Shown: piece after piece, positions 1 through 64,000 of the stretch
Layout: each line of letters opens with the position of its first letter
Position numbering within the stretch: position 1 is the first letter of the stretch
Source: Argopecten irradians
Taxonomy: Eukaryota > Mollusca > Bivalvia > Pectinida > Pectinidae
Length of the DNA stretch: 64,000 nt
Direction of reading: 5' to 3'
NCBI RefSeq assembly: GCF_041381155.1
Contig: NC_091139.1
Coordinates: 7,936,383-8,000,382, forward strand
The notes under the pieces: model-generated
What the model was told of the DNA's origin: nothing
What the model saw: the letters and a program-made list of their open reading frames with translations, nothing else
Database searches by the model: none
Position numbers and translations under genes: made by a program

Positions 1-121
1 GTCGTAGATCTACCTGCCACCAGACCTCCTTATGGCCCCCGTCTGTATGTGCACAGCAGTCAGAGGCTATTCTCTGTGAGGTACATCCGTCAACGGCTTT
101 AGGAACTGACCCATTTGTTGA
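1..121 (-). pseudogene. Truncated FTP lectin fragment at left edge
   Basis: Minus-strand frame with STNGSVPKAVDG, CCAHTDGGHKEVWWQVDLR. It is FTP-like, but it is preceded by a stop and lacks the first residues of the usual exon, so it looks 5'-truncated. It runs off the window. It could be part of an exon with a shifted acceptor. Confidence 0.5.
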
Positions 122-3100
122 TTATGTAATGAAACGATGGACACTTTCTTTTAAGAAATAATTGTTATATGGTATTGTGGCTTTACGCGCTCCATTTAAA
201 ACTGACTACATTTTTTAACGTATAAGTAAAAACAGTATAACGGGTAGGCATGTTCTGTGATGCTATGCAGAGGATGCAACGGTCGAGAAAATTCATGTAT
301 ATGTTTACAGTCTAAATACATTTTACTATCATGTTTTGTTCTAATTAATGTAAATAATTATAGTACTTAATGCCATATCAGGGATGAAACATTTTCCGCC
401 AATAAATGTTGAGTCGTCTTTTATGTAAACAGAGCTTGTTGACTATACATGTGTGTGGCAGTAATTAGCAAAACAAGAGTCTAATTTGTTTTTTTTTTTT
501 TCCATTTTCACAAACAAGCAAAACTTTTTATATATAGGATGTCCCAAAAGGTATAGGGTGTCATTATCACAGCGTAGTCTTTCACTACATTTATAAAACG
601 TTCGCATTGGTAGAAGATATGTTATACATTCTTTCCTTTATCAGTTTTTATGTTTATATGCAGTGTACATTTAGACGACTCATCATTTTAAACAAATACA
701 TGTATACCCTTTTCACTGACCATGACCTCATTTTAATAAATGTCCAAAGAAAGTAGTAGCACGGATGCAGGTTTGGTCTAATGAGCCGGTAATCCTAACA
801 TGTTTGACCTCCGGTTACTTTCTGGAAATAACTTTCTCCCCAAAAATTTCCATTAAGAAATCACTGTAATCTAAACTGTGCAAGAAAACTTAGTTTAAAT
901 CTGACTATGCATTGTACGGGCGTTTTGAAATTTATTATCTCTGGAAATGATTGTCTGGTTGAATTTTCATGGCTATTCTGAAGCATTTATGACAGTGTTC
1001 GAACATTGTCCTTGCTCCTTCTGACATAGGAACACCTTTTCCACACATGCTATCCAAACGTTCTCAATAATACGTTAAAGTGTTACGTCATGCTCACTCG
1101 GTCATTGCTCCTTCATAAAGAACTCTCCTTTACACATTTCTTTGCTCCGATTAAAAATTCCTTATTTACCTGATAATTGGCCTATTTTATGAGTAAATAT
1201 TAAGCATTTTTTATTCTCAATATTAACCATTACATTTACTGGCATTTGTAAATCTAGAATCTTTCCGGGGATTCTTGTTTTGAATTAAACCGTTCTTTGG
1301 TTGAGAGACTTATTTCAGTAAAGTATATGCTTATTACATTTGAATAGACAGCGAAGATCTGAAATGTAGATATATAATGAAAATAGATATTGTCTCTCAT
1401 ATGTTGTGACAGAGACAACATCGTGGCCACAGCCCCACTTTTCCCTCGGGTAAAAACAATGCTGATCAACCAAAAAAAAGTAGTGAGGTTTCAACCAAGC
1501 CATAGAAGTAGAGACTAATTTAACGCGAATCGGTGCGATAATTACCAGTAGACATACAACGGTAACATACATTTTTGTACAGAATAATTTTATGACACCG
1601 CGCTCGAATAATAAACATAAACGGTTTTTTCTGTGTGTCAAAGCCCATATACATGTAAATTAAGATATCAAATAAGGGAGACATTTGCTACGGCTAATAT
1701 GCTGTCAATTGAGATCGGTGCTTGTAAGAAGGTGCTATATACTGGTTTTACAAATGAAGCTATAGAACGTTCTAGAGGGATCACAATGTATAAGCATGTT
1801 TATGATTAAACATTCTTACGATACGAGGGGGGCCCAGGTTGATCTATTTCTGGATTATTCTGTGGAGTTGTTTATTTACTGACTTCATATATTTCTAGAT
1901 TTAAGAAGTTCTTCAATATTTTTGAAGTTTAAGGATTTAACTATGCATGTATATATACTCCGGCTGTCAAGAGCTAAATTAAATAGTGCAAATATGACCA
2001 TATTTCATATTTATTTAGAACCAATTATCGTATCAGTGTAATCCAGATGAAAAATAAAACATTGGTAATAGATTTAGAAATTATTGCAAAAATCGTCTGC
2101 CAAAGCTGCGGAAGGATAACGTCCAGACTGTCGGATACGGTTGTCTCCCGCTTCGATTCAAAATGGTGTTACCTTGACGTGAACGTGAAGGGACTGGCAT
2201 TGTTTTGGTTGTTTATGTAGCCTGTAGATTTAATTCAAGTAAAACAATGTATGAAAGGTAAATCACCATCCATTTACTGTTATACAGTATTTGTTATCGT
2301 CGCTTCAGTCTCCTTCATCATTTGCTGGTTCCAGATACGTTCTTACGCATAATGTACATTGCGACATACGTCACACAGGGACATGGTACATTTTATTGTT
2401 CTTCTGTAACGCAATTTTAATTTACTCGATCGAAAAAGGGCTAATAAAGCAGTAAAAGGTCAGAAAAAAATCTCATAGACTCAATCACATCATAATATAT
2501 GTGTAGAATTGGTCTGAAATATACACCTTTGTTGACGACGTGAAAAAAAACTAACGTAAAAACTGCAAAATGAGAGCTTAAATGTTCTTAAAAAGTAGAA
2601 ATCTCTCAGTGATATTTGCAATTTTTTAATCAACCACTGTTTAGATATTGGCCTAGTAGTCCTGAACCTACGTTTGCTTTTATCTTTTCTTGTGCGAAGA
2701 GAAATGTTAAGCTGGCCATGCTCATAAGTAAATAAAACATCGAGTTCAACTTCAGTGAAAATTAAAATAATTACAATATACTGCATGCATAGATTTATAA
2801 TTTAATTGCATATTACAAACTGTCTATGGACATTTGCATTAACTCCTCTGTAAATTTGTTAAGAACATTGTTAATTAGGAACCTGTAAAAATTAATAATT
2901 ATACAAGGTCATTTTTCATTTACTTAATTCCAATTTGAAGGAGGAGTCTCTGGTGGTTATGACTCATAAGATTATTTTTTGTTTACAGATACCCGGTGGT
3001 AAGGAAATATGACACATGATTAAGATCACGTCGTCAGAGTTCCTTGTGAGTTATTGAAATTAAACAGGAGAGTAATTTTTTGGACCAGGTTTGTTGGAAC

Positions 3101-3384
3101 GAAGTGATATTTTTGAATGTTTTTTCATGAATGATAATGCAATTAGAATTAATGCTAATCGGTCAAGGACGCCAGAGGGCCTAAATTGACATTACTCCTT
3201 GCTATATCGTTCTTGTACCACAAACAATTACTTTTATGTATTGTAAGCCATATCTCTTTATTTTTGTTTATATTATTACATCGTGTTTTTAAATTTAGTT
3301 GGTGGTTCTTCTTTTCTGTTATTATCAAGTAACACAATATATGTGACACATTTATTTGAAGCCTCTATCAAGAAATCTACTTAC
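122..3384. other. Non-coding stretch left of gene D exon 5
   Basis: AT-rich intron-like DNA. I looked here for the missing second half of the second lectin domain and saw neither the QYVxFYN nor the ELCEVQV signature on the minus strand. Confidence 0.6.
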
Positions 3385-3600
3385 ACTGCTGTCTGTATAC
3401 GATGTTAATTGTCTGTATCTGTTGGACGGTCCCGAGATCTACTTCCCACCAGGCTTCTGGGTGACTTCCTTCTGGATCTGTATGTGAACAACTCCCGTGC
3501 GGTGTTACATCCTTTGTTATAATACCATCTACTGCCTTAGTGGCTACGTACTGACCATTCGTTGAACTCTGAATAGCGGTTTTACCATGTGCAAGATCTC
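3385..3600 (-). CDS. Gene D exon 5: second FTP lectin domain, N-terminal half
   Basis: A 216-bp phase 1-1 exon with GKTAIQSSTNG, KAVDGIITKDV, GSCSHTD and AWWEVDLGTVQQIQTINIVYR. It matches gene B exon 5. Its partner half was not found downstream within the window. Confidence 0.85.
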
Positions 3601-6600
3601 CTGAAAATAATGAGTCACTGAATAACTACAGATAAGTTGAATCATTTTAGTTGAAGCTCTTTATCTGTTTTACTGAAAACGAAATATTTGTCGTTAAAAA
3701 CGTTTTTACTCTGTTACAAAGAACCATAATAATATAAAAGAGGACTAACGTTAATGTATATAAATATATATTGATACTGCACTTAAACGGATAACACTAT
3801 TATGAATACAGCGCTGAATAGCTAAGCATACATTTTGCGATTATTGTGTTATTTTCTCAGGCATATAACATTAAAACTGTAAACTTGTTCCGAAACAGTT
3901 TTCCGTCATTTCTTTTCATCGAAATGTAATACCATATGCTATCTTATCTCTAAATTTATTCTTAATACTATATCGCAATTATTAAGTAAATCCGGTAGGA
4001 GGTACACAAAAAGTCCACATAAATATATAACCCAACTACATTCAGGTACAATGTAAGCCATACATGTAGTTCATTCAACAGTTACTGTTTTTATACCAGT
4101 TTAGATATTTCCATCATATTATGTTAATATTGACTTACGTGGTCCAACAAAACAGCTTTGCCCCGACCATCTAGACTGACATTGTCCTCTTCGGCACGCC
4201 CCTGTATCTATATCACAGGCCCTGCCCCCGTAACAGTGACATCGGAGACTACAGGACAGCCCCATCCACCCTGTCTGACATTCCTTGACATCACACTGTC
4301 CAGTGTCTGGGTCACAGCCACCAGACTTACAATGACAGGTACCGCCACAGTTATTTCCGAATCGACCAACTGGACATCCTGTGTCAAAATATAAAGTCGT
4401 CGTGAATATTCTGTATTTTGAATATTACAGAGTTATATCTGCCCTTGCAAGTAGGTATCGATTGTGGCCTCATACATGTATGTTTGCAAGAACAACGTCA
4501 TACTTTTTAGAGAAAACGACGTGAATTTCGCTCACAAAATAATGACGTCATAATTGGTACCTACCTGCAAAGGCTTTGACTCTGTAAAATGCAAAACGGA
4601 ATAGTGCCACTCCCAACATATAAGACTGATCCTAAACAAATTACATAAGATAATAAAGAAAATTACAACTACGATCAAAACTCAAACTAGAATACAACGT
4701 TTACATTCATGCTTTTAAATGTCATATATACTTGTTAGTTGTTTAATCCTTCTAAAAACGGTGCTAATGTGTTCGATTGATATTTATATTTATCAAACAT
4801 TCCATTTAAGCATTGGTTGTCATATTTTTGACATGCATTGGTGTGTAACATATATTGGGTATTTAGCATAGCCAATTGTGCGCGTTAGCGCACCATGATT
4901 ACATGCTAGAACACTCAATGTATGTTACGCACCAATGCATGTCAAAAATGTGCCAACCAATACTTTTATTTACATTTGTATAGTCATTCTCGTTATAAAA
5001 AGAAAAAGGGTAAAAACTTAAGAATGAAAAGTATGTTATACGATTGTTCAAAATGATGGAACAGCCAATTATTTGTAAAATGTGTTGGGTTCTTGCAATT
5101 TCCAATATGTTGCCATGGACAATAAACTAAACAATAACAGTAGATGAAATAGTCCCAACGATAAAACGAAATATACAAAGATAAGTACAACATTTCATTT
5201 GATTTCAAATATGTTAATAAGAATATAGATCTATTTCCAAATTTAAAAATATGTTATATTCTTCAGTGAATTATCATACTGACGTAAATCCCAGTCATTC
5301 CTTGACCTTTTGAACTCTGATTGTGCATTAGTACGCCAGAGCCTAACTGCCAATGTAAATACTGGAAAATATCATACATTGAGCTTAGTAGCAACATATA
5401 GGTACTGTGCTGTGCTTTGTTTGCAAACTTCTGTGAGAATTCGCTACGCAATATATTCCTGAACCTTAAATGATATACCTACCATAGACTTGGACTTCAC
5501 ACAGTTCAATATATGCGCCTTCTCCGCTTGATTTACTGTTGTAGAACACGACGTATTGGCCATTAACATGACGACACTGTCGGGTCTGGTTAAACGTTGG
5601 TAAATCTGCACCAGTACTGGTGTCATGGTAACACAGATGTCCGTCTTGTCTATTGATAGAGCCATCAGATTGAGTCATGTTGTTATCATTTGTAACGTAC
5701 AGACTGTATCCTTGCAGACGACTTGGATCTGTACATACAATTTGGTATGGTAAACTGATTTAGTAACAACACCATGAATCGTCTACTTTATTAATTCACC
5801 TTTATTGTCATATTATATCACATACATTTAAAAGGTTTAAAATATTATATATCTACCTTCGATTACGGATAGGTATTGGGAGGGGAGTAACCGTTTGCAT
5901 GGTTAATTAAACTTATAGATTTGCAATAACTAGGTCTAAAATAGTGGATATTTAAATATATATAGTTTATATTGATCGAGGGCTGTTTGGCGTGACTTGA
6001 CGTATACAGATTCTTGATTTCTTCATCCGCTTGTCCAAATATTCACTCCGCTTCATGAGTTGTACATTTACTTGGTGAACTTACATACAATGTAGCAAAG
6101 GAACTGTACACAGGTCATTTATAACGGTTCATTCAACAACAAAAAGGTACATATAGAAATGTAACCTCCATGTAAGGTCATATAAATATAACATTGAGCG
6201 GTAATGGTAGCTCCATACTTTTGGGAAAACACATGTCATTTTTTTTTCTAACGGATGTTATTTTCTTGCATTTTTCATGAAGATTTCAAATCTGTAAAGA
6301 AATTTCAGCTTGAAATATACAATCCGTGTAAATTTATTGGCCGAAAATAGAAAAAAAAATATAAAAAATGTTTTCTGTAATATTAAGGTGAATGTGGTCT
6401 CAATCCCTTTGATTTTTTGTCTTAAATTTCTAACGATAGAACAATATACAAAATTATTGTATTTTTACAAATGCTAACTAATTTTCGTTATTTACCATGA
6501 CCGTTTCTATACGTTATTATCATGTTTTGTCATATTTTCGTCCCTAAAAGCAATGAATAGGCGAAAACGGAAATGAAAACCAATGTCAATTTTACAATAT

Positions 6601-9600
6601 TTGTATATGATATGCCCAAGGTAATATGATTTTCAAATGTGGACAAATATGGGATGTGATGTAATATCGGTTTATGTCAGTTTATTTATATGATTTTCTC
6701 CAATTTTGGTGTTTTAAAGTGAATAGCCGAGGAAAGAAACCAATCTAAATGCGTTCATTGGCCTTCCAAACGTTCCTACATATCAAAACGACTGTCCAGT
6801 TTTGACCATAAAAAATTATGGAAAAGTCCCGTGTTTTAGAACATTTCAAAAATAACTCTTTGAAAAACGAGTCTGTGTGAAAACGTCAACATGAACATAG
6901 CCAGTCGGGAGGACATTTTAAGATATAATATAAAATAATTTCTTCACATGGCAGAAAATTTTATTTTTCTATTTCATAAGAAATTATAAGGGCCTTGCTC
7001 TTCGTGCCCTCACTTCTAAGGCAACATATACACGAAAATATAAGAAAAAAACATTCCTCAAAATTAGATCCTACAAACTGACACCTTCAGTTTGCGGCCG
7101 CCATTTTTTTATACATATGGGAGGGGGGATCATGGGTTATCACTATGGATATGCGACCTTTATTATACATTATGATTGTGTAAAAATCTTGAACACCTAC
7201 AACCAACTTGAATGTCTTGACGTTCGATCAGGTATGGCACAAGTGACTGTAAAATTAGCAAATTATGGTATTGTTGGAAAACGTCGAAAATGGTTAAAAA
7301 AAACTATAGCAATCCTAGACAACAAGTATTCGTAAGAAATAGTAGATCTTCTGTTAAAGCTACTTTTATAATTTGTATGTTTAAGGTGATTTGAATAAAA
7401 AATTAGGTAAATATGTCTATTGGCTGCTTTACAATGCACGTACGTTGTTTTAGACCAACGGATGGAGAGTAATCATCTAATGAAAAACAAATCATCTACA
7501 TCCATGTGGTGAAACAACCATCAAGGAACCTTAAGAAGTCGTGTAATTCCGGTCAATGATAGCCGCAATATACCACTCGGCTACTAAAGTTACTTTCATA
7601 CCTAACTTCAGTTTTATAAGAGTTTCATCCAAGTATTTCAAAATCAAAGTGGCATACGTATGCGCTTTTTAGCCCTCATTTTTGTGTAAAAAGACTTGAC
7701 TAAAATAAAAAACATTACGTTTCAAACCAATTTCTGTTTAGACAAACTACATAACAAAAAAACAAGTTTACAATTTTGTTAGACCTGGCTAGGTGAATGA
7801 CTAAGAAAATCAACATCATCGTTAAAATAATTATTTGCACTTTTACACAACAGTTACAGTATGATGTTTAAAACAATGACTTAACCGTTGGATAACACTA
7901 TTTGGCCTTCAGACTATAGGTATAAATATTAAATTTGAAGGAATTTCCACCTCAAAATTGGTACCATTCTGTTCTTCAATAGTACAATTTAGGATGGAAC
8001 TCTTGTGAATGTTCGGTAGCTCATAACAATGACTAGTCGTATGCATATCGTTGATAACTTTATCCGTTTTTATCATATAAACATAAGTCGTATGTTTGTA
8101 GCAGAGGATTTTTCGAGTTTAAAAAAAAAACATTTTTGATATGTATAAAATCCAGCGTTGTGGAGCGAGTTAAAAATCTCTATTCATTACTACCACTGCG
8201 CTACCTTTACAACTTACCATGATGTCTGTACGTGATGTTGATCATCTGTATCCTATACACTTGTCCTAGGTCTACCTTCCACCAGGCCTGGTGGTGACCG
8301 CTTCCCGTGTGGGAGCAGTGTCCACTTTCTAACTGAGTCGCAAGGATTCCGTCCACTGCTCTACCGGCGTCGTACCTCGTTAATTGGCCGTTGACGTATC
8401 CCTGATATGTTGCGCTTTGATATGCTGTTTTGTTAAGAGCCAAATCACCTTGAAAATAAATGTAATGTATATGTATTTGTTATTTTCAATGAAGAGTATA
8501 ACCTCACGAAAATATACATATGTAGGAATCGAGTATGCTATTTGCAGACTACAGTATACTTAAACTAGTCGCTACTAATTGTTGAATGGTACCATCTCAT
8601 CCAATAGCTATTAAACAATATTTTAAATTAATCTTAACAAGTTAATGAAACATATTTAATGTCCCTATATATCATATGTAAACATTGTCAAATGTTCCGT
8701 CTTACTTATTCAGCAGCAAATGAAGTTGGTATTTGGTGGGTAAACATATATGTGAATAATAGTATCTGGATAGGTAATTCAGTGGACATGAAAGGTTAAG
8801 ACTGGAGACAATGTTATTTTTCTTAATGACCTTTTGAAATGTCCATACTTCATAAGTGTTTACAATTTTGATGAATTTAAAGAAAATTTTAATGTTAATA
8901 CTAATTTTGTAACTTACCAGGAAATTATAAATTCATGTAGAAAGTACTTATCTCACAAACAGTTTGATAATTTCAATCAGTCATATCCATTTATACTCAT
9001 AAAAAAGGATCAAAAGAATTCTACCACATACTTTGTCAAAATAACACTATGTCTTCTGGTAAAGGAGAATGGAGCAATTTATTTGAAATTAATGTGGAAA
9101 CTTGGAAGCAAATATACATGACTCCTTTCCGAGTTACTTCAAGATCAAAACTTCAATGGCTACAATACAGAATAAATCAACATATCCTCTTAACACACTC
9201 ATATGTATTCAGAATTGGCTTATCTGAAAATTCACATTGCTTTTTCTGTAAGACAGAAATAGAAACAATAACACATATATTATGGGAATGCAGAGAAGTA
9301 CAATTATTTTTTGAAAATTTTGAATGTTTGCTAGAATTATTATTTATTCCTTTTTCGTTCAATAAAAAAGACTATCACTTTTGGTATACCCAACAATAAA
9401 AGCATTTATTACAAAACTGATAACCTCATTTTACTCATTTTGAAACAATACATTTACAGATCTAGATGTCTACAACAAAACCTACCAATAACATCATTAA
9501 AAACTATTATAAAGGAAAACTATGATATTCAGAAATACCTTAGTATTTGAAAAGGAAAAAAATGTAATGAAGAATTCAATCAAAATTGGAAAAATTGATT

Positions 9601-10758
9601 AAGCTTATAGAAATCACACACCCAATCTCTGACAGCACGACTTGAAATACAATGAACTAATATACCTGATTGTTTTAAAATAGTAACCAATAACTTTGCG
9701 GAACTGCAAACCTCCAGCGAATATATATTCCATACTATACCCCCTCCCTCTCTCTTTCTCTCTCTCTATCTCTCTTTCCCCCCCCCTCCTACCCCCCTCC
9801 CTCTCTTTCTCCCTTATTGTACTTGCATGCATATTTGTATAATTTGTAAGTGTGTGTGAATGTTATGGCATGTGTGTATAGGATAAACAAAGAATTGACA
9901 AAATTGAGTATGTATAAGTTTGTATATCCTGTATGTTTGTGAGTGTGTGTGTGTAAGGGAAGGGTGTGATAGTGTGTGTGTGTTGTGTGTGTGTGTGTGT
10001 AAGATAAAAAAGGAGAATAAGATTGAGTAGAATGCATGAGAAGGATGGTGTTGATGATGAATAAGCTGAGAATAAGGATAATTAATAACTGTAATAATGC
10101 AGATAATTACTTATATCTATGAAAATTCAGATTGAAATATGTTTGTTTACTAAGTAAAGATGAGGAAATGTATTACTGATGTATAAGAATATGTCTGGAA
10201 AAAATAAAAAAGTTACAAAAAAGACAATGAATGAAATACGTTGCAAATCCACAGTGTGTAGTTCATTCATTATTAAGACAAATTATCTTGTACTACCGGG
10301 TGTTTGCATGCTTTGTTAGAGCTATACATTACGATTTTGACCGGTTTTGATATAAAAATAAAACGTGGATTTTAAAATAATTTCCTTCACCACTGTTGTC
10401 AAGTACGATTCTTCACTTTTCCGTCAAAAGAAGACGGAAAGCAGAAAAGCGATGTGTATTGTGAGATGAAAAATAGATTGAATAGGTCAAACATTAGAAC
10501 GAGATGACGATTAAAATAGAGAACTGGCGAGGCGAACACCGCTGGGGAGTAGCATAACGAGAATGAATGAACTTCAAATGAAGACGAAGATTGCGAGTGA
10601 TACAGATGTAATATGACAATTTGGTAGGGCAATATATCACATCGTACTTTAAAACAAAGTTTAGGTAATGAACCATTCAAATACTTACGTGAACAATTCA
10701 CGAAATAAATCCCAAAACAAGTCACAAGGAAAGCGGTGTAATATCCAATAATCTCCAT
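3385..10758 (-). CDS. Gene D: 5' part of a fourth lectin-headed EGF receptor
   Basis: Five intact exons in coding order: 10689-10758 (signal peptide, starting MEIIGYYTAFLVTCFGIYF), 8218-8448 (first FTP half), 5483-5728 (second FTP half), 4139-4378 (two EGF modules) and 3385-3600 (first half of the second FTP domain). These total about 334 residues in one open frame, with good splice sites throughout. The order and exon phases match gene B. The second half of the second FTP domain, expected before the left edge, was not found between 122 and 3384. A broken lectin fragment occupies 1-121. The 3' part of the gene lies outside the window or is lost. A LINE fragment and a MITE sit in introns 1 and 2. 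Confidence 0.75.
4139..4378 (-). CDS. Gene D exon 4: two EGF modules
   Basis: A 240-bp exon equivalent to gene B 49147-49386, with cysteines in register: GGTCHCKSGGCD, WMGLSC, CHCYGGRACD, WSGQSC. It is open throughout and has an ACAG acceptor and a GTAAGT donor. Confidence 0.85.
4808..4966. mobile_element. Fold-back element in gene D intron 3
   Basis: Two arms of about 52 bp (4808-4859 and 4914-4966) are near-perfect reverse complements, sharing TTTTTGACATGCATTGGTG. The loop contains the small palindrome GTGCGCGTTAGCGCAC. It has the form of a short non-autonomous DNA transposon or hairpin element. Confidence 0.65.
5483..5728 (-). CDS. Gene D exon 3: first FTP lectin domain, C-terminal half
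   Basis: A 246-bp phase 1-1 exon with GYSLYVTND, CYHDTSTGADLPTFNQTRQC, GQYVVFYN and IELCEVQVYG, ending at a GTAGGT donor. It completes the FTP fold begun in exon 2. Confidence 0.85.
6714..6990. mobile_element. MITE copy, same family as 38407-38752
   Basis: Starts TTAAAGTGAATAGCC and matches the reverse complement of the right end of 38407-38752, including GCGTTCATTGGCCTTCCAAA. It also shares ATTTCATAAGAAATTATA near its far end. The distal terminus is not clear. Confidence 0.6.
8218..8448 (-). CDS. Gene D exon 2: first FTP lectin domain, N-terminal half
   Basis: A 231-bp phase 1-1 exon with NKTAYQSATYQ, GRAVDGI, LESGHCSHTGSG and AWWKVDLGQVYRIQMINITYR. It is closest to gene B exon 2 but has eight extra residues (GYVNGQLT region) before GRAVDG. 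Confidence 0.85.
8720..10225 (+). mobile_element. 5'-truncated LINE fragment in gene D intron 1
   Basis: Plus-strand remains of a reverse-transcriptase C-terminus. The open stretches 8834-9121 and 9049-9399 lie in different frames and give KLQWLQYRINQHILLTHSY, then SHCFFCKTEIETITHILWEC. The C-x2-C...H-x4-C set is the zinc-binding knuckle found at the end of LINE reverse transcriptases (zf-RVT). Similarity continues in broken frames to about 9600, then a 3' tail with TC and GT simple repeats ends near AAAAATAAAAAAG at 10200. It is 5'-truncated and frameshifted. The LINE clade is not certain; L1/Tx1-like is my best guess. Confidence 0.65.
9746..10005. repeat. TC-rich and GT simple repeats
   Basis: A pyrimidine-rich TC/C run at about 9746-9812 and GT runs at about 9946-10000. 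Both lie within the 3' tail of the LINE fragment. Confidence 0.8.
10689..10758 (-). CDS. Gene D exon 1: signal peptide
   Basis: ATG at 10756-10758 opens 23 codons with a hydrophobic core and end FVNCS before a GTAAGT donor in phase 1. It matches gene B exon 1 in position and phase. Confidence 0.75.
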
Positions 10759-10820
10759 GATTAATACTCCACTAAACGCCTCTGATCACCTCATGATGTC
10801 CTAGATGTGGCCATACTATT

Positions 10821-10925
10821 TGTAATGATAACCAGGAAGTTAAATTCCTCCATTACACGATATAGATAGGGACCAGGAAGGCCATGTTATCAGTGAAACC
10901 GTTATCATACCCGGGTCCCGCTGGA
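10821..10925 (-). promoter_or_regulatory. Conserved upstream block of gene D
   Basis: Lies 63-167 bp upstream of the gene D ATG. In coding orientation it holds ATGATAACGG, CACTGATAACATGG, CCTTCCTGGTCCC, a TATAT-like stretch, and ACTTCCTGGTTATCATTAC. Repeated GATA-type and ETS-type words are shared with the blocks before genes B and C. It is probably a core promoter or 5'UTR. Confidence 0.55.
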
Positions 10926-11129
10926 ATTCTCTATTTTTTCATATCGTCACAGCTCAATGTTGTGACCGTTATCTCGTGTGGAGTACACGGGTGGATAGTG
11001 TTATCTTAGTAGTAGTGTCATGGCGGATATGAACAATGACAATTGAAGTTTCTCTGTGATCATAGCTCCAGTGCTTAGATTATAATGTAGCCTATAATGT
11101 AGGGAAAGGACTATACGAAAATAGTTTTG

Positions 11130-14100
11130 TCTGAAAACTGTTTAGAGCTTTATAACGGGAGGGAATTAAAAATTGTGTGACATAAATTATAATCTGTTTA
11201 CGTAATTTTTACGTAATTACAAACTATAGAAGTTTCATTAACACAGGTAGTGTGAGTTTTGGTTGTTATATTGTTGAAATCTACGCTCACTTAAAGGAAT
11301 CTTGCAGTGTTTCATCGCTACTTCCTTTCTTTTTATTTCCAATGTTCATTTCATCTAATGATTTATTTGAATTTTAAATCATGTATATTTTCTTATTTGT
11401 ATATCTATTTTCGTTTTTATTATTTTCAAGTTGTCTGCTGACTTGTATAAATTCATATATCAGTACCAACCATTCAATTCCTATCCATAGACTATACGTT
11501 CTGTCCATTTACGTAACGATTGTTTTTACAACTGAGACATCTAAACTGATATTTTAAGACCATGCCTAGCATATTATCTTTAGCACAGTCATATTTAAAA
11601 AGTTTCAACCTCGGAGACATGCCTTAAACATGGTTGTATAATGTACCCTTTGATATTTTTCATTGATTTGTAGATGTTGATAAAGGGAACAAAAATCCTG
11701 ATACTAACACGCACAGAGAGCCATCGCTGTTATCACTAATCGTAAATAAAACACTTAAATGAGCATACATGGTTAGGTAAATTATATTTCTGTCACAGAT
11801 AAAACGAATCCTGCATTCCATTGTCAAACTATTGGTCTTTCTCTGATATACACTACCATATCAATTTATATCGCTGTCAACGGCAAGGTATGGAAGAAAG
11901 TAAAATATCACGATCGGAAGCACGTCTATATGATCTATAATGTTTGTCTCTGAGAGTTGAAGGGAGGAAGGTGGGGGTCGTAATATAACAAAGAACACAA
12001 GGAAGATGTCTTAAACATGGTCCCATGAAAGTGCCTACCAGTAGGATCCTTTTGATCTTGTATTGATTTTCAAATGTTGAGAAATCATCCTGATACCAAC
12101 ACATATACATAACCATAAAAGGTTATCAGAAGTCGGAAATCAATCACGTACAATACAAACTCTTTAAATGCAATGTTTACAGTGTAGCGCTTTCTGTCTA
12201 ATATACAATGTAGAAATGCTGCATTATATTCTTAATTTTAATATTTTAAGTCCTGATATGATAAGATATAATCTGGTAATTGCAGATGGGTATTCATTTC
12301 CATTTTTGTCACTATGAAAGCATAGTATTAACCAAATATTACAGGATTCTTTATCTTCTGAAGTTCACTTCCTTAAAGCCATCTAATGTCATTTATTTTT
12401 CGTATTACTCATGCATTAAACATCTCAACATTGGTATGACTCTATAAACATCCTGTCTACATGTGTATTCTTACACCTAGCATGAGGCTTACGTTAGAGC
12501 ATATTAAAAACAAACAGCATTATATGTAAATGAATTTGAGGTTTTGTTCTTGACTTCATAATTGCTGATAAGAAATTTGCATCCAGTTTAATGTATGTCT
12601 TACTCCTTCTTTGTGCACCTTAGTTTCCTCGGATCAATTCTTATACTTTGTAGCTGTTTGGTATTTATTTTATATGTATTTTTCATATTATCATTTTAGA
12701 ACAAACTCTACGTTTCATTTTCATTTATATCACTGTGGCATAGCACGTATAGTACAATGGAGAGGAAGGACTATATAATTATGGTCTTTGACCTTTTTAT
12801 ATATCTATACCAGTCTTCTTAAAAAACAAAGCTCTGTGGTCGAATGTTATACTGGATACCAGATTGATACTGGTTTTTATATCAACTTATACGTTTTATT
12901 TTAGTATACTGTAGTAGATCGCAGTATATTACATTAGAGATGATTTTAGTAATAGAAAATGGAGTAAATTTATAAGTAAAGCTTCTATGTTTAGACAACT
13001 TTATAAATATATTGAACAGTGTCATAGTTACATATACTGTTGGGGAAAACAATAAACGAAAATATTATTGTAATGCTACCCTGAAAACTGTTCGGTGTTT
13101 TATAACGGGAGAGGAATAAAAATTGTCTGGCATAAATCATAATGAGTTTACGTAATCACGAGCTATTTAAGTTGCGTGCAGTGGTATAGTCTTGTCTGAG
13201 TTTCAAGTGTTGTTTTGTTATATAGTTCATAATGAGGAAAAACGGTATAAAGCTAGTATATTAATAATCCGAAATAAAAGGCCAAAATAAATTCAAAGTA
13301 AAATCAAAATCATTTGTCTGTTATATAGTTAAAATCTACTATCCCTTAAAGGAATCTTGCAGCGTTTTATTGCTATTTCCGCCATCTTGTGAGTGAGTTT
13401 CAAGGTTAATTTTATTCATTGATTTATTTGAATTTAAATTATGTATATTTTCTTATACATTAATTAATTTTCATTTTTTGTTAATTTCAAGTTGTCTGCT
13501 CACTTACATAAATTCATATTTCAGGAACAAAAATTCTATTTCGATCCTTGTTCTGTGAATTTACATAATACCAATTGTTTTTACAAATGAGGCAATTCCG
13601 TTCTGCATGCCAGTTTCGTTATCTAAACTAATCTTTTAAAATCATGCCTATCATATTATCTTTAGAACAGTAATATAAAAATGTCTCATCTTCGGGACGT
13701 ACCTTAAATATGGTACCTGAACAAGAAGGCCTCTTTGATCCTTTTTTATTGATTTGTAGATGTTGATAAAGTGAATAAAATTCCTGATACTAACACGTAC
13801 ACAGAGCAATAGCTGTTATCACTAATCGTAAATAGAACACTAGAATGAGCATGCACGCCTAGGTAAATTGCATTTCTGTCGTAGATAAAACGACTCCTGC
13901 ATTCCATTGTCGAATTGTAAGTCTGTATGTGCTATACACAATTATCTCTATATATTTCGGTGTCAACAGCACGCTATGGAAGAAAGTAAGATATCACGAT
14001 TCTTTTTCGAAGCAGCTCTTTGATTTATGGGCGTAACGTCCATAAATGTGTGACATTTGACTGGGAGTTTTGTAGGGGGGGGGGTATGATATTAAAATAG

Positions 14101-15180
14101 GAACATCGGAAAGATTGTCTCCTAAACGTGGTCTTGTGAAAGTGCCTTCAATTTTTTATCCTTTTCGTTTTCCAATGTTGATAAAACATCCTGATACCAA
14201 CACGTATACAGAACTATAAAGGTTATCAGAAATCGAAAATAAAACACGTACAATACAAACTCTTTAATTGCAATGTTCACAGTGTGCCTCTTTCTGTATG
14301 ATATACAGTAGAGAAGCGCTGCATTATATATTTGAATTCTATTATTTAAGACTGTATGTGTTAATATATAATATGGTAGTTACAGATGTGTATTCGTCAC
14401 CAATTTTATTACTATGAAAAGCATGGTATGTAAGATAAAACAATCCTTTTTTCTCATTAAAGCCATCCAATGTCATTTATTTTTGTATTACTCATGCATT
14501 GAACATCTCAACATTGGTATGACTCTATAAACATCCTGTCTACAGGTGTATACATATATCTTGAATGAGGCTAAAGCTAGAGCATATTGAAATGAAACCG
14601 TATTACATGCATATGTCAATGTATATTTGTTTTGTTCTTTGTCTTCATAATTGCTGCTACGCAATCTGCAACGAGTTTGGTATATGTCTCATGTCTTTTT
14701 TGTGTACCTAAGTCTCTATGAATGATTTTTTTACTTTGCATTTGCTTGATTTTTATTTTACAAATATATTTATATCGACATTTCAGTACCAACTCTAGTA
14801 TTTTTTCCAAATGAGAGCACTGTGGCATGGCACGGTATAGTAAAATGGAAACGAAGGACTACACTTTGTTCATATGATTTGTGACCTTTTTATACTTTTG
14901 TACTATTTTTCTTCATAAAAAACAAAGCCTTTTGTTCCAATTTGAAATGGACGTGGAAATCTGAAAAGTCAAATTGTCCATAACAATATCTAGTATACTT
15001 TGTATTTGTTTGGTATTTCTTGTATGAGTTATTCTATTGATACCAGATATACCGGTACCGTATTTATATTGGTTTTTATATCAACTTATACGTTATATCT
15101 TTAATCGATATACTGTAGTATATCGCGGAATAATGCATTAGAGATTAAATCAGTAATAAAACATAGAGTCAATATAGTGG
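11130..15180. repeat. About 2-kb tandem duplication upstream of gene D
   Basis: 11130-12960 and 13080-15180 run parallel at an offset of about 1.95-2.15 kb. Shared stretches include TCTCAACATTGGTATGACTC, CATCCTGTCTACA and CTTTATAACGGGAG or its one-base variant. No gene was found in either copy. Small indels separate them, so the duplication is not recent. Confidence 0.75.
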
Positions 15181-16879
15181 TGTTTGTTTTTGAATTCACG
15201 TCAGAAACCTATCACTTTAAAGAGATGGTGAACTGCTAACAGCGAAATCTATTATCTCACCTAATAGCCGTATACACCGGGAAATTGTGTAATTTTCCAG
15301 AGTTGTTCTGACGTTATCAGATTAACCAGTCTATGTCATGAGTGATTGATAATAAATAGATATATCTTAGTATAGATACACTTAAATGATTTAAGTGTAA
15401 ATTTACAGTTTTCCACTAACACAATATATGATAGTATGGGTAAATAGCATCATATACAAACCAAGTACATTAAACGCGGTTCTGACAAAAATCGTTTACG
15501 TTTAAATATTGGAAATGTGTTCAGTTTAATAATCTGCATGATACACCTATATAATATATGGATGATAATTGTCCAATTTAATTAAAACAATAGTATTTTT
15601 CATACAAACATATGTCAATGATGTAATCTCTTATTGTCGAACGGTGGGTTTGCATGATTAATTGTGGGATTATATTACCAGTATATACATGTAAGTCACT
15701 ATCATACAAGCTTAAGGGAGATAACACCTACTTTATAATTATAAAACAAACAAACATGACCTATGTGCTACACTTGATCCATATAAAACCTTGCTTTGGT
15801 TTAATCTTGCAGTATGACAAATTTGTCATTTAGATTGAGGACGACAGGTAGTATATTGATATACATAGAAGGTCAGGGGTCATCAACCCGATCACGTGGG
15901 TTTTCCAAGGCACTCGTTATTCCTCCAACTCTTGCGCTTACATTCGGGCCATCGAAAGTGATTTGTATAAGTTGTATTATTTGTTTCGCAATCGATGTAA
16001 AATAAATAAAGTTCCATGCGTAGTTAGTATGCAATCATTTCTCTCAACACTGAGCTAAGGTGCAAAGCAATTATTTTTGCGTAAATTTAGTAGTGCAATT
16101 TACTATGTTTTATTACTTTATAGACGACTATAGAAATTATTAAGTAAAATAATCCAGTGTCAATATTATCGTGTTTTATGACCGTATCACTTGAGAAATA
16201 TAAGGTATTTAGGAATATATAGTAATACTATGACGGTTAACTGGAACATATTCAAATTACTCACATGAAAACAACTTTAGATAATGGCTGATAATTTCAT
16301 ATTGGTGATGTTTTTTGTTTCTTGTGTTTTGAGCCCCTCGTGAAAGGCGATAAACACTCAAGATAAACAGAAAATTCCCAGAGGTTTAAGGGGGTCAATT
16401 CGGTAAAGTTTATGTATTCGTTATTAAAAATAGTTAATCTTGTTATAATTTATCATATTACGGGAACGGTACTGTTTCAAAATGTTTACCTTTTTGAAGA
16501 TATATAGAAGCATTGCTCTTATTCATGAATTTTACATATTTTTTGTAATGTGTTCCGTTTCTTTTTGTATTTCGCTAGTACCCTAACTAAAGGGAGATAA
16601 TCCTTGATATAAAACGATCACACTAATCTTTGGGGTATTAACCCAAACAAAATGAAAATTACGGTGAATAATAAACAATAGCAAAATTAAGGCCATAAAA
16701 AACGCTGACATAAAATAGCGATCTATGAAATTTGAACTTCGAACAGTGAGTACGTTTTAAAATAAGAATAATGCTTTTTGATAAGTATGTTCTGATTTGA
16801 GAGATTCGTTTGTATTAAGATGGATATAAGGTGTATGCTGAAGTCGTTTGGGTATAAGGTTCAGTTTAAAAGCTTATCT

Positions 16880-16985
16880 CTGTAGATAATTTATATATAT
16901 GAATAAATTGGTTAATTTGTTTGGAGTGAATTGTGAATTGTATTCGCTGCTAGCGGCCGACACCCACACGATTCGTGACATAATT
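16880..16985. repeat. Interspersed repeat, possible LTR edge (copy 1)
   Basis: ATATATGAATAAATT, TTAATTTGTTTG and CGGCCGACACCCAC recur at 36580-36670. The sequence could be the end of an old LTR-type element, but no partner repeat or internal region was identified. Treated as a fossil of unknown family. Confidence 0.35.
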
Positions 16986-18149
16986 ATCAATAAAATTAAA
17001 TAAAAACTACGTTTAGAACAACTTCAACATTTTTCTTTTCAATTTCTGTTTCCAAATATCCGTTTTTATTTCATGTACTACTCAAATATACATTGCAAAA
17101 TTGTTCTTTTTTTTAGAAAGAGAAAACCAAACTTCCAACGACGTTATCAGGATTGGCCTTTGTCCATGGACAGAGGATCAACCACTTTTAACAACCTCAC
17201 TTACTACCTAAGAATAACTATTAACCCATCAAGTCGTCTCTCTTGGAACAGGTGACGTTAAATAAGCCAGTCACACTTCTTTTATACTAAATATCCACAC
17301 TTTTTTTTTTTGTTTTTTTTTTGTTACGCTATGACATATTACAAATGTAGAATATATCATCGTTGATGAGGTTTCTAACGCCGATTTGTTTCCATGTCGA
17401 GGTATAAAAACAATGTGTCGTTAGATAAATACTACATATTATGTATATCCTGTCACAATTTGTTTGAAGACAAATTGCTAAAGAAAACCAAGTGTTATGC
17501 TGTTTACTCTGTATCGCTTTTTGCATGATTCCGCTTCGTCACATCAATTTACAAAAAAGTCTTGTTATAATTCGTCACTAGTTTTGTCGTCGACTCTTAT
17601 TTGATGATTTCTCTAGACTGGATATATCTGGCTAGCTTAGTCATTTGAACCATAACGTTACTTCATTTAAATGACACCATAACATGATGAATTGGCCCAT
17701 AAAATATTACTTGAATTTTACATATGTTTGTCAATTGCACAGATATATTTCAACCTCTTTGGTGGTCTGTATCTTTTTGTAGAAAGGGGTACAAATATAA
17801 TAAATACACTACATATTTGCAAGTTAAATTCATCAATAGGAAATATATATCACTTTTTGATTATAGCTACTAGGTTCATGATTTACACTTCATTAAAACA
17901 TTGTTTTATTGTATGCTACTCCGTTTATTTCTTTACAAAATGTATTTAAACTAATGATCATAATATCATTGGAATTGTCTCCCTTAATTTGAATTTCAAT
18001 GACTGTCTTTGTTTTGTGTGTTAATGTTGCAGCGCCGTTACAACTAGTGTTCATGTTAACTCTCATTCACTCAATAGACACGTTGGGTGGTATGTAGCTG
18101 ATGTAGAAGGCTGGTAACTGATGCAGTAGATTAAATTTTAGTTGGCATG

Positions 18150-19400
18150 TAACGAAGGCGCTGATTGGCTGAAGCATCGGCAGCCCGACTGCTTGGCCCC
18201 CGACTTACAAGATCGCCGACAACATTGAGAAGTAGGCGGAGCCAGCGGATCTTTGATGTTCAGACCCGACTATGTTGTACAATGTGTTTGATCACGTTGT
18301 GTACTATTTTTTTATGTTTACAATGTATACAATCAATCGCTGTATTCAAAATTCGTTATTGTTTTGTTTCACTTATTAAGCGATTTTTTAAGGATTTGTT
18401 GTTCATAAAGTATTGGCCATTTCTCTCGACTTCGGGAAATATTCATACTGTAGCTTATCTACCAACGTTCCAATGGTTCAAATTTTGCATCGTGTTTATA
18501 AATGTGTGAGGTTTATATCTATTTATTCTTCTATCCCTTGTAAGGTTACGTGTAATGTCAAAGCCGAATCTAGCTACGTTGTAGCGACGGAAAAGGAATC
18601 ACCTTCTGCCCGACTTTTCCGTTGTAAGCGTTTGGTGTGGAAAAAAAATCAGGTACGGCTGACAATAGATTATGTCTTGTCAAATATATTCCGATCAAAC
18701 ACGGTTTTAACACATACCTTGGTGTTAGTAGGAGATGTTATTCTAGCTGTAGACGACGAGTTTCAATGCATCGCCTAAATAAATATATAATTCAATTTGA
18801 TTCATATTTGCACTACCCTCACGTTGGTGTATGCGCGGCGGCAGTTTACAAAATGTCGGTTGAATTGCCGGGAAATTATCAACACTAGATTCAAATGCAT
18901 CTATCTAATTAAACACTGGTGACAGAGTTTTAAAAAAATCTACGCTTACCGCTAGAATATAATCCCCTACTAAAATCCAGGTACATTGTGTATGTGCCAA
19001 ATCCGGTTTTTTCGGATATATTTTGACAAGACACGATGGTTGGTCGTACATTCTACCCGATTTGGTGTCCCACACCTTGCGGTAAAGTTATAATTAGTCA
19101 GAAGCAGGCGATATCTTTTCCGTACAACTTCTGACTGACTTTTCCGCTGCAACAGTAGCTCTTTCTATACGTACTTCACTGATTAGCGCTGATTCAGAGT
19201 ATACACATGAGGTAATTAAAATGTGTTTTTACAGTATGAAGCTTACAATGCCGATCATCTTCACTTCACGTTTCTGATCTTGGCAATCGCCGACAGACTT
19301 TTCCGACTGTTTCGCTCCGCCCCTACATTGAAGCGGCAGCCAATTAGAGCCGCGCTTACACAGCTTATTGAATGTCGTTGGCAAACTGACTCGCAACCAT
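18150..19400. mobile_element. Large imperfect inverted repeat (fold-back element)
   Basis: Arms centred near 18.85 kb. AGCTACGTTGTAGCGACGG at about 18570 pairs with the complement of 19130-19165. A stretch with TGTCTTGTCAAATATATTCC (about 18670-18750) pairs with the complement of 18980-19060. The outer ends are weaker, but each carries an ATTGG and a GGCGGAGC word. No transposase frame was seen. Family unknown. Confidence 0.5.
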
Positions 19401-20655
19401 GCAAACTGACTAGCTACCAATCAACGGAACCACTTACTAGACTGTAATGGATGTTTGTAATTTGTTCCACTGAATGTTGACACTGCCAAGCACCTCATAA
19501 GTATGGGAGATATTAAGAGGTATGCTACCAATGCATCAGGTATTGTGTATTGAAGTATTCCTCTTGTATTTTCGAAACACAACTCAATATCGCCAATACA
19601 AGTCAAAAAGAGAAAAACACTGTTTGAAATTTTTTTTTATTAAACATTGACATGGATAACAATTGTATATAAATCCGAAATAATCTAATTAACTCTAAGG
19701 ACTGTCATATCTTAAAAACATTTGTAAATACATAAACCTCTTTTGATATTATCTTTCTCGCTATTATTTCTATTATGATATCAATAATTATCCTGGCAGG
19801 TTTTGGACGTTTTGTATCAAATGAGAACCTTCTTTAACAAAAACAAATAGGCTTTTTATCGGGTACAACCTGCAAATTGATTCTTTAACGCGGTTAAATA
19901 TTCTTTATATAAGACTGGTGAATCATCCAAACCATGATAGGTATTATGCAGAGAATTATGACATTATGCCTTAAAGTCTATACAGTCATAACGAACATCA
20001 CTTCATTATAAATATAGTTCGTTATATACATAAAACAGATTACTAAAGGGAACGAATAGGAACAATAATTAAACTACGTTATAACTATAAAGTCGTTTTA
20101 ACCATGTTCGTTATAAACGTGTTTTACTGTAATCTCATCCATAATAATTAAGGTTTCTTATATTATGCGTTTATACTATGTGTATGAAATTGAAACAAAG
20201 TGTTTCAAACGAGTTTTGTCATTGGAAAAGAGATGAATATTTTCAACGATTTTAAGTTATTGATGACAATGCTTGTAATAAATAGCAAATATTTGTTAAA
20301 TCATTCTATCAATTGAGGCTATCTAAGAATGTGTAATATGAAGGAGATAGATGAATATCAGGAGAACGACCACTAACGTACGGAATGAATGACAGCTAAT
20401 CAGTTCCAAACTTCCGAAACATATTAACCACTCAGCAGCAACTATCTTAGCTAAGCAGGTTCCGTGGCCTACTCTTTGTGTTACCATGCATAAAAAGTGC
20501 ACACATCGCATACATACCCAATGAAAACCTTGCAGATATTTTTGTTTCAATGCCTATGGCGGCTGGTATATGTTGACATATTTGTTATCACATATTACAT
20601 GCGTTTATGTAAGTAAAAATAAGATGGATGTAATTAGTTTCTTCACTGTCATATC

Positions 20656-21489
20656 TTAATCACCCTGTCTCCCAATGGTATCATAAACATTACGTGTAGT
20701 GTCTATTTTTGTTGAATCCAATCCTTCATAATTGCCGTCGTGGTCGGGTATATCTGTAAATACAAACCTATGTCCATGTCAAATATTACATACAACATAT
20801 ATAAGTTAAATTAAGATAATTCAAATCGTTTGTTGATATTTCACATTAAATAGGTATGGATATATTGTAATTCGTGTAACCAGTATATATCATGATATAA
20901 ATATACTTACGATAAGTATGTAATTCAGAAGAAGGCGTTGGTGTTCGAATTAATTTGCCACGCATTCTAAAATATATTCAATTTAATTTATGAAGACATG
21001 GAAAATACCACAAAACTTTAAAACTTGAATTAAAAATCAGTATATATTTAAGTAAACTTACATGAAATACTTGAATAAGTGTTGATTATATCGAGTTCAA
21101 GTCAACTAAATTGAATTATATAATAATTACGGTCAGGATTAGGTGAAATGTATAAATTGGTATGAAGAACTATGGTAGCATGGAATAAACCAGGTACTTT
21201 AAATCTTGACAGCTGAGTCAAACTTACCTCAGGCAGTGTATAATAAGACCTATATCACAGGTGATGGCAACAGCTAGAATGCTGCCGAACACGGCGTATC
21301 CGGTGGTACATTGTGGAGAGGTTTCTACCTGCAATAAATATTACTAAATAGAATTAATTAATTTCGAATTCGATTTCAAAAATGAATACTGAATCGAATC
21401 GCAATGTGGACCATAACTATAAGTTAGAATTGTTGTACTTACTTCTTCACAGTGACATGTCTTTGTCGTGGCTTCTGTCTGTTTCTGTA
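20656..21489 (-). CDS. Gene C stalk, transmembrane and ITAM-like tail exons
   Basis: Four exons of 47, 101, 56 and 98 bp (21443-21489, 21228-21328, 20911-20966, 20656-20753). All have intact splice sites and match the phases of gene B exactly. The tail reads NYEGL, then eleven residues, then YDTIGRQGD and a stop. Apart from YEGL for YDGL, the last 29 residues are the same as the family-frame reading of gene A. This part looks well preserved. Confidence 0.8.
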
Positions 21490-24400
21490 CTGATAACATT
21501 AACATGCATTACTCGCATTTATATCGTTAAGAAACACACTATATGGAATCTCATATATCTACGGAAGCGTATTAGGCTCACATATATGGATTGCATTTTA
21601 CTGTTATGTTAACTATGCTTGTATAGAGCAATTTCCCTAAGAATATATTCGATAGGGCACTTTAGCGCCCCATACGGAATATATTCTTAGAGAGAAAAAC
21701 AGCATTACATGTAATGTTCGTCAAAATGTAAACAAAGCCATATACTTCTTAAAAAGTAGCCCCAATAAGTTACATAGAACATTTTCATGCGCAAATTCAA
21801 AGTTTTTTTAAATTTCTGGGAGATGATGATACCTCACTTATGGCAAATAAATTGCATATCTAACAGACATTTGTTGTATAACTTTATTTACCACCATTTC
21901 ATTAGACAATAGTTCAAAAGTATCCTATTATCCAAAGTCATGTATTATATGAACGAAAAATTAAATGCTTCAAAGGTTACTAATTGGCAACAATTTTCAT
22001 CAAGTAATCACCGTTATTGTCGCTCTGTTGTATCCATGATGGAACTTAATTTGGTATATACTATTTTTTCTTAATTTATATCTATCTCGAAATCTTCCTT
22101 AACAACTCGTTTTTGACCTACCAAGTGTAACACATCCGCTACAGCAAAATGACTATGGGATCTATCTTCGAATCCTGACATATCTAAGTCTAGGTAATCA
22201 GACTTTATAAGGTAATTACCTTGACTACATGTCTTTCCAACCCATCCCGCGTCACAGCCCGCCGAGTAACATATCCCAGTCCTTCTGTCACAGTCAGAGT
22301 TAGCACAATGACAGGTCTGGTTACAGTCTCGTCCGAAAGTATGGTTGGTACAAGCTGTTTGATACCAAAAATATATAGTCTACCAATCACAACATATATA
22401 AAGCATAAAATCAACAGTTTTAAGAACATCATTTCTATATTGCAGCTAATGTTTATAAAGCATTTAAAGTCATTTGAATGCTTTTTACAGCTAAATTCAT
22501 AAAATGTTATGGTTCTTAACAATAACCGAAGAAAAAACAATGTCAAAATGTCCAGTGGCAAAACAATAACTAAAACAATTTTACCAAACTCACATTGGTT
22601 ACAAGCGTGTCCTGACCAGCCCGCTTCACATCCCACGTGGTGACATGTTCCATTTGTATGGTTACATCCTGGACTCTGACAATGACACTCTTCTGTACAG
22701 TTAGGTCCAAAATATCCCGTTCGGCATCCTACAAGTACATCGAAATGATCATCGCAATATGATGCATAATGATGCATTAGGATTGATTTTGGTTAAAGTA
22801 TGTCAATCATTCTTAAATTTTACAAAAAAAAAAAACAAAACAAAAACAATACAAACTAAACAACAAAGTATTTTAAAGATGCTCCATTGCCGACAGAGCA
22901 TAAATGATATTCATCATTTGAGCAATAATTGGTGTTTAATCGTGTATACATATGCCTAATTAACACCAAAAAATAATATGAAATAATTTATTTCGCCTTT
23001 GGTGCATGCGCAATAAGTACTTCATTCTTGTGAATATTGCGCAACAGCATTTTTTCGGGATGCAATTAATTATTTTTCATATTCTAAACCTTTAGTAAAA
23101 TTAGAAACTCAAGCTTGTCAATGGTGATAATGGTGTAAAGTAAGTAAATTTTGTAACCGAAGAAAAATTCCAAATCGTCTACTTCTGTTTTTAATAGTGA
23201 AAAAATACCATTTGTCAGCGGTGGAGTATCTTTAACTAGAATTATAAGCAAACACAAAATGCTATAGGGTTACCTTGGCTACATGATTTTCCATTCCACC
23301 CCACGTCACATCCGGGTACTTTACAGATCCCAGTCCTCCCGTCACAGTCAGAGTTAGCACAATGACATGTTTGGGCACAATTTCGTCCGAAAGTGTTGGT
23401 CACACATCCTGCATCATGATAGTTTCAATTAAACTTTGATGTCATTTTTTGTTTTCTTCATTTCGTCGTAGTATGGAAGAAACTTTGATTGTAAACTGTG
23501 TAAATCCCCGTATGTTTTTCATTAGTTGAGGAAATTGTAATATCAATGTTTTTAATTTTTTTTTCAGACTACTTGATAAAATAAAATACGTCTACACGTA
23601 CGTTTCTATTTATTTGCCAAGGGAGTATTCTTCCAAATCGAAACGCAACGCCGATGGCTCTATTTTTACGTCACGACAGTTTTCGGAAAAAGAATCGGCC
23701 TATAATAACACGGCTACAGTACACTCATTCAATACATCGATACAAGTCAGCGGCAGAGCGGTAGGGGTTTATATACACGCGTCGTTCTCAGTTGAGGTAG
23801 CACGGCTATAATGCAATCTTAAAATCCTTAAACATTTTTTTTATTTATATTTTTATCTATTTCACAGAAAAACAAAAAGAACATATAAAAATCAAAACAA
23901 TCTAAGACTTAACTTTTAACAAGCAGTTGATATCATAACAACTGATCGAATCATGAATTATGATATAAGTTTTATAAGTGTCTTCACTACACGTTTGTCT
24001 CCTTCCGTCTTTCCGTATAAGTCAAGCTTTTCACCAGAATAAATTAGTGCAATTAACAGAATCAATTAGTGTAATTAGCTAACATAAGGAAAAAGAAATA
24101 ATTAGATAAAGATACATGCATAGTTACCTTGACTGCATGTCCGTCCCTCCCATCCTTCCATACATCCGGGTATCTTACATACCCCAGTTCTCCAGTTACA
24201 GTCAGAATTGGCGCAATGACAGGTCTTGCTACAGTCTCGTCCGAATGTGTGGTTGGTACAGGCTGTAGAAAGAAACAGTAACATACATAATGTAGGCAAT
24301 GCAATCCTCATTTTAGAATATAAAAACGTTTATCATGCGATAGAGATAATTTAAGATTTAGCCAGAGTTAGCACAATGACAGGTCTGGGTACATGTCTCG

Positions 24401-27400
24401 TCCGAATGTGTGGTTGGTACAGGCTGTAGCAAGAAACGCTAACACACATAATGTAGGCTTTGCAACCCTCATTTAAGAATATAAAAACGTTTGTCATGCG
24501 ATAGAAGTAATTTAGGATTTAGCACAAGGACAGGTCTGGGTACATATCTTGTCTGAATGTGTGACTGGTAAAGGCTGTATTTTAAAGCAAATGATAGTTT
24601 ATAAAAAAGTTTTATGACTTCATTTTGATTATTGACATTATGCTAAATGGTATTCTCATGCTTTGATATTGGATACTTCTCCTTCCAAACCAGATATGGA
24701 ATATTTGAATTGCAGTTTCTATATGAAATATACAGCTAAGTAAAAGTTGTTGTTATCATAATAATGTCATCCTGCATCATTTACTATAACCATAATACTA
24801 TTGTAATAATGCTATTTTAATTCATACTTTGAAAACTAACCATTTCATCTATATATACCTTGACTACGTTTTTTCCCTTCCATCCTTCTTTACATCCGCG
24901 TACTTTACATACCCCAGCCCTCCTGTCACAGTTAGAGTTCAAACAATGACAGGTCTGGTTATATTCTCTTCCGAATGTGTGGTTAGTAAAATCATATTGA
25001 ACAAAAAGGTTTATTCTTAGAAACGTTTTATAAAGCTTTCCCTATATTATACATAAAAACAAGACAGTCAGTAAATTTTTACTCTAGGTCATATGCATTA
25101 GACTAAACTATTTATTTGACTATTTATCTGAGGAAAAAATCCAAAAAGTAACACTTACAAGGAAATTATCTCACGCACATAGTCATGCATGTATCAACAC
25201 TTCTGGCAATACAACATATAGTGCAGTTATCGGAGAGCATCTGCTGGTTTGGTAGCGTGATACCTAGATATTATCAGTATTGCTGACGAATTATTTCACC
25301 TTTTTAAATGAAGACCATTTGCAACAGCGATAATTTTCATAGAGGCTAAGTTTATGCGAAAAAAAAATCATTTTTTGAGCACTCAATTTCTTCACCCTCC
25401 CTTAAATCTACCCATTGCTGGTTTTTGATTCTGCTGTTGTTTGTTCTTTGTGTTTCAGCCATTGTAATAGAAGGCAGGATCGTCACAGTTTCTGGTACAA
25501 GTCAAGTGTTAACAAACAGTGGCAGAATTTTTGTGCGGTTTCCGACTTTGCAGATTTTGCGGTACAAACTAATGACTTGATTAATTGACATCATATTTAT
25601 TATATAAAGTATGCTGTTTATATTGACGTAAATCAGATGATATCTATTTTCCAGTATCACTAATCATTAATGTCGTCTTATTTATTGATTAATCAATTAA
25701 TTGAATTTATTGTTTAAGTGTTTGAGAATGGTTTCCCAGAATCAAGATTTCTTTGTGATTGCTGGCTTGTTATTATGGTATGTTGATGGACCAGCTGCCA
25801 TGTTAATTGGTGGATTACTTTTTCATATATATCAATCTTTCAATTAATTTGTATTGTAACTTTGATTGAATTTGTTTGATGGCGTCCCATTATGGTCTAT
25901 TGACAGGTCGTAACGCCATATGTAGATATCAATTAAAACTGTGACCATAAATCCAAAATTGAAATTCTTTGTTTTCTGTGGATCTACTGATAACTAATAA
26001 CGCCGTTTAATTAATTAATTAATTATCGTCCGAATGTGGGGTAGGCACAGGCTGTCAACAGAATAAAAAAAAATGTATGTACGTTCAATGAAGCAACAAG
26101 TACTACATTGTGATATCTTCACTACATGTTTGTCCCTTTGATATACCGAAGCTGACATAGTTAACTTTTTAATTGATGATTTGATGTCTGAATTGCACTG
26201 TTCTAACAAGAAGATCGATGTTTCTGCTTGTTTCCGCCATATCCTCTCAATAACTGTAATGAGTCTAACGCTAAATTACTATCTATACATACATATGTAA
26301 TTTGTGACAGCAACGCAAATAAATAACCATGCCGCCTGAAGACGCCTTTGACGCTTGAGACAAAGTGTTGTTTTCTTTTATTCTTTCATTTAAATACTTT
26401 CGCAATGAACCATTGGATTTATACTACAGTAGTTGACGTATATTTTACGATCAGTGCGGAAACATACTAGTCATGCCACTTGATTTATTAAAATGAAATG
26501 GAATTGTATGGCGTTATCTTGGGTACAAGATTGTCAACCCCATCCCACTTCACACCCGGGTGTTTTGCATGTTCCATTTTTCCTGTCACAGTCAGAGTTA
26601 GCACAATGACAGGTCTGGTTACAGTCTCGTCCGAATGTTTTGCCCACACATTCTGCATTTTGAAAGTTTCAATATTATTAAACAGGAATTACCTGGCATA
26701 TCATTTTGTTGTGTTTGATTTTAAAATTATTCAGACTTAGAAGACCAAAAAAAATACCTGGGGCCACAGTTTAGACAGTATGTTGTTGACGCTGAAATTA
26801 TTGTGTAATTAAAAATTACCGCGCATTGTATAACTCATTTTTATTTTCAAATGATAAGCACTAATACCTTAACATTGGTCGCATTTACCACGACGTTTTG
26901 GCAATTATGTAGAATATTGTGCTCATATTAAGCGTACTTATTATCTTATTTATATCAGTATAATAATGAAAATCATTGACATTTTATCAAATATAATACA
27001 GTATATTCAATAATGAACAAATCAGCCTGGGGCTTGATGTCATGATTTCATGCAGCCGAGTAACAGCTGGTCGAAATAATCTGTAGCATAATTTACAAAA
27101 ACTAGATGTGTCTTTATTTGACTCCAACCAACTCCATAAATCAAAAAGGGATGGGGCGAAACGTCGTTTATGAGGCCGGAACAGGCAGGAACGGGAGGAA
27201 CGAGGCCAACATTATCATATCAAATACGATTTTTTTTATGTCGAGGTCATCGAAAATCAACAGTTTCTTTCATTTTCTTCAAGTACGTAGGCAAGCGTTG
27301 ATCCTCACGTGTAAATGAAAATAAAATATTTGACTAGACAATATCAGGAACTATACGCGAGTAACAAAATTAAAAAAAAACAAATTTAAAAAAATATAGT

Positions 27401-30400
27401 CCAAAATTCGAATTTGTATAAGTGTTTTACCCTAGCTTTTAACTGAAGCAAAAAGGAGGCTTCCACAAAATCTACGCAAATACTGAACATCATAGCAAAT
27501 GAAGCAGACATATTGAATAACAATTCATTATTTTCCACTTCTTCTTATAGGCAACAATATGTGCTATTCGCAACAAACCGTCATGCAGCAAGCTCTGGTT
27601 TATCGTTATGAAAAAGATGGCCGATAAGTTTTATACCTAATTACGATAATTATATTCAAAGTTTCCAAATAAAATAAGATTTTTCAAAAACTATTTTTTT
27701 AGTAAAAGTACAACTTTAGAATCGCCGACACAAATTACAATTTTAATATAAGTATTACCAACAAGAAAAACATAACTAAACGTAAAATATTTCAGAACAT
27801 AACAATATGCATTAAACTATAGTGAACAATATTATGTACATTAGACATATTATAATAATACGCATTAAAATATACAGCAAGTGTGGGCATCAGTTGAACA
27901 AGAACAAACTGGGATGTTGTATGGGCGGGAAATGAATTGTTGAGAATAATATTAATGGCGCCCGTGAAATGTTTTGCCGTCTGCTAAAATGAGTAGTGCT
28001 CAAACTCGTAAACAAAGCGTGGTCACGTCAGCTGATTAACTAACCAGAAAAGATAAGTATATCAGCGCAGGCAGTTAACTTGAATCGTGTAAATATAGTA
28101 CTTTCTATATTAGGTTTGTCAAGACATTTACTACACGTTCGTCCCCTTTCATTCTTCCATATAGGTCAACTAAATTATTGTCAGTACAATTATCAGATAA
28201 AGACAAATGTATCGTTACCTTCACTACAAGTTTGTCCCCTCCATCCTGCTGTACATCCGGATACTTTACATATCCCTGTGCCTCTGTCACAATCAGAGTT
28301 AGCACAATGACAGGTCCGGTTACAGTATGGTCCGTATGTATGGTTGGTACAGGCTGTATGAAAGTATAAAGTTAGTATGTAATGTGGGCAACGTAACCGT
28401 CGTATTGTTGTTTTTTTTCCAAACCCCAAACCCCAAGGGCATCATTACCATGAGTACATGCGCTTCCCTGCCATCCTTCTGTACATCCGGGTACGTTACA
28501 TTTCCCACTGTTGACGTCACACTCAGATTTACAATGACAGGTCTGGGTACAGTCTCGTCCGAATGTGTGGTTGTTACAGGCTGTATTTCAAAGCACAGTT
28601 GTATAATTGACAATTTAATCGATGTTGCTAACACTTTTATTATCCCATATATTTGTTAGTCCATTATCTATTTTGATATAATTATATGAATTATGAACAA
28701 TAATATAGTATACATATCAGAATGATAATTAGACGAAACGACAATTTTAACTGTATATTAAGACAAATATAGTTATTGAAAAAAGTATTATTAATGGACA
28801 ATATTCAGATAAGGAACAGTTATGTATTATCTTTTTATTATTTTTTATTATCTTATTATTTTTCCCGCATCATTAACCATAACGAAACTATTATATACTA
28901 TATTAATGGTAGTTTAAATCAAACCTATTTATGTATATGTACCTTGACTACATGTTTGTCCCTTCCATCCTTCCGTACATCCGGGTAGTTTACATACCCC
29001 AGTCCTCCTGTTACAGTCAGAGTTAGCACAATGACATGTCTGGGTACAGTCTCGTCCGAATGTTATGTTGCTACATGCTACACCATGTAAAGGCATTAAA
29101 GTAAAAATCCGATAAACAATGTCTCATACCACAGATTCATGAAAATGAGAATGAACAAATATAAAAGGGGATTAGTCTTAGGAAGACTTATTTTTATTCA
29201 ATGATTAAGACATAAAACGTTTGATAATTTGTTTCGTAATACCTAAAAACGCAAAAGCTAGTGTATCTGTTCTCTAGATGACTATTATTTACTTGATTTC
29301 TTAAAGAAGGAAGATGAAACGAAATTTACTCTGCAAGAATATCATTTTCACATGCAAAAAAATAATAAAGCCATTTTAATTGACAATATATAAGTTCACC
29401 ATTAATATTAACTAAAATTCATTGATTCACTTATTGATGTAAACGGCGGTTTCTAGATCGCAAAACGACGTGGGTAAAGTACAATTTACTGTCTAAAAGT
29501 CCCACGTTTTGAGGATTATGACGTCATCATTTGACGTGCATTTCGTAACGAAAAATCATCGACAGGTGGGACTTATCGTTTTGGGATCTCGAGACCCCCG
29601 TATTTAAGGCACTTAGAAATTGAATTTATAGTACACGTGCATAAATAGATATTAACAATGCATATATCAATGGATTAGTAAACATTTTAGTTATTTATAT
29701 AGCCAAATGCTTGGATTATTGTTACCTTGACTACAATTGCGTCCTATCCATCCCGCCTCACATCCGACATTTTGGCATAACCCAGTCCTCCCGTCACAGT
29801 CATCTTTAGCACAATGACAGGTATGGCTACAGTCTCTTCCAAATGTATGGTTGGTACAGGCTTTGAAAGGAATTTGAAACTGTTATATTCAGATAAAGAT
29901 TAGTAGTTTTTAAGATGATGATTTATATTGATATCTTTGTAAGATATGCGCGACGATGTATAATACATTTTGAGAGGTTATACATATACAGTGTACCTAT
30001 TATTAACCGGATGTCTTCGGGGCCAGAATGTTAAACCAGTACATCCAGGTTTACGTATTATGAAAGTTTTAACATCTATAGATTAAGAAGATATCTGTGA
30101 ATTTTACGTCGGTATACATAAGAATCAGAATAGGACAATGAGCAGTTTTGACAAGTTATATTGCCATTTCGTTCCATTACTTCTGCATACTAATTACAAA
30201 ATAAAACATTTACCATTTCAATGATTTCATTAAATGTCCACGTGTAATTTTGCACTTTTTGATATAACGAGATAAAGATCTTTACATTAAACTACGTGTA
30301 TGGTTACCTTGACTACATGTGTCTCCCTCCCATCCTTCCATACAACCGGGTACTTTACATACCCCAGTCCTATTGTCACAGTCTGAGTTAGCACACTGAC

Positions 30401-31896
30401 AGGTCTGGGTACAGTCTCGTCCGAATGCATGGTAGGTACAGGCTGTAAACGGAACAAAACATATATGTTCGTTCAATGAGGCCACAAATTCTACATGGTG
30501 GTACATTGACTACTTGTTTGTCCCTTTGATATACCGAAGCTGGTATAGTTATCATTTTATTTTATTATTTTGTCTCTGAAATGCGCAGTTTTTACAAGTA
30601 GATCGACGGTTCTGCTTGTGTCTGTCACATCCTCTCATTAAATGTAATAAGTCTAGTGCTAAATTACTAACTATATATACATATGTAATATGTTACGGCA
30701 ACGCAAATAAACAACCATTCCACCTGATAACCCCTGTGAAGGCTGAAAGGCCTTGCGACAAAGTGTTGAGTTTTCTTTTCTTTTTTCATTTAAATACCTT
30801 CGCAAGCAACCACTGGATTTCTACTACATATGCATAACAGCTGCCTTGAGCGGACTACATATTATGTTATCCAGAGGTTTGAAAACACTGAGGTCATAAT
30901 GACCAGACATTAGCGTTGTACGCTTAACTGCAGTTGGCGTTTATTTACGATCAGTATGGAAACATTCTATTCAACAAGATCATTCAAAGATCATTCCATG
31001 GACGTTTGGTGCAGACCGTTATTGCAAATGGCTTATTGTACAAGATCTTTACTAAGAACTGCATAACGATATACAGAAGCCTTTAGCTATGTTATCGGCT
31101 ATGGAAAAAAACACAAATAATAGAATGCTTAAGTGAAGGATGACGGTGAAATAATTGGGATTAGTAAAAATAACAGCAGATCTTGATTCATGCATCATAC
31201 TTACCCTGACTACACGTGCTTCCTTTCCATCCTTCCGTACATCCGACATTATGACATACCCCAGTCATCCCGTCACAGTCGGAATGAGTACAATGACAGG
31301 TCTGTGTACAGTCTCGGCCGAATGTGTGGTTGGTACAGGCTTTATAAGAGAGAGTTTTTTTAGATAATCACCAGTCCTATTTTACGAAATTTAAGTCATA
31401 ATGATTCACTTGTTAAACAAACGTGATTTTTCTAACTTTATGACATAAGAAGTGTTTTTGAGTTGAGGGAGTGTGATATCAATTGGGCAGATATCAACTT
31501 AATTTTAGGTTATATCGCATATCCAAAAAGAATTATATCAGTGCTAAACAAATAATAATTATAACGATTTTGATGTCGCATCCTTTATCACCCCTAAACC
31601 TGGTACAAGGGATGCAATATCAAAATCATCATATCATAACCTTTATGTTGATTTAGCTTTTTTATTATTGTTGTTATTCATCGCAAATAGAAATGATGAT
31701 ATCAGTAGTTAATTGGGATTAGCAAAAATAAAAGTAGATCTTGATTCATGCATCATACTTACCATGACTACACGTGCTTCCTTTCCATCCTTCCGTACAT
31801 CCGACATTATGGCATACCCCAGTCCCCCGTCACAGTCAGAGTTAGCACAATGACAGGTCTGATTACAGTCTCGTCCAAATGTGTGGTTGGTGCAGG
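20656..31896 (-). CDS. Gene C: headless EGF-repeat, ITAM-tailed receptor
   Basis: Intact EGF exons in coding order: 31205-31339, 30308-30442, 29726-29860, 28943-29077, 28449-28580 (132 bp, 44 residues), 28219-28353, 24128-24262, 23274-23408, 22594-22728, 22220-22354. These are followed by the stalk (21443-21489, TKTCHCEE), the transmembrane exon (21228-21328, GYAVFGSILAVAITCDIGLI then IHCLR), the linker (20911-20966) and the tail (20656-20753, YEGL-x11-YDTI, TAA stop at 20656-20658). Exons at 31763-31896, 26518-26652 and about 24859-24990 are damaged, with further fragments near 24.4-24.6 kb. No lectin exons were found upstream. A decayed signal-peptide exon lies at about 33.9 kb. The intact 3' half against a broken 5' half suggests a gene losing or replacing its head. 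Whether it is expressed cannot be told from sequence. Confidence 0.65.
21637..21690. repeat. Short perfect hairpin
   Basis: CTAAGAATATATTC and GAATATATTCTTAG pair perfectly around an inner GGGCACTTTAGCGCCC. It lies in the intron just upstream (minus strand) of the gene C transmembrane exon's neighbour, the stalk exon. Confidence 0.7.
22873..23235. mobile_element. TTAA-flanked MITE in gene C intron
   Basis: About 363 bp with ends TTAAAGATGCTCCATTGCCG and CAGCGGTGGAGTATCTTTAA, imperfect inverted repeats with TTAA at each side. A second copy lies at about 44535-44850, sharing TTTGGTGCATGCGCAAT and GGTGTTTAAT. Confidence 0.65.
24360..24585 (-). pseudogene. Partial EGF exon copies in short tandem duplications
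   Basis: Two truncated copies of the 5' half of an EGF exon lie at about 24361-24432 and 24521-24578. Flanks resemble those of the intact exon at 24128-24262: AGGCTGTAG, AATGTAGGC and TATAAAAACGTTT recur. The unit repeats at about 150-165 bp and the copies lack the 3' half of the module. Confidence 0.6.
24859..24990 (-). pseudogene. Decayed EGF exon in gene C
   Basis: Recognisable EGF module (TNHTFGR, TCHCLNSNCD, GVCKVRGC) that has lost two cysteines (tyrosine in GREYNQ; KNVVK in place of QTCSQ). It also lacks the acceptor and first two residues seen in intact copies. It is probably not spliced. Confidence 0.65.
26010..26460. repeat. Segmental copy of 30420-30970 in gene C
   Basis: Intron DNA running from a remnant of an EGF exon start (CGTCCGAATGTGGGGTAGG) through TGTTTGTCCCTTTGATATAC and ACAAAGTGTTG parallels 30420-30970, whose EGF exon (30308-30442) is intact. 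Here the exon is reduced to a short remnant at about 26028-26054. Confidence 0.65.
26518..26652 (-). pseudogene. Gene C EGF exon with stop and lost donor
   Basis: A 135-bp EGF exon starting ECVGKTFGRDCNQTCHC. It has an in-frame TGA after EVGWG, and the donor reads AT (CAAG-ATAAC) where sister exons have GT (CAAG-GTAAC). Because family exons are symmetric phase 1-1, skipping this one would keep the frame, so it need not disable gene C. Confidence 0.75.
31763..31896 (-). pseudogene. Gene C frameshifted EGF exon
   Basis: The first EGF-like exon of gene C is 134 bp instead of 135. It begins ACTNHTFGRDCNQTCHC normally, then shifts frame after CDG. The GTCC-TCCCGT run seen in sister exons is one base short here. 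Flanks match those of the intact exon at 31205-31339, about 550 bp away, so the two arose by tandem duplication. Confidence 0.7.
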
Positions 31897-31984
31897 CTGT
31901 GATATATCGAACAGAATGAAAGTACATTTTCTATGACCAAACTTATAATTATTAAAGCATCGATTACTATTTTTTAATTCAATT

Positions 31985-32265
31985 GGGGTAGGAAAAATTT
32001 GTTTGCAAATTGTGTGAATTCGCGTAGCATAAGTTTGCATACAAAAAATAGTGACATCAATGCTTATAATTAATTTTATAATCTATTTGATAAAATAAAA
32101 TATGTTTAAATGTACCATTCTAGCCATTTTTACAAGGGATTATTTTTTTCCGAATCAACATGCAACGTCAATATCTCTATTGTGACGACACGATAAACTT
32201 TGGGGTTTGCACAATTCTTGGTTTTTATTTTCATAGTGGTATGAAAAAAGCTATTGGCTAATCAG
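31985..32265. mobile_element. Short interspersed element, third family (copy 1)
   Basis: Shares TTTGCAAATTGTGTGAATTCGC, AAAAAATAGTGACATCAATGCTTA, AACGTCAATAT and TTTTCATAGTGGTATG with a reverse-complement copy at 45840-46163. A weaker relative lies at about 23465-23700. It is non-coding and MITE-like. Confidence 0.5.
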
Positions 32266-32832
32266 AAAGCCGGATTTAGTATCAAAACAAAGACAAAAAT
32301 AATGAAACAATAATGAAAGCCCACATAAATCATTTTATACACGGGAAACAAACACATTAAGCTATTAGGTATAACTTAATATATTTTAACATATTTATCA
32401 AATCGCTAAACAACGAATTACAAGAACACATCGAAGCGAGTTCCTCATTGTAACATTGTTCCTGGTGTCCGGTATTGTTAATGTATTCTCTACTAATGTA
32501 TTAACATGGCAGAGCTCTGTGCCATTTAAGTTCCTGTTTTTAGTATGTAACAACATTATGTTGATTTGAATTATCATGTCAACTTCGCTTATTAATGTGA
32601 ACGAATTCATATAATTTCCATTTTAAAAGGAAACAATAGCAAATATAATAAGAAAGAATGGGCAAAAATGAACAACAAAGTATCACTTTGCTTCAATTTT
32701 ACCAAAGTGTTTTATGTTGGGTATAGATAACAATTATAATTAAATTTCGTTTCTACGTGAACAAACTTTAATAATCCCCTTAGGTTAATTATATGTTTTT
32801 CGTGTTGCAATAAGGCACTTGATTATCTAACC

Positions 32833-33184
32833 ATCGTCGGAGACCCACAGGTGATCGAACTACGCTACGCTACACTTATAGGACAGCTCAATCTCAGAAT
32901 ACCGCTTGTCAAGTGCCATCTGATTGGCCCGACAGATTTTCCTGTCGACGTTTTAGCCAATGAGAGTGGCGGTAACATACGCTTCACAGAAGCTGTAATA
33001 AACAACATAGATTTCCATAAATATTCTCTCTCCAAACTGAAGAGTTCTCATTTTAAAAGAGTTATGCTAATTGGTTTCTATTTATAAAGTGACGTCAATG
33101 AAGCGGTACTCTGAAGTCGAGCTGTCCCACGGGTGATAAGTGTAGCGTAGTGTAGTGCGATCACCCTTGGGTCTCTGACGATGT
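32833..33184. mobile_element. MITE or fold-back element with about 60-bp inverted ends
   Basis: About 352 bp. The left end CATCGTCGGAGACCCACAGG, through CTACGCTACACTTAT, pairs with the right end ATAAGTGTAGCGTAGTGTAG, through GGGTCTCTGACGATG. The interior has no convincing coding frame. No clear target duplication was seen. Confidence 0.65.
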
Positions 33185-33904
33185 CCTCTAACACACATAC
33201 TCTTACATACACATATCAAATGAATATCAAAAAGTGATGTGAATGTTTCAATTACACACTTATTCTATAATCGTAATAATGTAATTGAAAAAATGTAATA
33301 AGCAAATGTGCTCTTATGTAATAAGCAAATATAGTGTTTCAATGAGGCTGCATAATATATTACGTGCTATTTTCGGTGCGTGATGGATAGAGCAACAGTG
33401 ATTGAGATTGCTATACCATGATTAGCAAAGCAGAGTCATGATAGTGGTCATTCATCACCTGGAGATAAAACACGTATTGCTTCCATCACGCCCGATGTGT
33501 GGAACCAAACAAATGATAATATACCTTATTTGGATATATATCATTGATGGAAGATCATTAAAGGTTGATCTTAGGCCATGTGTTATTTTAGGAGATGCGC
33601 AGAGGGCGTGACAGAGTAGAAGCTATTAAAGTTATATACAAATATCAGGAGTTGCGGATAGATGGTGTTAATGTCATAGAAAAAAGTACTTATAAATCAC
33701 ATCGTGAAATACTAACATAAATACTAACATAAATGTTATACAAGTGTATGTGATGTTGTATAACAAGTAGGATTCCTTCAGAACCCTTAAACAACGACAC
33801 CTAAGACGAGTATTATATATGTAATATACCATCATGCAGTATAACACACACATCACACCATATTTCCAAACCAAGGTAAGATGAAAAAACAAACATATAC
33901 ATAC

Positions 33905-33977
33905 GTTAATTGTATATATTAATTCTTAAGAAAATCGCTAGGAGAGCGTTGTAATATCCCATAATTTCTATGATAAA
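33905..33977 (-). pseudogene. Decayed signal-peptide exon upstream of gene C
   Basis: Aligns with the gene D signal-peptide exon (10689-10758) and its upstream DNA. The original start codon position reads ATA. A later ATG gives MGYYNALLAIFLRINIYN and then a TAA just before the GTATGT donor, so no leader joins to downstream exons. It marks where a full gene C once began. Confidence 0.6.
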
Positions 33978-34033
33978 TTTTCCTTTAAACACATCCGATC
34001 ACTTCATTATGCCTTAATTGTATATATATTATT

Positions 34034-34143
34034 TGTAATGATTACCAGGAAGTTAAATTCCTCCATTACACGATATAGATAGGTACCAGGAAGGCCATGT
34101 TATCAATGAAATCGTTATCATACCCAGGTCCCGCTGGAATTCT
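34034..34143 (-). promoter_or_regulatory. Relic copy of the conserved upstream block (gene C)
   Basis: Close copy of the gene D block. In coding orientation it has TGATAACATGGCCTTCCTGG and ACTTCCTGGTAATCATTAC, and the similarity to gene D extends to about 34240. It sits directly upstream of the decayed signal-peptide exon at 33.9 kb. Confidence 0.55.
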
Positions 34144-34689
34144 GTTTTGTTCACATCGTCACTGCTCAACGTTACCTCGTGTCGCGGGGTGTACACGAGT
34201 TGCCAGTGTTATCTTAATGGTAGTGTCATGGCAGATATAAACAGAGACTACTTAGAGGAGATTATCCATAATGATATTTAGCTGTTATGCATAGATTAAA
34301 TTATAGACCCATACAATCTGATGAACTATCAATTTATTACAGTTCATACGAAAACGAACAGTTAATTGAGATATATAACGTTTCTAGTGGGGATAATATA
34401 TATGGAAAGCATTTGAAACTGTTCACAAGTAATACGATAATTGATACGTTTGTTACGGGATGATGTATACAAAAGATTTTTATTTATAGATATGTACATG
34501 GTCAACATTTAATATTTAAACTCCAGTCATTTGATTTCAATGCAAATATCTAAAAAAATATATGAAACTTTGATAAAAAATGAAATTTTAATGATACATT
34601 AAATGACTGCTACACATTTAAAATCATTTAAATAAATAATGAACCCAATGTAAGTCGGAAAACTTGATATTTCCTCCTGATAGCGTAAG

Positions 34690-34890
34690 GAATAGATATC
34701 CCAAATACACATCTGATAGATATCACAGATACACATCCTCACCCTGATATCACAGATACACATCTAATAGATATCACAGACACACATAATCACCCTGATA
34801 TCACAGATACACATCTGATAGATATCACAGATACACATCTGATAGATATCACAGATACACATCTGATAGATATCACAGATAAACATACTC
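34690..34890. repeat. Minisatellite, about 24-bp unit
   Basis: Repeats of ACACATCTGATAGATATCAC, with AGAT between copies. About seven copies, two of them interrupted by a CCTCACCCTGATATCAC variant. No coding frame. Confidence 0.85.
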
Positions 34891-34959
34891 ATTGTACACA
34901 GATAATGTAAATCGCTCTTGCCAAGCAATCAGTGTTAATAAATCAGTTATTTTGCGGTT

Positions 34960-35255
34960 AAGGCCATGGTATAAAAGTAAGCTATCATGATCCTTTTTCG
35001 CAAGCAGCTCCTTGACTCATGGGAGCGTCTTATAACGTTTTCTTGTGAACTTTGTTTGTGCGTTTGTGTTTTGTAATATTAAAACTTCGGGAACGTGTCT
35101 TAACTTGGTCCTTAACTATTGTTTTACCTGTTTTTATCTTTCGATCTATTTTTAAACGTTCACAAAAATCCTGATATCGACACGTATATAGAGCCATGAA
35201 GGGTATCATAAATTGTAAATTAAAAGAATAGAAAAATTACAAATTCTTTGAAGCT
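34960..35255. repeat. Third, partial copy of the upstream repeat near gene C
   Basis: Resembles 13970-14280 (ATCACGATTC/ATCATGATCC with TTTTTCG, GCAGCTC, ATCCTGATA, ACACGTATA, and an AAATTCTTTGAAGC end). Together with the block at 34034-34240, it shows that a promoter-plus-upstream segment was copied between the gene C and gene D regions. Confidence 0.6.
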
Positions 35256-35520
35256 ATCCAATGGGCTGTCCATAGCTTTGCTGTATTTCTATGTTTGGAA
35301 TCTCGAAGGCCCGAAATGTGCATAAGTCCTTGAACTGTTCTTCCGTGAACCTAGTAAGGTTGACCATATCCCCATTATCTATGGCACTCAACTGGTCAAA
35401 GTCGATGCTTTTACAAGCAATGTGTCTTTTGTAACTTAAATAATAAGTCACTCGTGTGTACTTAATTCCATATCCAACAACCACTCGTTGTGTAACCACT
35501 ATATAGACGTCGAACGTCAG
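35254..35520 (-). CDS. Unrecognised coding-like open stretch
   Basis: An open minus-strand frame of about 85 codons with balanced, protein-like composition (VVVGYGIKYTRVTYYLSYKR, later NLTRFTEEQFKDLCTFRAFE). It stands at the point where similarity to the upstream repeat of gene D stops, so it may be an inserted piece or a lone exon. I do not recognise the family, and no neighbouring exon was found. It may be chance. Confidence 0.25.
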   Translation of the reverse strand: MTFDVYIVVTQRVVVGYGIKYTRVTYYLSYKRHIACKSIDFDQLSAIDNGDMVNLTRFTEEQFKDLCTFRAFEIPNIEIQQSYGQPIG

Positions 35521-36034
35521 GTCAAAGTTTTTTTTGAAATATTAAACCAAAAATACAATTAAGCGTGCATTTTTCCTGTTAGTTTTTCATTTTCGAATTG
35601 TTAAGCATAAATGTGTTGCTGATTATATTACCTTGTTATATTTCCTCGAAATGTGTGTCCCATGTGTGGGACTAAATAGGTAAGCGTAAAAAATGAATAA
35701 ATATAGTCTTCCTTGGTTCTTGACGAATAAGAGTTCTTTTTTCATCGATTTAAATGGCAACTTTGATGTTTTCACTCCTGCTTCGCACTAGTGAAATATA
35801 TCAAAGTTTCCACCTCACACGATGAAATATAACTGTTATTCATTAATAACAAGGACTATCCTCTATATATTTAGATAGGGCCACTGGTCCTCTTTAGATA
35901 CAGAGAAGAATTTCACTGTTGTACGTTACTCAAAAATGAAACAAACATCTGTTGGAACACTTTTCAGTAAAACGTCAACTTCCGGTTAGAAATAAGGGTC
36001 AAAGTTCAAAAGTGCATTTTAAAAAATCCTTAAA

Positions 36035-36210
36035 AGTTCGTGTGAAATTCTTGAAGGCCTAGAGATATGTTTATGGGCATGTTGAGATAAAGGACTGCCA
36101 TGTTTTTCACATCTATTTTGAATGAATTACCTTGATCTTCATTCATCTTAAAATGACTTCGTGTGAAATTCTTGAAGGCCTAGAGATATGTTTATGGGCA
36201 TGTAGAGTGA
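36035..36210. repeat. Tandem duplication, about 117-bp offset
   Basis: GTGTGAAATTCTTGAAGGCC through GATATGTTTATGGGCATG occurs twice, near 36040 and near 36160. Non-coding. Confidence 0.75.
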
Positions 36211-36499
36211 TACAATCAATGACTACCGAGTTTGTTAATATGAATAACCTTGATGTTCTTAAATATTTAAACTATGCATAAGAGTCACCATACATAGTTA
36301 TCATTAATATTTGAACAACTACATATAGTGTCTCTCATTGCGGGTTTGCAATATTTGTCTCCAAATATGCATTTTAACATTTTGAAGTTTCCAATAACCT
36401 ATTCTGTGTTGTTTAGATATAATTACAAAACTGTTCGTATCCCTTTTACCATCAATGATGTTTTTATCGTTCTGGAAAACATGTTTCACAGCATTTGTA

Positions 36500-36670
36500 C
36501 ATAACCACGCTGATGAGTGGTGTTGCTTGTGTGTACGAGTTGATAGAGCAGAGTTCCGAATATTTATTTCTGTGTATATTCTGTATATATGAATAAATTC
36601 TTAATTTGTTTGATGGAGGTTGTGACATCTATTCACTTTTAGTGGCCGACACCCACGATTCATGGCAAAG
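36500..36670. repeat. Interspersed repeat, possible LTR edge (copy 2)
   Basis: Parallel to 16880-16985 (TATATGAATAAATTCTTAAT, GTGGCCGACACCCACGATTC). Not flanked by any recognisable internal region. Fossil, family unknown. Confidence 0.35.
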
Positions 36671-37523
36671 TAACATTACTTGAGGTTTAAACTAGTGATG
36701 TATGGTATGCCATAGTATTTTCTACAATTGTTATTTTCATGTCAAAATGGACTCGATGTGTATATTCTTGTATAGTCGAATCCGGTAAAACAAGCGCTCC
36801 TTGTACATGCTATAGACACTAGTTAATATAGTGGCATGACTATTTGGTGACAGACATATGTACCAAATGTATGTGGACTAACTAAATTGAAATGTTCATT
36901 TTTTTCATATTTTGCCAACATCTATAAGCAATACAAAAACAGTGACACCTAAGGCTAGGCCTGATGTATACACACTTTTTATCAACATGTTCTAATACAC
37001 TTAAGTGATATGTATGCATACAAAATATCACTAGTTTAAACAGGGTCTAAAACGTTAAAAACCTAGTATATGCATACGTGTCAACATGCATACGAGTTTG
37101 TGAACAACTATACATATTGTCACTCCTTACGGCTTTGCAATACCTGATTACGTTCAATTACTGTCATATCATAAAATGTATCATTACGTATTTTGTAATG
37201 ACATTTGTAACGCCGATTTAACGCAGAATTGTTTTTATCATTTTCTTATGATGCTATTAACTTTTTATCATATTAATATTTACTCTTATTTATTTACAGA
37301 TTTTGCGTGTTTTGAATAAAACAAATGTCACACTCTTTCCTGTTTATTAATAACAAATTTGCTTTAGTTATGTACAACATCCCCATTCAAATTACAATGC
37401 AATTCACTAAAACTCATATTTGAATACAAGAATTTTTAATCACCCAAACAACAATTAGGTATGTAATTTTGGTATTATGCCGTAAATTGTATAATCACAT
37501 CAATAATAATTGATAAATAAACA

Positions 37524-37746
37524 TTAATAAAACTGAGCAGGAATTTGGCTGTTGATGCACATAATAGATAACAAGTATTTTTATATAGTGGTATTTTCCT
37601 TTTTATTTCCATTCTCTTGTTTGAAAGTCATGAACATTAATAAAACTGAGCGGTATTTTGGCTGTTGATGTACATAATAGATAACAAGTATTTGTTATTT
37701 GGGAGTATTTTCTTTTTTACTTTCATTCTCTTCATTTGAAAGATAC
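37524..37746. repeat. Tandem duplication, about 112-bp unit
   Basis: Two adjacent copies starting ACATTAATAAAACTGAGC and sharing TTGGCTGTTGATG and ACATAATAGATAACAAGTAT. They differ at scattered bases. Non-coding. Confidence 0.8.
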
Positions 37747-38406
37747 CTCTATCCTGTTGCCGATAAGTGACCAACCACAATTGATTTGTCAGTCTGTGAT
37801 GTTACATGGATAAGGATAGAACATGAATGAATCAGTGATCATGACGTGGTAGGTCATTTGTTTCCAGAAGTGATTATCAGTGGAAATATATTTATTTTCC
37901 AATTGATGTTCTATAGGGAATAGTTGGAAGTGATCATATATAAGGAAATACAAGTTTTTGGTATTAACTTGTAAACGAATTGATTTTGAAGTTGTTCATC
38001 AAAACCAGTTGACATACTGCCATGTACATAGTATTATCCATAGGTTTCTTATCCGCATCCGAAGTGTTGAGGATATGTTCAGAAGATAAAAAAAATACTT
38101 TTAATTGCTAAAACCCAATTGTTTACATGATATACTCTGGCTACAGAAGCAAAGAAGTGTGTCGCTTACAACTGCCACGTAGTAAGAGCTACTTGTAAAT
38201 ATACATGATACTTTATTACCGAAGGAAACACTAGATGTATGTAATATCTGTGTCTGATTAAATTCAGAAACAATTAAATCATTTCAACTGAATGTGTCGA
38301 TAATAAGAAAAACAAAGAGTTTATTAGCGGAAGGTAACCGAGCTAAATGAATGATCTGTCCATCTGCCTACTCTTTAAATTGTGCAAATGCATTCAATTT
38401 AAAAGG

Positions 38407-38752
38407 TTAAAGTGAACAGTCGGGCAAGGATGGCTAAAGTCGGTAAAAATGGTGTGAATGTATCCAGTATAATTTCTTATGAAATGGAAAAAATAAAATC
38501 TCTCGTCAAAATCTGTCTGCGTGCGAAGAAATTAATTTAAAGTATAGGAATCCTAAAACGTCCTCCCGGCTCACTATGTCCGTGGTTACATTTCCACGCA
38601 GCCTCGCTTTCAATGCTTTCAACTTTTCTTTACTTTAATGGTCAGAACTGGGAAACTAAGCAGAACTTGGCCGTCGTATTAATATGTGAGAACTTTTGGA
38701 AGGCCAATGAACGCATTTAGACTGGTTTTCTTTGCCCGACTATTCACTTTAA
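38407..38752. mobile_element. TTAA-flanked MITE
   Basis: About 346 bp with terminal inverted repeats TTAAAGTGAACAGTCGGGCA and TGCCCGACTATTCACTTTAA. The TTAA ends resemble piggyBac-type target duplications. There is no coding capacity. A second copy lies at 6714. Confidence 0.65.
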
Positions 38753-39498
38753 TGAGTAAAGAAATTGTTTTGTTTTATTTAGGAATATGTAATGTTTAGG
38801 AAGTGGATAAAAATCACTGACATACGGGTAGTAACTGGTAACTGACGAGTCTCAAACGCGTCGGAGTGATATAATATCTGATGTATGTATGAGAGATGAT
38901 AAGGTTGTGTTTGAGGAAGTGAGGGCATGTGTGAGGGAGTGTGTGTGGCACACAAAACGAACACGATTACATAACATGATACGAACAGTTATACGGCACA
39001 ATGAAAATAGACCAACATTTAGCAACACAATGGAGCGCAATTAACCCTTCGGTAAATGGCAGCCGAAGGCAGGACCTACGGATCTATGTATGTATGTATA
39101 TATAATTGATGTTATGTGTGTGGATGTGCAATTTTGTATATACAATTTATATGTATATATTGCTTGCATTTGCTAAACGTCAAATTAAAAAGTTGAAAAA
39201 ATGCTGTCAGCTGGTGGAAAAGTGATTATTTGCTGCTCTGAGTGAAAAAAAGAAGAACAAATCACAATTGTTATTTGAACTACTCAAAATTCCAAAGATT
39301 CCTGAAAGAAGCTTTATAGAGCAGTCATTAATCGAAAATGTGTCATCGCTGTTTTGTTTACATGTACATTATAATGTATACAGTACACCCACAAATATAT
39401 ACCAAATGAAAATAAAGCTGTTCAAAACATATGGCAATTGATATAGCTTTCACATATTTGCTATTACAGATTCAAGTTTATTTAATAAGTAAATATAT

Positions 39499-39808
39499 CT
39501 ACTCAGAAACCTTTTGACCACTATATTTACCAATGCTATCATAAACATTATGTGCAATGTCTATTTTTGTTGAATCTATTCCGTCATAGTTGTCATCGTG
39601 ATCGGGCATATCTGTGAACAAAAAGGTTTAAGGAGTACATAAATTGTCTGTAGACATCCTAAAATATATGAAATATTATTCGACAAAATTTTATGGATCA
39701 TAATTTTTGTTACCTGTCAATATCACTATAAACAGATATAGCAGATACTTACGATATGTATGGAGTTCAGTGGAAGGTGCTGGTGTTCGAATGTTTTTAC
39801 CATACACT
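39499..39808 (-). CDS. Gene B exons 17-18: cytoplasmic tail with ITAM-like motif
   Basis: Exon 39753-39808 (56 bp) encodes a linker with RTPAPSTELHTY. Exon 39499-39611 encodes the tail, with two tyrosines set as YDGI-x11-YDSI, ending SGQKVSE and a TAG stop at 39499-39501. ITAMs are YxxL/I pairs usually 6-12 residues apart that recruit SH2-domain kinases once phosphorylated. Draper and MEGF10-type receptors are known to signal through such motifs. Compared with A and C, this tail has a longer, different C-terminus. Confidence 0.8.
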
Positions 39809-42800
39809 CTAAAATATAATTAAATTAAGTTGTGAAGACGTAGAATGTTATATAACTTGATTGCAGAAGAACCTCTTTAACTGGATATGATATAAAACGA
39901 AACGTTTCAAATAATGTTCAAATAAACGTAAATGGAATAGTAAGATATATCTCGAAGTCTTTTAGTGATATTGTCTCGGCGTGGGAACATTTTTAACTAA
40001 ATTATTAGTCCGCTTCAATTCCAATAGGGATACTTACAATAAGCAGTATGCATATATTTCCTACATATTTTGAGGCTAATTTTCGACACAATGTTGCAAA
40101 TATATAAAGATGTCCGTATAGCTATAGAGCCAAAATCATGTTGAACGATCGAATATCACGTGTTAAAACTTTTGATACTTTTATTCACGCATGTACTTTT
40201 ATTTACGCATGTACAAATGCGACGGTTTTGATCCGAGTTGCTTTCTTATTTAATTTCTAATTTTAGAAAGTGAAGGATTTTATAGAATTGATGGTAAAAA
40301 TTACGTATAATGATCGATCCCAGTCGAAGACGTCTCTGTATCCTTATGCGTATACATATACCACTTTTTGTAGGTATCCCTACTAGCAAGTATTATACTG
40401 TATTATTTATTCTCTCGTTATTTATTAAAATTTTAATGACAAACACACATACATGCATGCATATATCTTTCAGAATTCGGAGTTTCTTTGGATAAATTTA
40501 TACAAATTGTTGACTCTTTTTCCACACAAGGTTATCAATTAAATAATTGGACAGGTATGGGTAGTACTTGGATAGGAAACAGACATATTTTCTGATATAA
40601 TCTTACAATAAATTGTGCATTTATGAATGGAGAACACAACTATATGGTGAAATATATTCTATATTGTAAATAAATTACATAAGATTATACGGATAACACG
40701 TTAATGCCTTAAATAAGCAACTTTTTTTAAGGAATTAAGAAATAAAGGGAGGAAAATGAAATAAAAAATGGTATATTTAAAGGGGCAATGCGATGAAGCG
40801 AATTTCCAAGCATAACTACGAACTTAATTATTATATAACACTAATGTACTACATTCTTTTTTAAAAATAAAACAAAACAAAAAACATTAACAAACTCCAA
40901 AGTAGGTCAGATGTGTATTCTACACCTATAAATATAGTAAATAAGTATGATATACTAATTTTAAGAGTTATTGAGGTAGTTGTAGACAAATGTTAGTCTA
41001 ACCCACTAGTTCAAATTATGGTTTGGCCTACCTACGACATAGCCCCACCAATGGTACAATGACGGAACGAGCTAGTTTCGCAGCATATAGACTGATCATG
41101 GTAGTAGAAAACTTTCATTAGGACATGCTTATTTTCTAGGTAAATCGAAATTTCAATAAACTCATTGACGAAAATGTTTGTTCGATAAATTATCCAACAA
41201 TATAAAATATCCTAATAGGCAAGATAAACTCACCTGATGCAGTGTATAATAAATCCTATATTGCAGCCAATGGAAATTGTGAGGATGCTACCAATCACGG
41301 CGTATCCAGTGTTGTTTTGCGAGTAGGTTGAGCCCTATAACAAACATTAATAAATTATGAATTTAAAAAAGAATACATAAACTATGAAAAAAATCTGCAT
41401 TCAGATATTATTAATACCAAATCGACTCATAATGTGGATCTGAGATATATGGATATTTACACTTACCTCTTCACAATTACAGGTCTTGGCTTTTGTTTCT
41501 GTCTGTTTTTGTGCTGTTAATTATAGAATCGTCAGTTATTACTTATACTAATATGTTATAATAAAGAAACACATTATATAAACTATAATATACAAATACC
41601 TTGACAAAATACATTGAATTGATATTATATTGACGACATTTTATTAACGAAACGTGTTAAACATTTGCATAAAACAAAGGTTTATCACATAGAATAAGAG
41701 CTTAATAAGAGCACATTGAATTATGATTAAACCTTTCAAAACAAGCTTACAGTATGCGTTGCAAGCAACACATGTCCGCTGCCGTCAATGACATTTTCTA
41801 ATATATGGCAAGTTAATTTCATTGCCTAGTTCTGCGATCATTATATAAAATCAAGTTATCGTCCGGAAACTGATTGAAATGATGTACCAATGTACCTTGG
41901 TCACAAGCTCGTCCTGACCAGCCTGCTTCACATCCCACGTGGTGACATGTTCCATTTGTATGGTTACAGCCAGGACTCTGACAGTGACACTCTTCTGTAC
42001 AGTTAGGACCAAAATATCCTGTAAGGCATTCTGGGAAGTGACAAATAAATGAGTAATCATAACGAAAGACGGAGTTGTATCAATTTAAACATGTTTTTAT
42101 ATATTATGATTATTGAACATGTCTAAAGATATATATCAATCCTACCTTGGTCACAAGCTCGTCCTAACCAGCCCGCTTCACATCCCACGTTGTGACATGT
42201 TCCATTTATATGGTGACAGCCAGGACTCTGACAGTGACACTCTTCTGTACAATTAGGACCAAAATATCCTGTTCGGCATTCTACAAGTAAACAACTTTGT
42301 CATGAAAACCGGGATGTTATATACATGTATGATGTTTGTTCTGGATTATTGAGGTAATGGCAGAAATATCAATAATAATGACCACACACAAAATAAAAAG
42401 AGTCTTACCTTGACTACATGTCTGTCCCCTCCACCCTTCCGTACATCCGGGTACTTTACATACCCCAGTCCTCTTATCACAGTCAGAGTTTGCACAATAA
42501 CAGGTCTGGATACAATCTCGTCCGAAAGTTTTACCGATACATCCTGCATTATTTGTAAAAGTTACACTAAGCATAACGTATTATTTTTAAATCGAAGTTA
42601 TTAATGACCAGCATTACATGAATCGTTTTATCCTATCTACAGCTGAGTATGAAAACATTGCACATAATGATACTATCAGACTGTTTTATATGTAAATGTG
42701 AATGATAGATATATAATATTCTAGGCTCACGAAATAGTGTAAACCCAAGGCTTTCCGTCACTTTTTTATAGTAAACCAGAGTAGTTTCTGACAAAAGTGA

Positions 42801-45800
42801 AACTTTTACCGAGAAAATAATACTTTTGTTGACGCCGTGACGTCGCGAGGTTGTATTGCTTACACATATTGTGAAACAAGAAATTGTAATGCGCATGTCT
42901 TATCGACTAGAGTTCAACCACTGATCTCCTTTAGTCGTTCCACGGTAACTAGACTTCCTTCGCGCATGCGTCATTTTTTGAAAACATGGTAGCGATTGGT
43001 TGATGGTTAAACCCATGTTTATCTCTATAAGTAGAACAACATGACAATAGTCATTAGTCAGTTATCGAAGTCGCTTTGTATTACAACAGTAGATACGAGA
43101 GAAAAGGGTATATATTTTGTTTAAGAAATAAGTGAAACACATTTATATATAAACTTACGTTTACTACACGTCGGTCCGGACCACCCTTTCTGACACCCCA
43201 CGTGAAAGCATAATCCGGACACATGATCACATCCGGGAACTTGGCAGTGACATACCTTGGAACAGTTATCCCCAAAGTGATCGTATTGGCATTCTGTGTA
43301 CACACGGAAAAGGCACTTTCAATCAATGATTTCAGCGCAAAGATTTTACTGGAAAACATATTCTATCGATACACATGTTTCTTGATATTGTCATTGTGTT
43401 ACCTTGATTGCACGTATCTCCCCTCCATCCTTCCATACATCCGGGTACCTTACACACCCCAGTCCTCCTGTCACAGTCAGAGTTAGCACAATGACAGGTC
43501 TGGTTACAGTCTTGTCCGAATGTGTGGTTGGTACAGGCTGATCACAAAACAATAATGCAATATTATTGTGATATTGAACAAAAAGCTTTTCCACAAAAAA
43601 AATAATTCACGCTTACTTATTAAGATTTTTCAATGTGGATTTTATAAACATTTAATGACTCAAAATGGGAAAATATTATTGAAATCACAATACTTGATAA
43701 CAGCAGCATACTATTCTTCAAGATATAATTCCTAGTTTCAGGCATAGTTGTTTAACAAATTTTGGTTAATATACAGGATTACATAACACCTTTAAAAGTT
43801 ACCTTGACTACACGAGTCTCCCCTCCATCCTTCCATACATCCGGGTACTTTACATACCCCAGTCCTCCTATCACAGTCAGAGTTAGCACACTGACAGGTC
43901 TGGGTACAGTCTTGTCCGAATGTGTGGTTGGTACAGGCTTTATAAGAGAGAGTTATTTTAGATAACCAGCAGTCCTATTTGACAAGCTTTAAATCAAAAT
44001 GATTCACTTGTTAAACAAACGCGTATTTCTAAATTTATGATATAAACAGTGTTTTTGAGGGAGTGTGATATCATCTGGGCTGATATCAAATTAAATTTAT
44101 GCAATTAGGCATCCTCTGATAAACCTATTTTTGAACAAACACAGAAAACGTACATTATGTTTGTGCGCACTTTTAATTATAAATACAATCAGGGTCACAA
44201 TTATATATTTTCTGTGTACTCAGTTTTTCGTACAAAAATATCACGATTTGATATATTAATAAAGAAAACAAAATACTGTTAAATATATTGCATTACCTTG
44301 ACTACACATGTCGGCCCTCCATCCTTCCGTACATCCGGGTACATTACATACCCCAGTCCTCCTGTCACAGTCAGAGTAAGCACAATGACAGGTCTGGGTA
44401 CAGTCTCGTCCATATGTGTGGTTGGTACATGCTTTAGAGAATTTAGATGTCATTGTATGAAGGTGAATTATTCAGAGAATTATTTTATATAACATGCAGT
44501 CATATTAACCAGACTGTAAACTGTTATTACTTATTAAAGATGTCCATCACCGACAGAGCATAAACGATACTCACCAATTGAACAATAATTGGTGTTTAAT
44601 AGTGTATATATATCTAATTGATACAAAAATAATAAACGACAATTTATTTTGCTTTTGGTGCATGCGCAATCACTACTTCATTCCATATAAGACATAGTGC
44701 CACGGAATTTTTTCGGAATGCAATTAATTGTTTTTAATGTTTTCATCTTGAAGTAAAATAATAAGCTCCAGTTTTCAGTGGCGGTAATGATGTAAAGTAC
44801 ACGTCTGCTCCTGTTTTTGCAAGCGAAATTTATAAAGGAATAATATCTGAAAACTGTCTCAAAAAAAACACGTTTTTTTTTTTTTTTTTTTTTTTGTTTG
44901 TTTTTTTTTTTTTTTTTTGTAAATTCCATATACCTTAAATACACATCGATGCATACCATAAATAAGATGACATAAGAACTTTGAATGTCTTTCTAAACAG
45001 TTTGGATTGATAATGTATTTCTTTCAAGGAATCTTCAAGTGAATTCTGAATGAAGTTGTATTAACATATTTTTCTAGTCGACACCTGGGTAGTTTATACT
45101 GCAATCAATCATGAAAAAAAGACGACACTTAAGCCAAATGAGATGCATTTCAAACAACAAAAACTTTGAGTTCTAGTAACTGTTCAAGTTTGTACTTGGT
45201 CATTCCATGTGGTAAACATATAAATGCAATAAATTAATGGATACCTTGACTACATGTCTGCCCCCTCCATCCTTCCGTACATCCGGGTAACTTACATACC
45301 CCAGTCCTCCCGTCACAGTCAGAGTTTGCACAATGACAGGTCTGGGTACAGTCTCGTCCGAATGTGTGGTTAGTACACGCTGTATAAGAAATAACTGTTT
45401 TCAGATGATCAGCTTAGGTTTTAGACCCTCTGATATCATAAATAACTTCTTAGGACTGGCATTAAGTTGATAAAAACTGTGTATACATCAGGTCATTCGC
45501 TGCGATCTCATTAGCTGATTAAAACGGTTATTACGCTACTTTCGGTACACCTAGTCATTTACTTTTATCTTTGACATAAACCCAAACACCAGAGACACTC
45601 GGTAAAAATGCATGCGCACTGCATGATATTATTGATTATTTATAGTCTTAGGAATGGAATGTATCATATATATAATATATATATATATTTTAATACATAA
45701 AACATTTTACATACACATGTATAAACAACTTGTACATGGCCATCTTTTTTACTCAGCTTCCATTCAATGCTTCTTGTTACTCTTATCAAGTTCTATCATC

Positions 45801-48800
45801 ATTTGAATATAATTATTTTTCTTCGTTTTTTATATACTTTTCTGGCATACCACTATGAAAAATAATCCGAGGATGGCGCGAAAAACAGACGTTATCCTGG
45901 CGTCACAATACAGACATTGACGTTACGTATTGGTTCGGGAAAAAAAATCCTTAAAAATTAATAGAATGGTACATTTAAACATAATTTTGTTTTATGAAAT
46001 AGATTATAAAATTAACTATAAGCATCAATGTAATTATTTTTTTTAATTTCATCGGGATATAAACAAAATTTTGTTTGCACATTGTGTGAATCCGCGTAAT
46101 CTCACAAACAATTTTTTTCATACCCCGATGAAATCAAAAAATAGTGATTTCAATGCTTAGCTTAGCTAAATAGTTTCCTGTGACATAAATATGTCTTTAT
46201 ATGACAGAACTTATCTTATCCGATAGAAAATCTATTTAACCTTTTTTCCATTGTAATTTATAAAATCATTGTATTAACATATTGTTTTAGAAAATATTCT
46301 AGATGTAATATAACCATTGATGTTTTATGATCATAATTATATCTACTGTAAATAATGATTTCCATTACATGGTGGGGATTACTAACTTTTATAATGTTTC
46401 GACTGAAATCTCAAAAAAAAAATAAGTTTAAACTTACATTACATGTATGATGTATGAAATGGCACTTCCATAATACAAGAACATAGTAAATGCATGGAAA
46501 ACAACAAAATTTGGGATTGAAATACAAAGAAACATCGATTTTATTACCGTTGTGGTAATTTCCTTGCAGAGCACTGTCACATTGTCGACTCAAATGTAAG
46601 TCCTCTTGCTTGATATGTGAATAGACAGTATGTTGATTTAACATAGAATTTTGTCAATATTTTTTCCGAAAACTGATTAATTATGATTAACAACATAATT
46701 ATGCAAACATTATATGTAGATTTTGATATCTTTAAGCATAAGTAAGTATCATTAAAATCATATATTTAGATAAATAATAATTAGCTATTCCACAGGGAAA
46801 TACTGTTTTTACTCAACAGAAACGTGCTTTACTTGCAAAACTTCACAGCAAAGAATTTTGTACAATATACAACCACCATTTCGTCACATACACATCTTTC
46901 ATTCATTATTTATAGTTATTTTTATTTTTTACTGTTCTATTATCATATATATTAAAATTGTACCTTTTACATAAAACATTATTATGTATGTAATTTCTTA
47001 ATCGTAATATAACAGACGTATTTGTGTTCAATAGTTCTCTAGAACATTCTGATATCAATTTGACATAAATAGGAGATGAGTTGTAACAATGTAAATAAAT
47101 AAGAAACACATGCAATGGCAAGAAATGGTCACCAGTCATTATATGACAAAATTTAATTTAATTAGAATTACATTGGTAATTCCGCTCCACTATGATTCCC
47201 TACGATACGCTCCAATACAAGATCTAACAACGCCCCGTTCTGGGTCATTTCAGCGTGAAGCGGAATCACAAATCAAATTTTAATTACAATGGATAAACAG
47301 ATAACCAATATCGATAGTTAGAATACAGGTGAACACATCAGATTTAGCATATAACTATACCTTAGAATAAAGTGACAGTATCAAAAGCAGATATTTGTTA
47401 TTACATACAATCCTCTTGAATTATAATATAAATCAGTTAAAAAGCAACTCCAGTATCTGTAACATATAAACAAGCCTCTTTTGTAGTGTATTTTCACCTG
47501 TATTTTCTACATAATATAATATACGTGTTAATCGACAAACAATGTTATATAAGTAATCTGATCTACACCTGCAGTGGAAATATCTTGATCTCATTGAATC
47601 ATGTTGAATCAAATTTAACAATAAACACCATACCTCCGAGCACCTGTACTTCACAAAGCTCTATGACTGCAGTCGTTTTGTTGTAATACATAGCATCCCG
47701 AGGTTCATAGTCGGCAGGTCGTCTGTTGTAGAATATAACATACTGACCAGATACAGGACAGGACAGTGACTGGATATAGGATGGTAGGCCAGGTCCGTGG
47801 TCATGGTAACACAGGTGGGCTGTTCGCAATACCTGGTGGATGTTGTGAGCAACTGAACTGTTTGACACGTAAAGGTAAAATCCGGACATTCGGAATATGT
47901 CTAAAAAGTACAGAATAATAAAACAAAATAAACAATTAAGTAAAACGATAAATTGATAGAAATATAGCAATCTGCGAACGATCGAAATAGAGACGAAGGT
48001 TATTTCGCCTGTACATTAATGACAAATTATCAAAACAGTATTAAAATGTAGCAATAAATAAAAGTAATGGTTGCAGACAAAACATAATATCCTAAATTGA
48101 TTTGTTACTCTAATCTTAAACAAATAAAACTGACGTTGTGCAAGTAAGGGTTAGTCTTTTTCATATAAATTGTACCAGATATAGTATACACAGTTAAATT
48201 GATCTTGATAGTTAATTGGTTTATGATTCACTTCAAATATCACACATGGAAAGGCGACCATTTGTTTGTATTTAACATTTGCCAATAGCAAATTCAATAC
48301 ATTTATTACAATAAGCAATCAAAATTATAAATATTTTACATTATCTGTCTCAGTGATCAAAGTCCGAACCTAGTCTAGCTCTAAACCAGAACTAAACAGA
48401 CGATTGTTCAACATTGAGATGTTTCATTTCCTTTAATACTGGTGCATGAGGAGGGCCAAACACAATGGCGGCACATTAGACAACATGCGGTACCATGACT
48501 AGGAAAAAGAAGCTTTGGATAAGTCGAGTTAAATATAACATACGTACCGCACAACAATTTGAGACCTCTAGGATAAAACCAAATCGATTTTGTGATACAT
48601 AAACACAAATATACTTACACAGCTGTCTGTATACGATGTTAATTGTCTGTATCTGTTTGACACCCCCGAGATCTACTTCCCACCAGGCCTCTGGGTGATT
48701 TCCTATTAGATCTGTATGAGAACAACTTCCTGGTTTTGGTACTACATCTTTTGTTATAATACCATCCACAGCCTTGCCAGGTACATTCTTATTATCAGTG

Positions 48801-51800
48801 GAACTCTGTCGGGTGGTTTTACCATATGAAAGCACTCCTGAAAACGATGAATCACAAATCACAACAGTTCTTCATTTACAATAAAACAAGAATCATTTCT
48901 CACGTGAAAAACGTTTATTGTTTCTTCTATAACAATGTTATCCCCTTTACAAACGTAGTAATCACATTTGCTAACTATTGTTAATAATAATTTGATATGA
49001 TAACATATTCCATTAAGTAAATCAGTATCGAAATGCACAAACATAAATTATTCCTAAAAGACAAATTATATAGATAATTAATTCATATCTATTGTTTCAA
49101 CATCTGTATAGATATTGCCCATCACATTATTTTATTACTGACTCACGTGGTCCCACAAAACAGCTTTGTCCCGACCATCCAGACTGACATCGTCCTCCCG
49201 GACACGCCCCCGTGTCTATATCACACGCTCCGCCCCCGTCACAGTGACATCGGAGACTACAGGACAGTCCCATCCACCCTGTCTGACATCCCTTGACGTC
49301 ACACTGTCCAGTATCCGGGTCACAGCCACCAGTTGTACAGTGACAGGTACCGCCACAGTTATATCCAAACTGACCAACTGGACATCCTACAAGTATAGAG
49401 TACTTCAATACTGTGGAATCGTAATCAAACTTTAAAAAAAAATATCGTTTAATTGATCAGTTCCACACTTCTATATATTGTAACAAAGCGATCATTTGAG
49501 AGCATTCGCGTGAATATTCGATAGATCAAAGCTATACATTTTATCTGCTCTATACATATATATGTTATATACATTATACTTATCATGTACATTTTATTAT
49601 CAAAATACAGACTGGGCAGTTGTAACTGCAAAAACACAAGTATGTTTTATCTGTCTTTAAAAACGCAGTGTGCCAGTTCAAATGTTTTCATCAGTCTGTA
49701 GATCTAAATATCACACCCCTTCAGAATAGAGTTACTAAAGAAAGTATCTGATTCACGTTATTGGTAACGTAACATGTTCTGAATATACATTCAGAGCTCA
49801 GCCTGAGTACTGTAGAAATCGGAACAGCCTTGGCTGCATGGGACGTTAATGCTGTGCGTATGATATATTGCTATATGCTTTAAACATACAAGTGTCAATG
49901 CCCGAGTCTTTGAAAATCGTTTAAAGCCATCTGCTTATGGAGTGAGTCTTTCAAAAACAACTCTGTGCAGTGGAAAGTTTTCTCTATTTAACTTTTCAAT
50001 GTCGTTTCCTTGTGTACATACGTAGATAGATAAGTAACAATTAACAAATAAAAGCAAACATATCAATTTTCTGTAACAATGAAACTTCACAATTACAGTG
50101 CATTTTCATTTTTGTGGGGATAATATAGGTAATGAACACTTCTTTACCTCATTGCCACCAAAATGTTCAACAAAATGTTTATATATTATGACGATAAATC
50201 AAGCATTCTTATATATATACATAGCACTTCCATTTAACAATTCATATATCATAGATTATTTTGTTTAAGACATTTATTTACAGACGAATGCTAGCTTTTC
50301 ATACATTATTCTGAAAACATCTGGCATCTTCGAAACTTTGACAAAAGATGCATATCAACACCTTTACTTCATTGAACATGAAATGTATCAAGAATATTGA
50401 ACTACAGGAAGATTTTGAGACCACAACCTTAGGAAAGATAACGCAAAACAAGCACATGAATATAAGTATGTATTCATTTTGTCTTATGGTGTGAATTCCT
50501 ACTTCTAAAATTCTTCAGACTTCTCAGAGTATAACACTTCAGGTGTCTATATGTGCCTTTTTAAAATCAGATCAAAGTTCAACTAGGTTATATGATCGTA
50601 TAGTGGTTCTTTAATTAATTGTTCCAGCAGTATGTAAACACAGTACAGGAATTCCAAACAGTTGAGTTCCATACAACCAAACAAATACCACCAAGTATGT
50701 CGGCGTTGATGTGAAAGATGCGAAAGTGTTTTTAAAATAAGATAAACATTTTAGGTTTCGTGTCCGAATCGAGTCCGGCAATTATAATGTATACGTAGGT
50801 GTTGTTAGTTTGTATACCGGCACGCAACTCTCACTCATACCCATTGACAGAGGTATTTATAGATAAAATAATATACATGTACAAAATTATTATGTAATAT
50901 TTATTATCCTTAATGTGTGAAAGGTTAAAAATAAAACAGAATATACTTACCATAGACTCGGACCTCACACAATTCGATATATGCTTCAACGCCGATTGGT
51001 CTTTTATTGAAGATTACGACGTATTGCCCTTTTACACGGCATTGCCGGGTCTGGTTGAACGTTGGTAACCCTGGACCGTTGTCATGGTAAACAAAGATGA
51101 CGTCGTGTTCATTGATGGAGCCAAAATTCTGGGTCATTCCGGTGTGGTTTGTTACATACAGACTGTAACCTTTCAACCGATCTGCATCTGTAGTTAAATA
51201 AGACGGATGAGATAAGAGAGATGTTATAGGTGATAGTGAAATATCTAACATTCAACACTTTGTAAACTCTATATAATAAGTTGATTATTGAGTGCCCGCC
51301 GGGTCGTAGCCCAGATCAACTTCAGGAAGACGTAAACTTAGACAGTAAATAACATATCCGTTTAATCATAGCCCGTCCTCATTTATCTTAGGAAAACAAA
51401 ATCTTTACCGATAAAACGACTTATGATATATGATAATTGCATTAACATGTCTATCAAAACGGTAATTAGGTCAGTGTTCTTGTTTTTACTCTCTTGCATT
51501 AAATCAACATTTTATGACAGTTATTGAAAACCTGTAGTAATCATTGGTATATCGATAGTTCAAAAATGTATCGTATTGTTTGAGTTAACTTTAGAATCAT
51601 CAACTCACATGCACGCATACACTATATGACAATCTATATTACTTTCAGTCATTTTAACTTTTTTAAATGCTATATATGTATTTAGTCTGTTTCGATGAAC
51701 AGTTATCTGTACATCAGTGGTCATCAAAGCATATGTTTATCGTATCTATATATTCAAAATCCAATGTATCAAATTTAATCTAAATATCACATGCATTTGA

Positions 51801-52828
51801 TGTTAACGATAATACAGGGATGTTGTGGTATACAACTTACTGTAATGTCTGTACGTGATGTTGATCATCTGTATCCGGTACATCTGTCCTAGGTCTACCT
51901 TCCACCAAGCCTGGTGCCGACCAGGACCTGAGTGGGAACAGTGTCCGGATTCTAAACTGGCCGTCGGTATTCCATCAACTGCTCGACCGGCGTCATAATT
52001 TTGATATGTTGAACTTTGTGTTGCGGTTTTGCGTAAAGCTAAATCTTCTTAATAAATAAAAACACGACACTAATTGATTAAACTGCATGATGCATTTTTG
52101 ATATAGGCTTGAATTTGTTTGTTGTTTTTTTCTTAAAATGTGTTAAATGAAAGCTTTTTGTTTTGTTTGTTTATTTTAACATTCTATTAACAGCCAGGGT
52201 CATGAAAGGACGTGCCAAGTTTGTTGGTGGAGGAAAGCCGGAGTACCCAGAGAAAAACCACAGTCGAGCGGTCAGTACCTGTCACCACATGGGATTCATG
52301 GGATTTTTTTTCATGCGGAAAAAGAGCAAGAAGAAGAATAACCAGAGTAGATATTGCGAGAGATAGCAGAAACACCTTCACTGTCTTGGTTTGGTCAATT
52401 AGTATACACTATGTAGTAGTCATAAAAGAAGAAAATAGAATCGACCAATCAGAATGTATAGATCTAAACCTTCTGTTATATTCCATTAGGGGTCACAAAT
52501 GTTTGACCAAACACTGTTGTTGCCAGATTAGTCAATTTTTAGAACCATACCAGGGTAATCAGTAGTACCAACCAATCAGAGGGCGTAGCGGCCATCTTGA
52601 ATAGTGCATCATGATGAAAGTGTTATATAAACTCGCATGCTGATTATTGCAAAGAGGTAATGAGTATGTAATTTGAAAATGATGCGAGATAAAATGATTC
52701 CACAAAACATTATGAAATTGAGATAATGATATTTTAAAAATATAAACACAGATATATTACTTACTTGAACAGCTAACAGAATATAGCAATAAACATGCCA
52801 CAATAAATATGTTATATATGTTATCCAT
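39499..52828 (-). CDS. Gene B: lectin-headed, EGF-repeat, ITAM-tailed receptor (complete, 18 exons)
   Basis: Complete receptor gene, about 876 residues. Exons in coding order: 52765-52828, 51841-52047, 50951-51187, 49147-49386, 48619-48837, 47634-47900, eight EGF exons (45245-45379, 44297-44431, 43803-43937, 43403-43537, 43159-43293, 42409-42543, 42146-42280, 41896-42030), 41467-41513, 41234-41334, 39753-39808, 39499-39611. Every junction has AG/GT and the frame stays open throughout. Approximate layout: signal peptide 1-21, FTP lectin domain 22-169, EGF pair 170-249, second FTP domain 250-411, eight EGF modules 412-771, transmembrane helix near 794-818, tail to 876 with YDGI-x11-YDSI. The EGF modules resemble Draper/CED-1/MEGF10, which are engulfment receptors at the cell surface. 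FTP domains in other proteins bind fucosylated glycans. A role as a hemocyte phagocytic or pattern-recognition receptor is inferred. A possible poly(A) signal (AATAAA, minus strand) lies at 39477-39482. Exon boundaries are read from motifs, not transcripts. Confidence 0.85.
41234..41513 (-). CDS. Gene B exons 15-16: juxtamembrane stalk and transmembrane helix
   Basis: Exon 41467-41513 (47 bp) encodes a short stalk, QKQTETKAKTCNCEE. Exon 41234-41334 (101 bp) encodes GYAVIGSILTISIGCNIGFI, then IHCIR: a single hydrophobic helix ended by a basic residue. The same two exon lengths, and close sequence, occur in genes A and C. Confidence 0.85.
41896..45379 (-). CDS. Gene B exons 7-14: eight single-module EGF exons
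   Basis: Eight exons, each exactly 135 bp and phase 1-1: 45245-45379, 44297-44431, 43803-43937, 43403-43537, 43159-43293, 42409-42543, 42146-42280, 41896-42030. Each encodes one eight-cysteine MEGF/Draper-type module of 45 residues (pattern CTNHTFGRDC, TCHCANSDC, TGVCKVPGC, EGWRGQTC). Modules 1-4 and 6 are the ANSDC type. Modules 5, 7 and 8 are a second type (ECHCQSPGC, VGCEAGWSG). In both gene B and gene C the QSPGC type lies near the membrane. Confidence 0.85.
42900..43060 (+). promoter_or_regulatory. Promoter-like patch in gene B intron
   Basis: In order on the plus strand: CGCGCATGCG (NRF1-type), GATTGG (inverted CCAAT) and CTATAAGTAG (TATA-like). No plus-strand gene follows. It may be chance, an antisense transcript start, or part of an old element. 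Confidence 0.25.
44535..44850. mobile_element. Second copy of the 22873-23235 MITE, in gene B intron
   Basis: Begins TTAAAGATGTCCATCACCGA and runs parallel to the copy at 22873 over most of its length (ACAGAGCATAAA, AATTGGTGTTTAAT, TTTGGTGCATGCGCAAT). The right end is degraded. A long poly-T tract at 44872-44920 follows. Confidence 0.6.
45840..46163. mobile_element. Short interspersed element, third family (inverted copy with fold-back)
   Basis: The segment 45840-46070 is the reverse complement of the 31985 copy. The end 46017-46163 folds on itself (TAAGCAT...ATTTCATCGGG against CCCGATGAAAT...ATGCTTA), giving a hairpin of about 60-bp arms. Confidence 0.55.
47176..47272. repeat. Small inverted repeat in gene B intron
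   Basis: GTAATTCCGCTCCACT pairs with the complement of GTGAAGCGGAATCAC about 80 bp away. It is short and possibly the ends of a tiny fold-back element. Confidence 0.4.
47634..48837 (-). CDS. Gene B exons 5-6: second FTP lectin domain
   Basis: Exon 48619-48837 (219 bp) encodes GKTTRQSS, GKAVDGIITKDV, GSCSHTD and AWWEVDLGGV. Exon 47634-47900 (267 bp) encodes GFYLYVSN, CPVSGQYVIFYN and ELCEVQVLG. Together they form a full FTP domain. The AVDGIITKDV signature separates this domain from the first, whose equivalent reads AVDGI followed by a different run. The same difference holds in gene D, so the two-domain layout predates the duplication of the genes. Confidence 0.85.
49147..49386 (-). CDS. Gene B exon 4: two EGF modules in one exon
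   Basis: A 240-bp exon encoding 80 residues with regularly spaced cysteines, including GGTCHCTTGGCD, WMGLSC, CHCDGGGACD and WSGQSC. Two laminin-like/MEGF-type EGF modules are fused in one exon, unlike the one-module exons further downstream. Gene D has a matching 240-bp exon at 4139-4378. Confidence 0.85.
50951..51187 (-). CDS. Gene B exon 3: first FTP lectin domain, C-terminal half
   Basis: A 237-bp phase 1-1 exon. It carries GYSLYVTN, QCRVKGQYVVIFN and ELCEVRVYG. These match the second half of FTP domains, where a Cys-Gly-Arg/Gln-Tyr-Val strand and an LCEVEVYG strand close the beta-barrel. I could not confirm the classic fucose-contacting His/Arg set by eye, so sugar binding is not assured. 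Confidence 0.85.
51841..52047 (-). CDS. Gene B exon 2: first FTP lectin domain, N-terminal half
   Basis: A 207-bp phase 1-1 exon. It holds the FTP-family signature: KTATQSS near the start, GRAVDG, CSHSG, and AWWKVDLG followed by IQMINITYR. These mark the first half of a fucolectin/tachylectin-4-type (F5/8-like) domain. The acceptor (TTAAG) and donor (GTAAGT) both fit. Confidence 0.85.
52130..52300 (-). mobile_element. SINE-like mollusc repeat in gene B intron 1
   Basis: In minus orientation it reads TGGGTACTCCGGCTTTCCTC, then CTTGGCACGTCC, ATGACCCTGGCTGTTAATAG and an AAACAAACAAAACAAAA tail. I recognise this run as a common interspersed sequence of mollusc genomes, probably the 3' part of a SINE. 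The recognition is from memory, not a search. Confidence 0.55.
52765..52828 (-). CDS. Gene B exon 1: signal peptide
   Basis: ATG at 52826-52828 opens a 21-codon hydrophobic leader (MDNIYNIFIVACLLLYSVSC, then S) that ends one base into a codon before a GTAAGTAA donor. The length, hydrophobic core and final small residues are typical of a secretory signal peptide. This start is chosen because gene D has an equivalent exon in the same place, with the same phase and the same upstream block. Confidence 0.8.
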
Positions 52829-52892
52829 GTTAAGTAGTTGGTCGCTTTACCCTCGTCTGATTATGATATTATGGTCATATCGATCTATCATT

Positions 52893-52982
52893 AGCACTGA
52901 TTACAAGGAAGTAAAATCGCTCTATTACACAATATAGAATAGATATCGACCAGGAAGACCATGTTATCAGTGAAACCGTCAT
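52893..52982 (-). promoter_or_regulatory. Conserved upstream block of gene B
   Basis: This block lies 65-154 bp upstream of the gene B ATG and is clearly homologous to the blocks at 10821-10925 and 34034-34143. In coding orientation it reads CACTGATAACATGG, then TCTTCCTGG, a TATAT-like stretch, and ACTTCCTTG. TGATAA is a GATA-type site and TTCCTGG/TTCCTTG are ETS-type sites. The position just before the signal-peptide exon suggests a core promoter or 5'UTR. Factor binding is inferred. Confidence 0.55.
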
Positions 52983-53214
52983 TATGAATTATCACACTCG
53001 CGGTAATAATGTATTTGTTTTACCTGCCATCCTCCGTTTTGGAAAGTTTTATATTCATTGACCGAAAATGTGGTGACTCCTGTGACTAAGAGGAAAAAGA
53101 GAAAATTAAGTTCCGTGATCATTTAGTATCCTAAATTTCAACCTCGACTTTTGAAGGGAATTTTGCACGTAGCAACCCCGCCCATCAGAGCTCGAAGTTT
53201 TTTTATGTATTTAC

Positions 53215-53366
53215 CAGGTAAGGCTGTGGATGGTGTTATAACAAAGGATGTAGGATCTGACGGAAGTTGTTCACATGCATATCCATACCGGAATCACCCA
53301 AGGGGCCGGCGGGAAGGTGATCCCGTAGGCGTCCGACAGATACGGGCGATTAACATCATATAAAGC
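53215..53366 (+). pseudogene. Inverted, degraded FTP fragment
   Basis: Plus-strand fragment with PGKAVDGVITKDV, SCSHAYPYRNHP and GVRQIRAINII, the second-FTP-domain type of genes B and D. The AWWEVDLG core is degraded to a GRREGDPVG-like run, and a stop follows AINII. It lies opposite in strand to every other gene piece, just upstream of gene B, which shows a local inversion. Confidence 0.7.
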
Positions 53367-53483
53367 CAGCCGTATAAGTAGAATGTGAATCTTAAACGGA
53401 ATCATACGGATGTATAAAATTCCATAACCATTAGTAGTATTCGAGAGTATTCTATTCTACAGCACAGCATATATATCTTAGTG

Positions 53484-53618
53484 TTTTGAATTTTTATTTA
53501 ATACTTCTTAAGTTGGATATCACATCTCCATAACGATTAATCACGAGCTTTGTTTTGAATTTTTATTTAATACTTCTTAAGTTGGATATCACATTTCCAT
53601 AACGATTAATCACGAGCT
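53484..53618. repeat. Tandem duplication, about 67-bp unit
   Basis: GTTTTGAATTTTTATTTAAT through CGATTAATCACGAGCT occurs twice head to tail with almost no differences, so it is recent. It lies between the inverted lectin fragment and the orphan EGF cluster. Confidence 0.85.
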
Positions 53619-54973
53619 GAGCGATTCGCGCTCCAAACCCCTCTAGTGGATATTTGTATGAAAGACATGACAGATACTGGTAAGTATGCTGTGATAGCAA
53701 CAATAATGCACAATTTCATAACATACACAAAAAAGAATTGAAGGGATTACGAAAATATCGTTTAGTAACGAAACTCTTTCAATACTTGACACCGACTTAA
53801 AATTGATTATTCACTCTTTATCACAACACACTACATATACTGTAAGGATATCAATCAATACATTGATTTTTTACGTTTATGAGACACTAAGATATTACAA
53901 GTTATATTTGTTTGTGGTTTAAGTCAATATTATTTGCTAAGTTAAAGCCATTTCAGTATCAGAAATCGCGAAAATATGTAAACATTTATAAGTTTTAACA
54001 GCCGATTCCGCAAACTTGTGGCAGTGAATTACTTACAGCTAGATATACGTTCGATATATTTGATGTTCTACTAAAAATAATTATTAGGCATCACGAATAG
54101 AAATTATCTCGAAAATAGACACAATTTCAAACGATCATACTTACAATCAGGTTTTCGTCATTACTTCACAGTCACACATAACATATCGTACTACAGTACG
54201 AAAAGTATGTTGTAACTAGTGCGTTATACTATATACAAGGATATTTGTACATGCAATAATAACAACAATTAGCATACAATACATGCAATACACAATTAGT
54301 TTACTCACGATTATTTAAACACGTCTGGTTGGTACGCTTGTTGTAATTGGAGAGACCGATTCACGGGCGACACGTGACCCCGTCCGCACACATTGGTGAC
54401 GTCATCGAATCGGTTGTACACAACGAGTTCTTAAAAATTTTACTTGCCTTAGTTTAGAGTGGCTCCTAAGACTTCGGATACTTTCATTTCGAATTCTGAG
54501 TTCAATTTTGACAATCACTATTTTTATGTTAGATTTTAGTGCTAACGTTTTTTTAAACTGTCATTACCACATAATTAATAATGGCACATGGGGTATATGG
54601 TTAACACTGTTATTTTGGTAAACGTGTACTAGTATATACACAGATATTTTCTGGAAATTATTATATCTAGTATTATTTATGTATTTTAAGCATGGATATA
54701 CAAAAATAATACTTTTGAAATACATAAATAACGATAACGGAATCAACGAAATGCGTACAATATCAATCTCCATCCACAAGCAATTTTTTCAAGTAATATG
54801 CTAAGAGAACATTTTAAAACTGATTTCTTTATATTTTAGTTTATAAACGAAAAACAATCTTTCGATATAGTATAAATGCTTTTGTTTTTCTGTTTTGCTT
54901 AAAAATGCATGTATGGCACCAGTCATACTTATATCAGATGATCGAAATATATGTGAATTGTTTATAAACATAC

Positions 54974-57896
54974 TTTCGCTGCATGTATGGCCGGACCAGC
55001 CTTGCTGATACCCCATGTGATAACACATTCCAGTCACGTGATCACATCCGGGAACCTGACAGTGGCACTCTTTGGAACAATTGGTCCCAAAGTGCTCTGC
55101 AGGACATTCTGTGTATTGATAAGTATATTAAAAATTGTAGCGGGAATCAAATGTTAGACAACATATTACTACATATGTTAAGCTTTTGGTCAATAAATGG
55201 GGTCAAAGATCTTAGTTAAACAAGTTAAACGCAAGGAAAAATAACGTTAAATTAGACGGAATAGAAAAGTTAAAATCCCAAATCAGTTGCCTTTTATGAT
55301 AATGCAATGGGGTCAGTAGGTACAATTCTAGTCAAAGACATTGTTTAAATGTTGATCACTGATTCCCCGCAGTTTATATAGGAAAAGAGTTCTGACGTTA
55401 ATCGACTCAACATCGCAACAATTCGGAATAAAGCAATCATAACGCCCTACCTGCGGGCCGTCGTAGTTTTACATCATTAAAATTCATGTACCACATTTGA
55501 GTTTGCAATGCTAAATTTTGCCATATAATATTTAGTATATTTTCTACGAATTATTTTATCTCAATTCATGAATGCATTCCAAGTTTCTTCCGTATATTGA
55601 AAAAAAAATTTAAAGGTATCTCTAAGTAACATATTGTTATAAAAACATTACATCTAGTTAAACGAATGTATAAATAGTACCAAAAATATCGCGGCGCTTC
55701 ATTTCTATCTACGCTAACCGAAATGACGTCAGCAAATATATATCATATTTAGGTTTGTTTTTCAGTTCGAAAAATCGATTTGTAAATTATATCATTACTT
55801 TTCAATATAGAAACAGTTGTGTTAAAATCGTTTTACAATGTATTTATAAATAAAACAAAGAATTAATCACTTAATCAATCCGGGGTAAATCATTACCTTG
55901 ACCACAGGTCTGTCCCCTCCATCCTTCCGTACATCCGGGTACGTTACATACCCCAGTCCTATCGTCACAGTCAGAGTAAACACAATGACAGGTGTGGGTA
56001 CAGTCTCGTCCGAATGTGTGGTTGGTACAAGCTGTAATTTTGAAGTAAATATTCAAAAACCAATTTTTAAAATCACACATCAAAGATATAAAATTCAATA
56101 TATTTACTAATAAAGATCTTTCTATATGAAAGTGTAAATTAAATGAAAGGAAACAATCGCCTTCTTTTTGTTAAGTTCCGTCTTATTTTAGTTTCATAGG
56201 CCAACTGCGGCATTTTATTCTGAATTATTAAAACTTTTTGCTATATATTTGGTATTTTATTATATTTAAATTCCCAGTTAACCTTATATATACGCATTAT
56301 TTCTTAATCAAGTAATTCAATATTATTGAAGTATATAAGAGGCACTGAGTCGTGAAATTTGAAATATTGTTAACTTCGATTTATGTTCAAACTGTTACCT
56401 TGACTACATGCTTGCCCCTTCCATCCTTCCATACATCCAGGTACTTTGCATAGCCCAGTCCTCCTGTCACAGTCAGTGTTAGCACAATGACAGTTCTGGA
56501 TACAGTCTCGTCCGAATGTGTGGTTGGTACATACTGCGTAACAAAAAACAAGAGATAACGATTAATTCATCTATTGTTTCTGAGTGAATTGTTTTGATAT
56601 AATAATGTAACATAATGGATAAACGGCAAAATTATATAATGTATGCTGACTGTAATATCTAGTTTGCCAGTCTTGTACGAACGTGGGATTTGTGCAGGTC
56701 ACCATGCAAAGGGAGACAAGTGTAGAATATGACACCAGGTACGATACATCTGGTTATACCCATGTCAATATTTATTGTTAGGTAAACACCAAATACCCAT
56801 AGCTGCATGTCAATACATTATTTTGCAAATATTCAAATGCCCACTGTTACATTATTGATATTTCCATACCTCGATCACACGTGTCTCCTGTTAATCCTTC
56901 CGTACATCCGGGTATTTTACATAGCCCAGTCCTCCTGTCACAGCCAGAGTTAGCACAATGACAGGTCTGGTTACAGTCTCGTCCGAATGTGTGGCTGGTG
57001 CATGCTGCGTATCAAAAACAAAAGATAACGAGTAATTCATCAATGGTCTGAGTAGTATTTTATAATAATGTAACTTAATGGATTAACGGCAAAATGATAT
57101 CACGTATGATGACTGTAAATAGATTGCCAGTCTTGTACGAATGTGTGATTGGTGATGGATACATATACCACATTAACACACGTTACAGACCATGACATCA
57201 GATAGGATTCATCTGGTTATATCCCTGTCCTATATCATACCTTGGCTACATGTCTGCCCCCTCCATCCTTCCGTACATCCGGGTACTTTACATACCCCAG
57301 TCCTCCCGTCACAGTCAGAGTTAGCACAATGACAGGTCTGGGTACAGTCTCGTCGGAATGTGTGGTTGGTACAGGCTTGAATTTTCATCATTTTCGAAAT
57401 AAATATTCCATACATGTTTCAAAGCCAAACACCAAACATATAACATATAATATATAAATATAACATATTACTAATAAAGATCACCTATATGAAAGTGTAA
57501 ATTGCATGAAAGGAAACAATCGTGTTCTTAGTGTTAAGTTCCGTCTTATATCAGTTTCTTAAGCCAACTGCAGCCCTTTATGCTGAGTTGTTAAAACTTT
57601 TGTCTATATATTTCATATTTTATAATATTTAATTCCCAGTCAACCTTGTTAACAAACATAGTTATCTAAATCAATTAATTCAATATTATTAAAGTGTATT
57701 AGAGGTACTGAGTAGTGGAAGTCTAAATATTGTAAACTCATGATTATGTTTAAACTGTTACCTTGACTACACGTGTGTCCTTTCCATCCTTCCGTACATC
57801 CGGGTACTTTACATATCCCGGTCCTCCTGTCGCAGTCAGAGCTAGCACAATGACAGGTCTGGTCACAGTCCGGTCCGAATTTCTGGTTGGTACAGG
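54974..57896 (-). CDS. Orphan cluster of six EGF exons between genes A and B
   Basis: Six open 135-bp phase 1-1 EGF exons with good splice sites: 57762-57896, 57241-57375, 56870-57004, 56399-56533, 55897-56031, 54974-55108. The first five are the ANSDC type. The last is the QVPGC type, as in gene B module 5, but it has MGYQQGW where a cysteine is expected. The third has EGLTGDTC, with the usual tryptophan replaced. I found no signal peptide, lectin, transmembrane or tail exon between the end of gene A and the start of gene B that could belong to it. It could be a headless relic, the array of an incomplete gene, or exons spliced into a neighbouring transcript. Intron-plus-exon duplication is evident, since 55.9-56.4 kb matches 57.24-57.76 kb. 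Confidence 0.6.
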
Positions 57897-60800
57897 CTGT
57901 ATTTTAGTAAGCAGGAGGTCTCGTGTTCGACCTCTAGTTGAGACTGATTAAATTATTTAAAATTATATTTTTTTAATTTAATGCGTGCTGTAATATTTTT
58001 TTTATATAAGCAGGAGGTCTCGTGTAATCCTGGTGAATATTAGCCGCAACATATTTATCGACTATTGAAGCGTAAGACATGTATGCCAGATTTCAAGAGA
58101 GTTCAATTTCTACTGAAAGTAGTTATTTAATTGATGTGAAATCATCACTCAGTTAATAAGTTTTGCTGTGTTTAGTCTTTTTCAGAGCGGGGTTATATAC
58201 GGATGTTAGTTGGTTAAATTTCGTTTGTGGAATGAGAGATTGACAATGATTATTTGTATTTTTCATCAAAGATCAAAGATAAATAATCATTATGAAGGTA
58301 CAAAAGGACGTGAATAGAACGTGTTCATGTTGTAGATGTTGTTGAAGCAAAAATTTAGTTTGTCGTCTCTTTGCAAAATAGTAAAAAAGCGTGAATTCAG
58401 ACAAGGTCTGTAATGTTCATGTTCATGTAGGGACCAAGTAATGTTACCAGCGATACATGTGAAGGGATTGGTGTGACCCCTGTAGGGTTTAAAGCGGATA
58501 TGTAACCCTGGTGACATTTGTCATTCGCCTTTTCGGGGCATAACGTCAACACGACGAAAGCGTCCTTGCTAATCTACAAAAACAACAAAATATATTTCTT
58601 TGATCATATCATATATTGGGATACATTCAGATTACAGCTATATAAAAAATCTTTAACAATTACAATAGGTTATGAGAAACTGAGTCTAATGTACTCATAA
58701 ATATTTGCTTTGCTGTATGAAATCTTATTTTGTTCAATGTTAAATTGTGATTGTGACCTGAAATATGCATTTCTCGTTTTGACGACAATAAAGGAGAACG
58801 CGCACTCTATTGGAGCATCTGACTCTTCTCGTACTTCTATCATCAACCTCGTTACAAATGTGGCTTAAAATCGATTTTCGGTTACGCTTAATGATGTATT
58901 ATTGATATTGTTTGTATGTTTAAGCTGCCACGAGGCCGTGATGGATGGATATTTTAGGTGTACCGAGTTGCGTAATTCAAACCCACGCGAGACTGTTACC
59001 AGATACTGAACTTGTGTTGGTGTTTTCTCCTACTACCCCCGTAGTTTTTAAATGAAACTTTGCTGTTGTATAAGATATTAAGCAAACTAAGCCAAACCAA
59101 TTGAGTTATTACTTATATTATATGTACAAGTGCATTTTGGTAATACCAGTTCACAGTTTAAAATTATCATATCACACCATAATATAATGCAATAGGATGG
59201 ACGTAAAAACACATGAATTAATCGATTGAAGTTATTCAAATGTAATGTTAGTGTATAATGCATTGTACCACGCAATATTCACACATTGTGTTAACAATTT
59301 GTCGTACAAAGAAATATTATCTTATCAGACTCTTAACAAAACATCTCACGAAATAAATAATGACAGACCGTTGCCTGACAGGAATGATTCATACATCTAA
59401 CACCACTTCGATCTTATCTAGTAAAATGTACGTATGTGGTTAGGCTCTTCTGTGGTATACGATTACACTGTCACATTGCAATGTACATATTCAGAGATAA
59501 ATTAGTGGAATATCATAGATAGGAAGATACATGTAACAAATAACAAACAAATAAAAACATATATTGATATTGCAATTTTATACTTAAAATATGGAAAATA
59601 GCAAAACAGAAAAATAGGGAAAACAAAACAAGTAAAGTAACATGGACAACATGAAGAAAGGAACTATTTTATACATGAACAACACCGGCGTATTTATACA
59701 TTATGTTTCATGATATCAAGCACAGCTTTTCTTATTTTCTGTTGAATTATGATAACAATAATTAGTCCAATATTGATTGCTAAAATTTCTGATTTTTTTT
59801 TCAAACAATTGCTATGTCTTAATCCCCCTTATTCATACGAAACTTAAAATCACCCACTGAAAATAGTTTCCTAAACAATAATTTACTATTATACGTTTCC
59901 AAAAATAATTAGTTTATATCCATACCACAAACAGTTATAAAATAGTCTGTATGCAGGTAAGTAGTGTATTATGTATTTATGCATCTACACACTTACAAGT
60001 AACAACTTGCCAACCATATTGAATTAATAAGGCCATCCACACTGAGGGTGGCAGAGTTTTTATCAATATATCAACAAATGATACTCCAATATGACGGAAA
60101 ACGTATAGAAAATGCATATACATCATATTTGTTTCAATAAGTATGAACATAACGCCTGTATTGTTATCATAGAAAACACCATATTTTTAACAACGTGAAA
60201 AGCTAAACAATTATATTGTGTATGTGTGGCAGATGGAGGAATTTAAAAATTAACGGTTTCTGTGTGCCAAATTCAAAATAGATTAGGCGCTTAGGGCTCT
60301 AGGGAAATATTCAGGGTTTGTGACCCACTTGAAAAAATTGACCAATAAAATTCCTTCCTCTGTCCACACCTTACACTACCATAATCCTGGTTTATATAAA
60401 AAGGACATAACTCTACTATCAATACCGATATGCAGCAGATAAAGGATAAATTATGTACAATGTAAGCAAAATTAATTATATAAGAATTATAATCTGAGAG
60501 TTGTATTAGGGTATTCCAAGCTAAATGTTCAGCTGCCTTCAGATATATTCATAAATCACAATATTTTAAGTTATTCACTTTATTTTACGTTTATTTTCTA
60601 GACTAAATATACATATAATACTGAATAAAGTGTTCATAAACAACAAAAACATTTGTTATTTCTTGTATAAATTGGAAGTAGTGAACAGTAATGAAATAGT
60701 TTGTATCATCTACTGTTGCAGTATCTGTTGATCATCTGTTATAAGACACATTAATATAGATTTATGTACTGGGTCGGACATAAACAAAGTCACAGTATCA

Positions 60801-62086
60801 AGCTATCAGTGCGGGAAGAAAGATAAGAATTGAAAATACTTCAAAATTTGAATATATAGGACCTTAAATGAGTGTTCATTTCGTAACATTTCATATGAAA
60901 AGAACACAAATTTCACACGTTTTTTTTACATAACTACAGCAACCTGCATCTTGAAAAATGCTACGTCAAAATACATTGCAAAAAACCCAGCAGTGGCCGC
61001 AATTTTGTCCCGCCGTCCTCGAAACACTGACGTCACCTCATTTTTCATTACGTCAATTTATTGTTTCTGTTCTCACGTCATAATGAAATTCTAGCCAATG
61101 AAAATCGATCCAGGTCATAAATACCCTAGTGACATATGCAAAAATATTACACGGGCGAAAACACTGGATATCAGGCAGATTATGTGATAAAAAAAATTAA
61201 CAGCAAAAATATCTTCTCATTAACGTTCTAAATGAGATATTAGAAAAGGATAACAATTAGATTCAATATAAAAGTGTCAGCGAAAAATAAATATATCAAC
61301 AGTCTACAGGAGAAATCAAATGAATAATACAAATATTAAAAATACACCACTGCGATATACACAATGTTAACCTTTTTACATCAACAGCAGTTTATACTCC
61401 AATATGTACATTTCTGTATGAACAGCTACCCCCACCCCGGAAGAAATTCATTTCGCTGTTTACATCCAATTTAGTATAAATATTCCATAGGGTTGAAAAA
61501 CAATCAGCCTATATAAGCTCAGAGTCAATGATAAATTAAATGCCTAATCGCGCAAAGCTTTTAATTTCTAACGTATAACGTATAAACTGGCTGAAATAGC
61601 ACTGCAGACGTAAATAGAACTACAGTCTACTTTCAATTCCGTATTATCCAATTACGAGACATCGTAAATATTTTGTGTGTATACATGTTTTCCAAAAAAA
61701 CTCGAAAATGGAAAAAGTATATAGAAAAACCAAATCATTTTTAATGAGCGTTCAGGGAAATGAATTTATGTAGTAATATTTATGATTTATTTCTCCATCA
61801 TTAACCGTCATTTTATTTTATTCGTTAAATTGATGTAGTTGATCCATACAGAAAAAGTTATTTTAAAAACAAGTTATTTTGTCCATATCTTTTGTTCATC
61901 TTTGCAGCATCTCTTAAACGGATGGTGTCAATTTATTTGTTTTATAAACTGCAAATTAACACCCATTTAAAGATTAATTCAACTGGACAAAAACTTAACT
62001 AATTAATATAACCTTCATGCTATCCCCAGCACAGGTTTATGACAACATGTATACAAAATTGATATACTCATTCACTAACACATATT
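57897..62086. other. Intergenic region between gene A and the orphan EGF cluster
   Basis: AT-rich. I searched for signal-peptide, lectin or conserved upstream-block sequences on the minus strand and saw none. The only notable patch is the CRE-rich stretch near 61.03-61.14 kb. Confidence 0.55.
61025..61140 (+). promoter_or_regulatory. CRE-rich promoter-like patch right of the orphan EGF cluster
   Basis: TGACGTCA followed by ATTACGTCAAT and CACGTCATAA (CRE-type words), then AGCCAATG (CCAAT) and TCATAAATACC (TATA-like) in plausible plus-strand order. No coding frame was found downstream on the plus strand. Confidence 0.3.
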
Positions 62087-63569
62087 TCAATCACCCTGTC
62101 TACCAATAGTATCATAAACATTACGTGTAGTGTCTATTTTTGTTGAATCCAATCCGTCATAATTGCCGTCGTGGTTTGGCATGTCTGGAAATAAATTAAC
62201 GTCAGTTAATAATGAACAATGAACTCTACTGCATGTATTGTCTGTTATAGAAAAAAATTACCATTAAAGTTTACTTTTAAATTGTACAATATGGGACTGA
62301 GACCAAACTTAAAAATATACAGACTCAAAATTCGATTTAATAACTTTCTTCAATCCCTTTAAATTAGTACAGTGTAAATGGGAAGATGAACTTACGATAC
62401 GCATGTAATTCAGAGGAAGGTGGTGGAGTTCGATTCCCTCTGCGCGCATTCTAAAATATATTTGATAAATATAAACATGTATTTAATTCAGCGCTATAAA
62501 TATTTGAAAATACCTAACCGAGAAAGGGTGAATGAGAATAAATAAATATGCCCTGATAGAAAGCTTAGTAATACAACAATTTGAAAACAGAGTTTTTGTT
62601 ATTACTGTTTCTAACAAAAGTGAAAAAGAAAATAAAGGAGTATAAATAGAGATAATACAATCAAATGTCAAAATGAAAAAAAAATGCAGACTTATAAATC
62701 AACTAAAAAGTACTAATGAAAAAACAAAATGGATCCCTACCAGAGGAACAAAATGTATATAATACGGATAAACAAATATTCATGGTACAATATCATAAAC
62801 AAAAACATATTTCACTGCATTTAAAATAACTTTTGGGTTTATTTTTATATTTAAAACTTTCTTTTTTAATGATTATTCTTTATGTATCAATTTTAATATC
62901 AAAATATGTTGTTCATGGCTATGGTAAGATATGGTATTTACAGAAAACGAGCCAATTCAAAGTGCAGCAAATGATTGAAAACAACTTAACACCAATGTCA
63001 TCTGTTCCTAATAAATATCAATAGCTAATTCAGTAGAACTATCAATTGATTTAAATATTTCGGTATTATTTAATGTATTCTCCCAAACGATATATGTCAT
63101 GCAATGCACTATGATAATAAAATTATGTACTTACCTCAGGCAGTATACGATTAATCCTATATTACAACTGATGGAGACAGCAAGAAGGCTGCCAACCACG
63201 GCGTATCCGGTGGTGCATTGTGTGTGGGTTGTTTGCTGAAGCCAATAAAAGATAAAGAAATGTAACATTATCTTCATAAATAAGCATTTAAGAAACAAAC
63301 GAACAAAATGAGAAGAATATATTTGCTATACAGACACTTCTTTGACCCACATTTACCACCAAGTATTTATATCCAGCATACATTCATTTGTAAGGATCAA
63401 GTATATATAATCTTGAATATAACCGTTAATATTATAATTGTACTTATATGATATATACCTCAGATAAATGAACTGAAATGTGGACCTTGAAACACATATT
63501 GTATTTGAAAATTTGTACTTACTTCTTCACCATGACTGATCTTTGTTGTGGCTCCTGGCTGTTTCTGTG
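62087..63569 (-). CDS. Gene A: 3' end of a paralogous receptor (stalk, transmembrane helix, tail)
   Basis: Four exons are visible: 63523-63569 (stalk), 63135-63235 (transmembrane, GYAVVGSLLAVSISCNIGLI then VYCLR), 62396-62450 (linker) and 62087-62184 (tail, TGA stop at 62087-62089). Upstream exons lie beyond the right edge. The tail exon would encode YDGL-x11-YDTI if read in the family frame. Two oddities appear. The linker exon is 55 bp where genes B and C have 56, which shifts the tail out of the ITAM frame and into an early stop. The stalk also has ISHGEE where B and C have TCNCEE/TCHCEE, losing both cysteines. Gene A may therefore be decaying, may have an altered tail, or may contain a sequence error. 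Confidence 0.65.
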
Positions 63570-64000
63570 CTGTTAATGAATATTGACAATAACGTATATT
63601 TGAACTTATTTAAGTCGATTTAATTTTACGAAAAATAGGGGGGTTTATAGTTTAAAAACAACTATGACTGCTCTTGTTATTAGTAAATCATAGATCTATT
63701 TATAAAGAAACATCACCAGTCATAATGGTGACTGTGATGTGAGAACTTCAAAAGATTTCAAAATCTGTATGTCAACTTACATGTTGACATTTGACTTGGA
63801 CGGATTATATGTACAATTATTGACGTAGTATCGTCAAAAGTATGTACCAATGTAAATACATTTAATCATAAAAAGGAAACAAAAGCGTTGGTAATGATAG
63901 AGGATCATGCATGGTTACCAACATCTAGTAATGTTAAGAGGAAACATCCCACTCATCAATTGAGGCGTTGGGTATTTTGCATGGCGACAGTTTCTCTACA

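Follow-up and report, generated by a model that had tools for sequence, protein, structure and literature searches.

A gene of the scallop Argopecten irradians predicted to join two F-type lectin domains, an EGF stalk and an ITAM tail, in a tandem family

Closest described receptors and lectins

The engulfment receptors closest to the gene described here are CED-1, Draper and MEGF10, with PEAR1 and MEGF11 as their kin. Like the predicted receptor, CED-1, Draper and MEGF10 are type I proteins with an EGF-type stalk and one transmembrane (TM) helix, and an ITAM is present in Draper and MEGF10 in the available text of the source (PMC8092387). The available passages place SFK-ITAM-Syk/Shark signalling below these two EGF-type engulfment receptors, and tie a second motif, NPxY, to engulfment in Draper (PMC8092387, PMC4503800). 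In contrast, the receptor has two FTP domains in place of EMI, no NPxY and an EGF profile of the stabilin type.

F-type lectins, e.g. eel agglutinin AAA, FBP32, oyster bindin and PmF-lectin, share with the receptor the FTP domain and its His-Arg-Arg triad, and FBP32 also has two FTPs per chain. The receptor departs from these lectins in its predicted membrane anchor and ITAM tail, in the EGF pair located between its FTPs, and in that residue 81 is not acidic and Cys82-Cys83 is missing. A lectin head and a tyrosine activation motif are found on one chain in vertebrate Dectin-1 and CLEC-2; the head there is, however, of the C-type lectin fold, and the motif a single half-ITAM.

In the available text of PMC5712786, frequent partners of F-type lectin domains are CTLD, pentraxin, CCP, TM and FA58C domains. 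Drosophila furrowed / CG9095 resembles the receptor in being a multi-domain protein that combines an F-type lectin domain and a predicted TM segment, whereas the companions named in that text are CCP and C-type lectin domains instead of an EGF array (PMC5712786). A Nematostella protein joins F-type lectin and EGF-like domains, as the receptor does, so that the lectin-EGF pairing itself is not new; this protein, however, has CCP domains too, and TM and ITAM go unmentioned for it in the same text, from which the word ITAM is absent altogether (PMC5712786). Oyster families of unequal parasite tolerance are reported to differ in transcripts that include members of the MEGF10 family (PMC9892467), and fucolectin and MEGF are both named among expanded families (PMC7895826) and in a single section of another paper (PMC12021676), without being joined in the available parts of either. 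The complete FTP-EGF-TM-ITAM order is undescribed among the matches listed from the full-text literature, a scope outside which most subscription journals fall. Within those matches the whole order appears new, in agreement with the first-pass annotation, which had called the design unusual; the qualification is that the gene is not unique and that lectin-plus-TM and lectin-plus-EGF proteins are already on record.

Predicted structure of the 18-exon receptor gene

The window, i.e. the whole 64,000-nucleotide stretch of DNA that was analysed (C6:7936383-8000382 of the 846-Mb genome), contains a predicted gene of 18 exons on the minus strand at 52828-39499. Splicing by script yields a single open frame of 875 aa, with 2,628 coding bases closed by one stop and AATAAA readable just 3' of it. 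All 17 introns are GT-AG; those at junctions exon 1/2 through exon 14/15, 14 in all, share phase 1, in which extracellular modules can be shuffled freely. The encoded domains are, in order, a signal peptide, an FTP, an EGF pair, a second FTP, eight one-exon EGFs, a transmembrane helix and an ITAM tail. Splicing, Pfam, hydropathy and PDB matches thus confirm the FTP-EGF2-FTP-EGF8-TM-ITAM order, the coordinates and the EGF counts of the first-pass annotation, as well as its claim that the gene can be read exon by exon with intact phases.

Exon 1 (52765..52828; this and all following exons on the minus strand) supplies the start codon and signal peptide (MDNIYNIFIVACLLLYSVSCS), identified by a phase 1 GT donor and hydropathy; a similar ATG-signal frame is present upstream of one C213 head. 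FTP domain 1 is divided between exon 2 (51841..52044), which holds the His and the first Arg of the triad and is supported by splicing, Pfam, PDB match and alignment, and exon 3 (50951..51187), supported by splicing and PDB match. The EGF pair follows in exon 4 (49147..49386), defined by splicing together with a weak EGF profile match under the cut-off (E 0.39), and FTP domain 2 is formed by exon 5 (48619..48837) and exon 6 (47634..47900), both established by splicing, PDB match and alignment.

In the whole protein, Pfam (E up to 0.001) recovers two F5_F8_type_C_2 (galactose-binding) stretches at E 1.1e-22. Among PDB entries, the hits of FTP1 include FBP32 (6.8e-25) and eel agglutinin (1.3e-8), along with fucolectin-related proteins. 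FTP2 gives weaker hits, to FBP32 at 4e-6 over the entire chain, where none of the individual stretches passes by itself, and to fucolectin-related proteins (4.1e-5 and weaker); exon 6 has no NCBIfam match. EMI is found neither in the whole protein at E up to 0.001 nor in exons 1-4 and 7-18 at E up to 10, the latter run as two pieces with exons 5-6 left out and with HMMER filters that discard most matches above about 0.1. Since the FTPs match solved fucolectins and the profile search gives no EMI, the idea that two FTPs replace the EMI head holds.

His52, Arg79 and Arg86 of eel agglutinin constitute the fucose triad in the available text of PMC5712786. A spliced alignment with the eel fragment reveals that the triad is kept in both FTPs of the receptor gene, and it is retained in 10 of the 11 FTP domains aligned from the genome, the exception being C224b FTP1, which is without Arg86 and has an uncertain splice acceptor. 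A lost fucose site in the receptor gene was considered and ruled out, as eel His52 corresponds to the His of a conserved C-x-H. The acidic residue 81 (RXD) is replaced by Tyr in FTP1 and by Leu in FTP2, and is Asp in a single aligned domain out of 11 (C213-1 FTP1); some F-type lectins depart from the RXD-type motif, again in the available text (PMC5712786). Contiguous Cys82-Cys83, as in eel agglutinin, occurs in none of the 11 aligned domains, and the cation motif h2DGx reads AVDG in both FTPs, with Ile and not a small hydrophilic residue next. Judged by sequence, glycan recognition is plausible because the lectin triad is kept, and fucose specificity is uncertain because acidic residue 81 and Cys82-Cys83 are missing from the receptor gene.

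The stalk continues with EGF 3 to EGF 10, each encoded by one exon defined by splicing and Pfam: exon 7 (45245..45379), exon 8 (44297..44431), exon 9 (43803..43937), exon 10 (43403..43537), exon 11 (43159..43293), exon 12 (42409..42543), exon 13 (42146..42280) and exon 14 (41896..42030). The best EGF profile is stabilin-type, with EGF_STAB1-2 at E 3.6e-26 in the whole protein (E up to 0.001) and eight such stretches in exons 7-18 at E up to 10; a PEAR1-like profile reaches E 0.0047, under its cut-off. A short juxtamembrane linker (exon 15, 41467..41513; splicing) leads to the transmembrane helix in exon 16 (41234..41334), identified by splicing, hydropathy and matches to TM exons in the genome. 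The six most hydrophobic 19-residue stretches of the protein begin at residues 6-7 and 797-803, corresponding to the signal peptide and one TM helix.

A cytoplasmic linker (exon 17, 39753..39808; splicing) and exon 18 (39499..39611), with the ITAM and the stop and supported by splicing and tail comparison, complete the gene. The tail has 55 aa and one ITAM, YDGI-x11-YDSI, which fits the general motif Y-x2-[IL]-x6-12-Y-x2-[IL] with a spacing of 11. That expression also arises in 386 of 20,000 shuffles of the tail, making it modest evidence alone, and for this reason the recurrence of the ITAM outweighs the single motif: Y-x2-[ILV]-x11-Y-x2-[ILV] is kept in 10 of the 11 tails read, which as related sequences do not count as 10 independent cases, and the second tyrosine is lost in one, that of C224. 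NPxY is absent from the tail of the receptor gene and from all 11 tail exons read.

As two defining features, EMI and NPxY, are missing, we do not class the receptor with Draper/MEGF10. The description of the gene as an engulfment-type receptor therefore survives for its EGF-TM-ITAM body, but not in the sense of a Draper that simply acquired a new head, considering the lack of NPxY and the stabilin-type EGFs. A genome search for EMI returned two matches over the cut-off, both on C1, the best at C1:43782100 and the other, with a stop inside, at C1:13001265. The former was set aside as a canonical MEGF10-type comparison receptor, since the 10 kb read around this exon hold one ordinary EGF-like stretch and no clear MEGF10.

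A tandem and partly decaying family

The receptor gene is not unique, but one member of a tandem, partly decaying local family. On the same strand, the window contains paralog B (3389..8446, minus strand, with splice sites found), comprising an FTP, an EGF pair and the first half of a second FTP; in the downstream interval as far as the next lectin gene, exon 6 and the later exons were not found. Exon matching further identifies, all on the minus strand, paralog C (20668..31897), with EGF exons, some of them broken, TM and ITAM tail, and with no match to a lectin head in the interval up to the receptor gene; an orphan array of six EGF exons with no matched head or tail (54975..57897); and paralog A (62099..63232), with TM and ITAM tail, the broken lectin exons of which lie beyond the window at C6:8006225-8011771. 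A degenerate FTP remnant with an in-frame stop, also found by exon matching, occupies 53211..53375 on the plus strand, opposite to the receptor gene.

Single-exon searches of the genome at E up to 1 returned 12 matches each for the tail and the TM exon, and using the tail of a relative as query added four tail places, for 16 ITAM-tail places in the genome. At E up to 0.001, exon 4 has at least 147 matches (a lower bound, with 150 of 308 candidates scored), exon 5 has 82 and exon 3 has 24, many of these being general EGF or FTP exons. About 266 kb were read, covering 11 of the 16 tail exons (C116, C283, C634 and those at C6:7.895 and C6:7.862 Mb were left out); locus L028 (C6:42.515-42.525 Mb) was scanned and omitted from the exon layout, dN/dS, FTP alignment and tail comparisons.

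Lectin exons, some broken, lie upstream on the same strand in eight of the 11 tail units read, namely the receptor gene, C213-2, C13, C224-2, paralog A, the copy at C6:8.050 Mb and two single-FTP genes at C6:7.909-7.936 Mb, of which the one on the plus strand has only its second FTP half within the sequence read. The three units with no lectin head in the sequence read are paralog C, C12, where no EGF was found either, and C205, with two EGFs. In C213-2, exons 3 to 18 are open except that the EGF exons are fragmentary, and the stretch read upstream did not yield its exons 1-2; C13 is open onward from exon 4 but has no match to exon 15, and its upstream stretch likewise did not yield exons 1-3. 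Heads with well-ordered exons 2-6 occur at C6:8.0437 Mb and C224:65 kb, where the sequence read contains no tail belonging to them. Of the copies read, only the receptor gene shows this architecture with all of exons 1 to 18 present.

These data bear on whether the lectin exons and the EGF/TM/ITAM exons could be two neighbouring genes fused by computation. The receptor gene has a 2.25-kb intron between its halves, and the window holds a body without a head (paralog C) and a head without a body (paralog B), as two genes would predict. Nevertheless, we consider this very improbable and rejected it as the main reading, given that the GT donor of exon 6 sits at the same place in all six copies examined, the receptor gene included, that the 300 bases upstream of exon 7 contain several in-frame stops and no evident signal peptide, and that the head-to-body order recurs in the eight units above. 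Exon 6 itself reads 11 codons past its donor before a stop. The recurring exon order in other copies upholds the single gene of the first-pass annotation.

Decay is evident around the receptor gene. Broken exons are present in three of the eight headed units: paralog A, the C6:8.05 Mb copy, where they are lectin exons, and C224-2, in which the tail and exon 2 are broken and no acceptor could be located for exon 5. In exon 3, the receptor gene reads DVIFVYHD where each of six paralogs has a Cys at the same place, within GHLCYHD in two and within variants of it by one or two residues in four; the sequences suggest either a pair of one-base differences that compensate each other or an error in the assembly. 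The stops and frameshifts of neighbouring copies and this apparent compensated frameshift, which removes a conserved Cys from FTP1, would suit a copy that is non-functional or dying within a birth-and-death cluster. We judge that the receptor gene is unlikely to be such a copy, as every one of its 18 exons is open and has its splice sites, and as its comparisons with paralogs, 37 in seven of the 18 exons, give dN/dS of 0.11-0.68, values that cannot date a recent loss in one copy because the constraint is shared between both copies. Over all pairs, dN/dS is 0.28 for exons 2, 3, 6 and 16, 0.36 for exon 4, 0.37 for exon 5 and 0.51 for ITAM exon 18, the highest of the seven exon types compared; these estimates derive from five to eight chosen copies per exon, i.e. 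short sets that include decaying copies and pairs that are not independent, with the EGF exons left out.

Four contig stretches were also compared to the C6 region by blastn (five longest matches per stretch, 80% floor). The longest match of each is 82-87% identical, with shorter matches reaching 93%, which rules out that the unplaced contigs are plain haplotypes of the C6 stretch read; they may represent another haplotype of an unread part of the cluster.

Proposed function and implications

We propose, as the probable though by no means certain reading, that the gene encodes a self-contained lectin-ITAM receptor of type I for glycan-triggered phagocyte or adhesion signalling, belonging to a tandem family that would evolve by birth and death. 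The two F-type lectin domains at the tip would bind fucose-like or related surface sugars, ten EGF modules would make up the stalk, and the 55-aa cytoplasmic tail would bear the ITAM. Clustering of the head on a multivalent glycan surface would lead to ITAM phosphorylation by a Src-family kinase, the phosphorylated motif then recruiting a tandem-SH2 kinase of the Syk/Shark type, much as in Draper and MEGF10, and thereby to actin signalling for phagocytosis or adhesion. The sequence data show the gene structure, the domain order, the kept lectin triad and ITAM spacing, low dN/dS and the recurrence of the design; a position at the cell surface, the sugar bound, the phosphorylation and its kinase, and a role in immune cells or phagocytes are what we infer. 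Weighing against this reading are the Cys missing from FTP1, the absence of NPxY, the comparatively high dN/dS of the ITAM exon, the C224 tail without its second tyrosine, and the headless or broken units among the relatives. A CED-6/GULP branch is not expected, because NPxY is missing. In the available account, fly Draper without its ITAM phosphorylation site rescued corpse processing and not migration to wounds (PMC4503800); as corpse processing was still rescued, the tail of the receptor may, by analogy, act more in activation or migration than in the processing of corpses.

Instead of immune phagocytosis, the same anatomy could serve to recognize gametes, to hold tissues together or to handle symbionts, uses that would also fit a fast-duplicating lectin family. 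The ITAM tail, typical of immune and engulfment signalling, argues against them, and we consider them collectively a minority prospect. The sperm bindins of oysters, which have diversified for fertilization, belong to the molluscan F-type lectins, compatible with a gamete role, but the bindins are described with one to five tandem F-lectin domains and no mention of an EGF-TM-ITAM body in the available text (PMC5712786). The expanded fucolectin family of a vent snail is discussed with symbiont acquisition in the available portion of another source (PMC7895826).

Returning to the lectin-ITAM receptor, we tentatively suggest, at somewhat less than even confidence, that this invertebrate lineage has a diversified, clustered F-type-lectin ITAM receptor family with fast turnover, outside the Draper/MEGF and C-type-lectin ITAM families, in which sugar recognition falls to the head, stalk length differs from copy to copy through phase-1 EGF exons, and the ITAM of the tail stays constant.

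Bivalve genes automatically annotated as MEGF10-like may encode FTP-EGF-TM-ITAM proteins. Provided that the predicted protein is produced, an invertebrate would combine glycan recognition with ITAM signalling on one chain, and genes annotated solely as MEGF-like or as fucolectin-like may represent portions of a single receptor. The receptor would then represent an F-type-lectin counterpart to the vertebrate lectin-ITAM receptors, in a family with fast copy turnover, and it is a directly testable candidate for the link from sugar recognition to engulfment in such animals.

An apparently altered cysteine in exon 3

Within window positions 50949-51188, around the exon encoding the second half of the first F-type lectin (FTP) domain, the gene differs from six paralogs by two mutually compensating one-base differences, which replace a conserved cysteine; this replacement is either a real change or an assembly error.

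EGF exon arrays and a lectin-EGF locus

Exon matches place an array of near-identical EGF exons at C6 (NC_091139.1):8026867-8027649 (L011) and 8034031-8035029 (L012), with a period of ~216 bases and a repeated unit that spans exon and intron together. The array units lying between these two stretches contain stops. On another contig, C213:40083-43363, four near-identical EGF exons are spaced ~1 kb apart, each preceded on its 5' side by the same hydrophobic reading frame, which bears a weak likeness (E 0.03-0.05) to exon 1 of the gene. At C6:42519650-42521726 (+) lies a lectin comprising both FTP halves, with a pair of EGF exons 3' of it; an in-frame stop interrupts one of the pair. The next 3.3 kb of the locus gave no match to a TM or ITAM exon.

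FTP matches and single-FTP genes on C6

In a genome search (150 of 171 candidates scored), C6 carries 41 of the 73 FTP matches among the matches listed, these clustering near 0-1, 8, 13, 16.5 and 25.7 Mb. Next to the window, two single-FTP genes, each comprising an FTP, MEGF-like EGFs, a TM and an ITAM, point in opposite directions (C6:7936497-7924584, -; 7909249-7917354, +). Further match pairs at 7843802/7861620, with a stop within the tail match, and 7873183/7895078 suggest additional single-FTP ITAM units on the + strand of C6.
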